Part shown: positions 1-41,261 of the stretch, one piece after another | Layout of the letters: each line of letters opens with the position of its first letter | Numbering within the stretch: position 1 is the stretch's first letter | Virus record (IMG/VR): IMGVR_UViG_3300045051_000201 | Span: 1-41,261 of that record | Strand: one strand, 5' to 3' | Length of the DNA: 41,261 nt | Origin: a virus | The notes under the pieces: model-generated | Databases searched by the model: none | What the model was told of the DNA's origin: nothing | Seen by the model: only the letters and a program-made list of their open reading frames with translations | Position numbers and translations under genes: made by a program

Positions 1-11
1 ATATACTTCAT
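1..11 (-). CDS. Start of an unknown gene cut by the window edge
   Basis: An ATG on the minus strand at 11-9 overlaps the ferredoxin stop codon in an ATGA arrangement. A good Shine-Dalgarno (GGAGG) lies about six bases upstream. Only the first three codons (Met-Lys-Tyr) are visible, so nothing can be said about function. It shows that the leftward operon continues past the left edge. Confidence 0.5.
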
Positions 12-202
12 CCCGCCACCTCCCGCTTGATTGCATCGCCAGGACAAGACACTTCTAGACACATCCCACACCCAATACACAGCCGCGTGTCTATTTTCAT
101 CCTTGCGTAATTATTGCGTTTCGATCTCGATATTATCGCACCTTTTGGACAGGACTCCTGGCACATTCCGCAGCGCATACAGTCATCGGTTATGGTTATC
201 AT
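8..202 (-). CDS. Small 2[4Fe-4S] ferredoxin
   Basis: This 64-residue protein is almost entirely a bacterial-type dicluster ferredoxin, a soluble cytoplasmic electron carrier. The first cluster motif is CMRCGMCQESCP (C-x2-C-x2-C-x3-C-P). The second is CIGCGMCLEVSCP, which has one extra residue before the last cysteine. The start at 202 is chosen because its ATG overlaps the upstream stop (ATGA); an in-frame ATG at 214 is possible. It is the last complete gene of the leftward operon. A ferredoxin is unusual phage cargo. It could supply electrons to the phage radical-SAM enzyme (10121-10996) or to a host enzyme, but no partner is encoded beside it. The family call is firm; the role is unknown. 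Confidence 0.85.
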   Translation of the reverse strand: MITITDDCMRCGMCQESCPKGAIISRSKRNNYARMKIDTRLCIGCGMCLEVSCPGDAIKREVAG

Positions 203-390
203 TTCCCCGCACATCCAGGAACCAGATACTGTCCGCCGTATGGCTTGTTAGGCCAGTACGTACTTGACGACGGGTATACGGCATCCATTCTTTGGTAAGA
301 GCGGTGGTATTTATTATTGCAATCCTTGCACCACGTCCGACGATAATAATTTGACCACACTATCTCGCATCCGCACTCATGGCACTTCAT
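199..390 (-). CDS. Small zinc-ribbon-like protein, unknown function
   Basis: This 63-residue protein begins with a CxxCxC-type cysteine cluster (MKCHECGCEI) and has a second pair CKDC near residue 21, which together look like a small zinc-binding knuckle. The rest is tyrosine-, serine- and proline-rich without a recognisable fold. The start is preceded by GGTGAG at normal spacing. It sits between the MazG-like gene (4-bp gap) and the ferredoxin (ATGA overlap), so it is certainly part of the leftward operon. It may bind nucleic acid or protein. No function is assigned. Confidence 0.65.
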   Translation of the reverse strand: MKCHECGCEIVWSNYYRRTWCKDCNNKYHRSYQRMDAVYPSSSTYWPNKPYGGQYLVPGCAGK

Positions 391-394
391 AATC

Positions 395-706
395 TCACCA
401 CAATGTACCGGTTTCCCATGTAGCCGGATATTTTTCAGCGTTCTTTTTCATCTTGTCTTTGATGATGTATTTAATATATTTTTCGTCATATCCCAATTGA
501 TAACATAAAGTAAAAAGCAAGACGAAAATATCGGCTATCTCATATTCTACATTTTCGGCGCTTTCCGGCGTTTCGCTCCATCGGTATTCATGGCATAGCT
601 CTCCCGCCTCCGACGCGATAACCATCGTCAGGTTTTTGGGTGTATGGTATTTATTCCAGTCTCTATTAACGTTGAATTGCTCGATGTCGTTAATTATTTC
701 TTGCAT
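395..706 (-). CDS. MazG-like nucleotide pyrophosphohydrolase
   Basis: A 103-residue all-alpha protein with the all-alpha NTP pyrophosphatase signature: a first acidic helix with EAGEL (about residue 33) and a second with EIADIF (about 56), giving the ExxE...ExxD metal site. The family hydrolyses (d)NTPs to monophosphates and PPi; phage members are thought to adjust nucleotide pools or (p)ppGpp signalling during infection. The length matches single-domain MazG-like or dCTP-pyrophosphatase-like proteins. It is packed between the shortened methylase (709) and the zinc-ribbon gene. The substrate cannot be told from the sequence. Confidence 0.82.
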   Translation of the reverse strand: MQEIINDIEQFNVNRDWNKYHTPKNLTMVIASEAGELCHEYRWSETPESAENVEYEIADIFVLLFTLCYQLGYDEKYIKYIIKDKMKKNAEKYPATWETGTLW

Positions 707-708
707 GG

Positions 709-1125
709 TTAGTCCTCAAATAATTTATTTTCATTTTTTAAGTCATGTCCGTGTATTACGTTAACTTTCATCTGGTCATAGTATTCCTGTTTCAATTCGA
801 TAGCCACCGGCTTTCTTCCTTTTTTAATGGCAATAAATGCCTCGCTACCTATTCCAGCAAATGGAGTTAAAAATGTATCGCCATGATTTGACCATAACTC
901 CATGCATCGTTCAATTACTCCAAGCTGTAGAGGGCATATATGTTTTTCGTCTTTTTCTCCCCTGGCTATCCTAAAATTAAGAGTGTCGCTTTGATTGATA
1001 TCCATCCACACAACTATATCACGTTGAAAATCAAAAAGCATAGGATTGACATCAGACGGCTTTATTTTGAATCCAGTTTTTTCTTTTATTTGCCGCTTCT
1101 TTTCTAAAAACTCAGCGTATTCCAT
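709..1125 (-). CDS. Internally deleted helicase-methylase: C-terminal DNA methyltransferase piece
   Basis: A 138-residue protein whose last ~95 residues match the C-terminal end of phage N4/N6 DNA methyltransferases: WMDINQSDTLN, then HICPLQLGVIERCMELWSN, then the SAM-binding motif I region TPFAGIGSE and the acidic turn AIELK. The catalytic (D/S)PPY motif is absent. The first ~38 residues (ending MLFDFQRDIV) look like the N-terminus of the SNF2-type helicase part that precedes such methylases in longer phage proteins. The join FQRDIV-VWMDI near position 1010 is therefore best explained by an in-frame deletion of the middle. It has its own promoter candidate (1149-1177) and an SD (GAGG). It is probably inactive as a methylase unless it works with a partner. 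Confidence 0.75.
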   Translation of the reverse strand: MEYAEFLEKKRQIKEKTGFKIKPSDVNPMLFDFQRDIVVWMDINQSDTLNFRIARGEKDEKHICPLQLGVIERCMELWSNHGDTFLTPFAGIGSEAFIAIKKGRKPVAIELKQEYYDQMKVNVIHGHDLKNENKLFED

Positions 1126-1148
1126 TTGCCGTTACCTCTTGTAAAAAT

Positions 1149-1177
1149 ACCATAATTCCACACTCGATAATTGTCAA
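1149..1177 (-). promoter_or_regulatory. Sigma70-type promoter for the methylase-MazG-ferredoxin genes
   Basis: On the minus strand TTGACA (1177-1172) is followed after 17 bases by TATGGT (1154-1149). The -35 overlaps the RusA stop codon. The predicted transcript starts about 17 bases before the ATG at 1125 and still includes a GAGG ribosome site. It would allow the distal operon genes to be expressed separately. Confidence 0.55.
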
Positions 1178-1527
1178 CAAATTTTCATAACTTTTTCACA
1201 GTGTCCCAAAAAAACAGCGATAGCCCCAGGCTTCCCCCGGCCGATAGCCGTTTTATCGACGTGGAGGGACAACACGTCGCGGTCGTTGGCAATCGCTCCA
1301 GCGTCGGAGATCCCGTCAAGAATACACTTGACCGGGTTGTCTATATCGATATAGCCCGAGAATACAATCCTGATGGCATACGGCGGATCGACGATTACCG
1401 GACAAAAACAATTCGACGCTATTATTTTCTTAAACGTACGATAGTCTTTTGTCAGTGTAAAATTGCCGTTATACTTCCGGTTGACCGAAGGGATTTTTAC
1501 GTTGTCTATGTCAATAATCTTGATCAT
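1174..1527 (-). CDS. rusA-like: RusA-family Holliday junction resolvase
   Basis: A 117-residue protein with the RusA signature: VIVDPPYAIRIVFSG followed by DIDNPVKCILDGI (conserved DxDN..K..LD) and NDRDVLSLHVDK, which corresponds to the family's conserved acidic (usually DD) and lysine segment. RusA enzymes are homodimeric Mg2+-dependent endonucleases that resolve four-way junctions. Phages use them to debranch concatemers before packaging. The length matches the family (about 120). The start at 1527 has a GAGGG site and overlaps the helicase 3' end by 17 bases, implying coupling. The first aspartate of the usual DD pair reads ND here, a possible divergence in the active-site region. Confidence 0.8.
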   Translation of the reverse strand: MIKIIDIDNVKIPSVNRKYNGNFTLTKDYRTFKKIIASNCFCPVIVDPPYAIRIVFSGYIDIDNPVKCILDGISDAGAIANDRDVLSLHVDKTAIGRGKPGAIAVFLGHCEKVMKIC

Positions 1528-3103
1528 CGTATACCCTCGATATTATTTTAGGGAAATGACTATTGCAATCGACATAGATGGTTGACGGCTTTTTGTACGC
1601 TTCGCGACAAGCTAACCCGTCTTCGATGGTGTCCGGTATCGGGTGCCCTGGTGGTAAATTATCCTTTAACCATCTAACCGCTTTTTGTTTCGCGTAGCCT
1701 TCATGCTCTATGCATACCCATTCGTCAAAGTGAGTAAATTCATCGATCATATATGATACCCGCATCGACGGAGAACCGCTTTTCGATACGTGGTAATAAT
1801 AATTCACGTCAACAATTGCATATTCTTCGGGCGGTTTATATTTTGAAATTGGTTCGACGTTAGCCGCTTGCCCGTCGTGCTTTTCGTCCTCGGTTATCGG
1901 CCATGCATAGCCACACGCCGGACATTTGAGCGCGGCCATGAATACCGGCTCTTTACAAATCGGGCACTCCTTCATCGGCGCGGTCTTTATACCCTGGCCG
2001 TCCACGATTCCTTTATCCTGAACCTCTATTTTATCAACAGGCCCGTGCATCAATATGTTTCCGGCATAATCCAAAACAAGACAATCGGCTTTGCCTTCGC
2101 AGATTCTAAAACCGCGTCCGACCATCTGGTAATACAAGCCAGGTGAGGCAGTGGGCCGCAGCATGACTATACTATCGATGTGGCGGGCATTAAATCCGGT
2201 TGTCAGCATATCAACGTTGGCGATATACTTTATTTGTCCATCGCGGAATTGACGGATGGTATCCTGGCATTCAACCTGGGAATGGACGACGCCACACGGT
2301 TGCCCGAACGCCTCGACCACTTCGGCTACTTTATTAGCGTGAGCGATCGACGCGCAAAAAATCAAGACGTGGTTTCGTTCGGCGGTGAGGGAGAGCATTT
2401 CTTGACACGCCTCATGGACGACGTCAAGGCACCGGAGGGACAACTCCGACTCGATATACTCCCCGCCGCGCTTATGTACGCCGTTAACATCGGCGCGAAC
2501 GACACCGGACTTCCCGACAAGCGGGCACAGGAACCCTTCATCGATCAGCCGACGGATGGGGGCGCGGAATATGATATCATCGAATATTGCGCCTTTTCCG
2601 GTCGTGAGCAAACCAGAGTCAAGGCGGTACGGCGTAGCCGTTAGCCCGATGATCTTTGTGAAATGCGCTTGATCTTCTAAAAATCGGCGGTACATCCCCT
2701 CGCCTTTATGTGGAATTAAATGACACTCATCGACGATAATCAAATTGAAATCGCCTAATTCTTTAGCGCGGCGATGGACCGATTGAATACCGGCGAAGAT
2801 AATCTGGTTTTTTGTGTCCCGTGAATTAAGACCGGCGGAATAGATACCGGCATCCACCAGGGTGCCCAGGTTGGCAATCAATTCATGAAAATTCTGTTTT
2901 ATCAATTCTTGTTGATGCGTCAAGAAAAGAATACGGCAATCGGGGTAGTCGGTAATAATCCATCCGGCGATCATCGCCTGAACAAGCGACTTTCCCGATG
3001 CCGTCGGTAATTCAATCAGCGGATGCCCGGCGCCATCGCCCGCAAAATAGTTTTTAATGGCGTCAAGCGCCGCTGTTTGGTACCAGCGTGGAGAGTAGTT
3101 CAT
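1511..3103 (-). CDS. SF2 DNA helicase (DECH box)
   Basis: This 530-residue ATPase has the full superfamily-2 set: WYQ near the start (Q-tip-like), Walker A LPTASGKS (residues 32-39), DECH box in LIIVDECH (about 120-127), motif III GLTATPYR, a C-terminal RecA domain with TTGFNARHID, and motif VI QMVGRGFR. A zinc-ribbon (CPICKEP...CPACG) lies at about 370-390. Such helicases sit beside RusA, Sak-type ATPases and Cas4-like nucleases in phage replication/recombination modules and probably remodel forks or branched DNA. The start ATG overlaps the stop of the 51-residue gene upstream (ATGA). It is complete and looks active. Confidence 0.9.
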   Translation of the reverse strand: MNYSPRWYQTAALDAIKNYFAGDGAGHPLIELPTASGKSLVQAMIAGWIITDYPDCRILFLTHQQELIKQNFHELIANLGTLVDAGIYSAGLNSRDTKNQIIFAGIQSVHRRAKELGDFNLIIVDECHLIPHKGEGMYRRFLEDQAHFTKIIGLTATPYRLDSGLLTTGKGAIFDDIIFRAPIRRLIDEGFLCPLVGKSGVVRADVNGVHKRGGEYIESELSLRCLDVVHEACQEMLSLTAERNHVLIFCASIAHANKVAEVVEAFGQPCGVVHSQVECQDTIRQFRDGQIKYIANVDMLTTGFNARHIDSIVMLRPTASPGLYYQMVGRGFRICEGKADCLVLDYAGNILMHGPVDKIEVQDKGIVDGQGIKTAPMKECPICKEPVFMAALKCPACGYAWPITEDEKHDGQAANVEPISKYKPPEEYAIVDVNYYYHVSKSGSPSMRVSYMIDEFTHFDEWVCIEHEGYAKQKAVRWLKDNLPPGHPIPDTIEDGLACREAYKKPSTIYVDCNSHFPKIISRVYDDQDY

Positions 3104-3255
3104 TTAATATTGTCCGCCCATGATTGTATTGAATAATCATCTATAACCCATTGCAATATCCTGACTTTTTCTTCCTCGGATATTGAAGGTTTAGAATATT
3201 TCCAATCTTTTACAATATCTTTTATCCTGTCTCTAATTTGTTGCTCTGTTTTCAT
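3100..3255 (-). CDS. 51-residue protein, unknown function
   Basis: A small ORF between the HNH and helicase genes encodes a charged, helix-prone protein (starts MKTEQQIRDRIKDIVKDW, ends SWADNIK). It is supported by its packing: the ATG lies inside the end of the HNH gene with a GAGG site about eight bases upstream, and its TGA overlaps the helicase ATG. No domain is recognised. The basic, helical N-terminal half could bind DNA or a partner, but this is a guess. Confidence 0.65.
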   Translation of the reverse strand: MKTEQQIRDRIKDIVKDWKYSKPSISEEEKVRILQWVIDDYSIQSWADNIK

Positions 3256-3928
3256 TAGTTATTGCCTCCATTAAATCCTTCTTTTTATTATTATATATTT
3301 TCAAATGATGCAAACCTTTATTGCAATCAGGGCAAACGGTCCTTCCGTTTTCGTACATGGTTTTACCGCCATCTGCCCACGGCAAAATATGGTCAACCTC
3401 CAGCTTGCAAGAATTGGAATCCGCACCGCATAAAACGCATCGGTAGTTATCGCGCTCCAGTATTAACTGACGAAGACGACCGGTGAATTTTCTTCCCTGC
3501 TCTATGGTTCTTATATTATCTAACTCTTCTTTTTTCTGTATTATATACCACTCTTTTTCTTTTTTTTGATCACTCAATCTTTTTAGATCTCTAAATCTAG
3601 ATTTATCAATATCATATTCGGCATAAATTGACGTCCATGTTCCCTTAATTTTTTGGTAATAAAGATGCCATTTTATTTTTGGTTGCGGCAATAGGTACGG
3701 GTTTTCTTTATTTAGAAGTATATTATCAGAATAAAGTCTGAACCCAAAAGAAACAAAATTGTCGTGGCTGCATTTAGCGTGAATATGATGTCTAGCTGTT
3801 TTTAGATTTACAAATCTAAAATCTTTTGATTGAGCGTAACCGTAGTATATTCCCATATAAAAAGCATCTTGCAATGATAATCGGTTTTTCCCGAATTCAA
3901 TTAGCTGTTTTTTAATATGTTTTCTCAT
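3233..3928 (-). CDS. HNH endonuclease
   Basis: A 231-residue protein with a C-terminal HNH/zinc domain: CVLCGADS, then LEVDHILPWADGG with the catalytic VDH histidine, then CPDCNKGLHH (His and second zinc pair). The N-terminal ~140 residues are basic and aromatic, without a recognised domain, and may give DNA specificity. HNH proteins nick or cut DNA using a beta-beta-alpha metal fold. Here it could be a free-standing homing endonuclease or a recombination/replication nuclease. Being collinear in the operon, with overlap to the next gene and an SD (GGAG) at 3935-3942, argues for a resident role; its AT-rich composition compared with its neighbours argues for a mobile origin. Confidence 0.85.
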   Translation of the reverse strand: MRKHIKKQLIEFGKNRLSLQDAFYMGIYYGYAQSKDFRFVNLKTARHHIHAKCSHDNFVSFGFRLYSDNILLNKENPYLLPQPKIKWHLYYQKIKGTWTSIYAEYDIDKSRFRDLKRLSDQKKEKEWYIIQKKEELDNIRTIEQGRKFTGRLRQLILERDNYRCVLCGADSNSCKLEVDHILPWADGGKTMYENGRTVCPDCNKGLHHLKIYNNKKKDLMEAITNENRATN

Positions 3929-3941
3929 TGTTTTTCTCCAG

Positions 3942-5075
3942 TTATATCATCCCCTTTAACTTCTTCACTTCCTTCTTCTCTTTTACAACTTCTTCCATCT
4001 TCTTATTCTTCGGTGCCGAAAAGCACAATTCAAAATATTCCTTTTCGAATATCTCTTGCGACGTTAGGCAAATGGAACCGGGTATTTTCTTTGCGCCAGC
4101 TGCGACGTTGTAGAAGAAGTCGGTGTCTGACGCCTGGTATTTTATCCATGCCGGTGTTTCGCTTGAATCGTCTGCCGCTACCGTCTTAAACGGGACCATA
4201 GTGTTTAAGAATAGATGGTGTTCGCACGTCGTCCCGGTTCCGGTAAAGTCATAGTTTTTCTTATGGCACTTCCACGCGGCCGACATTGTTTTATCGTTCG
4301 TGTTTGGTTCGGAAAATGCGCAGGTTCTGCAGCACACTTGTGGAACTTTCATATCAAAACACACTTCCTTCATTCGGCACCAATTACACTTGTAGAATGA
4401 CCGGTTATCGCTCATCCGCTGTGGAGGTCTATCCGCTTTGATTATATTCTCGGCCTTCGCTATCAGCGAAATGCCAATTTTCTGATTTACTTCGGTCCGG
4501 CACGACGTATATGCACGGCCTCCGGGCGATTGCACCGTGAGATAGTGGCGGGTTAGGTCCGCAGCGTGCATATAAATCTGAGCCTGAGCGTAGTAGACGC
4601 TGTCCCATTTTTCAAGCGCCTGTTTTTCGCCGTGCTCCATGATAAGGTTTTTCAATTCCTTAAATTTCTTTTCGTTAACCGCTTTATTTTCCCAGACGTG
4701 CATCGTCTTCGGCGCTTCAAGTATGCCGATTATCTTCCCGTCCATGTGGCCAGCGAAGTGACCGCCCAGGAACCGGTATCCGAACTGGTGCCCGTCTTCG
4801 GCCAGGGTATCGAGCTTGACAAACGGAATCTTTCGCAGCCGGTCGGCCATGATATCTTCCTGCCGGTATCCGTCGTCGATTGCCAGGATAGAATTGAGGG
4901 TGAGCGGTTCAATGGCCGTGTGCCGAAACCGATACCACAGCATACGCCAACAATCCTCCCCGATCTCGGACATACCGAGATAGTTCCGGTTTCTCATCTT
5001 TTGTTCTGCGATCATCGCGCAACTAACCGCGTCGAGGGTTAATTCGTTATTCAAATATTCTTCGAGTGATGCCAT
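3942..5075 (-). CDS. Cas4/RecB-like PD-(D/E)XK nuclease with Fe-S cysteines
   Basis: A 377-residue protein. Residues 105-170 carry the PD-(D/E)XK pattern: GHMDGKI (Asp112), ENK (Glu129 to Lys131) and QAQIYMH (Gln...Tyr, RecB/Cas4 motif). A cysteine at 42 plus a later cluster CNWCRMKEVC and CCRTC resembles the four-cysteine 4Fe-4S staple of Cas4/AddB-type nucleases, with further cysteines and histidines in the extension. A lysine/glutamate-rich tail ends the protein. Such enzymes are 5'-3' or dual-polarity exonucleases that resect DNA for single-strand annealing or recombination. It lies directly downstream of a terminator hairpin and has an AAGG ribosome site. Confidence 0.85.
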   Translation of the reverse strand: MASLEEYLNNELTLDAVSCAMIAEQKMRNRNYLGMSEIGEDCWRMLWYRFRHTAIEPLTLNSILAIDDGYRQEDIMADRLRKIPFVKLDTLAEDGHQFGYRFLGGHFAGHMDGKIIGILEAPKTMHVWENKAVNEKKFKELKNLIMEHGEKQALEKWDSVYYAQAQIYMHAADLTRHYLTVQSPGGRAYTSCRTEVNQKIGISLIAKAENIIKADRPPQRMSDNRSFYKCNWCRMKEVCFDMKVPQVCCRTCAFSEPNTNDKTMSAAWKCHKKNYDFTGTGTTCEHHLFLNTMVPFKTVAADDSSETPAWIKYQASDTDFFYNVAAGAKKIPGSICLTSQEIFEKEYFELCFSAPKNKKMEEVVKEKKEVKKLKGMI

Positions 5076-5087
5076 TTTGTTTACCTT

Positions 5088-5127
5088 AAAAAAATACCCC
5101 GCCCGCCCTGGGAGGAGACGGGCGGGG
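5088..5127 (-). terminator. Rho-independent terminator between the DUF669 and nuclease genes
   Basis: On the minus strand CCCCGCCCG (5127-5119) and CGGGCGGGG (5105-5097) form a perfect 9-bp GC stem around a 13-base loop, followed by TATTTTTTT. It sits in the 86-base gap after the DUF669 stop. It would limit readthrough from the strong leftward promoter into the nuclease-helicase genes, either as a partial attenuator or as an antitermination target. Confidence 0.8.
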
Positions 5128-5161
5128 TTGTTTGGAGGTCGCCTATGGGTTAAGTAGGCCG

Positions 5162-5626
5162 CTATTTTACAAAAGACGGTTTACCGTTTTTAGTTTTCGG
5201 TGCATCGTCTTCGTCAACGTCATTCCTGCCGATAAATTTCTTGATGATGTTTTGATCATCGCCATTCTGTCCCTTCTTCACGCCGACAAGAACGTTGAGA
5301 ACCTTACCGTGGAATTGTGCCGTATCTTTCGGCGTTCCTTTAATTCCGGTAAGCACGGCGATCGTGTTCAGCTTCTGACGCGCAATCCGGACGGCATCAA
5401 CCGATTTGTTGACGACGTTAAAGTTTTCAAAGAGCTTCCGGCCGTTGTATTGTTGGTGGCCAATAACTTCAAACACCATCTTGATATACTTTCCTTCGCC
5501 ATCTTTAGTATCGCATACGTCTGAGTCAATAATCTGGACGGTATACTCACCGGCGGGCAGTGCCTCGAATCCGGTATAAAGATCGTTAGGATCGACGGTA
5601 AAACCGCCACCAGGTATTTGTGCCAT
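5162..5626 (-). CDS. DUF669 family, probable ssDNA-binding recombination protein
   Basis: A 154-residue protein matching the phage DUF669 family: conserved LPAGEYTVQIIDSDV opening strand, YIKMVFEVIG, NGRKLFENFNV and LNVLVGVKKG, with an acidic/lysine tail. Members are small OB-fold-like proteins found next to Sak4-type ATPases and are believed to coat single-stranded DNA during phage replication or annealing. The gene lies two bases after the ATPase stop, with an SD of GGAG, so the two are co-expressed. A terminator follows directly. Confidence 0.82.
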   Translation of the reverse strand: MAQIPGGGFTVDPNDLYTGFEALPAGEYTVQIIDSDVCDTKDGEGKYIKMVFEVIGHQQYNGRKLFENFNVVNKSVDAVRIARQKLNTIAVLTGIKGTPKDTAQFHGKVLNVLVGVKKGQNGDDQNIIKKFIGRNDVDEDDAPKTKNGKPSFVK

Positions 5627-5628
5627 TG

Positions 5629-6432
5629 TTATTCTCCTTTTTTGCTTTTAGTTTTTTCAGCGTTGCCGGTCAAGAGATACCGCATAATCGCGGGCGCTTC
5701 ATCAAGCGTGACCACGACGTCAGGCAACCCGAAAGAGTTACCGGATATCCATGCCGGGCTTGTCGATTGCAAGTTGAGTACTCGAGAATTGTCAATAGAA
5801 AGCGCCTTGCCTCGCTTCTTTCCAAATCCGGCGTCTTCTTTTGTGACGACAATCTCGCGGGAATAAAAACCGATGATGTCCGCCCATTCCTCCACGACGG
5901 CTACGGCGTTTTTATCGATCTTGAACGTGTGCCGGTCGTATGCATCGGAATCGGGAGGCGTCATCTTTTCAATCTGAGAGTGAGCGACAAGAACGATGGA
6001 CATGTTTGCCTGTTCTCGCAACACGTCGCAATTTTCAAGGAACATCTTCCACGCTTCGACAGCATGGTATTTCATCCCGCGACCAAAGTTGACTTCTTTG
6101 TTAGTGTCGTCAATCAGTGACTTGAATCCTTTTTTCTTGCAAACGTATTGCCAGACAAGCGGCTCCATCCAGTCGAGGGTGTCGATTATCACGGTCCGGT
6201 ACGGGGAACCGGATACGAGATATTCGAATATCTCCATGATCTCATCATACGAATGTACGACATCGGTCTTTGCACAGTCAATATGATTTACGCGGTCCTC
6301 TGTTGCAATTAGTAAAGCATCATCGGCCGATGCAACAAGCGATGATTTACCGATCTTCGGCGGACCATAAATAACCATTTTACGGGGAGCGGGTTTTACC
6401 CCGCGCCGTATGCTTTTCGGATCAAATGCCAT
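5629..6432 (-). CDS. Sak4-like (RecA-fold) phage ATPase
   Basis: A 267-residue P-loop protein of the phage AAA_24/Sak4 type. Walker A is YGPPKIGKSS (residues 22-31). RTVIIDTLDWMEP (about 76-88) is the Walker B region, and SIVLVAHSQIEK (about 145) matches the sensor-like strand with conserved histidine. Sak4-like proteins are single-domain RecA-core annealases/recombinases working with an SSB partner, here plausibly the adjacent DUF669 protein. It overlaps the preceding gene's stop by one base. The C-terminal region is lysine-rich. Confidence 0.85.
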   Translation of the reverse strand: MAFDPKSIRRGVKPAPRKMVIYGPPKIGKSSLVASADDALLIATEDRVNHIDCAKTDVVHSYDEIMEIFEYLVSGSPYRTVIIDTLDWMEPLVWQYVCKKKGFKSLIDDTNKEVNFGRGMKYHAVEAWKMFLENCDVLREQANMSIVLVAHSQIEKMTPPDSDAYDRHTFKIDKNAVAVVEEWADIIGFYSREIVVTKEDAGFGKKRGKALSIDNSRVLNLQSTSPAWISGNSFGLPDVVVTLDEAPAIMRYLLTGNAEKTKSKKGE

Positions 6433-6857
6433 TATTCTACCTCCTTAATATTTACAGCGATAGATACTTTCCCCGGTGTAGCGGAAACGCAGTCGTGTAT
6501 TTTTGACAACAAGCGTTGATCGGCAAGCTCAAGAATATTCTTGTATTTTGTCTTGTCTATCTCTAGTTTTACTCTATGAAATTGAACAGGTTCGGGGAGT
6601 GATTCAGCCAGGGCGCGGTATTTTTCAGCGTCAAGTTTATAATTCATCGGCTGATTAACGGTGATTGAATAGTCGCCGTCTTCGATTGTCTCTTGGCCTT
6701 CGGTCTTTTTAAGACGCGACTTAACCGATTCGAATATCTTTTCTTCTAATTCAATACGGTATTTAGCGGCTTGACGTTCAACTTCGCGGGCGTTTAGCAG
6801 TTCATGGTAGAGGTCAGGTTCTTTTTTGCTTTTTGATTTTACTATTTTCGTTTTCAT
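6432..6857 (-). CDS. First gene of leftward operon, unknown (coiled-coil protein)
   Basis: A 141-residue protein with a basic N-terminus, a predicted long helix (about 15-50, rich in Glu/Arg/Lys) and a beta-strand-like C-terminus. It resembles small proteins that often sit just upstream of Sak4-type ATPases in phage recombination modules, which suggests a shared role, but no characterised domain is recognised. A Gam-like nuclease inhibitor was considered because of the N-terminal coiled coil, but no specific motif supports it. It is the promoter-proximal gene. Confidence 0.7.
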   Translation of the reverse strand: MKTKIVKSKSKKEPDLYHELLNAREVERQAAKYRIELEEKIFESVKSRLKKTEGQETIEDGDYSITVNQPMNYKLDAEKYRALAESLPEPVQFHRVKLEIDKTKYKNILELADQRLLSKIHDCVSATPGKVSIAVNIKEVE

Positions 6858-6887
6858 TTTAATTCTCCATTTAAGTTAGATAAATGG

Positions 6888-6916
6888 ACTATAATTATAT
6901 TATTTGTTTTTGTCAA
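6888..6916 (-). promoter_or_regulatory. Leftward early promoter (PL-like)
   Basis: On the minus strand TTGACA (6916-6911), 17-base spacer, TATAGT (6893-6888). Consensus -35 and 5/6 -10 at optimal spacing, about 20 bases before the likely transcript start and 30 before the ATG at 6857. It drives the recombination operon. Confidence 0.75.
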
Positions 6917-6940
6917 GAATTTTTCATAAATTTATTGACA
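6911..6940. promoter_or_regulatory. Palindrome joining two divergent -35 boxes (operator candidate)
   Basis: The two -35 elements form the arms of an imperfect palindrome: TGTCAAGAA at the left and TTATTGACA at the right, 8 of 9 positions matching as inverted repeats, with an AT-rich centre between them. A dimeric repressor bound here would block both promoters at once. The nearby 59-residue protein is the obvious candidate ligand. The symmetry partly follows from having two -35 boxes back to back, so operator function is inference. Confidence 0.45.
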
Positions 6941-6963
6941 ATAATAACAATTCAAAATATAAA
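6935..6963 (+). promoter_or_regulatory. Rightward early promoter (PR-like)
   Basis: TTGACA (6935-6940), 17-base spacer, TATAAA (6958-6963). Near-perfect sigma70 promoter about 28 bases before the ATG at 6992. It is divergent from the leftward promoter, with 18 bases between the -35 boxes, and drives the 59-residue protein and the PrimPol-helicase. Confidence 0.8.
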
Positions 6964-6991
6964 AGTTAAAAATAAAACGCGAGGTTTATTT

Positions 6992-7171
6992 ATGAGAATC
7001 GTAAAAGGAAAAGAAGAAACACGGGTTAAAAGAAATATTCTAATCTATGCGACCGACGCGGAATGGGAAAAGATAATAAAAGGTCTGGAAAATAAGCGGA
7101 CCTCACCCGATGGCAAAATCAGGGTAGGGGACATTGGCCGTCAAGCACTACTATCTTTCGTCGAAAATTAG
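6992..7171 (+). CDS. 59-residue protein, regulator candidate
   Basis: The first gene under the rightward promoter, with a GAGG site seven bases before the ATG at 6992; the frame is open upstream but lacks a better start. The protein opens with a basic segment and a strand (RNILIYATDAEW), then a helix, a short charged loop and a final helix (VGDIGRQALLSFVEN). This layout resembles ribbon-helix-helix (Arc/MetJ-type) DNA-binding proteins, which would suit autoregulation of the divergent promoters. The likeness is by pattern only, and no conserved motif is decisive. Confidence 0.65.
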   Translation: MRIVKGKEETRVKRNILIYATDAEWEKIIKGLENKRTSPDGKIRVGDIGRQALLSFVEN

Positions 7172-7191
7172 CAAATTAAAAAGGCTTGACT

Positions 7192-9012
7192 ATGGCACGA
7201 CTACTTTCCGACGTGGTCCGCGACCTATGGGCACGACAAGACGCGCTCAATATTCCAAGGGTTAGCGTTTTCTTATGCTCAAAAAACAAAGTGCCGTTTT
7301 ATCGTCGCGGCCATAAGTACGGTGGCGGTCATACTTCCGCAACAACCGACAACGACGTCATGCTCGATATGTTCGACGGTTTCACAGCCGCCACTAATCA
7401 CATCGGCATCGCAGGAGGAAGCGGCTGCGGTATATTTGTTCTTGATATCGACGTCAAGAACCCGGCAACGCCGGAACAATTCCGCGACACCGGCCAGGTA
7501 GAAGAGTGCATACGGATACAATACGGCGACCTTCCAAAGACAATCGAACAGATAACCCCATCACACGGTAAACATTTATTCTATAAAAACCCGAATGTCG
7601 GAACGTGCAATGATTTTTTTATCGTAAAGGAAACCGGGTTAGCATGTGACATTAAAGGCGTCGGCGGTTATTTTGTTCTTTACGATTATGATGTTGACTT
7701 TTCCGAAGCGGCCGATGCACCGGAATGGATTTTAGAACACTTTGCCGAACGTGAAAAGGAAAAGAAGGAAGCACTAAAACCTGGTGACGTCATAAAGAAG
7801 GGCAACCGTAATAATGCGCTTGCATCGGAAGCGGGGCGATACTGGAACCTCGGTGGACCGCCGGAAGAGCTGCAATGCTATCTTCACGGCGTCAATAAGC
7901 TATATTGCGATCCGCCGCTCCCAGACAGGGACATTGACAAGATAGTACAATCGGCCCAGGACAATTTCCATCGGGATTATGAACGTAACGACGTAAAGGA
8001 ACAGACGCCGCTATCAGAAAAAATAAAAACAATGTCCGATCTACTTTCCCCTCAGCCTCCGGTCGAGTGGATCGTCAAGGATTTTATCGCTGAAGAAAAT
8101 CTGTCAATCGTCTACGGTGACAGTGGAAGCGGGAAGACGTGGATGATGCTCCACATGATGGGATGTATAGCCGTTGGCAACGACTGGATGGGGAAAGAAG
8201 TCAGGCAGGCACCGGTTCTTTTGATTGACGAAGAAAGCGGCAATAACCGATTAGCGCGACGTATGCAAAAAATAATTCCGATAATGGGCGGCGACGAAAC
8301 AACGCCATTTTATTCTATCAGCATGGCTGGCGTCGATCTCAGGGATGCATCTGTATTATTCGACATTGAAAAAATCATCATCGAAAACAAAATCAAATTA
8401 GTATGCCTCGACGCGCTCATGGACCTGATACCAGGTGCCGATGAGAACAGCGTCAAGGAAATACTGCCAGCATTTTCTGGACTTAAAAAGATAATAGAAA
8501 AATTGGGAACGACATTCGTGATGATTCACCACTCAAAAAAAGACGGTGGCGGGTATCGTGGATCTTCAGCCATCAAGGGTGTTGTCGATACCATGATAGA
8601 AATTGAAAAGCCGTTATTGTCCGACATTATGAAAGTTGCAATGACAAAAAACCGTGACGGCGAGCCTGGAACATTCATGGCTAAAATGGTATTTACTGAT
8701 GTATCTTTTCACCTCGAGGAAACAACCGCACAACCTGAAGGACCATCAACGGCTGAAAAATTCATTCTAAGATTCCTATTGGAAAACGGCCGGTCATTAA
8801 AGAAAAACGTCGAGAACCAGGCATCCTGCGAGGGAGTCAGGAACATTCAGCGCACATGGACCAAGCTTCTTCAGTCCGGAATTATTGAGAAAGTACCCGA
8901 TATGAAGATGAAAAATAACCAGGCAGTAATGCAGATTGTCGTGGGAAAAGAGGACGAAGTCCGCACCATTTTAGAGCAAAACGAGGTCGGAAATCTTGAA
9001 AATATCATGTAA
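7192..9012 (+). CDS. PrimPol-helicase replication protein
   Basis: A 606-residue bifunctional replication initiator. The N-terminal half is an archaeo-eukaryotic-type primase/polymerase: VLDIDVK with Asp85 and Asp87 as metal ligands, later SHGKHLF with the catalytic-type histidine, and DIKGVGGYFV. A short linker with RNNALASEAG (PriCT-like) follows. The C-terminal half is a RecA-fold RepA/DnaB-like helicase: Walker A YGDSGSGKT (308-316), Walker B LVCLDALMDLIPGA, and MIHHSKKDGGGYRGSSAIK. A winged-helix-like tail ends it. The ATG at 7192 is preferred to the TTG at 7186 because an AAGG site lies seven bases upstream. It primes and unwinds phage DNA; no polymerase is encoded, so host Pol III is presumably used. 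Confidence 0.9.
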   Translation: MARLLSDVVRDLWARQDALNIPRVSVFLCSKNKVPFYRRGHKYGGGHTSATTDNDVMLDMFDGFTAATNHIGIAGGSGCGIFVLDIDVKNPATPEQFRDTGQVEECIRIQYGDLPKTIEQITPSHGKHLFYKNPNVGTCNDFFIVKETGLACDIKGVGGYFVLYDYDVDFSEAADAPEWILEHFAEREKEKKEALKPGDVIKKGNRNNALASEAGRYWNLGGPPEELQCYLHGVNKLYCDPPLPDRDIDKIVQSAQDNFHRDYERNDVKEQTPLSEKIKTMSDLLSPQPPVEWIVKDFIAEENLSIVYGDSGSGKTWMMLHMMGCIAVGNDWMGKEVRQAPVLLIDEESGNNRLARRMQKIIPIMGGDETTPFYSISMAGVDLRDASVLFDIEKIIIENKIKLVCLDALMDLIPGADENSVKEILPAFSGLKKIIEKLGTTFVMIHHSKKDGGGYRGSSAIKGVVDTMIEIEKPLLSDIMKVAMTKNRDGEPGTFMAKMVFTDVSFHLEETTAQPEGPSTAEKFILRFLLENGRSLKKNVENQASCEGVRNIQRTWTKLLQSGIIEKVPDMKMKNNQAVMQIVVGKEDEVRTILEQNEVGNLENIM

Positions 9013-9020
9013 TTTTGATT

Positions 9021-9064
9021 GGTTCGTGCACGGTTGGTGCACGGTTGGTGCACGGTTGGTGCAC
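9021..9064 (+). repeat. Four tandem 11-bp iterons (origin candidate)
   Basis: GGTTCGTGCAC followed by three exact copies of GGTTGGTGCAC, head to tail with no spacer. A fifth variant copy (GGTTCGTGCAT, 9096-9106) is inside the left arm of the inverted repeat. The 11-bp period places every copy on the same helix face. The block lies directly after the PrimPol-helicase gene in a 176-base gap without coding capacity, a classic place for initiator binding. Confidence 0.7.
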
Positions 9065-9091
9065 TGCAAAAACCCGCCGCTTTAGCGGTTA

Positions 9092-9140
9092 GGTTGGTTC
9101 GTGCATACCTATTTCTTAGGTATGCACGTACGAACCAACC
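9092..9140. repeat. Long inverted repeat / cruciform next to the iterons
   Basis: Left arm GGTTGGTTCG-TGCATACCTA (9092-9111) pairs with the right arm (9117-9140) over 20 bp, interrupted by a four-base bulge (CGTA, 9127-9130), around the loop TTTCT. There is no T-run after it on the plus strand, so a simple terminator is unlikely. It shares sequence with the iterons. An origin hairpin or a protein-binding site is more likely. A smaller GC hairpin (CCGCTTTAGCGG) precedes it near 9077-9088. Confidence 0.65.
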
Positions 9141-9188
9141 AAAACAGGGCCGAAATTGAATAAAAAAAGCCCATGGAGGTTGTAAAAT

Positions 9189-9428
9189 ATGATCCACAAA
9201 ACAGTCTTTATGGCGATCCTATCCGTATCGCTCGCGGTCAATATCGCGGTGTACTCGTATGTCGAACAGATGCATACGAATATCAAGAAGATGCAAAAAG
9301 AACTAGAGCTTCAGGGCGAAGAATTCAGGAACGCCAACGGCTTCGATATGAACCGGGTACCGTGTGAAGTATTCGAAGCGACAGAGATGGGTGTCAGATG
9401 TAAACATAAAACGGAGGCGGGGAAATGA
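9189..9428 (+). CDS. Small single-pass membrane protein, unknown
   Basis: A 79-residue protein with an N-terminal hydrophobic helix (about residues 5-24: VFMAILSVSLAVNIAVYSYV) followed by a charged, probably coiled-coil stretch and a C-terminal part with two cysteines. GGAGG lies eight bases before the ATG. It overlaps the next gene by four bases. The topology is N-in with a cytoplasmic or periplasmic helix; it could be a superinfection-exclusion or membrane-anchoring factor, but nothing specific supports this. Confidence 0.65.
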   Translation: MIHKTVFMAILSVSLAVNIAVYSYVEQMHTNIKKMQKELELQGEEFRNANGFDMNRVPCEVFEATEMGVRCKHKTEAGK

Positions 9429-9751
9429 GCATATTCACAAGTAAGAAAAAACCGGAACCGGTTGTTGGTTATTATAGAGATTTAGCCATAACTGGACCGG
9501 CTTTTTTATTTGAAAGAAGTGATCGCTTATTTAAAAATTTAATGGGTGAGGCGTATTATCCAACTTCGGAAACATATTTTTTGAAAAAGTTAGACAAACA
9601 AGAACAAGAAGAACAGTATGAGTATAACAAAGAAAAAAACTTTACGTCTACATTTAGAAGGCACGAAGGCAATATTAAAATGACTAGAACGTGCCAAGGA
9701 TGTGGAGCACCGAACCAATATTATAAATGTTCATACTGCGGAGGTGAGTAA
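9425..9751 (+). CDS. Unknown protein with C-terminal zinc ribbon
   Basis: A 108-residue protein, AT-richer than its neighbours. The last 22 residues form a CxxC...CxxC zinc ribbon (TCQGCGAPNQYYKCSYCGGE). The central part is rich in Glu, Lys and Tyr. It overlaps the preceding gene (ATGA) and is followed immediately by the next ATG. Function unknown; zinc ribbons of this type commonly contact nucleic acid or serve as protein-docking modules. Confidence 0.65.
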   Translation: MSIFTSKKKPEPVVGYYRDLAITGPAFLFERSDRLFKNLMGEAYYPTSETYFLKKLDKQEQEEQYEYNKEKNFTSTFRRHEGNIKMTRTCQGCGAPNQYYKCSYCGGE

Positions 9752-9940
9752 ATGAGCAACATATCGTATTCAGTAAAAGACGCGCCGGTCCACTACCATA
9801 GTCATCAGCAAGGCCGCTGTGCTTGCGGTTATGCCGGAATGGGCGCGTACATTAGCGGGACGAGGGAAGATGTCACTTGCAAAATGTGCAAGCGAGTAAT
9901 GGACAAGAAAGGAGAGACGCCGAGGAAGAAAAAGAAATGA
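9752..9940 (+). CDS. Small Cys/His-rich protein
   Basis: A 62-residue protein with a CxC motif (CACGY), a CKMC pair and several histidines (VHYHSH), likely zinc-binding, and a very basic tail ending in four lysines that could touch nucleic acid. The start follows the previous stop directly, with a GGAGG site inside the end of the previous gene. The stop overlaps the next ATG. Unknown function. Confidence 0.6.
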   Translation: MSNISYSVKDAPVHYHSHQQGRCACGYAGMGAYISGTREDVTCKMCKRVMDKKGETPRKKKK

Positions 9941-10059
9941 ATATAAAAAACCGCGTCGTCGTTATCAGGTCACTCGCTCGGTATCTCGGTATTCCGTACC
10001 GGCGTGCGGTCAAGATGTATTGTCGATGCAGGCCTAGGAAAAAAGTTAGTATTCACTAA
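9937..10059 (+). CDS. 40-residue basic peptide
   Basis: A very short ORF starting in an ATGA overlap with the previous stop and with GAGG about ten bases upstream. The product is strongly basic (many Arg/Lys) and includes LARYLGIPYRRAVKMY, which could form a single DNA-binding helix-turn-helix-like segment. It is the last ORF before the promoter of the cargo operon. It may be a minor regulator; coding status rests on its position and ribosome site only. Confidence 0.5.
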   Translation: MNIKNRVVVIRSLARYLGIPYRRAVKMYCRCRPRKKVSIH

Positions 10060-10078
10060 CACGTTATACATAATTTGA

Positions 10079-10106
10079 TTGACAAATTTAGTATATTATG
10101 AATTAT
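10079..10106 (+). promoter_or_regulatory. Possible promoter of the sugar/radical-SAM operon
   Basis: TTGACA (10079-10084) in an AT-rich stretch; the best -10 is AATTAT (10101-10106) at 16-base spacing, only 4/6. The start codon at 10121 would follow a very short leader, with GGGG as ribosome site. The perfect -35 hexamer and low GC compared with surrounding coding DNA make a start point here plausible but unproven. Confidence 0.4.
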
Positions 10107-10120
10107 GGGGGCAACTGAAA

Positions 10121-10996
10121 ATGAAAACTATTAGATATTTACATTATCGACTTCAATGGTTCTTGGCTCGATGGACGGGAAAACTTGTCCACGTCGATAT
10201 CGAGCTGAACAACAACTGCAATCAGAAATGTATTTCCTGCTGGCATCACGCTCCTGGCAAACTGCCTTTTAAGATCGGATCAATCTCAAAAGAAAACGCG
10301 AAATTCCACCTGTCTAACTTCCGCAAGTACGGCGCGTTGTCGTGCAAACTCAATCTTCGCGGTGAGCCACTGCTCTACAGAAATATCGATGAAGTAATTC
10401 TATTCGCCAGCCGCCTTGGATACGTCGATATTATGATCAATACAAACGGCGTCCTTCTTAATTCGGATATGATCCACCGGCTGAACGCATCCGGCCTGAC
10501 AACGTGCATTATATCCGTCGATTCATGGAACAGAAATCTGTATTCCAATCTCCACGGCGTACCGCCGGCGGAACATGATTTATTGCTCAGCAATCTGGCG
10601 TACCTACGATGGATGCAGCGGATTGGATCGCTGAAATTTAAAGTTGTATTAAACTACCACGTCAACCGGTTTAATGAAAATGAAAGCGATAGTTTTTACC
10701 GTGAGCACTTTTCTGATTTCAAATTAGTAAAGCGCAAAACCGAACGGCGGCACGGCGCAGACATAACACTTTCCAAAAAACACCGAAACCGGAAAAAGAA
10801 TTGCCCGCACGCCATGCGCCGGATAGCCGTTACCGTCGAGGGCCATAAATATCCGTGTTGTGTGTGCTACGACAATCCCGCTGATATCAGATTCAATGAT
10901 TTTATAAAAGACCGCGAAAAATTTATTAAGCGTTATCGATCGGGTGATATCCCAAAGACGTGCCGAAATTGTACGTCAGGAGATATATGGAAATAG
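10121..10996 (+). CDS. Radical SAM enzyme with SPASM-like C-terminus
   Basis: A 291-residue protein. Residues 33-40 contain CNQKCISC, the CxxxCxxC motif that binds the SAM-cleaving 4Fe-4S cluster. LNLRGEPLLY (about 75-85) corresponds to the GGEP-like SAM motif of family members such as MoaA. MINTNGVLL follows, typical of the barrel. The C-terminal part has seven further cysteines, including CPHAMRR, PCCVC and CRNC, as in SPASM/twitch domains that hold auxiliary clusters. Such enzymes act on peptides, sugars or other small molecules by radical chemistry in the cytoplasm. As the first gene of a sugar-type operon it may alter a sugar precursor, but peptide modification is equally allowed. Start chosen at ATG 10121, not the TTG at 10079. 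Confidence 0.88.
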   Translation: MKTIRYLHYRLQWFLARWTGKLVHVDIELNNNCNQKCISCWHHAPGKLPFKIGSISKENAKFHLSNFRKYGALSCKLNLRGEPLLYRNIDEVILFASRLGYVDIMINTNGVLLNSDMIHRLNASGLTTCIISVDSWNRNLYSNLHGVPPAEHDLLLSNLAYLRWMQRIGSLKFKVVLNYHVNRFNENESDSFYREHFSDFKLVKRKTERRHGADITLSKKHRNRKKNCPHAMRRIAVTVEGHKYPCCVCYDNPADIRFNDFIKDREKFIKRYRSGDIPKTCRNCTSGDIWK

Positions 10997-12300
10997 AAAG
11001 CGTAGGCATCATCGTAACGGCTCGGGTCAAGTCAAGCCGGATTCCTGAAAAGGTATTGCAAACTATCAATGGCAAGCGCGCCATTGATATTCTTTTATCC
11101 AACCTTAAGCGCCAGGACCGGTTCCCAGTCGTTATGGCGATTCCGAAGAACCATGATGATGATATACTTGAAGACATAGCGACCAGCCGAGGCATTGACT
11201 ACTATCGAGGCGAAGACGATAGCCCTCTTCACCGATTAGTTGCCGCCGCTGAGAAATTAGGATTTGAATATATTGTGCGCGTGACCACCGACGATATTCT
11301 TATTGATTCACAGATTTTAATAAATCAGGTCCGGTTCGCACTTAACGGCGGTCTTGAATATTGCTTTATCACCAAGATGCTCCAGGGCGCGGCTGCCGAA
11401 GTCATAAAACTATCAGCGCTAAAAGACGTCGTAAAGCGCGTCGGCAACCAGCCCGTGGAGTTTATTTCATACTATTTGAAAAACCAGTACAAGACAAAAG
11501 AATACTTCCCGCCGGAAGCGTACCGGTTTAGCTATCGCCTGGTCCTTGACTACCCCGAAGACTTAATGCTCATGCGATTGGTCTTCGCCTGTTTGCCCGA
11601 GCCAATCAATACCCTGGATATTATACACTTCCTCCGACAGCATCCGTACTTTTTGCAGATTAACCATTTGCCAGAGGTGACCGTATATACTTGCAACCAC
11701 AATACAGGCCGCTTTATTGTAGAAGCGATGGATAGCGTATTCCGCCAAGAGTTCAAGGATTTCGAGTATATACTGATAGACGACAAGTCAAGCGACGACT
11801 CGATGAACATAATCACCGAATACTGGACCAACCTCCCGACAGACAAGCAAAAGAAAATGAAGGTGTACCGCAATGAAAAGAATATTGACCTGGCTTCTTG
11901 CTCCAATATGGCTCTTGCTCTTGGTCGCGGCCGTTATATCATTCGTCTTGATAGTGATGATATTTTCCTTCCTGGGATTCTCTCCCAAATGGTTGAGCAA
12001 CTACAACTTGACAACAGTCAAGCGGTCTTGTCAGGCTTCACCCGAATCGCCGAAGACGGAAAAGACATTGCAGTAATCGACCGTAACGAATGGCATCCGG
12101 CGTGTGCGCTCTTGTCACGATGGGCGGTGAATGAAATCAAGTATCGTGACGGTGTTAAGTACGCCGAGGGCGATGAGTTTTACAACCAATTCAAAAAGAA
12201 ATATAGGGTTTCGTTTATCAAGGATTCACTTTGGAAATATCGGCAGCGTGAAGGCCAAAAGACAGCGCAGCCGGATCATCCGAATAATACGGTTAAATAA
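10987..12300 (+). CDS. Cytidylyltransferase - family 2 glycosyltransferase fusion
   Basis: A 437-residue two-domain protein. Residues 1-225 match SpsF/KdsB-type cytidylyltransferases: GIIVTARVKSSRIPEKVLQ (nucleotide loop with the signature Arg and Lys), YYRGEDDSPLHRL, and IVRVTTDDILID (metal Asp). Residues 231-437 match GT-A family 2: EVTVYTCNHNTGRFIVEAMD, YILIDDKSSDDS, and the DxD motif in IRLDSDDIF (Asp312, Asp314). One polypeptide could thus activate a sugar acid as a CMP-sugar and transfer it. The ATG at 10987 overlaps the radical-SAM stop, with AGGAG upstream. The fusion looks complete at both ends, so it is unlikely to be an accident of truncation. The exact sugar is not knowable from motifs. 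Confidence 0.85.
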   Translation: MEIESVGIIVTARVKSSRIPEKVLQTINGKRAIDILLSNLKRQDRFPVVMAIPKNHDDDILEDIATSRGIDYYRGEDDSPLHRLVAAAEKLGFEYIVRVTTDDILIDSQILINQVRFALNGGLEYCFITKMLQGAAAEVIKLSALKDVVKRVGNQPVEFISYYLKNQYKTKEYFPPEAYRFSYRLVLDYPEDLMLMRLVFACLPEPINTLDIIHFLRQHPYFLQINHLPEVTVYTCNHNTGRFIVEAMDSVFRQEFKDFEYILIDDKSSDDSMNIITEYWTNLPTDKQKKMKVYRNEKNIDLASCSNMALALGRGRYIIRLDSDDIFLPGILSQMVEQLQLDNSQAVLSGFTRIAEDGKDIAVIDRNEWHPACALLSRWAVNEIKYRDGVKYAEGDEFYNQFKKKYRVSFIKDSLWKYRQREGQKTAQPDHPNNTVK

Positions 12301-12569
12301 TGGCGCAAGATATACTGACAATCGACCGTGAGAAATTCAGGGCGGAAGTAACCCGGATTTCTTTTTCACAGTTAAAGAGCATTCTTGAAGGGCTCTTCAC
12401 GTTTATCAAGGAACATGCGTTGACTCTGCCTATGGATACGCTTATTGACCTGGAGCGGAAACAGACGATTATATGGGCTGAGCTTCAGCGGCGCGGGCAT
12501 CTAAGGCAAAAGGACGTGGAGCTTTTTCATAAATGGTTATTCTCGAAGCATAACAAAAAGGTATTTTAA
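12300..12569 (+). CDS. 89-residue helical protein, unknown
   Basis: A small, mostly alpha-helical protein without cysteines or membrane segments. It starts on the stop codon of the fusion gene (TAATG) and its stop overlaps the next ATG (TAATG), so it is locked into the cargo operon. No domain is recognised. Its place between the transferase fusion and the aldolase suggests an accessory subunit of the pathway, but that is only context. Confidence 0.65.
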   Translation: MAQDILTIDREKFRAEVTRISFSQLKSILEGLFTFIKEHALTLPMDTLIDLERKQTIIWAELQRRGHLRQKDVELFHKWLFSKHNKKVF

Positions 12570-13276
12570 TGATCATCGCCGGACCGTGTAGCTATATTGA
12601 TTTATCAGATGACGGCGAGATACTCGATACCGCCGTTGAGCTCAAAGGCGTCGCCGATTGGTATAGAGTCAAGCCATATCTTGGCGGAACCCGCCCTGAC
12701 CGGTTTATGAAAGGCATGGAGTACAGCGCACATCTTATGCTGAAGCATATAAACAGCACCATTATGCCGGTAGGTATCGAGGTGCAGACGGCAGCGCAAC
12801 TTGTAGAGATGCACACGGCGATCTCTTACGCATGGATCGGAGCCAGGAACAGCGCCAACTATGGGTTGCTTGAGGAATTACGTTTTTATAAGGGCCCGTT
12901 ACTGATAAAGCGCGGGCCCGCTATGACCGTTGACGAGACTATCGGGCTTTATGATATACTTCGGGATATTTATAAATTCGAACCGATGATTATTGAGCGC
13001 GGGATTGTGACCATTGACAGGACGGATACCTCGAGATGGAGCCCTGACCTTAAAGGAGTGATTAGAATAAAAAATGAACGCCCCGATATATTCAGGAAAT
13101 TGGTTATTGATTGCAGTCATTCAGTTGGCGTTGCTAATTATGTGGCTGATACTTACCGCGCTTTCAAGGCGATAGGCTGTCAGCATTTTATGTTTGAATG
13201 TACGGCCAGCGGCAAGAGCCGAACGGACCAGGGACAGATGATAAGTGTAAAACAATTAAAGGAGATATTATGCTAA
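12569..13276 (+). CDS. DAHP/KDO8P synthase-family aldolase
   Basis: A 235-residue TIM-barrel enzyme of the class I DAHP synthase / KDO-8-P synthase superfamily, which condenses PEP with an aldose phosphate to give a 3-deoxy-ulosonate phosphate. Visible motifs in order: IAGPCS (metal Cys7), VKPYLGGTRP, WIGARN, LLIKRGPAM (PEP-binding Lys/Arg), IIERGI, VIDCSHSVG (metal His184) and MFE. WIGARN, IKRG and ERGI with a following T..TR-like segment are closest to the AroA(type I-beta) DAHP synthases. The protein is shorter than standalone DAHP synthases (about 260-340) and lacks a regulatory domain. Beside a cytidylyltransferase it more likely feeds a CMP-ulosonate than aromatic synthesis; this is inference. 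Confidence 0.85.
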   Translation: MIIAGPCSYIDLSDDGEILDTAVELKGVADWYRVKPYLGGTRPDRFMKGMEYSAHLMLKHINSTIMPVGIEVQTAAQLVEMHTAISYAWIGARNSANYGLLEELRFYKGPLLIKRGPAMTVDETIGLYDILRDIYKFEPMIIERGIVTIDRTDTSRWSPDLKGVIRIKNERPDIFRKLVIDCSHSVGVANYVADTYRAFKAIGCQHFMFECTASGKSRTDQGQMISVKQLKEILC

Positions 13277-14586
13277 TCAAGTACAATTGCCCTATTTGCG
13301 AAGCAAATGATTGGGAATACCTCGATCACCTGAGGGACCAGAAATATTGGTACGTCCGCGAAATGCGGGAAGAAGGTGAGCCCGTTGGGTTTAAGATTTG
13401 TAAAGACTGCGGCTATGTGTCCTATGACTATATAGACGAAAAGCGCCTGGCCGATATCTATGATCTTCAGCGCCCGGTTATGACCGCGAACAATATCACG
13501 ACAGCCAACCGGAAGAACCACTACCACGCACAATTTCTTGACGGAATAACCATTGAGGGCAATTGCCTTGACGTCGGATGCGCCCAGGGCTCGTTTCTTA
13601 ATTGGCTGCATGAAGCGCGGGGGATAGCAAAAGGCCGGCTTTTCGGAACGGAGTACAGCAAGAGCTTCGGGAATTGGTGCAAGTATGTCTATGGTATCAG
13701 CTCGGATCCTTCGAACGAAAGTTGGGTGGGCGGATTCTACGACTTTGTGTCATACTACCACGTACTGGAACATGTACAATATCCTGGACAGGAACTCGAG
13801 AAGATAAAACAGCGCTTAGTCGAGGGGGGGCTAGTTTATATTTCGGTGCCGACGTGGTTCGATGTTTGCGAAGAGGCCAGCGGCGCAATCCTTAATGACT
13901 TTGAGAATTATTTCCACCTTAACCACGTTAATGTATTCAGCGTTAAGTCTTTCAACAACCTTCTCAAAAAGCATGGCTTCAAAGTAATTAAGATGGACGA
14001 TACGCTGTATGGCTATACGGTCCTCTGCGAGATCGACGAAAGTATCGACAAGACAATCGAAAAGGAAGACTATAAAGAGATCATAAAAATCATCGAAGCG
14101 CAAAAGGCCGCGATTGAATGCTTGCAGCCGGAAGTCAACAATCCGCAGCGGGCGACGGAGCTTTATCCTAAATATCCTGACGCTTATATTTACTGGGCGC
14201 TAGATAAAAACAATATGAAGAAATTTGATCCGCAGGAGCAGATATTGATGAAGGGTCTTTCTCTCATGCCGGGTAATCATCGGCTCCGCGGGCAGTTGGC
14301 ACGGCTGTATTATCAATGGGACGAGAACAGCTCGGAAAAATTAAAGTTCTATTCAAACAATATTAAAAAAGCAGAGTCGATCTTGATTGATTTGTTCAAT
14401 GAAAAATCAGGCAGTGAAGAGCATCTATTCATGCTGGCGATGATTAACCACCGATTCAAGAAATGCTCGGGGCAGGCAATAAAGATGCTCGATATCTGTG
14501 CTAAAATAAACCCGCTTCGATTTGTTGAGTGTATGAATAACATCGGGGCGATCTGCAAGGAGTACGACGATAGTGGGGAAGAATAA
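13270..14586 (+). CDS. Zinc-ribbon class I SAM methyltransferase with helical-repeat tail
   Basis: A 438-residue protein. Residues 5-45 hold two CxxC pairs (YNCPICEAN and KICKDCGYV), a zinc knuckle often placed before sugar methyltransferases. Residues ~95-240 are a Rossmann methyltransferase (Methyltransf_23 type): motif I CLDVGCAQGSFLNWL, then YYHVLEHV and GGLVYISVP. The last ~170 residues are helical and look like TPR-type repeats (for example YWALDKNNMKKFDPQEQIL and HRLRGQLARLYYQW). It starts inside the end of the aldolase gene with AAAGGAG. It probably methylates a sugar, glycan or peptide made by the operon. The repeat tail may bind a partner or glycan carrier. Confidence 0.85.
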   Translation: MLIKYNCPICEANDWEYLDHLRDQKYWYVREMREEGEPVGFKICKDCGYVSYDYIDEKRLADIYDLQRPVMTANNITTANRKNHYHAQFLDGITIEGNCLDVGCAQGSFLNWLHEARGIAKGRLFGTEYSKSFGNWCKYVYGISSDPSNESWVGGFYDFVSYYHVLEHVQYPGQELEKIKQRLVEGGLVYISVPTWFDVCEEASGAILNDFENYFHLNHVNVFSVKSFNNLLKKHGFKVIKMDDTLYGYTVLCEIDESIDKTIEKEDYKEIIKIIEAQKAAIECLQPEVNNPQRATELYPKYPDAYIYWALDKNNMKKFDPQEQILMKGLSLMPGNHRLRGQLARLYYQWDENSSEKLKFYSNNIKKAESILIDLFNEKSGSEEHLFMLAMINHRFKKCSGQAIKMLDICAKINPLRFVECMNNIGAICKEYDDSGEE

Positions 14587-14950
14587 AAGCTCGGCGAAGG
14601 TAGTTAAGACATCGGAGGTCGTAACGGATACCGTTGACAAGCGGACACGCGGGCACCGAAAAGGTCAATGTACTAACCCGAACGGCAGACCGCCGAAGGG
14701 TACGGCGTTGACTGATATCCTTCGGTTGAAACTTGATAAAGAGAAGTTTGTTTATTTGCTTATCGAATTGGCGTTCAAGGAACGCGATCCGGCAATCATC
14801 AAGTATATCTACGACCGATATGAGGGGAAGATACCTGAAAACATCACGTTCGGCGATGGGTCCGGCGGGCAGATGAGATACGAGATTACATTTAGAACCG
14901 TGAAGGAAGTCGATGGCAGACAAGCCGCCGAGACGCAAGATATGGATTAG
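14573..14950 (+). CDS. Terminase small subunit candidate (DUF5681-like)
   Basis: A 125-residue protein with RKGQCTNPNGRPPKG near residue 30, the basic GNPxGRPxK-type motif of DUF5681 proteins that precede large terminases, followed by a helical segment and an acidic end. Such proteins are taken to be DNA-recognition (small terminase-like) subunits. Translation starts at GTG with AAGGAG nine bases upstream and overlaps the methyltransferase end; its own end overlaps the large subunit by 38 bases. The small-subunit role is inferred from position. Confidence 0.72.
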   Translation: MGKNKSSAKVVKTSEVVTDTVDKRTRGHRKGQCTNPNGRPPKGTALTDILRLKLDKEKFVYLLIELAFKERDPAIIKYIYDRYEGKIPENITFGDGSGGQMRYEITFRTVKEVDGRQAAETQDMD

Positions 14951-16166
14951 TATCAGCCCATGGCAGCAGCAGGTCCTCGATGCGCTTAGGAAGTATCGAT
15001 TTGTTGTTGTCAGCGCCGGGAGGCAATCAGGCAAGACTTTTTTAGGTGTCATTGCCGTAACAATAAACGAGAGCCTGGCAAAGCCTGATTGGGTATCGTG
15101 GTGGGTTGCGCCGACATACCAGAATAGTAAGGTAGCGTTTAGGCGTTGCATAAAGCTCATGAATGAGCGGTTTCCCGAGATTAAGATCAGAACAAACAAA
15201 CAGGAGTTGCGGATTGAGTTTCCAAACGGCAGCGCGATTGATTTTAAGTCTGCAGACCGTGAAGAAGGTCTTCGGGGTGAATCCGTAAATTTTCTCATTG
15301 TTGATGAGATGGGGTTCATTAAGCGCGATATTTGGCAATTTGCCTTACGTGGAACGATAACCGCGACGAATGGCCGGGCGTTGTTTATTGGGACGCCGAA
15401 AGGCAAAAACCTATTCTACGAGCTATACCAAAAAGGGCAGGACCGGGAAGAATCTGACTATATTTCTTTTCAATTTGAAAGCCGAGTCTCTCCCTATTTC
15501 TCGGCGCATGAATGGGAACAGGTAAAGAGCCTTCCTCAACGGGTATTCGAACAGGAATACAAGGCGCACTTTATAGACTCAGGCGGCGAGGTATTTAGGA
15601 ACATAAGCGATTGCATCGGCGGAGAACTACGACCGCCGAAGACAGGCCAACGATACTATGCCGGGGTTGACTTAGCGCGGACCGTTGACTATTCGGTAAT
15701 ATGTATTTTGAACCAGGATCGTCAACTAGTGGCATTTGATCGGTTTAATACGCTATCATGGAAGGTCCAGAAAGACAGGATCATTGCGCTGTGCCGGAAA
15801 TATGACGCCCATACCCTAGTGGATAGTACCGGCGTCGGGGATCCAATTTATGATGATTTATGCCGGGCCGGGCTCGGTGTGGAGTCGTTCAAATTTAGCA
15901 ATCTATCAAAGCGACAGATTGTCGAGGCCCTGGCAATGGTGATCGACAGGGCAGAAATACGGTTCCCTGAAATACCGGAGCTAATCAATGAGTTGGAAAT
16001 CTTTACTTTTGACGAAACATCGTCTGGACTTATTCGGTATGCCGCGCCTGATGGTATGCATGATGATATTGTTATGGCGCTCGCTCTTGCGAACTGGGCG
16101 GCGGGTGGCCAGGCGAGCCCGGAGGACTTTACGGATTCGGGCGAACGGACAAACTATTCCTGGTGA
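14913..16166 (+). CDS. terL: Terminase large subunit
   Basis: A 417-residue packaging motor. The ATPase half has Walker A VSAGRQSGKT (about residues 32-41) and Walker B FLIVDEMG, followed by the GTPKGKN coupling motif. The nuclease half has the RNase H-like acidic residues in YAGVDLARTVD, LVDSTGVGD and GMHDDIVMALA. The length is normal for Terminase_6-type proteins. It is complete and probably active, translating DNA into the prohead and cutting concatemers. Family type alone does not reveal whether packaging is cos or headful. Confidence 0.94.
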   Translation: MADKPPRRKIWISISPWQQQVLDALRKYRFVVVSAGRQSGKTFLGVIAVTINESLAKPDWVSWWVAPTYQNSKVAFRRCIKLMNERFPEIKIRTNKQELRIEFPNGSAIDFKSADREEGLRGESVNFLIVDEMGFIKRDIWQFALRGTITATNGRALFIGTPKGKNLFYELYQKGQDREESDYISFQFESRVSPYFSAHEWEQVKSLPQRVFEQEYKAHFIDSGGEVFRNISDCIGGELRPPKTGQRYYAGVDLARTVDYSVICILNQDRQLVAFDRFNTLSWKVQKDRIIALCRKYDAHTLVDSTGVGDPIYDDLCRAGLGVESFKFSNLSKRQIVEALAMVIDRAEIRFPEIPELINELEIFTFDETSSGLIRYAAPDGMHDDIVMALALANWAAGGQASPEDFTDSGERTNYSW

Positions 16167-16193
16167 TCCATGGGGGCTGTACTAAAATAATGC

Positions 16194-16221
16194 TTGACAA
16201 ATTAAGAAAAAAGCCTATATT
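16194..16221 (+). promoter_or_regulatory. Promoter for the structural genes
   Basis: TTGACA (16194-16199), 16-base spacer, TATATT (16216-16221) in the 114-base gap between terminase and portal. The portal GTG follows about 50 bases after the expected start. This gives the head-tail-lysis genes their own entry point. Confidence 0.68.
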
Positions 16222-16280
16222 GGCATTATACTGCGTTCAGCCTCAAATTAAGCTATTAAAATCCAGAAAGCTGGTGACGT

Positions 16281-18479
16281 GTGGCTGAATCCGCAATACA
16301 AGCAATCCCGCAGACAATCCCCTCCGCAACTAAAGAAGTCACCAGCGCCGACAGCTCCTGGTATTGGGCCTATCAACTCAGGCCGTATAACCCCGACGAA
16401 TTATACCAGAAACGCGGTAACTATGATCTCTTCGACGATATGCGCGAAGACGATCAGATCAGCGCGTGTCTGTCGCTTAAGAAATACGTTACGCTGAACA
16501 GCCAATGGGAGATCCGCTGCGAAGACGAAAAGATCCCCGAGTTTTTAACGTATGCTCTCAACATGTATTTGAACCAGCCATTTATTAAATGCCTTTACGA
16601 TATGCTTTCAGCTATGGATTACGGCTTTTCGATCACTGAAAAAATAGTTGATATCGTCGAGACAAAAGAATGGGGCCGGAAGATTGTATTCACCGGGCTG
16701 AAGACCAGGGCCCCGCACACGTTCGATATCTATACCGACAAATCCGGAAACGTAGAATACGTCATTCAGCACCAGGCCGAGGGCGACGTTGAGATCGATC
16801 CTCGCAAACTAATCATCTATTCGTACAATAAAGAATTCGATAATCCTTATGGCAAATCAGAATTGAATAAAGGCGTCTATCGGGCATGGTGGAGCAAAGA
16901 TGGCATTATTAAATTCTGGAATATGTATCTTGAGCGGTTCGGTATGCCGACGGCAGTTGGAAAAATGCCCAAGGCCGCTGGCGTCGCCGATAAAGACCGG
17001 TTCAAGCAGATACTGAAAAATATCCAGGCGAAAACGTCGATCACCATCCCCGACGATTTCACCGTTGAGCTGCTTGAGGTATCGAAGGGCGCCGGGGAAT
17101 ACGAACGGGCAATAAATAAGTACGACAACATGATTGCCCGCAGGATGCTTATTCCGGACCTAATGGGATTCAGCGGTGAGCGAACCGGCGGCGGTTCTTA
17201 TTCCCTCGGGCAAGAGCAATTTAATATTTTCTACACCATCATCAACTACATCCGCGAAGACCTGTCGCGGATGATAAACAAAGAAATCATTTATCCGCTT
17301 GTCGCGCTTAACTTCGGGCCGCAATACCAAGCTGAATTCGTATGGACGCCGATTGACGACAAGAAAAAAGAATCGGATATGACGTTGTGGCTTGAAGCCG
17401 TGAAGACTGGGAAGATCCCAGTTGACGAGGTCCAGGCCAATTGGTTCTTGAAACAAATAGGAGCACCGGAGGTTGAAATTGATGAAGAACTTATGCAAGA
17501 AACCGAAGCGCCCAAAAAGGAAATAACGCAAAAGGTCGAGGAAGAGCCGGAAGAAACCGAGAAGAGCGAAAGCGAAGTTGACGAGGCGATGGAAGAGAAC
17601 GACGACGAAGGCGGAGACGGCAAAGAATATGCCGCGAAGCTCGGCACCGAGTCAGTAATGGCGAAAGACTACGCGGTGCTTGATGAAAAATGGATTCCCG
17701 AAATAAAGTCAATCGTCCGGCTTATGATCAACGCACTAATCGACGACATCAAGAGCCAGAATATAATCGAAAAGCGGAAGCTTAATAAAATAAACGATCT
17801 GTCCGTCAAGCATGGTATAAAGCTCAGAAGCGCATTCCGGGCGTTGCTCCGTGAGTCGTATCGTATGGGAGAAGGCCAGATAAAAAGATCATTCGCCGCT
17901 ATCGATCCGACTGACGGCATGAGCGACGAAGAGATTATTGAATGGATTGACAGCCTAGCGGCGTATAGCGAAGAGGCCGAAAAGGTAAAACTTCTTACAG
18001 TCGTCAAGCCTATCATCATCGAAGGAATCAGGAATAACCTCGGATGGCGCGACGTTGTTGCCCAGATCGAAGATGCCGTGCAATCGTACGGCCTGAGCCT
18101 CGGGAAAGACGCGGCGTCATTGACGGCTAGAGGAAAAGAATATCGAATAGAGACAATCGTTCGGACGTTAACGTCTAAGGCGATGAATGAGGCGCGGCTG
18201 GGCGCTATGCAGAAACTAGTATCGACTGATGGACAGACGGGCATTGTAGCTTATAAATACTCTGCCGTTATGGATGGCCGGACGTCGCCTATATGCCAGC
18301 GATTGAATGGTAAAATATTTGCACCAGCCGAAGCCCAAAAGTATAACCCGCCGAATCACTTCTCATGTCGTTCGGCTCTCGTCCCAATATTTGCAGATGA
18401 AGACTATGAGATGACACCGAAAAAAGATATGCCGTCCGTGATAGAAGAGCCGGGCGGATTCCTGGAGCTTAAAAAATGA
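16281..18479 (+). CDS. Portal (DUF935/Mu gp29-like) fused to MuF-like minor head protein
   Basis: A 732-residue protein. Residues ~25-400 match Mu gp29/DUF935 portals (YQLRPYNPDELYQ, DDQISACLSLKK, GKSELNKGVYRAWW, and the DLMGFSGERTGGGSYSLG segment). A strongly acidic linker (about 405-450) follows. The C-terminal ~280 residues include the MuF/SPP1-gp7 head-morphogenesis domain with YSAVMDGRTSPICQRLNG and PPNHFSCRS. In Mu these are separate genes (gp29, gp30); here they are one ORF without a frameshift. The portal forms the dodecameric DNA channel; MuF proteins sit inside the head near it. Translation starts at GTG 16281. Confidence 0.88.
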   Translation: MAESAIQAIPQTIPSATKEVTSADSSWYWAYQLRPYNPDELYQKRGNYDLFDDMREDDQISACLSLKKYVTLNSQWEIRCEDEKIPEFLTYALNMYLNQPFIKCLYDMLSAMDYGFSITEKIVDIVETKEWGRKIVFTGLKTRAPHTFDIYTDKSGNVEYVIQHQAEGDVEIDPRKLIIYSYNKEFDNPYGKSELNKGVYRAWWSKDGIIKFWNMYLERFGMPTAVGKMPKAAGVADKDRFKQILKNIQAKTSITIPDDFTVELLEVSKGAGEYERAINKYDNMIARRMLIPDLMGFSGERTGGGSYSLGQEQFNIFYTIINYIREDLSRMINKEIIYPLVALNFGPQYQAEFVWTPIDDKKKESDMTLWLEAVKTGKIPVDEVQANWFLKQIGAPEVEIDEELMQETEAPKKEITQKVEEEPEETEKSESEVDEAMEENDDEGGDGKEYAAKLGTESVMAKDYAVLDEKWIPEIKSIVRLMINALIDDIKSQNIIEKRKLNKINDLSVKHGIKLRSAFRALLRESYRMGEGQIKRSFAAIDPTDGMSDEEIIEWIDSLAAYSEEAEKVKLLTVVKPIIIEGIRNNLGWRDVVAQIEDAVQSYGLSLGKDAASLTARGKEYRIETIVRTLTSKAMNEARLGAMQKLVSTDGQTGIVAYKYSAVMDGRTSPICQRLNGKIFAPAEAQKYNPPNHFSCRSALVPIFADEDYEMTPKKDMPSVIEEPGGFLELKK

Positions 18480-18997
18480 GCGCAATAGATAAAGAAACCG
18501 GAGTTGATATCACCCTTGCGTGGGAACACCATAAAAGCCACGATGGAGGGATGTTCGCGGTGTCGGCGTATAACGCAACGCTTGCGTCTGCCGGTATCAC
18601 CAATATGATGATAAACCTTACCGCTGCGTCCAATGAAGTTCATTCGGTATTTGGCGTCGCGGTATCAGGCCAGGTGCTCGTAACAGTTTACGAAGGGATC
18701 ACGACGGCTACGCTCGGAACGACTCTGACCGCGTATAATATGAACCGCGCCAAAACCAACGCGCCTACTGGACAGTATTATTTAGGCGCCACGTGGTCTA
18801 CCAATAGTGAATCAATCATGTACCAGACTATAATTCCTGGCGGCGCAACGGTTCAAACAAGAGTAGGAAGCTCTGGCAGGAGCGATACTGAATGGATATT
18901 TGCACCTGGTAAAAAATATTTAATTCAAGTAACAAACCAGGCAGGCGCTACTATTTCATCTGCTATAAATATGACGTTTTATGAGATGGTAGACTAA
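18476..18997 (+). CDS. Virion-type beta protein, unknown
   Basis: A 173-residue protein rich in Thr, Ser, Ala and Gly, typical of beta-sandwich virion proteins. It overlaps the portal stop and the protease start by ATGA and AATG-type junctions. The place between portal and protease often carries head-fibre or decoration proteins. No cysteine, membrane segment or enzyme motif. A capsid-decorating or fibre role is a guess from composition and position. Confidence 0.65.
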   Translation: MSAIDKETGVDITLAWEHHKSHDGGMFAVSAYNATLASAGITNMMINLTAASNEVHSVFGVAVSGQVLVTVYEGITTATLGTTLTAYNMNRAKTNAPTGQYYLGATWSTNSESIMYQTIIPGGATVQTRVGSSGRSDTEWIFAPGKKYLIQVTNQAGATISSAINMTFYEMVD

Positions 18998-20124
18998 TGC
19001 CAATGCCTAAACCCCAAAAAGGCGAGAAAAAAGAAGATTTCGTGGCTCGGTTTATGGGCAACGAAACGATGGTGAAGGACTACCCGGACGAAAAACAGAG
19101 ATACGCCGTATGTATGCAAGAATGGAAAGATAAGTCAAGGGAATTCGAGGCGGATATGGAAACCGTTAATTTTAACGATGTAGAAATATTCTCAACCGGC
19201 AGATGGGAGGGAAAGGGATCTGCCGTGGGTGGCGATAATATCGATGAGCAGTTTTTGGATTCGCTTGTAAGTTCTTTTTCCGCTATTGGCAAGGAAGTAA
19301 AGCCTCGTCTAGTAATAACCCACGACAAGAAAAAGAGCGAAGGAATTATGGGCACCGCGGCTCTCGGTTGGATTACCGGATTGCGTCGAAGTGGCAATAA
19401 ACTTTTCGCCGACATTAAGAACGTTCCCAAAAAACTGGCGTCACTTATCGACGCCAAGGCCTTCGGTCGTTTCTCTCCTGGTATCTACACGTCGTTAAAT
19501 GTAAATGGCGCAACACACAATAACGTACTGGAACACGTCGCTCTGCTCGGTGCGGATCTTCCTGCTAACACCGACGTCGATGGGTTTATTGATCTATATT
19601 ATCAATCGGAAACTGTAGAAGCAAATGAACATGATATGAAAATCTATACTAATATTATACAGGAAAAATCTATGGACGAAAATGTCATCATGGAATTCCA
19701 GAAACGCGAAGCGGACCTGAATGCAGAAAAAGAAAACCTGCTCGGCCAGCTTAAAGCGTTTGAGGCCGAAAAGGCCCAACTGTCTGAAAAGCTTGTTGAA
19801 TACGAAAAGGCACAAAAAGAAGCCTTTGCCCGTGAGGTCGATTACTTCATTGACTCGATGAGCAAAGAAGGGAAGATCGTTCCCGCGCAGGTTGAATTTA
19901 TCAAGTCTCTGTCGAAAGACGCCGAGAGCTTCAACCACGTAAAAGCGATCATCGCTGCAAACTCTCCGGTTGAATTCGGAAAAGCTGAAACGTCGAATGA
20001 CCAGCCTGAGAAAAAGAATGAGGACGATCTGGAATCGATGGTAAAGGAATACGCGAAAGAACACAACCTCAGCTACCGTGAAGCGTTCAAAGAAATAGCT
20101 TATCAAAAAGGAGGTAGCGAATAA
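18997..20124 (+). CDS. Mu I-like prohead protease with scaffold C-terminus
   Basis: A 375-residue protein in three parts: an N-terminal module with KKEDFVARFMGNETMVKDYP, seen at the start of some phage head proteins; a protease-like region (about 60-215) with GRFSPGIYTS and HVALLGADLPAN, matching Mu protein I-type maturation proteases; and a coiled-coil, Glu/Lys-rich C-terminal region (about 226-375) typical of scaffolds. The protease is expected to cut scaffold and capsid N-termini during prohead maturation. An internal start at 19672 probably yields the scaffold alone. Catalytic residues are not certain from the sequence. Confidence 0.78.
   Translation: MPMPKPQKGEKKEDFVARFMGNETMVKDYPDEKQRYAVCMQEWKDKSREFEADMETVNFNDVEIFSTGRWEGKGSAVGGDNIDEQFLDSLVSSFSAIGKEVKPRLVITHDKKKSEGIMGTAALGWITGLRRSGNKLFADIKNVPKKLASLIDAKAFGRFSPGIYTSLNVNGATHNNVLEHVALLGADLPANTDVDGFIDLYYQSETVEANEHDMKIYTNIIQEKSMDENVIMEFQKREADLNAEKENLLGQLKAFEAEKAQLSEKLVEYEKAQKEAFAREVDYFIDSMSKEGKIVPAQVEFIKSLSKDAESFNHVKAIIAANSPVEFGKAETSNDQPEKKNEDDLESMVKEYAKEHNLSYREAFKEIAYQKGGSE
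19672..20124 (+). CDS. Nested in-frame scaffold protein (internal start)
   Basis: Within the protease gene, ATG 19672 is in frame (225 codons in) and has AGGA seven bases upstream. It lies exactly at the border between the protease part and the coiled coil (product begins MDENVIMEFQKREADLNAE). This matches the lambda C/Nu3 and Mu I/Z design, in which the scaffold is translated from an internal start. The product would be 150 residues, acidic and helical. Confidence 0.6.
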   Translation: MDENVIMEFQKREADLNAEKENLLGQLKAFEAEKAQLSEKLVEYEKAQKEAFAREVDYFIDSMSKEGKIVPAQVEFIKSLSKDAESFNHVKAIIAANSPVEFGKAETSNDQPEKKNEDDLESMVKEYAKEHNLSYREAFKEIAYQKGGSE

Positions 20125-20645
20125 TGTCTACCGTAAAAGGCATCGGCCGTGAGTACGATCTTTCGTTGAAACCCGCCGCCGAATTAAAAACTACTACGTC
20201 TCAATATCTTGTCGTCGGTATGCCGAACACGTCTACCGCGTCCGATAAAACCGTGTATCTTTCAGGTCAATCGGCCGCAGGTGTCGTTATGGAACCGACC
20301 GCAACCGCATTTTTTGCGATTGGTATAAATCAAACGTATCTTTCCAGCGGTTCGGAAGTGTGCGCTGTTCGGGTCTTTGGCGTATCGAAAGCTGTCTGCG
20401 CTGAGAGCGTTAACGCAGGCGCGGCCGTTATGGCGTACTGGGGCGTGTCTACCACCACTATGGCTGGTCGTATCGTCCAGGTTGATACCGGCGTCACCAT
20501 CACGGCATACGGCTCGACCGTATCGGCACAATGTGTTATCCTGGGCCGTGCTCTCGAGAGCGGCGTTACCGGATCGGTAATTTCCGTTATGGTCAATCCG
20601 CAAATCTACGATCTCAGCCTCGTTGGCTCGATCAGCATAACCTAG
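20124..20645 (+). CDS. DUF2190-like capsid decoration (cement) protein
   Basis: A 173-residue Ala/Val/Ser/Thr-rich protein. The central and C-terminal pattern (GVSKAVCAESVNAGAAVMAY ... ILGRALESG ... VISVMVNP) is like DUF2190-type capsid cement proteins, small beta proteins that bind the outer capsid. It lies between protease and major capsid gene, the normal place for a decoration protein. It overlaps the protease stop (AATAATG) with AGGAGG upstream. Expected to be abundant in virions. Confidence 0.72.
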   Translation: MSTVKGIGREYDLSLKPAAELKTTTSQYLVVGMPNTSTASDKTVYLSGQSAAGVVMEPTATAFFAIGINQTYLSSGSEVCAVRVFGVSKAVCAESVNAGAAVMAYWGVSTTTMAGRIVQVDTGVTITAYGSTVSAQCVILGRALESGVTGSVISVMVNPQIYDLSLVGSISIT

Positions 20646-20658
20646 GAGGAATAATACA

Positions 20659-21588
20659 ATGCCTAAAGGATCAGTAAGAATTGACGCCGCGTTAACTACG
20701 CTTAGCGTCCAGTATAAAAATACTCAGTATATCGCCGGTCAAGTGCTGAAGGACGTTATGGTAATGCACGACTCCGACAAATACTGGGTGTATAACCCCG
20801 ATTTCAAATTGCCTGAGTCCATCCGCCAAGACGGAACTCCGGCTAATATGATCGAGTGGAGCGCTTCGACTTCGTCTTATACGGTCTTCGAGCATGCGTT
20901 GAAAGACGTCATTACCGAAACCATGATGGATAACACCGACGCGCCGCTTAATCTGGAAATCGATACGACCGAGTACCTGGTCGACAAGATACTTCTCCGT
21001 CAGGAATACGAGGCCTCGAAACTTTGTTTCACTACGACCACATGGGGGAACAACACGACGCTCACTACGGCTAACTCGTTTGCGTACAATACGACCACTT
21101 CGGCACCTATCGCTCTCGTTCTATCGGCCACTTCGGTTATCGTGGCTAACAGCGGGAAGCGCCCGAATAAGATCGTTATGGGATGGGATGTGTTCAAGGT
21201 TGCCCGTGAGAACCCGAACATTTACAACCGTATTCAGTACGTGGAGCGGGCCATAATCACGGAAAATCTTCTTGCTGCACTGTTTGACGTTGACCAGGTA
21301 TTGGTCGGCTCAGCGATCATTGACAGCACGAAGGAAGGCATCGCCGCTTCCATGGGCTATGTGTGGGGATCTGACGTCCTTGTCGGCTATTTCGATCCAA
21401 ACCCAGGCCTGAAGAAAGTAACGGCCGCCGTCAACTTCCGTGTCGCCAAGAAGGGAACTCCCTTCAGGGTTAAAAAATGGTTCGATGAAGAGATCGAAGG
21501 AAATTACATCGAAGTACAATCGAAGTTTAAGCCCAAGGCCGTGGCCACCAGCTGCGCCTATCTCTTTAAGACCGCCGCACTCGTTTAG
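20659..21588 (+). CDS. Major capsid protein
   Basis: A 309-residue protein with an HK97-type shell-protein look: N-terminal extended arm, a long Thr-rich middle, and conserved features such as KIVMGWDVFKVARENPNI and a C-terminal beta segment (VKKWFDEEIEGNYIEVQS). The ribosome site (GGAGGAATAATACA-ATG) is the strongest in the window, fitting the most abundant virion protein. A GNRA-loop hairpin follows the stop. Identity rests on position after protease and decoration genes and on size; similarity is to the family of capsids found with Mu-like heads and siphovirus tails. Confidence 0.8.
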   Translation: MPKGSVRIDAALTTLSVQYKNTQYIAGQVLKDVMVMHDSDKYWVYNPDFKLPESIRQDGTPANMIEWSASTSSYTVFEHALKDVITETMMDNTDAPLNLEIDTTEYLVDKILLRQEYEASKLCFTTTTWGNNTTLTTANSFAYNTTTSAPIALVLSATSVIVANSGKRPNKIVMGWDVFKVARENPNIYNRIQYVERAIITENLLAALFDVDQVLVGSAIIDSTKEGIAASMGYVWGSDVLVGYFDPNPGLKKVTAAVNFRVAKKGTPFRVKKWFDEEIEGNYIEVQSKFKPKAVATSCAYLFKTAALV

Positions 21589-21597
21589 TAGACTGAA

Positions 21598-21623
21598 ATC
21601 CTGGGGGAGCAATCCCCCAGGAT
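21598..21623 (+). other. Perfect 11-bp hairpin with GCAA loop after the capsid gene
   Basis: ATCCTGGGGGA, loop GCAA, TCCCCCAGGAT. The loop is of the GNRA class, which makes very stable hairpins. There is no T-run (ATTATTA follows), so it is a poor terminator. It may protect the capsid mRNA 3' end or reduce, without stopping, expression of downstream genes. Confidence 0.7.
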
Positions 21624-21645
21624 ATTATTAACAATGGAGAATACA

Positions 21646-21909
21646 ATGGCTGAAGAAACTGTTAAAGTAAAAAAGATGGAAAAGAATGATCCCGCAGCGA
21701 TTGCCCATGCTAAGCAATTCCGTAAAGACCAGATTGAGAAAGTGGACGTCGTGCAGCGCGAAGGTGCCGACGGTAAAATTAAATACATTAAAAAGACGCG
21801 GTTCAAGAATGGCGTCGTTAAAAGTGAAGTTATCGCCATGCGGAAAGTAGGTGCCAAGAATGCTGACCGCGACGGCTTTATATACAAGAAAGAAGACGTG
21901 GAAATCTAA
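21646..21909 (+). CDS. Small basic protein after the capsid gene
   Basis: An 87-residue, highly charged protein (Lys-rich N-terminus, KIKYIKKTRFKNGVVKSE in the middle). The ATG at 21646 is preferred to the one at 21634 because GGAG lies seven bases before it. The stop abuts the next start. The place (between capsid and head-completion genes) fits an assembly factor or small connector, but no domain is recognised. Confidence 0.65.
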   Translation: MAEETVKVKKMEKNDPAAIAHAKQFRKDQIEKVDVVQREGADGKIKYIKKTRFKNGVVKSEVIAMRKVGAKNADRDGFIYKKEDVEI

Positions 21910-22401
21910 ATGCCTTATTCAAGCGTATCATCTATCGTTTTGATAGTGCCCAATCTCCCGCAGACTACCACGTCAACGGGATATAGTGAGACATCGGCCA
22001 TTATCGGCCGTCACATCACCAGGGCGGATTCTATCATCAACGGTAAGATTTCGAAGCGGTACTCGGTGCCTATTGCGCCGACACCTCCGCTTCTTGGTAC
22101 GCTTTCAGAAGACATTACGGCATATTTTACGTATCGGTCGTTTTACACTCAGGACAATTTTAACCGCATGGAGTATTTCGGCGAGTTGAAAGACGACGCA
22201 CTGAAGACTCTTAACGAGATCATGGCCGGTGATATTGACCTGGTAGACGCGAACGGTAATGTGATAGAGGAAAAGACCACTGCAACAAGTGAGACATCGC
22301 TGGTTGATTCAACTCATATTGATATGCAGCCGTTTTTCGATGTAGACGAGCCGACGTCATGGGACTTTGACGATGCCAGGAAGGATGACGTATATCGATG
22401 A
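21910..22401 (+). CDS. Head-tail connector (gp36/DUF1320-like)
   Basis: A 163-residue protein whose N-terminal half resembles Mu gp36/DUF1320 adaptors (segment ITRADSIINGKISKRYSVP, a helix that bundles at the portal), followed by a helical part and an acidic tail. Such adaptors dock beneath the portal and close the head. Its stop overlaps the next ATG. The family call follows from helix pattern and gene order. Confidence 0.75.
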   Translation: MPYSSVSSIVLIVPNLPQTTTSTGYSETSAIIGRHITRADSIINGKISKRYSVPIAPTPPLLGTLSEDITAYFTYRSFYTQDNFNRMEYFGELKDDALKTLNEIMAGDIDLVDANGNVIEEKTTATSETSLVDSTHIDMQPFFDVDEPTSWDFDDARKDDVYR

Positions 22402-22877
22402 TTACGACCAGTATAAAAGTAAACGATATGGGTCTTAATGATTTGGTTAGCCGGTTAAAATATCCAGGCGGGTTTTTGCGCCAGAATGGCCCCAGGGTGT
22501 GGCGTGATTGCCGCGAACATATATTGAAAAGTCAAGCGCCGTGGGGCGGATATACGCCGTTGAAATCATCGACAATACAGGCGAGGTCAAAGACTCACGC
22601 AAACAGGCAGAAATCTAATTCGGTATTGCCGCTTGTCGATAAAGGTTTTTTACTTCAATCTTTACAATGGCGGATGAAGTCGAATGAGCTACTCGTTGGC
22701 GCCGGCGGAACGTTGGCACCATACGCCGCAGTACACAACGGTCCGAACTATACGACGGCCAAGACACCAGGAAAAACAAAAAACAATATTCCATACCGTC
22801 CTTATCTTTATGTTTCGCTTGACTTGATGATGGCTCTTGATAAGGCTTTCGCAAGGTACGTCGTCTATGGCTCTTAA
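22398..22877 (+). CDS. Mu gpG-like virion morphogenesis protein
   Basis: A 159-residue protein matching the phage virion-morphogenesis family (Mu G / P2 S-type tail completion): WRDCREHILKSQAPWGGYTP, LVDKGFLLQSLQWR, YAAVHNGP and a terminal RPYLYVS segment. It probably helps join tail and head or ends tail assembly. It overlaps its neighbours on both sides. Confidence 0.82.
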   Translation: MITTSIKVNDMGLNDLVSRLKYPGGFLRQNGPRVWRDCREHILKSQAPWGGYTPLKSSTIQARSKTHANRQKSNSVLPLVDKGFLLQSLQWRMKSNELLVGAGGTLAPYAAVHNGPNYTTAKTPGKTKNNIPYRPYLYVSLDLMMALDKAFARYVVYGS

Positions 22878-23355
22878 TATTATCACGTTCAAGGATAGCC
22901 TTAAGAACCTGTTGTTTAAGAACAACACGACAACGAGCAGCTACGACATTAGCCAGAGCATGGTTAAAAGGATTCAAACAGTTGAAGCACAATACAGCAA
23001 AGTACCTATTATCAATATTCTTTACCCGGCTGTATTCATTGAAATCAATCGTCAGTCGGAGCTTTTTGAAAATGTCGGAGCAGGTGCAAAGCGACGTGTC
23101 GAAATATCCGCCGATATTGTGGCCATAGCCAATTATGGAATGGGTATTCCTGACGGTAGGCAGAAGGCTGAAGAGCAGATGTTTTATATGGCTCAAAATA
23201 TACAGGCGCTAATCAGGGCATATCCGAAGCTGTCACAGACGTCTCTTGTTATGCAGGCAAATATTGAATCGGTAGAATATGGCGTAGTCGAAAGTAATGA
23301 TACCTGGAACTGCGCCGCAAAAATTGGCCTTAATGTAACTGTATTAACTTTATGA
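22867..23355 (+). CDS. Tail terminator candidate
   Basis: A 162-residue protein with mixed alpha/beta pattern. The start at ATG 22867 (MALNIITFKDSL) is chosen over an upstream in-frame start because it lies near the end of the previous gene with AAGG in range. Location between gpG-like and tail tube genes, as well as size, fit a tail terminator or head-tail joining protein. No diagnostic motif is seen. Confidence 0.65.
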   Translation: MALNIITFKDSLKNLLFKNNTTTSSYDISQSMVKRIQTVEAQYSKVPIINILYPAVFIEINRQSELFENVGAGAKRRVEISADIVAIANYGMGIPDGRQKAEEQMFYMAQNIQALIRAYPKLSQTSLVMQANIESVEYGVVESNDTWNCAAKIGLNVTVLTL

Positions 23356-23362
23356 GGTAGTT

Positions 23363-24385
23363 ATGATTTCAAAAGACGAAGTTAACGAGCAGAGTAAAAG
23401 CGCGGTCCGGCAATGGTGGCCCCTGTGGACCGAAAACGCGAGGGTCAATGGGGAGAAGTACCGGAAGGAAGGCCGAAGCCATAAGGATCTTCTTTTTTCC
23501 GGTGTAGGGAAAACGATGTTATGTGTGGCACTGTCGCCGTCTTTTGAACATGAGATAGAAACCATCAAACAAGCCGACCGCAATGCTGTAGATATAGCCT
23601 GCGTTGATAAAGCCTTCCCGGCGCTTATGGATCGGGGGATTAAACCCAATTACGTGGTTATCGCCGATGCCATTATTGATTATTCATGGTTAGAGAATCA
23701 CATCGACCAGACCGAAGATATCGCCTTAATCGCCAATGTATGTTCTAATACGGCGTGGACGCTAAACTGGAAAGGACCGGTTTATTTCTATACCAATAAG
23801 GATAACATTGAAACCGAAAAAGAACTTATGCAAATTTCGGGCTGTAAAGAACTCATACCGGCGTCGTCGAACGTGGGAAATACTGTCGTTGTTTTCACGG
23901 TGCAGGTTATGGGTTATGACCAATATCTTTTGATCGGCTATGACTACGGATGGACCGCAACTGACAACTACTATGCGTTCAAGGATTCCGACAAGCGGTA
24001 CTGGATGAAACATTTTACGGCTATTAACCATGAAGGGCGGATGCTCGATACGTCGCAGAATTTGCACTTTTCATGCCGGTGGATAGCCGACTTTTTTAAT
24101 GGAATGTGCGTACCGCATGGAATCAGAGTATATAATTGTTCACGGAATTCATACGTCGCGCTGCCGTATATCAGCCTTAAAAGAGCGCTGAAGATGGCGA
24201 AGCGTCGTAAGATTTCAGACATCGATAAGAACAAGATCGCGTCGGCGTTTGTAGAAAACGAATCATCTACGCCGATGGAATTTAATCAGGAAGCAATCAA
24301 GAATAAGATGGCTAACCGGCAATTCGTCGGAGCCATTATGCAATTTATACAACCGGAGCGTTTCAAATGGATTCAATCGTTATAG
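23363..24385 (+). CDS. DUF115/Maf-like protein (possible glycosyltransferase)
   Basis: A 340-residue protein. Residues ~50-110 match the DUF115 (MptE-like/MAF_flag10) fold: CVALSPSFEHEIETIK, a strand with DIACVDKAFPALMDRGIKP (GIKPxxV-type) and NYVVIADA. SSNVGNTVVVFTVQVMGYDQ and LIGYDYGW follow, also typical. Bacterial Maf proteins transfer nonulosonic acids such as pseudaminic acid to flagellin; archaeal MptE makes pterin diphosphate. The usual GPS-like N-terminal glycine motif is altered here (LSPS). It lies inside the tail operon between the terminator-like and tail-tube genes, so it is expressed with virion proteins. It is the best candidate for attaching the sugar made by the 10121-14586 operon; that link is inference. 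Confidence 0.78.
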   Translation: MISKDEVNEQSKSAVRQWWPLWTENARVNGEKYRKEGRSHKDLLFSGVGKTMLCVALSPSFEHEIETIKQADRNAVDIACVDKAFPALMDRGIKPNYVVIADAIIDYSWLENHIDQTEDIALIANVCSNTAWTLNWKGPVYFYTNKDNIETEKELMQISGCKELIPASSNVGNTVVVFTVQVMGYDQYLLIGYDYGWTATDNYYAFKDSDKRYWMKHFTAINHEGRMLDTSQNLHFSCRWIADFFNGMCVPHGIRVYNCSRNSYVALPYISLKRALKMAKRRKISDIDKNKIASAFVENESSTPMEFNQEAIKNKMANRQFVGAIMQFIQPERFKWIQSL

Positions 24386-24585
24386 AATACGTTGATCATC
24401 GGCGGATATATATTCCGAAGCTTTTTTATTATCCCGGCGGAGTTATTCTTCCTGCTATGGATAATAAAATCAAAGTGACGATAAAAGAGTACAACGGGCT
24501 CATGCGCCAAAAAAATGGTTATAAAGACTGCTTTGTGATTGTAAAATCAAAACCGGTTAAGACGGAAACAGAAGAGGCATTATAA
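24367..24585 (+). CDS. 72-residue protein, unknown
   Basis: A small beta-rich, basic protein overlapping the DUF115 gene end by 19 bases and the tail-tube start by one base. Features: hydrophobic strands (SIVIEYVDHRRIYIPKLF) and a lysine/glutamate tail. No domain is recognised. Such small genes before the tail tube often encode head-tail joining factors. Confidence 0.65.
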   Translation: MDSIVIEYVDHRRIYIPKLFYYPGGVILPAMDNKIKVTIKEYNGLMRQKNGYKDCFVIVKSKPVKTETEEAL

Positions 24586-25619
24586 TGACTGTAGGAAATG
24601 GTGTCCCGCTTTTTGGGTATGATTCAGCTATAGCGGTCGCAAAAGAAACGACTTATGGCACGTTTGTCACGGCGTCAAGCTTTATCGAATTTCTCACCGA
24701 GTCTATCAAGGTGACGAGGGAAGAGATCAAGCTTGAATCTATCAACAACAGCCGCGATTATTCGAAACGGATGATCGGCAACGAATCCGTTGAGGGCAGT
24801 ATCGAAGCCCACTTGAATATTGCAAGCGATGGCGTAGTCAATATCATCAAGCAGGCTATCGGCGGTACTGTTGCATCGACAATAGTAGTCCCTGGGGTTG
24901 AGTACCTACATACCCTTTACCCTGGCGATATGGAAAATAACCGCTCAACCACGACCGCTACTGATATGAAGGGGTTGTCCTTCATCGTCAGGCGTGGAAC
25001 AACCGCAGGATCATTGAGCGTTTTCAACTACTTCGGGCTGCGCGTTAATAACCTTACCATCAAAGGCGAAGTTGGCCAACCGATTATGGTTACCGCCGAT
25101 ATGATAGGGCAGGGAATGAGCCTGACGTCTACCTGTCCTACGGTGGCGCTATCGGATGTGCTTCCTGTTAACTTTACCGGTATAACGATTAAGACCGGTG
25201 ATTCGCTATCGTCGGTATCCGCCGAATATTTCAAAAGCTTCGAGTTTACGCTGGCTAATAATATTGACGCACAGAGATTCCTGGGATCTCGTCAAGTTGG
25301 CATCTTGCCTCCAATTAAGCGTGACGTGACTCTTAAACTCGCGCAAAACTTCGATACCATGACCAGCTTTAACCGATTTTTCTCAAATACGGTTACATCA
25401 ATATCGATTATTGGAGATTCTCAACAAAGCATTGGCGCTGGTTCGACGACGTATAGCTTCCAGATAGACCTTCCTAACTGCTACTTTAATAGCAACCAGC
25501 CGGAAGTTAAAGGCAGCGGCGTCCTGGAATATTCGCTAGATGTAAGGGCAATGCGTAACGCTTCTATCGGTTCGACGTTCCAGATGTTAATCAGGAATGG
25601 TACGGCCAACTACACTTAA
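24585..25619 (+). CDS. Major tail tube protein
   Basis: A 344-residue beta-rich protein typical of siphovirus tail tube proteins: an early AKETTYGTFV segment and repeated Gly/Thr/Ser beta strands (for example GNESVEGSIEAHLNI and KGSGVLEYSLDVRA). It directly precedes the frameshifted tail-assembly chaperones and the tape measure, the standard order. It is longer than minimal tube proteins, so it likely contains an extra Ig-like or insertion domain. It stacks as hexamers around the tape measure. Confidence 0.82.
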   Translation: MTVGNGVPLFGYDSAIAVAKETTYGTFVTASSFIEFLTESIKVTREEIKLESINNSRDYSKRMIGNESVEGSIEAHLNIASDGVVNIIKQAIGGTVASTIVVPGVEYLHTLYPGDMENNRSTTTATDMKGLSFIVRRGTTAGSLSVFNYFGLRVNNLTIKGEVGQPIMVTADMIGQGMSLTSTCPTVALSDVLPVNFTGITIKTGDSLSSVSAEYFKSFEFTLANNIDAQRFLGSRQVGILPPIKRDVTLKLAQNFDTMTSFNRFFSNTVTSISIIGDSQQSIGAGSTTYSFQIDLPNCYFNSNQPEVKGSGVLEYSLDVRAMRNASIGSTFQMLIRNGTANYT

Positions 25620-25637
25620 AATAATGGAGATTGAAAA

Positions 25638-25979
25638 GTGAAAATTAAAAACCTCGATGCGATTGTATCAGAAGACAAGCAGATAATTATTGGCGGCAAT
25701 ACATATACGTTCCCCGGCGACCTTCCCGTATCTATCATGTTTCGTTTGATGGAAGGCGCCGGGAGACTTGAAAAGAATCCTTCAGATCCCGAAGAGATGG
25801 AGAAATCGTTTCGCCTTATTTACGACGTTGTGACGATCCGAGACAAGAAGGTTGATTTTGAGACGTTCAAGAATTCGATGACGATGAAGCAATATACAGA
25901 GCTTTCTAATTTCGTCTTTAATATTTCAACCGATGAAAAAAAAAGTGGGGAGGAGTCGTCAGACGTAAAGGCGGAGTAA
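25638..25979 (+). CDS. Tail assembly chaperone, G-type product
   Basis: A 113-residue protein read in the zero frame. Small, acidic and helical with an early strand (IIGGNTYTFPGDLPVSIM). In lambda-like tails the short product (gpG) coats the tape measure and recruits tail tube subunits. Nine adenines (25936-25944) near its end carry a slippery heptamer; most ribosomes stay in frame and stop at 25979. Confidence 0.82.
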   Translation: MKIKNLDAIVSEDKQIIIGGNTYTFPGDLPVSIMFRLMEGAGRLEKNPSDPEEMEKSFRLIYDVVTIRDKKVDFETFKNSMTMKQYTELSNFVFNISTDEKKSGEESSDVKAE

Positions 25980-26137
25980 AGGAAGTTGATATTGTACCGC
26001 TTCTCGCTGAATTCGCCATAGGGTACAACGAGAGGCTGAAAGACGTTTTGGATATGCCGTATAACCGATTTTATGTTTTTTATGAGTACTTGAACGAACG
26101 GGCGAAACGAGAAATCGAGGCGATGAAGAGAAAATAG
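25638..26137 (+). CDS. Tail assembly chaperone, GT-type product via -1 frameshift
   Basis: A -1 shift at A-AAA-AAA (25937-25943) makes reading continue with AAG TGG GGA in the second frame and run 64 codons to the TAG at 26135-26137, just before the tape-measure ATG, giving a 166-residue protein. The T part includes IVPLLAEFAIGYNERLKD and YNRFYVFYEYLNE, like T-domain helices of tail chaperones. The second frame has no good start codon of its own. The region would otherwise be a 158-base unexplained gap, which strongly supports the shift. Confidence 0.85.
25937..25943 (+). promoter_or_regulatory. -1 programmed ribosomal frameshift site
   Basis: The heptamer A AAA AAA in the correct phase (codons GAA AAA AAA AGT), within a run of nine A's. 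A GC-rich, G-rich tract (GTGGGGAGGAG) follows within three bases and could stimulate by pairing with the 16S anti-SD or by structure. It is positioned between G and T frames as in most siphoviruses. Confidence 0.85.
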
Positions 26138-28174
26138 ATGGCGAAAACAGTAGAAGAAATAGTCCTGTTGATGAAAGCCGACGTCGATAAGGCGTTGGCT
26201 GGATTGCAACTGGTACAGAAGCAGACGACCGCAACGGCGTCTGGATTCACTTCTATGGGAAAAGCTGTCCAGGCTCTTGCTTCTAGCGCCGCTATTGCTG
26301 CGATTGCTCAACAGACGATGAAAGCCGTCGAGGCCGCTTCTGGTCTTGAAGAGGCGATGAACAAGTTTAACGTTGTATTCGCGTCTACTCTTCCGCAAGC
26401 CACACAAGGACTAAAAGAAATAACCGACGGTTTCGGAATGACTCGCCAGGCCGCAGCCGAATACATGGGTACGCTCGGCGGCATTATGAAGGCCATGGGG
26501 TTGTCGGCGTCAATGACAACCGCTTATTCAACGCAGTTAGTCAAGCTTGCCGCCGATATGGCGTCGTTTAACAATACGTCTTTTGAGGAGGCCTTTACCG
26601 CGGTTAAAGCTGGCCTTACCGGTGAAACTGAACCGCTTAAACGATTTGGCGTTGTTCTTCTTGACTACCGGGTACAGGCCGAAGCCGCCGCGATGGGATT
26701 CCAGAAGGTCAATGGCGAATTGACCGAGATGCAAAAGATACAGGCGCGGATTGCTCTATTGAACAAAGACACGTTCCTGCAGCAAGGAGACTTCGAGCGA
26801 ACTATGGGCAGTTGGGCGAACCAACAAAAGATATTTAACGCCAATATTCAAGAGCTATACACGACCATAGGCGAAGCGCTCCTACCTATATTCAAGGAGT
26901 TTATTGTAGCCGCGAATAGTCTATTTTCTCCGGAAAATATGGCAGAGATAAAAGCGTGGGCTTCTGCTATAATTAGCGGATTTGTAACCGTACAGAGTGC
27001 CATGATGCCGCTAATGGGTGGGATCGTAAGCCTTGCAAAATACTGGTGGGATTTCCTTAACCAAATACCAATTATTAGTGATGCCATGTGGTCGTTGAAA
27101 ACCGTATTCGTGGCGGTTAAAGATTCGGTGCTAGAATTGGCTTCTGCGATGGGAGCCGTTAAAAGCACCGAACTTTCGGACATGGTTAAGGGAAACGTAG
27201 ACCAGGTTTTACAAGTAATAAAAGAAACTACTCGAGCACCCCAGGCTCAAATGGCGCCCAAAGCCCACGGCAAGCCCGTCGATCAGGAAAAATTCCGTGA
27301 GGAATATCTTGCTTTTACCGGCGACACCGAAGCCGCAGCACAACAAAAGCTAACCGAGCATTATAACAAGCTCGCAGAGATACACACTAAAAACGGCGGC
27401 GACTTGCTAGAGCTTGAGCGTGCATACACCGAGCAACTAGACAAGATACACGAAGATTCTATGGCCAAAAAGATACAAGGCTATACTGGCATGGCTCAGA
27501 CGGTTTTAGGTATAGCCGGGAGTTTTGCGTCACAAATGAGCAGCATTTTAGAGATGCAATCAAAAGCTGAAAGCGCAAAACTAGATCGCAATTATAAAAT
27601 TCGCAAAATGTTTATAGAGAACGTCATCACCGACGAAACACAGCGGGCAGAAGCGTTGAATGCTCTTGATTTATGGATGGAGGTACAAAAGAAACAACTT
27701 GCGCGCCGTGAATTCGAGAGAAGCAAAGCAATGCAAATAGTCCAGGCAACTATTCAAACTATCGCTGGATCTGTTGCCGGTTTTACTTCTGCTATGACTT
27801 TGCCGTATCCTGCTAATATTATCGCGGGAGCAATTACTGCAGCAGCAATAGCCGCTTTCGGTGCAGCGCAGATAGCAATGATAGCGAGTCAACAAGCACC
27901 CGCTTTTGCCGAGGGCGGTCTTATCAAGGGCTCGCAGATGGGAACGCTTATACGCGCCGGTGAGGGTGGTAGAAGCGAGGCAATTATACCATTCGAGAAT
28001 CCGGACGCAATGGGTAAAATGGGATTAGGCGGCGGTCAGGCAGTTTACAATATCAGTTTTGACGGCGCTATCCTTACCAACGCAGAACTTCCGAGACAGT
28101 TTATCGAAGCCATAGATCGCGGGATGTACCGTCTAAAACAAGACAAGAATAGCGTATTTGCGAGGTCAATGTAA
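26138..28174 (+). CDS. Tape measure protein
   Basis: A 678-residue helical protein. The first ~250 residues match phage tail tape measure proteins (AASGLEEAMNKFNVVF, GITGM-like GMTRQAAAEYMG, MASFNNTSFEEAFTAVKAGL, MGSWANQQKIF). One or two membrane-type stretches lie between 275 and 320 and again near 540-600 (MTLPYPANIIAGAITAAAIA). Gly-rich C-terminus with FAEGGLI and AGEGGRSEAIIPF. At about 0.15 nm per residue, this length suggests a tail near 100 nm. It begins on the stop of the GT frame. Confidence 0.92.
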   Translation: MAKTVEEIVLLMKADVDKALAGLQLVQKQTTATASGFTSMGKAVQALASSAAIAAIAQQTMKAVEAASGLEEAMNKFNVVFASTLPQATQGLKEITDGFGMTRQAAAEYMGTLGGIMKAMGLSASMTTAYSTQLVKLAADMASFNNTSFEEAFTAVKAGLTGETEPLKRFGVVLLDYRVQAEAAAMGFQKVNGELTEMQKIQARIALLNKDTFLQQGDFERTMGSWANQQKIFNANIQELYTTIGEALLPIFKEFIVAANSLFSPENMAEIKAWASAIISGFVTVQSAMMPLMGGIVSLAKYWWDFLNQIPIISDAMWSLKTVFVAVKDSVLELASAMGAVKSTELSDMVKGNVDQVLQVIKETTRAPQAQMAPKAHGKPVDQEKFREEYLAFTGDTEAAAQQKLTEHYNKLAEIHTKNGGDLLELERAYTEQLDKIHEDSMAKKIQGYTGMAQTVLGIAGSFASQMSSILEMQSKAESAKLDRNYKIRKMFIENVITDETQRAEALNALDLWMEVQKKQLARREFERSKAMQIVQATIQTIAGSVAGFTSAMTLPYPANIIAGAITAAAIAAFGAAQIAMIASQQAPAFAEGGLIKGSQMGTLIRAGEGGRSEAIIPFENPDAMGKMGLGGGQAVYNISFDGAILTNAELPRQFIEAIDRGMYRLKQDKNSVFARSM

Positions 28175-28956
28175 TGGCAAACATGACCTTTTATCATCCG
28201 AACTTTATAAACACCACGACGATGATCCAGGTGTCTACGGGAACCGCCAACGCTGCCGCGCTTATTGACCGCGATGAAGACGTGCGATATACTTCCGTCG
28301 GTGATAACTCCGATACGACCATGACAACCATCCGGATAGAATTTGACTCAGCGCAAAATTTATCGTGTATCGCGCTGCAGAATATCAACCTTAAGTCGTT
28401 CCGGGTATATTACAATTCAAACACCGCCAACACGATTACGTTAACCAACGGAGACACGACTACAAGCGTATGGGCTACCAATAGTGCTACGTCTATAATG
28501 ATGTGCTTTTCAACCATAAGTGCGTCAATCATAACCATTGACGCGACGTCAACGATGATTGCCAACGCCGAAAAGGCAGTGGGTGAATTATGGTGCCTTG
28601 GCAGATACCACACGTTTGAGCGAAACCCTGGTGCTAATGAGTATTTGATTAAAGAACTCCGAAAACAGTATATCCACGAAATGAGCGACGGCGGCACTTC
28701 GGTATATTTCATCCAGGATAATATCAGCATTGATATTACCCGGTCCTTCGTGGACCCTACCGAATATAGCACGTTAAAATCCATGCGCCGGCTCTATACT
28801 CCGGTTGTATTCGCTCCAGAACCTACGGGCACAGCCTGGAATTCGCAGATTTGGGAAGTTAACTGGGTGGGTGATTTCGAATTCCTGCGATACACGCAGA
28901 ACTATAAACAGCTCGGTTATTCCGGTAAAATGAACCTTCGGGAGACGCCGAAGTGA
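28174..28956 (+). CDS. Distal tail (Dit-like) protein
   Basis: A 260-residue beta-rich protein following the tape measure, as Dit proteins do. It has a long Thr/Ser-rich N-terminal jelly-roll-like part and a C-terminal part with RRLYTPVVFAPEP and WEVNWVGDFEFLRYTQNY. It probably forms the hexameric ring joining tube and tip. It overlaps the hub gene start (GTGA). Confidence 0.7.
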   Translation: MANMTFYHPNFINTTTMIQVSTGTANAAALIDRDEDVRYTSVGDNSDTTMTTIRIEFDSAQNLSCIALQNINLKSFRVYYNSNTANTITLTNGDTTTSVWATNSATSIMMCFSTISASIITIDATSTMIANAEKAVGELWCLGRYHTFERNPGANEYLIKELRKQYIHEMSDGGTSVYFIQDNISIDITRSFVDPTEYSTLKSMRRLYTPVVFAPEPTGTAWNSQIWEVNWVGDFEFLRYTQNYKQLGYSGKMNLRETPK

Positions 28957-30230
28957 GTATAGTATCTTGCATAAAATCAGACAAGATGCATGTCTTTCGG
29001 CGTGTTTATATGAAGCGCCGGAACCAGAACGGAGACTATGAGTCTGACTGGCAACTGATACCCGATTACTATTTTAAGCGATGGGGATCTGTTCAGTTCA
29101 CGGCTGATGATATTCTACCGTATTTTTTCAAGCAGTCTGATTTTACTTTCGAGGTGCTGAATAACGACGGGTATTTTTCACCGGTAACGATGGAGGACTC
29201 GTTTTTTTATCAAAAGCTTTCAGTATTCCGGACGTTTGTACGTGTGGATGCTGGATACGTAGACACCGATGGAACGGAGCTGCCGACTAACTCAACGCTA
29301 TTTATCGGACTTGTCAATGAAGATACCAAGTGGCAAGCAGACAACGTGGTTGCCTTCAACTGCAAACATATACGGTCGGTATTCGAAGAGTTTCCCGTTG
29401 ACCAGGTGACTGGGCTCGGAGCAACGCAAACGGCTACTGACCTGATATTCAAAATACGCGATTATGTAGACGCCAATTCCATAGCGGTATTCCAAAAGTA
29501 TATCTCCCTCGGCGCGTGGAATGTTGTAACGACGTCGGCGTTCTATAACATGGCGACCACGACCAGCCTGCAGGGTTTATCCTGTTGGGAGATGATGGAG
29601 AAGCTCGCGGCAGCGGAAAACTACGTGGTCTACGTTGGTAAAGACGGCGGGTTTAATTTTGTACCGCGTTCGACGTTTGGAACGGCTGTAGCGTATCACT
29701 TCTCTGGCATCGGCGATAGCGACCGGACGTATGGGCATAATATAATGAAGTACATCGCCATTGATACTGGCGTCCGCAAAGTCTACAACCGCGTAAAGGT
29801 GCAATTCGACGATGATGATACGATAACCAGCTATCACATTAAAAACGAGTCCTGGGCGTGGGGCGATTCTTCGTCGTCATTCCTTTACGGTGTAAGGGAG
29901 TATAAATACGAAAATACGTTTCTTGACACAGTAACAAGCGCAACCGTTGCAACCACTATTTACAATGAATTTAAGTACCCGTCGGATGAAGTAGAGATTG
30001 ACAGTAAATTCGTTCCGCAACTTGATATATTCAATCGAGTCTCTTTGACGTATCAATCGGTAAACTTTGGCGAAGGCTATCTGTGGGGGTACTTCGACTG
30101 GGGTACTGGTATATGGGGAGCGTCTCTCGGATATAATATCAATATAGATAACGAGGAGTACAAGGTCATCGGGATTGAACACGATTTGAGCGACTTCCAC
30201 TCTCGCGTCAAGATGAAGGCGGTAATCTAA
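28953..30230 (+). CDS. Tail tip / baseplate hub protein
   Basis: A 425-residue protein in the Tal/gp27-hub position after the Dit-like gene. Beta-rich with DFTFEVLNNDGYFSPVT and LIFKIRDYVDANSI, then YVVYVGKDGGFNFVPRS, typical of hub proteins that carry four pseudo-threefold beta domains. There is no lysozyme or peptidase domain. It stops where the first fibre starts. Confidence 0.75.
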   Translation: MSIVSCIKSDKMHVFRRVYMKRRNQNGDYESDWQLIPDYYFKRWGSVQFTADDILPYFFKQSDFTFEVLNNDGYFSPVTMEDSFFYQKLSVFRTFVRVDAGYVDTDGTELPTNSTLFIGLVNEDTKWQADNVVAFNCKHIRSVFEEFPVDQVTGLGATQTATDLIFKIRDYVDANSIAVFQKYISLGAWNVVTTSAFYNMATTTSLQGLSCWEMMEKLAAAENYVVYVGKDGGFNFVPRSTFGTAVAYHFSGIGDSDRTYGHNIMKYIAIDTGVRKVYNRVKVQFDDDDTITSYHIKNESWAWGDSSSSFLYGVREYKYENTFLDTVTSATVATTIYNEFKYPSDEVEIDSKFVPQLDIFNRVSLTYQSVNFGEGYLWGYFDWGTGIWGASLGYNINIDNEEYKVIGIEHDLSDFHSRVKMKAVI

Positions 30231-30964
30231 TGCCGTTTACCGTATTTACCGAATCAACGACCGCTTATGCCAACGAAGTGATGGATAACTTCTATACAAT
30301 CTCCCAGGGTGACCGACTGCCGCGTGGCGGCACTAATCTCGATCCGACGACCGGAGTGTATAATATAGGCGATTCAACCTATTATTGGGACGAAGTTTAT
30401 TGCAATACGTTAGATGCCCCACGACCAAGTAATATTGACTACTTAATTACGAGACACATTTTAACAACGGCCGCTCAGTCAGTTGAATTTACCGGGCTCA
30501 CTGATCAATATAATTATGAACTTAGATTAAAGTATAGCAATATGAATGGGCCATCGACTTCAATATATCTTTTGATAAATGGTATTACAGCAGGGGGATT
30601 CGGGGGAATACGGGCAATAGTGGATGGTAAAACAGATACCGCGTATTATATTTCGATATCGAGCATCGGCATTACTAATCTTCAATTAAATTATCCATAT
30701 GTTACTACTACCATGAATACAGCTTCAGCTATTGGAGTATGGAGCATAAGCCCAAAAAGGCTTGATTCTTCCCTGTCTCTCCCGTCAGCTTTAATACAAG
30801 GGGCACTTGCAGGTGCTTGTTATGCCGGGGCGACCGAGTGGCTTTACCACGTTGATTTATTTTTATTATCAGGTAGTCTTAATACTTTAACTAGTATTAA
30901 AATATGGGCTAATACATCTACCGGCATTCCCATCAATTCGGTAGTTGAACTGTGGAAAAAATAA
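30230..30964 (+). CDS. Tail fibre/tip protein 1 (shared 45-residue module)
   Basis: A 244-residue Thr/Ser/Tyr-rich protein. Residues ~16-62 carry the shared module: NEVMDNFYTISQGDRLPRGG ... YNIGDSTYYWDEVYCNTLDA. Two further genes repeat this module. The rest is beta-structured and may bind receptor or chaperone. The module resembles the D.GS..YrWk..Y pattern common in phage fibres. Confidence 0.72.
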   Translation: MPFTVFTESTTAYANEVMDNFYTISQGDRLPRGGTNLDPTTGVYNIGDSTYYWDEVYCNTLDAPRPSNIDYLITRHILTTAAQSVEFTGLTDQYNYELRLKYSNMNGPSTSIYLLINGITAGGFGGIRAIVDGKTDTAYYISISSIGITNLQLNYPYVTTTMNTASAIGVWSISPKRLDSSLSLPSALIQGALAGACYAGATEWLYHVDLFLLSGSLNTLTSIKIWANTSTGIPINSVVELWKK

Positions 30965-31648
30965 ATGTTTACCGTAATAATTAACTCCGCAAGCACAGAC
31001 CAGATAGTGGCTAACGAGAACTTCTACCATATAGCTCAGGGTAGTATTTTGCCCATGGGCGGCGTCAGTATGGTTAATACGGCCTCGGCTTATGATATTG
31101 GGAGTGGCACCTACCGGTGGGATACGGTTTATTGTGAGCATATGAAGGCGCAGTCTATAAATAGTGATTTTTTATGGAAAAAGGTAGCCGCCGTTAATTT
31201 AACAATTAACACAGATTATTTTTCATTAACCGGTATTACAGCCACGGCATCCCAATATAGAATTTGTGGGCACTTAGTTTTTTATACGTCTACTCTTTCA
31301 TTGCTTTTTTTAAGCCCCGACATGACAATCACGAGTAATTCGTTTATACGGATGTATAAATATGCAAACTGGGGTGGGATGACTTCGGCCGCAAACTACG
31401 CATACCAAAATTCGCCAGGTTTATTTTTTTTATCTTCGTATACTTATACATCAATAGATTTTAGCCATACTATCTATTATCAATCAACTACAACAATAAT
31501 TGAAGAATTTTTTGCATTAAATTCAAATAGCACTATAAGTTCTTTATTATTTGCTGGTACCGCAAAAACAACCGCAACAATTACCGGTTTTTATTTTGAG
31601 GGAAAATTTGCACCAGGTTCGAGAGTCTGGCTTTATAAGGCTGAATAA
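30965..31648 (+). CDS. Tail fibre/tip protein 2 (shared module)
   Basis: A 227-residue paralogue starting straight after the previous stop. The module is at residues ~18-60 (ANENFYHIAQGSILPMGG ... YDIGSGTYRWDTVYCEHMKA). The remaining part differs from protein 1 (AT-richer, many Phe/Tyr/Ser), as expected if the C-terminal receptor-binding parts diverge quickly. Confidence 0.72.
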   Translation: MFTVIINSASTDQIVANENFYHIAQGSILPMGGVSMVNTASAYDIGSGTYRWDTVYCEHMKAQSINSDFLWKKVAAVNLTINTDYFSLTGITATASQYRICGHLVFYTSTLSLLFLSPDMTITSNSFIRMYKYANWGGMTSAANYAYQNSPGLFFLSSYTYTSIDFSHTIYYQSTTTIIEEFFALNSNSTISSLLFAGTAKTTATITGFYFEGKFAPGSRVWLYKAE

Positions 31649-32767
31649 ATGAGTTGGTCAAATCTAAATTATTACCGGTTGCAAGGTAGCATAACAAGCG
31701 GCATTACACTTGACTCGGCAAATCCCAAGGCTGGATCGGCTCCGTCCGGTTATTTGACATATGATGATGCCAACTATGGATCGACTACCTACGCCATCGG
31801 CGCGTATTTCCATGGTGAATACACATCCTCAATAACTAACAACCAAATACGGTTAAATTTTACTGGATCGGCAAGCCGCGTTAATATTCTATACTCAGGT
31901 TCATACGACGGATTAACTTATGAGGCGTGGAGACATTTAATACCATCAACCGGGGCTAATACATTTTACATTGATTTCCCATATTTCAAAATAAAAGGTA
32001 TTTTTGACAATAATCTATGGAGCGATCCGGACGGATTCTATATCTCCGCAGTAAATCCTTATTATAAAATATTTCAAAAAGGAACAACCATATCCGCTGA
32101 TCATATGAATGATAACTTTAAATATGTAGGTGCGAATGATTTTCGGCCACTAGGGGATACGACGCTTGTCCCAACAACCGGTGCATATGATCTTGGCAGC
32201 GATGTTTACCGATGGAAAAATGTTTATGCCCTGGATATAACGGCTACTACCGTTGAGGTGGGTGGCTATACGCTTTATAATATAGCCAACTATACTATCA
32301 CATCACCAGTATCATCTATTGAATTCACCGGATTGAATGGAGATGTTGACGCCGCATATAAGATATGCGGTACATTGAATTTTAATACGCAGAGTATTAC
32401 AACCAGATTATTAGGAATTGTTAATGGCATTTCTTCATCGTCTTACATTAGCATTGAGATGATCTATTCAACCGCTGGGGCATATTCTCATTCAGACAAT
32501 ACCTTTACCGCTATGGCTATAGCAAGGGCACATTTTTCTGTATTCTTTGAGGCTTTTTTCTATCCCCAAACCGGCGCTATCAGAAGCGGATACAGTCAGT
32601 ATACTAAAACAGACCAATCGACACCAGCACCACTTTCAGCGCAAGGCGGTTTTTCTAGTTTTTCTTATGCTAATAATGTAACAACTATCACATCATTAAA
32701 AATATATGCTTCAGGTGGCAACCCAACTATCACATCCGGAAAAATATCACTTTATGCGCTGAGGTAA
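31649..32767 (+). CDS. Tail fibre protein 3 (shared module in the middle)
   Basis: A 372-residue paralogue. Here the module lies at about residues 150-195 (ADHMNDNFKYVGANDFRPLG ... YDLGSDVYRWKNVYALDITA), preceded by a ~145-residue N-terminal domain absent from the other two and followed by a ~180-residue beta tail. It looks like the longest member of a set formed by duplication. Confidence 0.75.
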   Translation: MSWSNLNYYRLQGSITSGITLDSANPKAGSAPSGYLTYDDANYGSTTYAIGAYFHGEYTSSITNNQIRLNFTGSASRVNILYSGSYDGLTYEAWRHLIPSTGANTFYIDFPYFKIKGIFDNNLWSDPDGFYISAVNPYYKIFQKGTTISADHMNDNFKYVGANDFRPLGDTTLVPTTGAYDLGSDVYRWKNVYALDITATTVEVGGYTLYNIANYTITSPVSSIEFTGLNGDVDAAYKICGTLNFNTQSITTRLLGIVNGISSSSYISIEMIYSTAGAYSHSDNTFTAMAIARAHFSVFFEAFFYPQTGAIRSGYSQYTKTDQSTPAPLSAQGGFSSFSYANNVTTITSLKIYASGGNPTITSGKISLYALR

Positions 32768-32770
32768 ATT

Positions 32771-33058
32771 ATGGCAATCAAGCTTAAAAAACATAAAAAA
32801 GAACCGGTTAAATATCCTATCGTAGCTTATGAAGAAAACGAGTGGGGAAGGTATAAGGTGCTGACGCAGGCAAACGGTGTCAAGGTTAAAATCCTTCGGG
32901 AGCCGTCGGAAAAGTACCGCGATAAGATGAAAAAGCGGCACGCCGAAGAAAAAAAGCGTCAAGCCGAATTGAAAGTAAAAAAGGACAAGGAAAAACTGAT
33001 TAACGACAAGATGCGCGAGATGGCCATTAAGGCATTGGAAAAGGAAGGTAAAATTTAA
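32771..33058 (+). CDS. Highly charged coiled-coil protein
   Basis: A 95-residue protein, about a third Lys, with a long helical segment (residues 47-95, KMKKRHAEEKKRQAELKVKK-type) likely to form a coiled coil. It lies between fibre genes, so a fibre chaperone or trimerisation factor is a reasonable guess. No known domain. Confidence 0.65.
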   Translation: MAIKLKKHKKEPVKYPIVAYEENEWGRYKVLTQANGVKVKILREPSEKYRDKMKKRHAEEKKRQAELKVKKDKEKLINDKMREMAIKALEKEGKI

Positions 33059-33960
33059 TGGCATACGTAACGCTACCGACTCAAACAAGCGCAGATCTCG
33101 ATAGCGCGGCTAACGTAAACCAGCTGCAGGAAAATATAACGTATATCGGTGGAGCTGCAGGAAGCACGAACCGGCATACCGTATTGTACGGACCGGTTAA
33201 CACGTCTACGGGATTTCCCAACGCGCTATCATCGGGAACAGGACTGAGCGTCGTATGGTCCGCATCGAGCGCGACGGCAACGTATATTTCTTTCGCCAAC
33301 GGATGGGGAGCTATCGGAGCAATCGATACAATAATACTTTTAGAATCAAATTTGACTTTCGCGTCGTTAACCAATTCAAATACAAGCTATTTATATTTTC
33401 AAAAAGAATCAGGCGGAACGATAACGGCAGGTTTTTCGACCATCGCTCCGACGTATGCGCAAATAGCGCCTTCGGCTTCGGCGGGTATGCCGTGGTTCGA
33501 TGTTAAAAACTACAAGATGTATTTTTATTCAACAACTACATGGGTAAGGAAAGACCGCGTTTTTTGCGGGGAAGTGACCGCCTCCGGTACGGCGTTAGCG
33601 TCAATATCGACATACGCATATAATGGATATTATACGTCCAATGAAACATCAACGCCCGCTGTCAATACGGCGGTATCATTTAGCCACAATATCGGCACCA
33701 AAATGATTTTAGCACATGCTTATGCGATAAATCTGTCAACAGAATACGGCTACACCGTAGGCACTATAGTGCCAGTATATGTTAACGACGGCGGTGGCGC
33801 GCAAGATATTAGTGTTCCGGTTAACATATCGAGAACTACATTAACGTTCAAAGGTGGTTTTAACGTTCCTTTTTATGTTCAAAAATTGGACACAAACGGC
33901 GTCGGCGCAGCGACAGTATCAAAGTGGAATATTTTTATCAGAGCCCGGAGGGAATTCTAA
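33058..33960 (+). CDS. Tail fibre / receptor-binding candidate
   Basis: A 300-residue Ser/Thr/Ala/Gly-rich beta protein. The N-terminus (ADLDSAANVNQLQENITYIG) looks like a fibre anchoring helix, the middle (YAQIAPSASAGMPWFDVKNY) like a fibre-shaft domain, and the end is beta-rich. It may be the outermost fibre. No enzyme motif is seen. Confidence 0.68.
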   Translation: MAYVTLPTQTSADLDSAANVNQLQENITYIGGAAGSTNRHTVLYGPVNTSTGFPNALSSGTGLSVVWSASSATATYISFANGWGAIGAIDTIILLESNLTFASLTNSNTSYLYFQKESGGTITAGFSTIAPTYAQIAPSASAGMPWFDVKNYKMYFYSTTTWVRKDRVFCGEVTASGTALASISTYAYNGYYTSNETSTPAVNTAVSFSHNIGTKMILAHAYAINLSTEYGYTVGTIVPVYVNDGGGAQDISVPVNISRTTLTFKGGFNVPFYVQKLDTNGVGAATVSKWNIFIRARREF

Positions 33961-34286
33961 TGGGACACTTCATCGATAAAAACGGCTGGTATTATGAAGG
34001 CGATAAAATATCAGGGAAGGATATAGCCGTTCCAAAAAGGCCGGACGAAACATATAGATGGAGCGGAACCGCATGGACTATCGACTCGGCGATTAAAAAA
34101 GAAAAAGACCAGCGGCTGATTAGAAATCAGATAGTGGACGAAACGCCGTATTTTGCCATGTTATTCATCCACCTGATTCAGAAGCTAATTCAAAAAGGAA
34201 CCATAACGGCATCCGATTTCTCAGCGGCGGACCAGGCCGAGTACAACAAGATCAAAACATGGGTTGACAATTACCTTAATATTTAA
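33960..34286 (+). CDS. Small tail-fibre assembly-type protein
   Basis: A 108-residue protein beginning MGHFIDKNGWYYEGDKISG with aromatic and Gly turns, then TYRWSGTAWTID (pattern of short fibre-assembly and DUF4376-like proteins), then a helical C-terminus. GGAGG lies before the ATG, which overlaps the fibre stop (TAATG). It likely chaperones or caps a fibre. Confidence 0.65.
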   Translation: MGHFIDKNGWYYEGDKISGKDIAVPKRPDETYRWSGTAWTIDSAIKKEKDQRLIRNQIVDETPYFAMLFIHLIQKLIQKGTITASDFSAADQAEYNKIKTWVDNYLNI

Positions 34287-34313
34287 CCGGTGAAGGATGG
34301 GGGATATGTGGAG

Positions 34314-34622
34314 ATGGCTAAGTCAATTACCTTTGAGCACGTTGAGGGAGTCATTACAGGTCTTAAATTCGGTGTCGCTGGCGTTGGCATTGCTCTTGGT
34401 TTTATTCAGCTTATTATTGGCGGTTACCTTAGACTCATACACGATCGAATTAAAAAGCTGGAATGTTCCGCCGACGTTACAACACAACACAATACAGATC
34501 TCGCAATAGTCAGGGAGCGCGTTCATAATTGCGAGGACGATATTAAAAAAATGATGGACATTGACCATCGGCTGACTATAGTGGAAATCGAGCATAAAAA
34601 CAATAAGGGGAAATGCGGATGA
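34314..34622 (+). CDS. Holin/XhlA-like membrane protein
   Basis: A 102-residue protein with one hydrophobic helix (about 17-40: FGVAGVGIALGFIQLIIGGY) followed by a charged coiled coil (LRLIHDRIKKLE). This layout resembles XhlA-type lysis accessory proteins. ATG 34314 is chosen because GGGGGA lies about nine bases upstream; GTG 34290 is an alternative. The stop overlaps the endolysin start. It likely helps endolysin release. Confidence 0.65.
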   Translation: MAKSITFEHVEGVITGLKFGVAGVGIALGFIQLIIGGYLRLIHDRIKKLECSADVTTQHNTDLAIVRERVHNCEDDIKKMMDIDHRLTIVEIEHKNNKGKCG

Positions 34623-35062
34623 AACCTCCCGTTGATAAGCCGGTTATTACGTCGCCGTATGGTATGCGGACTCTGAACGGAAAAAGACAATTCCATGATG
34701 GGATTGATTTTGTGTCCGGCGATAAAAGTAGCAATGTATATTCAATCCTTCCGGGTGTTGTTACCCTCGATTATGATCACTACGACGACGGGAAGCGGTG
34801 GTCAGATCCGGCCAATAGTGCCGGGAATTATGTAATTATCAAGTCAAATATAAACGGGGAAGACCATTTTGTCCGATACCTGCACCTAAAAGAAAACTTT
34901 GTCAGTGAGAATCAAAAGGTCGAAGAAGGCTTTTTGATTGGTACGTATGCCGATGTCGGCTTTTCGTTCGGGGCGCATTTGCACCTTGATATGTATAATA
35001 GCCGATGGGTCAAGATAGATCCGACGCCTATCATAAACGAAATAATAGGAGAACAATCATGA
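34619..35062 (+). CDS. M23 peptidase endolysin
   Basis: A 147-residue zinc metallopeptidase of family M23 (LytM/lysostaphin fold): HDGIDF (H26...D30, zinc ligands), ANSAGNYVIIK strand, YLHL and HLHLD (HxH, third ligand and general base). Such enzymes cut peptidoglycan cross-bridges or stems. There is no signal peptide, so it needs a holin. ATG 34619, overlapping the previous stop (ATGA), is preferred over 34613 because of SD spacing (AGGGG at eight bases). It could also be a tail-associated lysin, but the position in the lysis cassette favours endolysin. Confidence 0.85.
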   Translation: MKPPVDKPVITSPYGMRTLNGKRQFHDGIDFVSGDKSSNVYSILPGVVTLDYDHYDDGKRWSDPANSAGNYVIIKSNINGEDHFVRYLHLKENFVSENQKVEEGFLIGTYADVGFSFGAHLHLDMYNSRWVKIDPTPIINEIIGEQS

Positions 35063-35193
35063 TTGAGAAACTTCGAACCGCATGGGCTTTCGTTGTGGCG
35101 AACAAAAAGTATTTTATCGTCGGTGCCGCTGTTGTTATCGCTTGCGGGCTCTATTTCGCCGGATGTATTACTGGCTGCAACCTGGCAGGGTAG
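35059..35193 (+). CDS. 44-residue membrane peptide
   Basis: A short protein with a single hydrophobic helix (YFIVGAAVVIACGLYFAGC, residues 18-36) and a Cys-containing end. Good SD (AGGAG) and ATGA overlap with the endolysin stop. It may be a small holin, antiholin or pinholin-like subunit. Its short length and position support coding. Confidence 0.6.
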   Translation: MIEKLRTAWAFVVANKKYFIVGAAVVIACGLYFAGCITGCNLAG

Positions 35194-35194
35194 T

Positions 35195-35470
35195 ATGCAA
35201 ATACTCAAATCTTTTTTCTACAGCCGCGGGAAGTTCCAGCCGGTGTACTTCTGGGTGACTATTCTAATGAGCCTTATCGTTGCCACAGTTGTTCTTAAGC
35301 TTTCTGACTGTTGCTTCAGGCGGATATCCGACGGGCTGGTCCTCGGGCTCATGGGCATGGTTCTCGGGATCCTGGGCGTCTATAATTGGTTCAAGGCAAA
35401 ATCAGACGCCGGGGAAGCGCCAACGATTCCAGATGTGATTGAAAAGGTACGGCGTCATGGAAAAGTTTAA
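35195..35470 (+). CDS. Holin candidate (two to three membrane helices)
   Basis: A 91-residue protein with at least two membrane helices (about 17-35, VYFWVTILMSLIVATVVL; and 46-63, LVLGLMGMVLGILGVYNW) and a charged C-terminal tail. This is a common holin topology. ATG 35195 is the best start; an in-frame ORF extends upstream but overlaps the small membrane gene. The stop is inside the i-spanin-like gene start. Confidence 0.65.
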   Translation: MQILKSFFYSRGKFQPVYFWVTILMSLIVATVVLKLSDCCFRRISDGLVLGLMGMVLGILGVYNWFKAKSDAGEAPTIPDVIEKVRRHGKV

Positions 35471-35681
35471 GATTTGGATGCAAATAGCATGGAAGTATAT
35501 CGTCCTGGGCGTAGTCGTAGCCGGAGGAGTTCTAGCGACGATTCTTATGATCCGGTTTATGTCAAATAAAGCCGATGACGAAATCCATCAAAAAGTCGAG
35601 GATTTGACCGATGAAATCAAAAAGCATAAAGATACTTTGCGCGATATTGACAAGTATCTTAATAAGCACGGGGTGCGCTAG
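35457..35681 (+). CDS. Inner-membrane spanin-like protein
   Basis: A 74-residue protein with an N-terminal membrane helix (YIVLGVVVAGGVLATILMI, residues 14-32) followed by a periplasmic-type coiled coil (EIHQKVEDLTDEIKKHKDTL). That is the Rz-type i-spanin layout. Its 3' third overlaps, in another frame, the start of the lipoprotein gene. Spanin identity rests on architecture, since families are very diverse. Confidence 0.68.
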   Translation: MEKFKIWMQIAWKYIVLGVVVAGGVLATILMIRFMSNKADDEIHQKVEDLTDEIKKHKDTLRDIDKYLNKHGVR

Positions 35682-35934
35682 TGCGCCCGCCGTTAATCCG
35701 GTTATCGACCGGCCAGGTGATTGCGGCGATTGTTTCGGATATCTCGTTAAATGTCGTGACGGCTATAAAAAATGCGTGTCTGACTTGGAAGTCCAGAAAG
35801 ACTTTTTGAAGGACGTAAACGGCAAGATCCGGAAGAGCAAAATAAAAGCTGGACTTGTCGGCTTTTCAATTGGTGCGGCGGTCGTGACTATCTGTATTAT
35901 TCCGCCGGTTGTACTATATCTAATGAAGAAGTAA
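35611..35934 (+). CDS. Lipoprotein, outer-membrane spanin candidate
   Basis: A 107-residue protein with a lipoprotein signal (hydrophobic h-region and lipobox ISTGC, Cys about residue 22). It starts within the i-spanin-like gene (71 bases overlap in a different frame), as Rz1 does in Rz. Unlike typical o-spanins it has a C-terminal hydrophobic helix (LVGFSIGAAVVTICIIPPVV) which could make it a unimolecular spanin. It is the last gene before the terminator. Confidence 0.68.
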   Translation: MKSKSIKILCAILTSILISTGCASAPAVNPVIDRPGDCGDCFGYLVKCRDGYKKCVSDLEVQKDFLKDVNGKIRKSKIKAGLVGFSIGAAVVTICIIPPVVLYLMKK

Positions 35935-35946
35935 TCCCCGAATAAC

Positions 35947-36008
35947 CCTCGGGCGCCCCAACAGCCAATACCTCGATTACCCCGCCTCTGCCCGAGGCGT
36001 TATTTTTT
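35947..36008 (+). terminator. Terminator of the late operon
   Basis: CCTCGGGC (35947-35954) and GCCCGAGG (35990-35997) form an 8-bp stem with a 35-base loop, followed by CGTTATTTTTT. It ends the rightward late operon where the leftward genes arriving from the other side end (36000). The long loop is unusual for an intrinsic terminator, but the T-run is good. Confidence 0.65.
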
Positions 36009-36413
36009 GCCATTAACCAATTCGATAGCCAACTCTTCCGCCGGCCACCAGACTGTCTTAATGGCAAAATTCATGGCATACGGACCTTCGATTGGCAATC
36101 TTGACAGTGCGTAAGACTCACGCCACATATTATGATACTGTACGCCAATATACAATTGACCTTTTTCTACCTTCCATGTCGGTGTATAAAGAAGCTCGTT
36201 TTTTGTATCGGTAGCGTAGAAGTGATTCCATATAATCATATCATCGTCACGGACTACATTTGACGCGCCGTCTTCGATTGTCCATTCGGTGACGAGCGGC
36301 ATACGAACCTGATGGAGCTTCATATCATCGCCGGAAATAACAAAGAACCCTTTTTGTTTTACCGACGCGCAAGAAACACAAAGAACCGCTAAAAGAATAC
36401 ATAAGCTTTTCAT
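36000..36413 (-). CDS. Lipoprotein, unknown (possible exclusion factor)
   Basis: A 137-residue lipoprotein: signal MKSLCILLAVLCVSC with a lipobox at VSC (Cys15), then a beta-rich domain with many Trp/Tyr (WHFYATD-like, VGVQYHNMW-type). ATG 36413 is chosen because GGGAGG lies about eight bases upstream. It follows the small lipoprotein (ATGA overlap) and the integrase. Lipoproteins in lysogenic genes may block superinfection at the outer membrane; this is a guess. Confidence 0.7.
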   Translation of the reverse strand: MKSLCILLAVLCVSCASVKQKGFFVISGDDMKLHQVRMPLVTEWTIEDGASNVVRDDDMIIWNHFYATDTKNELLYTPTWKVEKGQLYIGVQYHNMWRESYALSRLPIEGPYAMNFAIKTVWWPAEELAIELVNGKK

Positions 36414-36547
36414 TTGCATGGCCTCCCATGATTATTATGATGCCCATAGTGGTTATGGTGCAATTGCTCATTATACCAGCTTTTATACTGCGGCGTATTG
36501 CAAGCGGTAAAGAGCACGGTGATAAGCACGAATATTAGTGTTTTCAT
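36410..36547 (-). CDS. 45-residue His-rich lipoprotein
   Basis: Signal [16 protein letters not shown] with a lipobox (TAC, Cys16), then a short tail containing many histidines (HHNHYGHHNNHG). ATG 36547 overlaps the integrase stop and has AGGGG upstream. Its stop overlaps the next lipoprotein start. The His-rich tail would sit in the periplasm and could bind zinc, nickel or copper. It may act with the next lipoprotein. Confidence 0.65.
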   Translation of the reverse strand: MKTLIFVLITVLFTACNTPQYKSWYNEQLHHNHYGHHNNHGRPCK

Positions 36548-37401
36548 TTTATCCCCTGACTTTTGGCATCCGGACGGCCGTGAAAATAATGTTCGATAGT
36601 GGTCGTGGCGGATGAATGCCCCAGGGCTTTCTGGACTTGATCCACGCTTAATTTCATCACGTCTTTGAGATACATAGCTTTACTATGCCTAAATGTATGC
36701 GGGTGGACGTGCTTTTCAAGTATTTCCATGCTTGCCGTGTCAATCAGACGCCATACGGCTGCGCGGTGGTATTTCGTTTCCTGCTTTTTGTTCCTTTTAG
36801 CATGGTTACAAATCAAGTATACTTGCCCGTTGAAATAATCACGGCATTTTTGGAAAAGGTCAACGGACATATAGACGACGTTTTCCTTCCGTCCCTTCCC
36901 GATGATTTTAATTTCGATATACCCTCCGGACTCTTTACAATCGGCTAATTTGATATTGCACATTTCCGAAACTCGAAGCCCGGTCCAGAATAAAACTTGC
37001 ATAATTAAAGACACGTTTTCAGGTGCCTTTTTAATGAGCTTGTCAATCTCGGCTTTTTTAAGATATCCGCTGTCCGTTACGCCCCGCATACGGCTGGCAG
37101 GGCGAACGGCATCCAGGCTTTCCGTGAGGTCCGGCAGGCGGGGATCGTGCCGGTATATCTTGCCCATGACTGACTTGACGGCGGCAATGGATAGGGCCAG
37201 GGTTGACTGGTTGTTAATAGACCGCAGCCACGCTAAAAGGCTATCAAGGTCTTTTTCCTTGCCATGTGTTGTGCAATATTTGAGGTATTGCGCCATGCGC
37301 CCCCGGTACGTTTTTCGCGTTTCATCGGACACGGGGAGGCGGTCGATAACGGCCAGATAGTCATAATTGGGGACGACAGTGAGGGATTTATTTTGTTTCA
37401 T
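36544..37401 (-). CDS. int: Tyrosine recombinase (integrase)
   Basis: A 285-residue site-specific recombinase. The N-terminal SAM-like core-binding domain (~residues 20-100) is followed by the catalytic domain with all key residues: Arg143 in TGLRVSE, a lysine in the IIGKGRKE beta-hairpin, His235 and Arg238 in HPHTFRH, His262 in LGHSS, and the nucleophile Tyr272 in EHYFHG. It lacks the extra N-terminal arm-binding domain of lambda Int. It overlaps both neighbours, so it is transcribed with the pentapeptide and lipoprotein genes. It implies a temperate phage. No attP was identified. Confidence 0.92.
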
Positions 37402-37861
37402 AATCTTTAATCATTTTAATATATTGACCGTATTCTGATATCTGCTCGTCGGTGTAATTGTGCTGATTGCCTATGGTTTGATATTTTTTCGCCCACCTAT
37501 CAACGGTATGATCCTCGCACCCGATTTTAATACGGCCGTCCATGTACCATACCGAATGCACCGACCCGGCAATGGTAATAATGGGCAGTTTTATATTTTT
37601 GGCTCCGTACAGGTTGGCCCCGGACAGGTAGGCTCCGGACAGGTCGGCTCTGGGCAGGTTGGCTCCGGACAGGTTGGCTCCGGACAGGTCGGCTCTGGAC
37701 AGGTCGGCTCCGGACAGGTCGGCTCTGGACAGGTCGGCTCCGGACAGGTTGGCTCCGTACAGGTTTTTATCTTTGTTTTTTAATACCGCATCACAGACGT
37801 TTTCATACTCACCGACAATTATTATCTCGCCCGTAAATCTGTTTTTAATTTCTACGTTCAT
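37388..37861 (-). CDS. Pentapeptide-repeat protein
   Basis: A 157-residue protein. After an N-terminal strand region (about residues 1-32), 11 consecutive pentapeptides of A(N/D)LSG/A(N/D)LSR type (residues ~33-87) form a right-handed beta-helix, then a C-terminal domain with Trp/His ([17 protein letters not shown]). Pentapeptide proteins often mimic DNA (Qnr/MfpA) or act as toxins or immunity factors. The start at ATG 37861 follows GGGAGGGTG. The repeats are also near-identical in DNA. Confidence 0.82.
37601..37765 (-). repeat. 11 x 15-bp tandem repeat encoding pentapeptides
   Basis: Eleven 15-bp units with few differences (plus-strand core GGCTCCGGACAGGTC). Most changes swap Asn/Asp or Gly/Arg. 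Such an array can gain or lose units by slippage without breaking frame. Confidence 0.85.
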
Positions 37862-37995
37862 TTTATCACCCTCCCGCACTCTACGCACTTAACCCACGGC
37901 GTTTTAGTCGTATCCGTTTCGACCGTGGCGACGTGCCCGCATGAGGGGCACTTGACGAGGATTTTTCGGTAGCTTGCTTTAATGTGGCCGATCAT
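37858..37995 (-). CDS. 45-residue zinc ribbon
   Basis: A small protein with two CxxC pairs (KCPSCGHVA and KCVECGRV), a complete zinc ribbon. It overlaps the pentapeptide gene start (ATGA) and the upstream gene stop (ATGA), which supports expression. No function is known; the ribbon may bind DNA or RNA polymerase. Confidence 0.65.
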
Positions 37996-38168
37996 GACCG
38001 CGCCTCGTTTGCTATTAAAACAATAAGGTCAAGTACATCATCCGTCAATTGCGCGGCCACGGCGTCCGATACGGGAATGGTTATAACCGGCCGGTCGTGT
38101 TCATTCATCAGGGTGAGGTAATCGGGAATCATGTTCCCGATTTCTTCGACGTACGCCGATTTTATCAT
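37992..38168 (-). CDS. 58-residue acidic protein, unknown
   Basis: A small acidic helical protein (starts MIKSAYVEEIGNMIPDYL). A GAGG site lies before the ATG and the stop overlaps the zinc-ribbon start by four bases. It has no cysteines or membrane parts. Could be an inhibitor or antitoxin-like protein; no evidence beyond charge. Confidence 0.6.
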   Translation of the reverse strand: MIKSAYVEEIGNMIPDYLTLMNEHDRPVITIPVSDAVAAQLTDDVLDLIVLIANEARS

Positions 38169-38200
38169 TTTTTTATACCTCTAAGTCTTTATTGTTGATT

Positions 38201-38968
38201 TTATACTCTTAATTGCAAAGTAAAATAATCATATTTTCTTTTGCATACAGGGCACTCAAGCCATTCGATAAGGGCGGGAGCTTCGGCGTCATCGGAATCA
38301 TCGTGATATTCTAATGTACCTCCGCAGAATGCGCATTTTTGTTTCATTTTCGCACCTTCCATTATTTCGCCCCATTGTTCAGCCATCGCGGCGGCAATAC
38401 CGGTAAAAGTTTTTGACCTTGATTTCTGGTCGCGTTCTTTCCGACCTTGAAATTTGCGATAATTGCCATAAGCATCTTTGCATCCGCCGTTAACATATGG
38501 TTCATGATTTTCGATGATACAAGTGCTAATTAGAGGAGGTAGATTTTTAAGCCATAGGCACGTTCTTTTAGAATACGGGTGCCCGAAATGATACGGTTGA
38601 ATTGCTTGTGAATACATCGGCAATTCACAGATTTTCATGGGCGTCGGATTTTCTATTGCTATGTGCTCAATGGGAAAATTATACAAATCAATAAAAAACT
38701 TTCTGGCCTCCAGCATTTTTTGGTATCTTTCTTTTTGGATAATACCTTTTACGCGCATTCTTACAGCAGACGCGTTTGTTAGATACGTGCACGGCGGGAA
38801 AGCAATCATCATATCCCAACCGTCATTGATTATGTACATGACGTCACCTTGATAGTGCGGGCCGGGTGATTCCGTGGGCAGTAAATCGCAAGACATTGCG
38901 TCATGTCCGCGAGCTATAAAAGCGTCGCGGACAACTCCGGAATACTCACAGGCCACTAAAATTCTCAT
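38201..38968 (-). CDS. C5-methyltransferase-like protein with zinc-ribbon tail
   Basis: A 255-residue protein. N-terminal MRILVACEYSGVVRDAF is a SAM-binding strand-loop, followed by DLLPTESP-type acidic segment and IAFPPCTYLTNAS, the PPC loop of cytosine-C5 DNA methyltransferases, and IAIENP (ENV-like motif). It is shorter than Dcm-type enzymes and lacks a clear target-recognition domain. The end carries CAFCGG...CPVCKRK, a zinc ribbon. Phages use such proteins to protect DNA against host restriction. The start overlaps the previous stop (ATGA at 38968-38965). Activity uncertain. Confidence 0.78.
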   Translation of the reverse strand: MRILVACEYSGVVRDAFIARGHDAMSCDLLPTESPGPHYQGDVMYIINDGWDMMIAFPPCTYLTNASAVRMRVKGIIQKERYQKMLEARKFFIDLYNFPIEHIAIENPTPMKICELPMYSQAIQPYHFGHPYSKRTCLWLKNLPPLISTCIIENHEPYVNGGCKDAYGNYRKFQGRKERDQKSRSKTFTGIAAAMAEQWGEIMEGAKMKQKCAFCGGTLEYHDDSDDAEAPALIEWLECPVCKRKYDYFTLQLRV

Positions 38969-39117
38969 ACGATTTGAAACCATACTTTTTGACCGTCAAT
39001 GGTGCATTTATAAAAGCCGGTAACAGAAAGATTATAGACGGCAATGCGAAGGCACATATTTTTCACATATTGCGCGGCGTCTTCGGGTTTTTTCAATTCA
39101 ATCTTTTTAACGTTCAT
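38965..39117 (-). CDS. 50-residue protein, unknown
   Basis: A small protein beginning MNVKKIELKKPEDAAQYV with a strand-rich end. The ATG at 39117 has CGGAGG eight bases upstream; the frame is open upstream (to 39195) but that part lies over the promoter. It overlaps the methyltransferase start. Unknown function. Confidence 0.6.
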   Translation of the reverse strand: MNVKKIELKKPEDAAQYVKNMCLRIAVYNLSVTGFYKCTIDGQKVWFQIV

Positions 39118-39152
39118 TTTCGTCCTCCGGTTTGTTTCGTTCTTATGCATAC

Positions 39153-39180
39153 AATGTAATACAACAAAACAAAAAGTCAA
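39153..39180 (-). promoter_or_regulatory. Possible leftward promoter
   Basis: On the minus strand TTGACT (39180-39175), 16-base spacer, TACATT (39158-39153), about 36 bases before the ATG at 39117. The -35 is 5/6 and the -10 4/6. It would drive the methyltransferase-to-integrase genes. Confidence 0.4.
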
Positions 39181-39252
39181 GTATTTTTTTGTCACATTAT
39201 AGAAAAAGCGGGGGTATTAAGACATAATATCCCTTTTGTCTCTATTGCTTAA

Positions 39253-39423
39253 TTATATATTCGGACATCTAAGATTAAATATACCGCCGCACGAACAGCT
39301 ATCGCCAACATCATACGGCACTGTTTCCATCTTGCCACACAAATCACAGACAAGCGGGAACGGGCACCCACCAATTTTCATGGCCTCATCTGGAGTAAGT
39401 TTGCATGACTCACAAGGGTTCAT
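39253..39423 (-). CDS. 56-residue zinc-binding protein
   Basis: A small protein with eight cysteines in CxxC and CxC pairs (NPCESCKL, LVCDLCGK, SCSCGG, RCPN), able to hold two zincs. A strong SD (GGAGG) lies in the repeated sequence just upstream of its ATG. The 129 bases between it and the next promoter hold no gene. Confidence 0.62.
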   Translation of the reverse strand: MNPCESCKLTPDEAMKIGGCPFPLVCDLCGKMETVPYDVGDSCSCGGIFNLRCPNI

Positions 39424-39583
39424 CTACTCCACCTCCTTCGGCGTCTCTTGTATAAAATGAGCCGCTATTTTATCACGTCACCGTGACGTGTAAAGATTAT
39501 GTGGGATTTTATCCAGGCCTAATCATTCATAAATTCATGAATACCCTGTATTGAGCACACACTCTCAACCAATTCAATGCCTG
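39421..39583. repeat. 163-bp direct repeat, copy A
   Basis: Matches 41099-41261 with two mismatches that are visible (39431 and 39480); the last 103 bases (39481-39583) are identical. It spans a start codon, its ribosome site, a gene-less stretch, and the 3' end of the 55-residue gene. It also preserves a short coding tail (DKIAAHFIQETPKE-) that resembles the end of the methylase fragment at 39777. Confidence 0.9.
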
Positions 39584-39686
39584 TCGCCGTAACGATAACC
39601 GTCATGTGCGGATTGCACTCCTGACTATTCAGATATTTCAACAGTGGGATACAGGCTTCTTTGAGTTTGTCACTTTTTTCTTGCAT
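39519..39686 (-). CDS. 55-residue protein (duplicated at the window end)
   Basis: A small soluble protein beginning MQEKSDKLKEACIPLL with TVIVTATGIELVESVCSIQG in the C-terminal half. GGAG lies eight bases before the ATG. The last 21 codons occur again, identical, at 41197-41261, so a paralogue runs past the right edge. The function is unknown. Confidence 0.62.
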   Translation of the reverse strand: MQEKSDKLKEACIPLLKYLNSQECNPHMTVIVTATGIELVESVCSIQGIHEFMND

Positions 39687-39780
39687 CGACGTGCTCCTTT
39701 ATTAATGTAATTATCTCGGCGAGTTCATATATTGCAACGGCGATTAAATAGATTGTTACAATGATAAGTAATACCTTCAC
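39670..39780 (-). CDS. 36-residue membrane peptide
   Basis: A short GTG-started ORF (overlapping the previous stop as GTGA) with GGAGGGGGA upstream. It encodes one hydrophobic helix (KVLLIIVTIYLIAVAIYEL) and a charged end. Translation is plausible because of the strong SD; a toxin-like or membrane-regulatory role cannot be excluded. Confidence 0.55.
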   Translation of the reverse strand: MKVLLIIVTIYLIAVAIYELAEIITLIKEHVDARKK

Positions 39781-40118
39781 TCCCCCTCCTTCGGCGGCTG
39801 ACCGCTCAATATTTCCCATGCGAGCTTAACCACCGCCGGTACTTGTCCATTGCCAATGGCGCCAACCTGGTCCACGTAGGAATCCAACCCATGCTCCACT
39901 CCAAAATTGATGGATGGGGCTTGTAGCCAAAAAGACGGGCATTTTCCTCTAACTCTTTGGAATACCGCGCTTTCCTTGCAATACCCCAACCTCTTTTGCC
40001 CATGCTCTTCGTCGGTGCAGGCAATCCAAATCCGCTCTCGCTCCAACGGTCCACCGCAACTTTTAGCTCCGATAATTCCCCATGCTGCAGAATACCCCAT
40101 CGCGGCAAGGTCGCACAA
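39777..40118 (-). pseudogene. C-terminal fragment of a C5 DNA methyltransferase
   Basis: The reading frame matches only the C-terminal end of Dcm-type methylases: DLAAMGYSAAWGIIGA, LERERIWIAC (the QRxR motif region) and the final QVGAIGNGQVPAVVKLAWEI helix. The SAM-binding and PPC parts are missing, and the frame opens directly after a stop with only a TTG; the first ATG is at 40100. It is most likely a remnant. Its end (PPKEGE then GTGA) resembles the coding relic inside the 163-bp repeat. Confidence 0.72.
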
Positions 40119-40124
40119 CGTCTA

Positions 40125-40535
40125 TTAAACCCTATTATTCCATAAAATTATTGCATCGTCACGCTTATACATATTTTTGCTAACCGCTGGACCATACGCC
40201 CCGCACGTATCACACTTTACTCTCCAATACACATCCCGCTCGTATTTTAAAGCCGTGTCAACAATTCGTGTTCGTATGCTTCCGCAAAAAGGGCAATCTG
40301 TAGGATAACGCTGATTAGGTTCATGCTTTTCTTCTTGCAAAAAGAAATTGACCTCAGTTTCGCATATGGGACAATACGCAACTTTAATATTAACAGGTGT
40401 TTCTTTTAAAGATGTAAATGATTGTTCTCTTGAACAGTGTTCACATTCATATTTTACTTCCCTGGGGTGAACTGGATTTACTCTTTTTTTATTATAATTA
40501 TCAAATGCTTTTTCCAACATTGTTATTTTGCTCAT
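40125..40535 (-). CDS. Lar-like zinc-ribbon protein with extra N-terminal ribbon
   Basis: A 136-residue protein. The C-terminal ~55 residues match the Lar restriction-alleviation family: DCPFCGSIRTRIVD, VKCDTCGAYGP, then AIILWNNRV (conserved A..WN.R). The N-terminal part has two further CxxC pairs (YECEHCSRE, AYCPICETE). Lar of Rac prophage modulates type I restriction, but the domain is widely found in small phage proteins of unproven function. It lies upstream of the methylase fragment. The gene is AT-rich. Confidence 0.75.
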   Translation of the reverse strand: MSKITMLEKAFDNYNKKRVNPVHPREVKYECEHCSREQSFTSLKETPVNIKVAYCPICETEVNFFLQEEKHEPNQRYPTDCPFCGSIRTRIVDTALKYERDVYWRVKCDTCGAYGPAVSKNMYKRDDAIILWNNRV

Positions 40536-40551
40536 TTGGTATCTCCATTTT

Positions 40552-40812
40552 TTATTTTATAAAATCTTCACACGTAAAACACGGAAGAGAATCTTCATCC
40601 GGCGCATATCTTGAAAATCGATTTACGCAACTTCCGCATCCATCTGATCCACTATTACCAAATTCATAATTATTACACCTTCTTTCCATCAAGTGAGAAC
40701 ATACTTTATTATGAATACATAATCCGCAAATAGTCTCGTATGCTATTTTAATCTTTCTGTAATCTGAATATATGCTCATCATTCCACCATCCTTTATTAT
40801 GACATAACTCAT
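40552..40812 (-). CDS. Cys-rich protein, unknown
   Basis: A protein of about 86 residues with up to eight cysteines (CGLCIHNKVC, RCNNYEF, GCGSCVN, PCFTCEDF), so probably zinc- or Fe-S-binding. Several in-frame starts exist (40845, 40812, 40782, 40779); none has a strong SD, and 40812 was chosen as a compromise. No family recognised. Confidence 0.55.
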   Translation of the reverse strand: MSYVIIKDGGMMSIYSDYRKIKIAYETICGLCIHNKVCSHLMERRCNNYEFGNSGSDGCGSCVNRFSRYAPDEDSLPCFTCEDFIK

Positions 40813-40822
40813 TCTTTCGTCT

Positions 40823-41101
40823 CTATCGCTTTTTAGGATACCCATAACCAAACGGATAAATTATAAAATTATCTTTTGATTCAAACTCTTGTTTCGTTGA
40901 CAACCACCATTGATACCATTTATAACTCCATAGAATATGTATTGATCTTTTAAAGGCATAAATTGTAATATACCCACAACTTTCAAACCTGTTGTTTCTA
41001 TATTCGTTGTGATACCAACCCTTGTTAAACCCGAATTTCCAGAACGGCCTCAAATTTCTGTGTATTTTTATAGGAACCATAAAATATTCTATTAATTTCA
41101 T
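40823..41101 (-). CDS. Unknown basic aromatic protein
   Basis: A 92-residue protein rich in Trp, Tyr, Phe, Lys and Arg (for example HILWSYKWYQWWLS), AT-rich. The ATG at 41101 is preceded by GGAGGGGGA in repeat copy B, which mirrors the ribosome site of the 39253-39423 gene. No known domain. Confidence 0.6.
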   Translation of the reverse strand: MKLIEYFMVPIKIHRNLRPFWKFGFNKGWYHNEYRNNRFESCGYITIYAFKRSIHILWSYKWYQWWLSTKQEFESKDNFIIYPFGYGYPKKR

Positions 41102-41261
41102 CTACTCCCCCTCCTTCGGCGTCTCTTGTATAAAATGAGCCGCTATTTTATCACGTCGCCGTGACGTGTAAAGATTATGTGGGATTTTATCCAGGCCTAA
41201 TCATTCATAAATTCATGAATACCCTGTATTGAGCACACACTCTCAACCAATTCAATGCCTG
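41099..41261. repeat. 163-bp direct repeat, copy B, ends at window edge
   Basis: Second copy of 39421-39583 (offset 1678). Its last 103 bases are identical to 39481-39583 and it ends exactly at the last base of the window. Confidence 0.9.
41197..41261 (-). CDS. 3' end of a paralogue of the 55-residue gene (cut)
   Basis: The last 21 codons and stop are identical to those of the gene at 39519-39686. The 5' part lies beyond the window. It may be a true second copy or an assembly effect of the repeat. Confidence 0.55.
   Translation of the reverse strand, partial: GIELVESVCSIQGIHEFMND

Follow-up and report, generated by a model that had tools for sequence, protein, structure and literature searches.

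Several described systems resemble the locus analyzed here. In the Maf-dependent glycosylation of flagellin in Campylobacter, Clostridium, Geobacillus and Aeromonas, an ulosonate synthase and a CMP-sugar synthetase are found together with a Maf-type transferase, and the bacterial Maf enzymes put nonulosonates, Neu5Ac or Kdo on flagellin Ser/Thr residues (PMC11339370). Tailoring methyltransferases are common in these Maf/nonulosonic acid systems (PMC5109656, PMC13317340). In the same way, the legionaminic acid pathway of Bacillus subtilis (sps) has an ulosonate synthase (SpsE) and a SpsF-type cytidylyltransferase in one cluster (PMC7439481). Among viruses, capsid and tail-tube proteins of the mycobacteriophages Che8, Corndog and Myrna are glycosylated by phage-encoded glycosyltransferases (Freeman 2023, via PMC12363180); the accessible part of that account describes neither dedicated ulosonate biosynthesis nor a Maf-type transferase.

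We have analyzed a stretch of 41,261 nucleotides from a virus (IMG/VR record IMGVR_UViG_3300045051_000201, the window; G000 among the records compared). A first-pass annotation had placed five tightly overlapping genes at 10121-14586, amid replication and packaging functions. All five ORFs were found at these positions, in the order radical SAM, cytidylyltransferase-GT2 fusion, small protein, DAHP-synthase-like aldolase and zinc-ribbon/TPR methyltransferase, with overlaps of 1-14 nt between neighbours, and flanked by primase/helicase and TerS/TerL genes (Table 1). Our analysis indicates that the phage quite likely makes its own CMP-ulosonate, which a Maf-type O-glycosyltransferase then uses to modify a protein of the virion, with the tail tube as the probable target. 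The scans for promoters and terminators yielded no better than chance; as the total of sigma-70-like sites across the region was at chance level, the promoter candidate ahead of the cassette is weak.

Table 1. Cassette genes, linked tail genes and other features of the window.
Feature	Position	Strand	Basis
Possible sigma-70-like promoter ahead of cassette	10079..10106	+	TTGACA-16-AATTAT, 10/12
Radical SAM/SPASM-like protein; CxxxCxxC, C-terminal CCVC...CxxC	10121..10996	+	ATG start; PF04055 E 6e-9
Cytidylyltransferase (SpsF/KdsB-like) + GT2 glycosyltransferase fusion	10987..12300	+	PF02348, PF00535
89-aa small protein, conserved, between fusion and synthase	12300..12569	+	family alignment
DAHP-synthase-like PEP-dependent aldolase; predicted ulosonic acid synthase	12569..13276	+	PF00793 E 3e-15
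CxxC-CxxC ribbon + SAM methyltransferase + TPR-like C-terminal domain	13270..14586	+	PF13489 (Methyltransf_23) E 1e-18
Maf-like protein; predicted CMP-ulosonate:protein glycosyltransferase	23363..24385	+	PF01973 E 2e-18
Tail-tube-like protein; candidate acceptor	24585..25619	+	phrog_290 tail E 6e-35
Primase/helicase, flank before cassette	7186-9012
TerS/TerL, flank after cassette	14573-16166
Integrase	36544-37401

The same cassette order was found in 15 distinct IMG/VR phage records, with fusion identities of about 30-58%, so that a chance arrangement is excluded and the homologues do co-occur, contrary to the outcome that the first-pass annotation had held against a pathway. What changes is the synthase. 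Ten of the records carry the DAHPS-like type, and five, the window not among them, a NeuB-family protein (PF03102; sialic/nonulosonic acid); none of the 15 has both. In one case (G027) the NeuB gene sits past TerL, outside the synthase slot. A single origin of the NeuB-type cassettes was rejected on the fusion-gene tree (AU p 1.9e-5). Because NeuB replaces the aldolase in five records, never accompanies it and does not have a single origin, the product of the aldolase is very probably an ulosonic acid. In tblastn searches of INPHARED the radical SAM and Maf-like queries gave no match, and the aldolase and fusion queries only weak general ones. Both PF01973 and the fusion are absent from seven isolated phages whose portal, capsid or tube genes are related to those of the cassette phages. 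The cassette records come from one virion lineage, and part of the co-occurrence may therefore reflect shared descent.

By profile and fold the aldolase belongs to the type I-beta DAHP synthases, and the aromatic-pathway enzymes are its nearest relatives. Its AF2 model (pLDDT 86) has the TIM-barrel DAHPS/KDO8PS fold, with DAHPS 1vr6 as the top Foldseek match (E 1.1e-15, TMq 0.81). Aligned to DAHPS, it keeps the metal ligands (C7, H184, E210, D220) and the PEP-binding Arg/Lys residues (R33, R93, K114, R156), as do the other phage aldolases. In DAHP synthase the phosphate-binding KPRT motif binds erythrose-4-phosphate (E4P). This KPR(T/S) motif is gone from all ten phage aldolases, which have LGGT, GGGT, MGGT, SAGT or RAGT instead, the alignment register at this site being fixed by the distant relatives L064 and L066 (RGGxFxAGT). 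Thus the E4P specificity of an aromatic-pathway enzyme, the other result that had been taken to speak against a pathway, is not indicated here. Compared with the type I-beta enzymes of T. maritima and P. furiosus, the phage aldolase also has no regulatory domain and lies outside an aromatic operon, and its scores fall below the curated NCBIfam DAHPS cut-offs (84 vs 335 bits; 77 vs 268). It does not classify as a KDO-8-phosphate synthase either (profile E 3e-6, vs 4e-29 for DAHPS), and a KDO pathway was judged unlikely. Two scans of the GTDB genome collection with short peptide patterns found no relatives of the aldolase. NeuB enzymes use unphosphorylated aldoses. The lost motif, as read from the alignment, and the exchange with NeuB suggest that the phage aldolase does the same, and the phosphatase that had been supposed missing and supplied by the host is then probably not needed at all.

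Wherever a record covers the 5' end of the cassette (14 distinct records), the radical SAM gene comes first. Against PDB profiles, its product matched viperin, MoaA, BtrN and BlsE only across the radical core; the label SPASM-like is reasonable, given the C-terminal cysteines of the window protein and a formal match to PF13186 in the homologue of record G011. The fusion, whose ATG at 10987 has AGGAG just before it, joins a CTP_transf_3 domain (PF02348, E 4e-14) to a Glycos_transf_2 domain (PF00535, E 1.5e-20), with RxxSxRLPxK-type, DDxSxD and DxDD motifs conserved across the family. The 89-aa protein matched no family, and in four distant relatives its slot is filled by a protein of 110-114 aa. 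The last protein has CxxC...CxxC at its N-terminus, a putative zinc ribbon called from the cysteine pattern as none of the Pfam zinc-ribbon models matched, and the TPR similarity of its C-terminus was found by profile and also in the homologue L054. An ulosonate synthase and a CMP-sugar synthetase, as in nonulosonic acid pathways, are recognisable at family level only. No dehydratase, aminotransferase, acetyltransferase or hydrolase that would make the aldose precursor was recognised in the window, the only candidate being an SDR present in seven relatives; the aldose must therefore be supplied by the host or by the radical SAM step.

The link to the virion comes from the tail module. A Maf-like protein, scoring 67 bits against PF01973 (gathering cut-off 34.6), is present in every cassette record of sufficient length (12 of 12), always directly upstream of the tail-tube gene. 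Maf (5mu5) is its top match both in the sequence profile search (E 0.003) and in Foldseek against the PDB (E 6.5e-10, TMq 0.55), followed in the latter by MptE (M. jannaschii HPPK 8sd5) and the sialyltransferase ST8SiaIII; its structure thus also matched CMP-sialic acid sialyltransferases. It is short, about 340 aa vs about 600 aa in flagellar Maf, and aligns to the central part of 5mu5, without the N- and C-terminal domains of the full-length architecture. In Marinitoga camini virus 1, the gene upstream of the tube-like gene was considered as a possible Maf and turned out to code for a second tube-like protein.

From these comparisons we infer the sugar, its acceptor and the catalytic activity of each enzyme as follows. 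The aldolase would condense PEP with an aldose, probably unphosphorylated, a role that NeuB would take in the sister phages. The cytidylyltransferase half of the fusion would then convert the product, a 3-deoxy-ulosonic acid and probably a nonulosonate resembling sialic acid, into its CMP-sugar. The separate Maf-like enzyme, acting in the cytoplasm, would attach this sugar to Ser/Thr residues of a virion protein, with the tail tube as the likeliest acceptor. Lengthening of the glycan may fall to the GT2 half, and tailoring of the sugar or the glycan to the radical SAM protein, the methyltransferase-TPR protein and, where present, the SDR. The first-pass annotation had likewise proposed an ulosonate that is made, CMP-activated, modified and attached. 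Strong support for the core of that proposal comes from the exchange of NeuB and aldolase in one slot and from the presence of a linked Maf-type transferase, while its radical and methyl steps stay at the level of prediction.

That annotation had left three targets open: virion proteins, the host surface and DNA. If the same CMP-ulosonate were attached by the GT2 domain to a host surface polymer, the cassette would serve lysogenic conversion or superinfection exclusion. The phage carries an integrase and is therefore probably temperate, GT2 domains often build surface glycans, and weak PHROG matches point to GtrB-like O-antigen conversion. Nevertheless, the cassette has replication genes on one side and packaging genes on the other and is not beside the integrase, and we favour virion proteins because the Maf-like gene adjoins the tail-tube gene within the tail module, neither the cassette proteins nor the Maf-like protein have membrane segments, and the proteins tested included no recognisable flippase or lipid-carrier enzyme; the host surface keeps a minor chance. 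Modification of the phage DNA is very unlikely. The cassette does adjoin replication genes, and radical SAM enzymes are known from some DNA hypermodification pathways, but no thymidylate-synthase-like hydroxymethylase or nucleotide kinase appeared among the proteins tested, and the linkage is to Maf-like and tail-tube genes.

The enzymes themselves could also be read otherwise. PF01973 takes its name from MptE, and its fold covers the MptE pterin kinases as well; with this protein as an MptE-like pyrophosphokinase, the aldolase and the fusion would yield a small molecule or cofactor derived from an ulosonate. Cofactor pathways often contain radical SAM enzymes and methyltransferases, and MptE is the second structural match, but this reading has only a small chance of being correct against the first rank of Maf in both searches, the constant neighbourhood of the tail-tube gene and CTP-transferase/NeuB partners like those of Maf glycosylation islands. 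Even less probable is that the aldolase works as a genuine DAHP synthase, raising the aromatic metabolism of the host, among unrelated auxiliary genes: the family assignment agrees with it, and the missing KPRT, the scores below the DAHPS cut-offs and the replacement by NeuB in otherwise like cassettes all count against it.

The preferred reading, a CMP-ulosonate for the virion, sets this locus apart from the described systems. Compared with Maf flagellin glycosylation, it is phage-encoded and its acceptor cannot be a phage flagellin, the Maf is short and the synthase often DAHPS-derived, the radical SAM and methyltransferase-TPR genes are fixed in the cassette, and aminotransferase or hydrolase genes were not recognised. 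The sps target is the spore crust and not a virion, and the window lacks counterparts of SpsC, SpsD, SpsG and SpsM. With the mycobacteriophages the locus would share phage-encoded glycosyltransferases for virion proteins. In the open-access literature searched we found no published phage nonulosonate, Maf or radical-SAM system of such a kind. Somewhat more tentatively, at slightly less than an even chance, we suggest a self-contained viral system that makes a dedicated ulosonic acid for O-glycosylation of the tail tube, and a new synthase class, derived from DAHP synthase by loss of the phosphate-binding motif and functionally interchangeable with NeuB.

To our knowledge, a sialic-acid-like glycosylation pathway with its own transferase has so far been known only as a bacterial system. 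If our reading is true, phages carry one for their own particles, which would make it possible to test how virions come by a sugar coat and what purpose it has (host range, stability, recognition). A DAHP-synthase lineage that possibly evolved NeuB-like chemistry would be a direct test case for substrate switching in PEP aldolases, and the short Maf enzyme might become a tool for protein sialylation. These data suggest that some bacterial viruses make their own sugar coat rather than borrow one.

The five open reading frames assigned to a sugar cassette by the first-pass annotation were confirmed in the window (a 41,261-base virus record from IMG/VR), with neighbours overlapping by 1-14 nt, as was their location between a primase/helicase gene and TerS/TerL. 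Four of the five proteins exceeded the curated Pfam cut-offs, and family profile searches matched no known family to the 89-aa protein. Signature motifs were intact in the radical SAM protein (CxxxCxxC), in the cytidylyltransferase (RxxSxRLPxK-type) and GT2 (DDxSxD and DxDD) domains of the fusion and in the methyltransferase (SAM-binding DxGCAxG), the latter with two CxxC pairs ahead of the SAM domain and a TPR-like tail behind. Hydropathy gave no membrane segments in any cassette protein. Elsewhere in the window, a helicase looks to be in two pieces, since two minus-strand ORFs match successive parts of one PHROG family, and the integrase makes a temperate lifestyle likely.

Features located in the window
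Feature	Position	Strand	Remark
Split helicase candidate	709-1125 and 1511-3103	minus	phrog_16 positions 818-923 and 269-761
Radical SAM protein	10121-10996	plus	
Cytidylyltransferase-GT2 fusion	10987-12300	plus	
89-aa protein	12300-12569	plus	
DAHPS-like aldolase	12569-13276	plus	
Methyltransferase	13270-14586	plus	
Maf-like protein	23363-24385		PF01973, E 2e-18
Tail-tube protein	24585-25619		candidate acceptor
Integrase	36544-37401		
Pentapeptide-repeat protein	37388-37888		overlaps integrase gene
Lar-like restriction-alleviation domain protein	40125-40535		

Viral-contig scans and profile mapping gave 15 distinct phage records with the order radical SAM, fusion, (SDR), small protein, synthase and methyltransferase, not counting G007, which is nearly identical to the window; both the viral and the genome scans rest on short peptide patterns, so that distant relatives can be missed. 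All records come from uncultured viruses and most are incomplete (G006 ends within the fusion, G027 within the radical SAM gene, and the G004 cassette is split over contig ends). Their fusion proteins were ~30 to 58% identical to that of the window, an SDR/epimerase was present in 7 of the 15, and the small-protein slot was occupied in the distant group too, by a 110-114 aa protein. Gene co-occurrence across the records is partly due to shared descent. The terminases were not alike between records, and in G002 (locus L011) the cassette was found between TerL and the portal gene, not ahead of TerS. Upstream of another cassette (L066, 26-1162) there is a highly repetitive 378-aa ORF with ~20 aa repeats around LYIDSQASLPALETVGG.

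The aldolase has the DAHPS/KDO8PS fold (AF2 model, pLDDT 86), with T. maritima DAHPS as closest structural match and a sequence profile favouring DAHPS (4e-29) over KDO8PS (3e-6). Ten phage proteins aligned to DAHPS (L062 with its start trimmed, its first residues not being covered) keep the metal ligands and the PEP-binding Arg/Lys. All carry xxGT in place of the KPRT motif, which binds the E4P phosphate; the distant members L064 (RGGVFRAGT) and L066 (RGGIFSAGT) fix the register against RGGAFKPRT. The model is weakest at this loop (pLDDT below 50, residues 41-43). The alignment suggests PEP chemistry with an acceptor other than E4P, probably unphosphorylated. A phosphatase had been listed as missing from the pathway; with KPRT lost and such an acceptor none would be needed, and the gap is probably only apparent.

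Ten records have a DAHPS-like synthase and five one of the NeuB family (PF03102; G011, with E 7.6e-34, G027, G029, G031 and G033). Both together were found in 0 of the 15; DAHP_synth_1 was absent or far under cut-off in the NeuB records and PF03102 absent from the DAHPS-like ones. NeuB sits in the aldolase slot in four of its five records and after TerL in G027. Three changes are needed to place the NeuB type on a tree of the fusion genes, and a common clade for it is rejected (AU p 1.9e-5), indicating that the synthase was exchanged more than once. Genes replacing each other within an otherwise fixed operon usually share one job, and NeuB makes 3-deoxy-ulosonic acid from PEP and an unphosphorylated aldose. 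The NeuB cassette of G011 also has two radical SAM genes instead of one, and the interval from TerL to the portal gene contains, as judged by eye, a ParB-like gene, besides a 326-aa protein without Pfam match (L054, 9512-10600 and 904-1884). Upstream of another NeuB-type cassette (L065, 5-607), a nucleotide-sugar dehydrogenase-like fragment, recognized by eye, is possibly a precursor enzyme.

Among the structural genes, profile scanning detected a protein of the Maf/MptE family. Its gene is present in 12 of the 15 cassette records and in each of these immediately precedes the tail-tube gene, separated from it by one small ORF at most. The three records lacking it (G003, G027 and G033) are short contigs, as is the near-duplicate G007; G003, G007 and G027 stop before the tail region and G033, by comparison with its near-colinear relative G029, is too short for it. 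The AF2 model (pLDDT 84) had its best match in the Maf glycosyltransferase 5mu5 (E 6.5e-10), followed by MptE and by the human sialyltransferase ST8SiaIII, a CMP-sialic acid enzyme; 5mu5 was also the sole PDB sequence-profile match (E 0.003), and no PHROG family matched. PF01973 and the fusion were both absent from all seven phage isolates whose portal, capsid or tube genes are related, a partial control as these are distant relatives, so neither is fixed in that virion gene set. Maf/MptE-like folds from other uncultured phages in BFVD indicate that phage Mafs extend beyond the cassette set. Three of them (A0A6J7X5Q0, A0A6J7XC21 and A0A6J5PVH5, uncultured Caudovirales), which have a length of ~700 aa and so exceed the cassette-phage proteins, are possibly full-length phage Mafs; one is named a methyltransferase-domain protein. 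Another phage record, G020 (L055, 20000-33000), has a distant Maf-like gene (13784-14302) and NeuB (6172-6846), accompanied by an SDR (Polysacc_synt_2) and a CTP_transf_3 that is not fused; GFO/IDH-like and class III aminotransferase-like genes were recognized there by eye. The set is a putative second phage nonulosonate architecture.

The synthase exchange and the linked Maf-like gene strengthen the ulosonate pathway proposed before. Its suggested targets were a virion protein, the host surface or DNA; the Maf-like gene adjoins the tail-tube gene, which favours the first and neither of the others. Most likely, the aldolase or NeuB would join PEP to an aldose, from the host or tailored locally, the N-terminal half of the fusion would convert the 3-deoxy-ulosonic acid to CMP-ulosonate, and the Maf-like protein would attach it to a protein of the virion, probably that of the tail tube. 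GT2, radical SAM, SDR and methyltransferase-TPR proteins would extend or tailor the sugar or glycan. Speculatively, the glycoprotein may be the substrate of the methyltransferase, since the TPR domains of the flagellin transferase FlmG recognise the acceptor (PMC7591256). There are precedents for several steps. Among the B. subtilis sps genes, a legionaminic acid synthase is accompanied by an SpsF-type cytidylyltransferase (PMC7439481), and a clostridial Maf in E. coli moved Neu5Ac and Kdo to Ser/Thr (PMC11339370). The title of PMC4065374 places flagellin glycosylation by Maf ahead of chaperone binding and export, so Maf would act in the cytoplasm, the site of virion assembly. Mycobacteriophages add sugars to capsid and tail-tube proteins (Freeman 2023, as quoted in PMC12363180). 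Judged from its genes, the cassette represents a predicted Maf-type ulosonate glycosylation, a known kind, transferred into phages and joined there to what is apparently a synthase of a new type.
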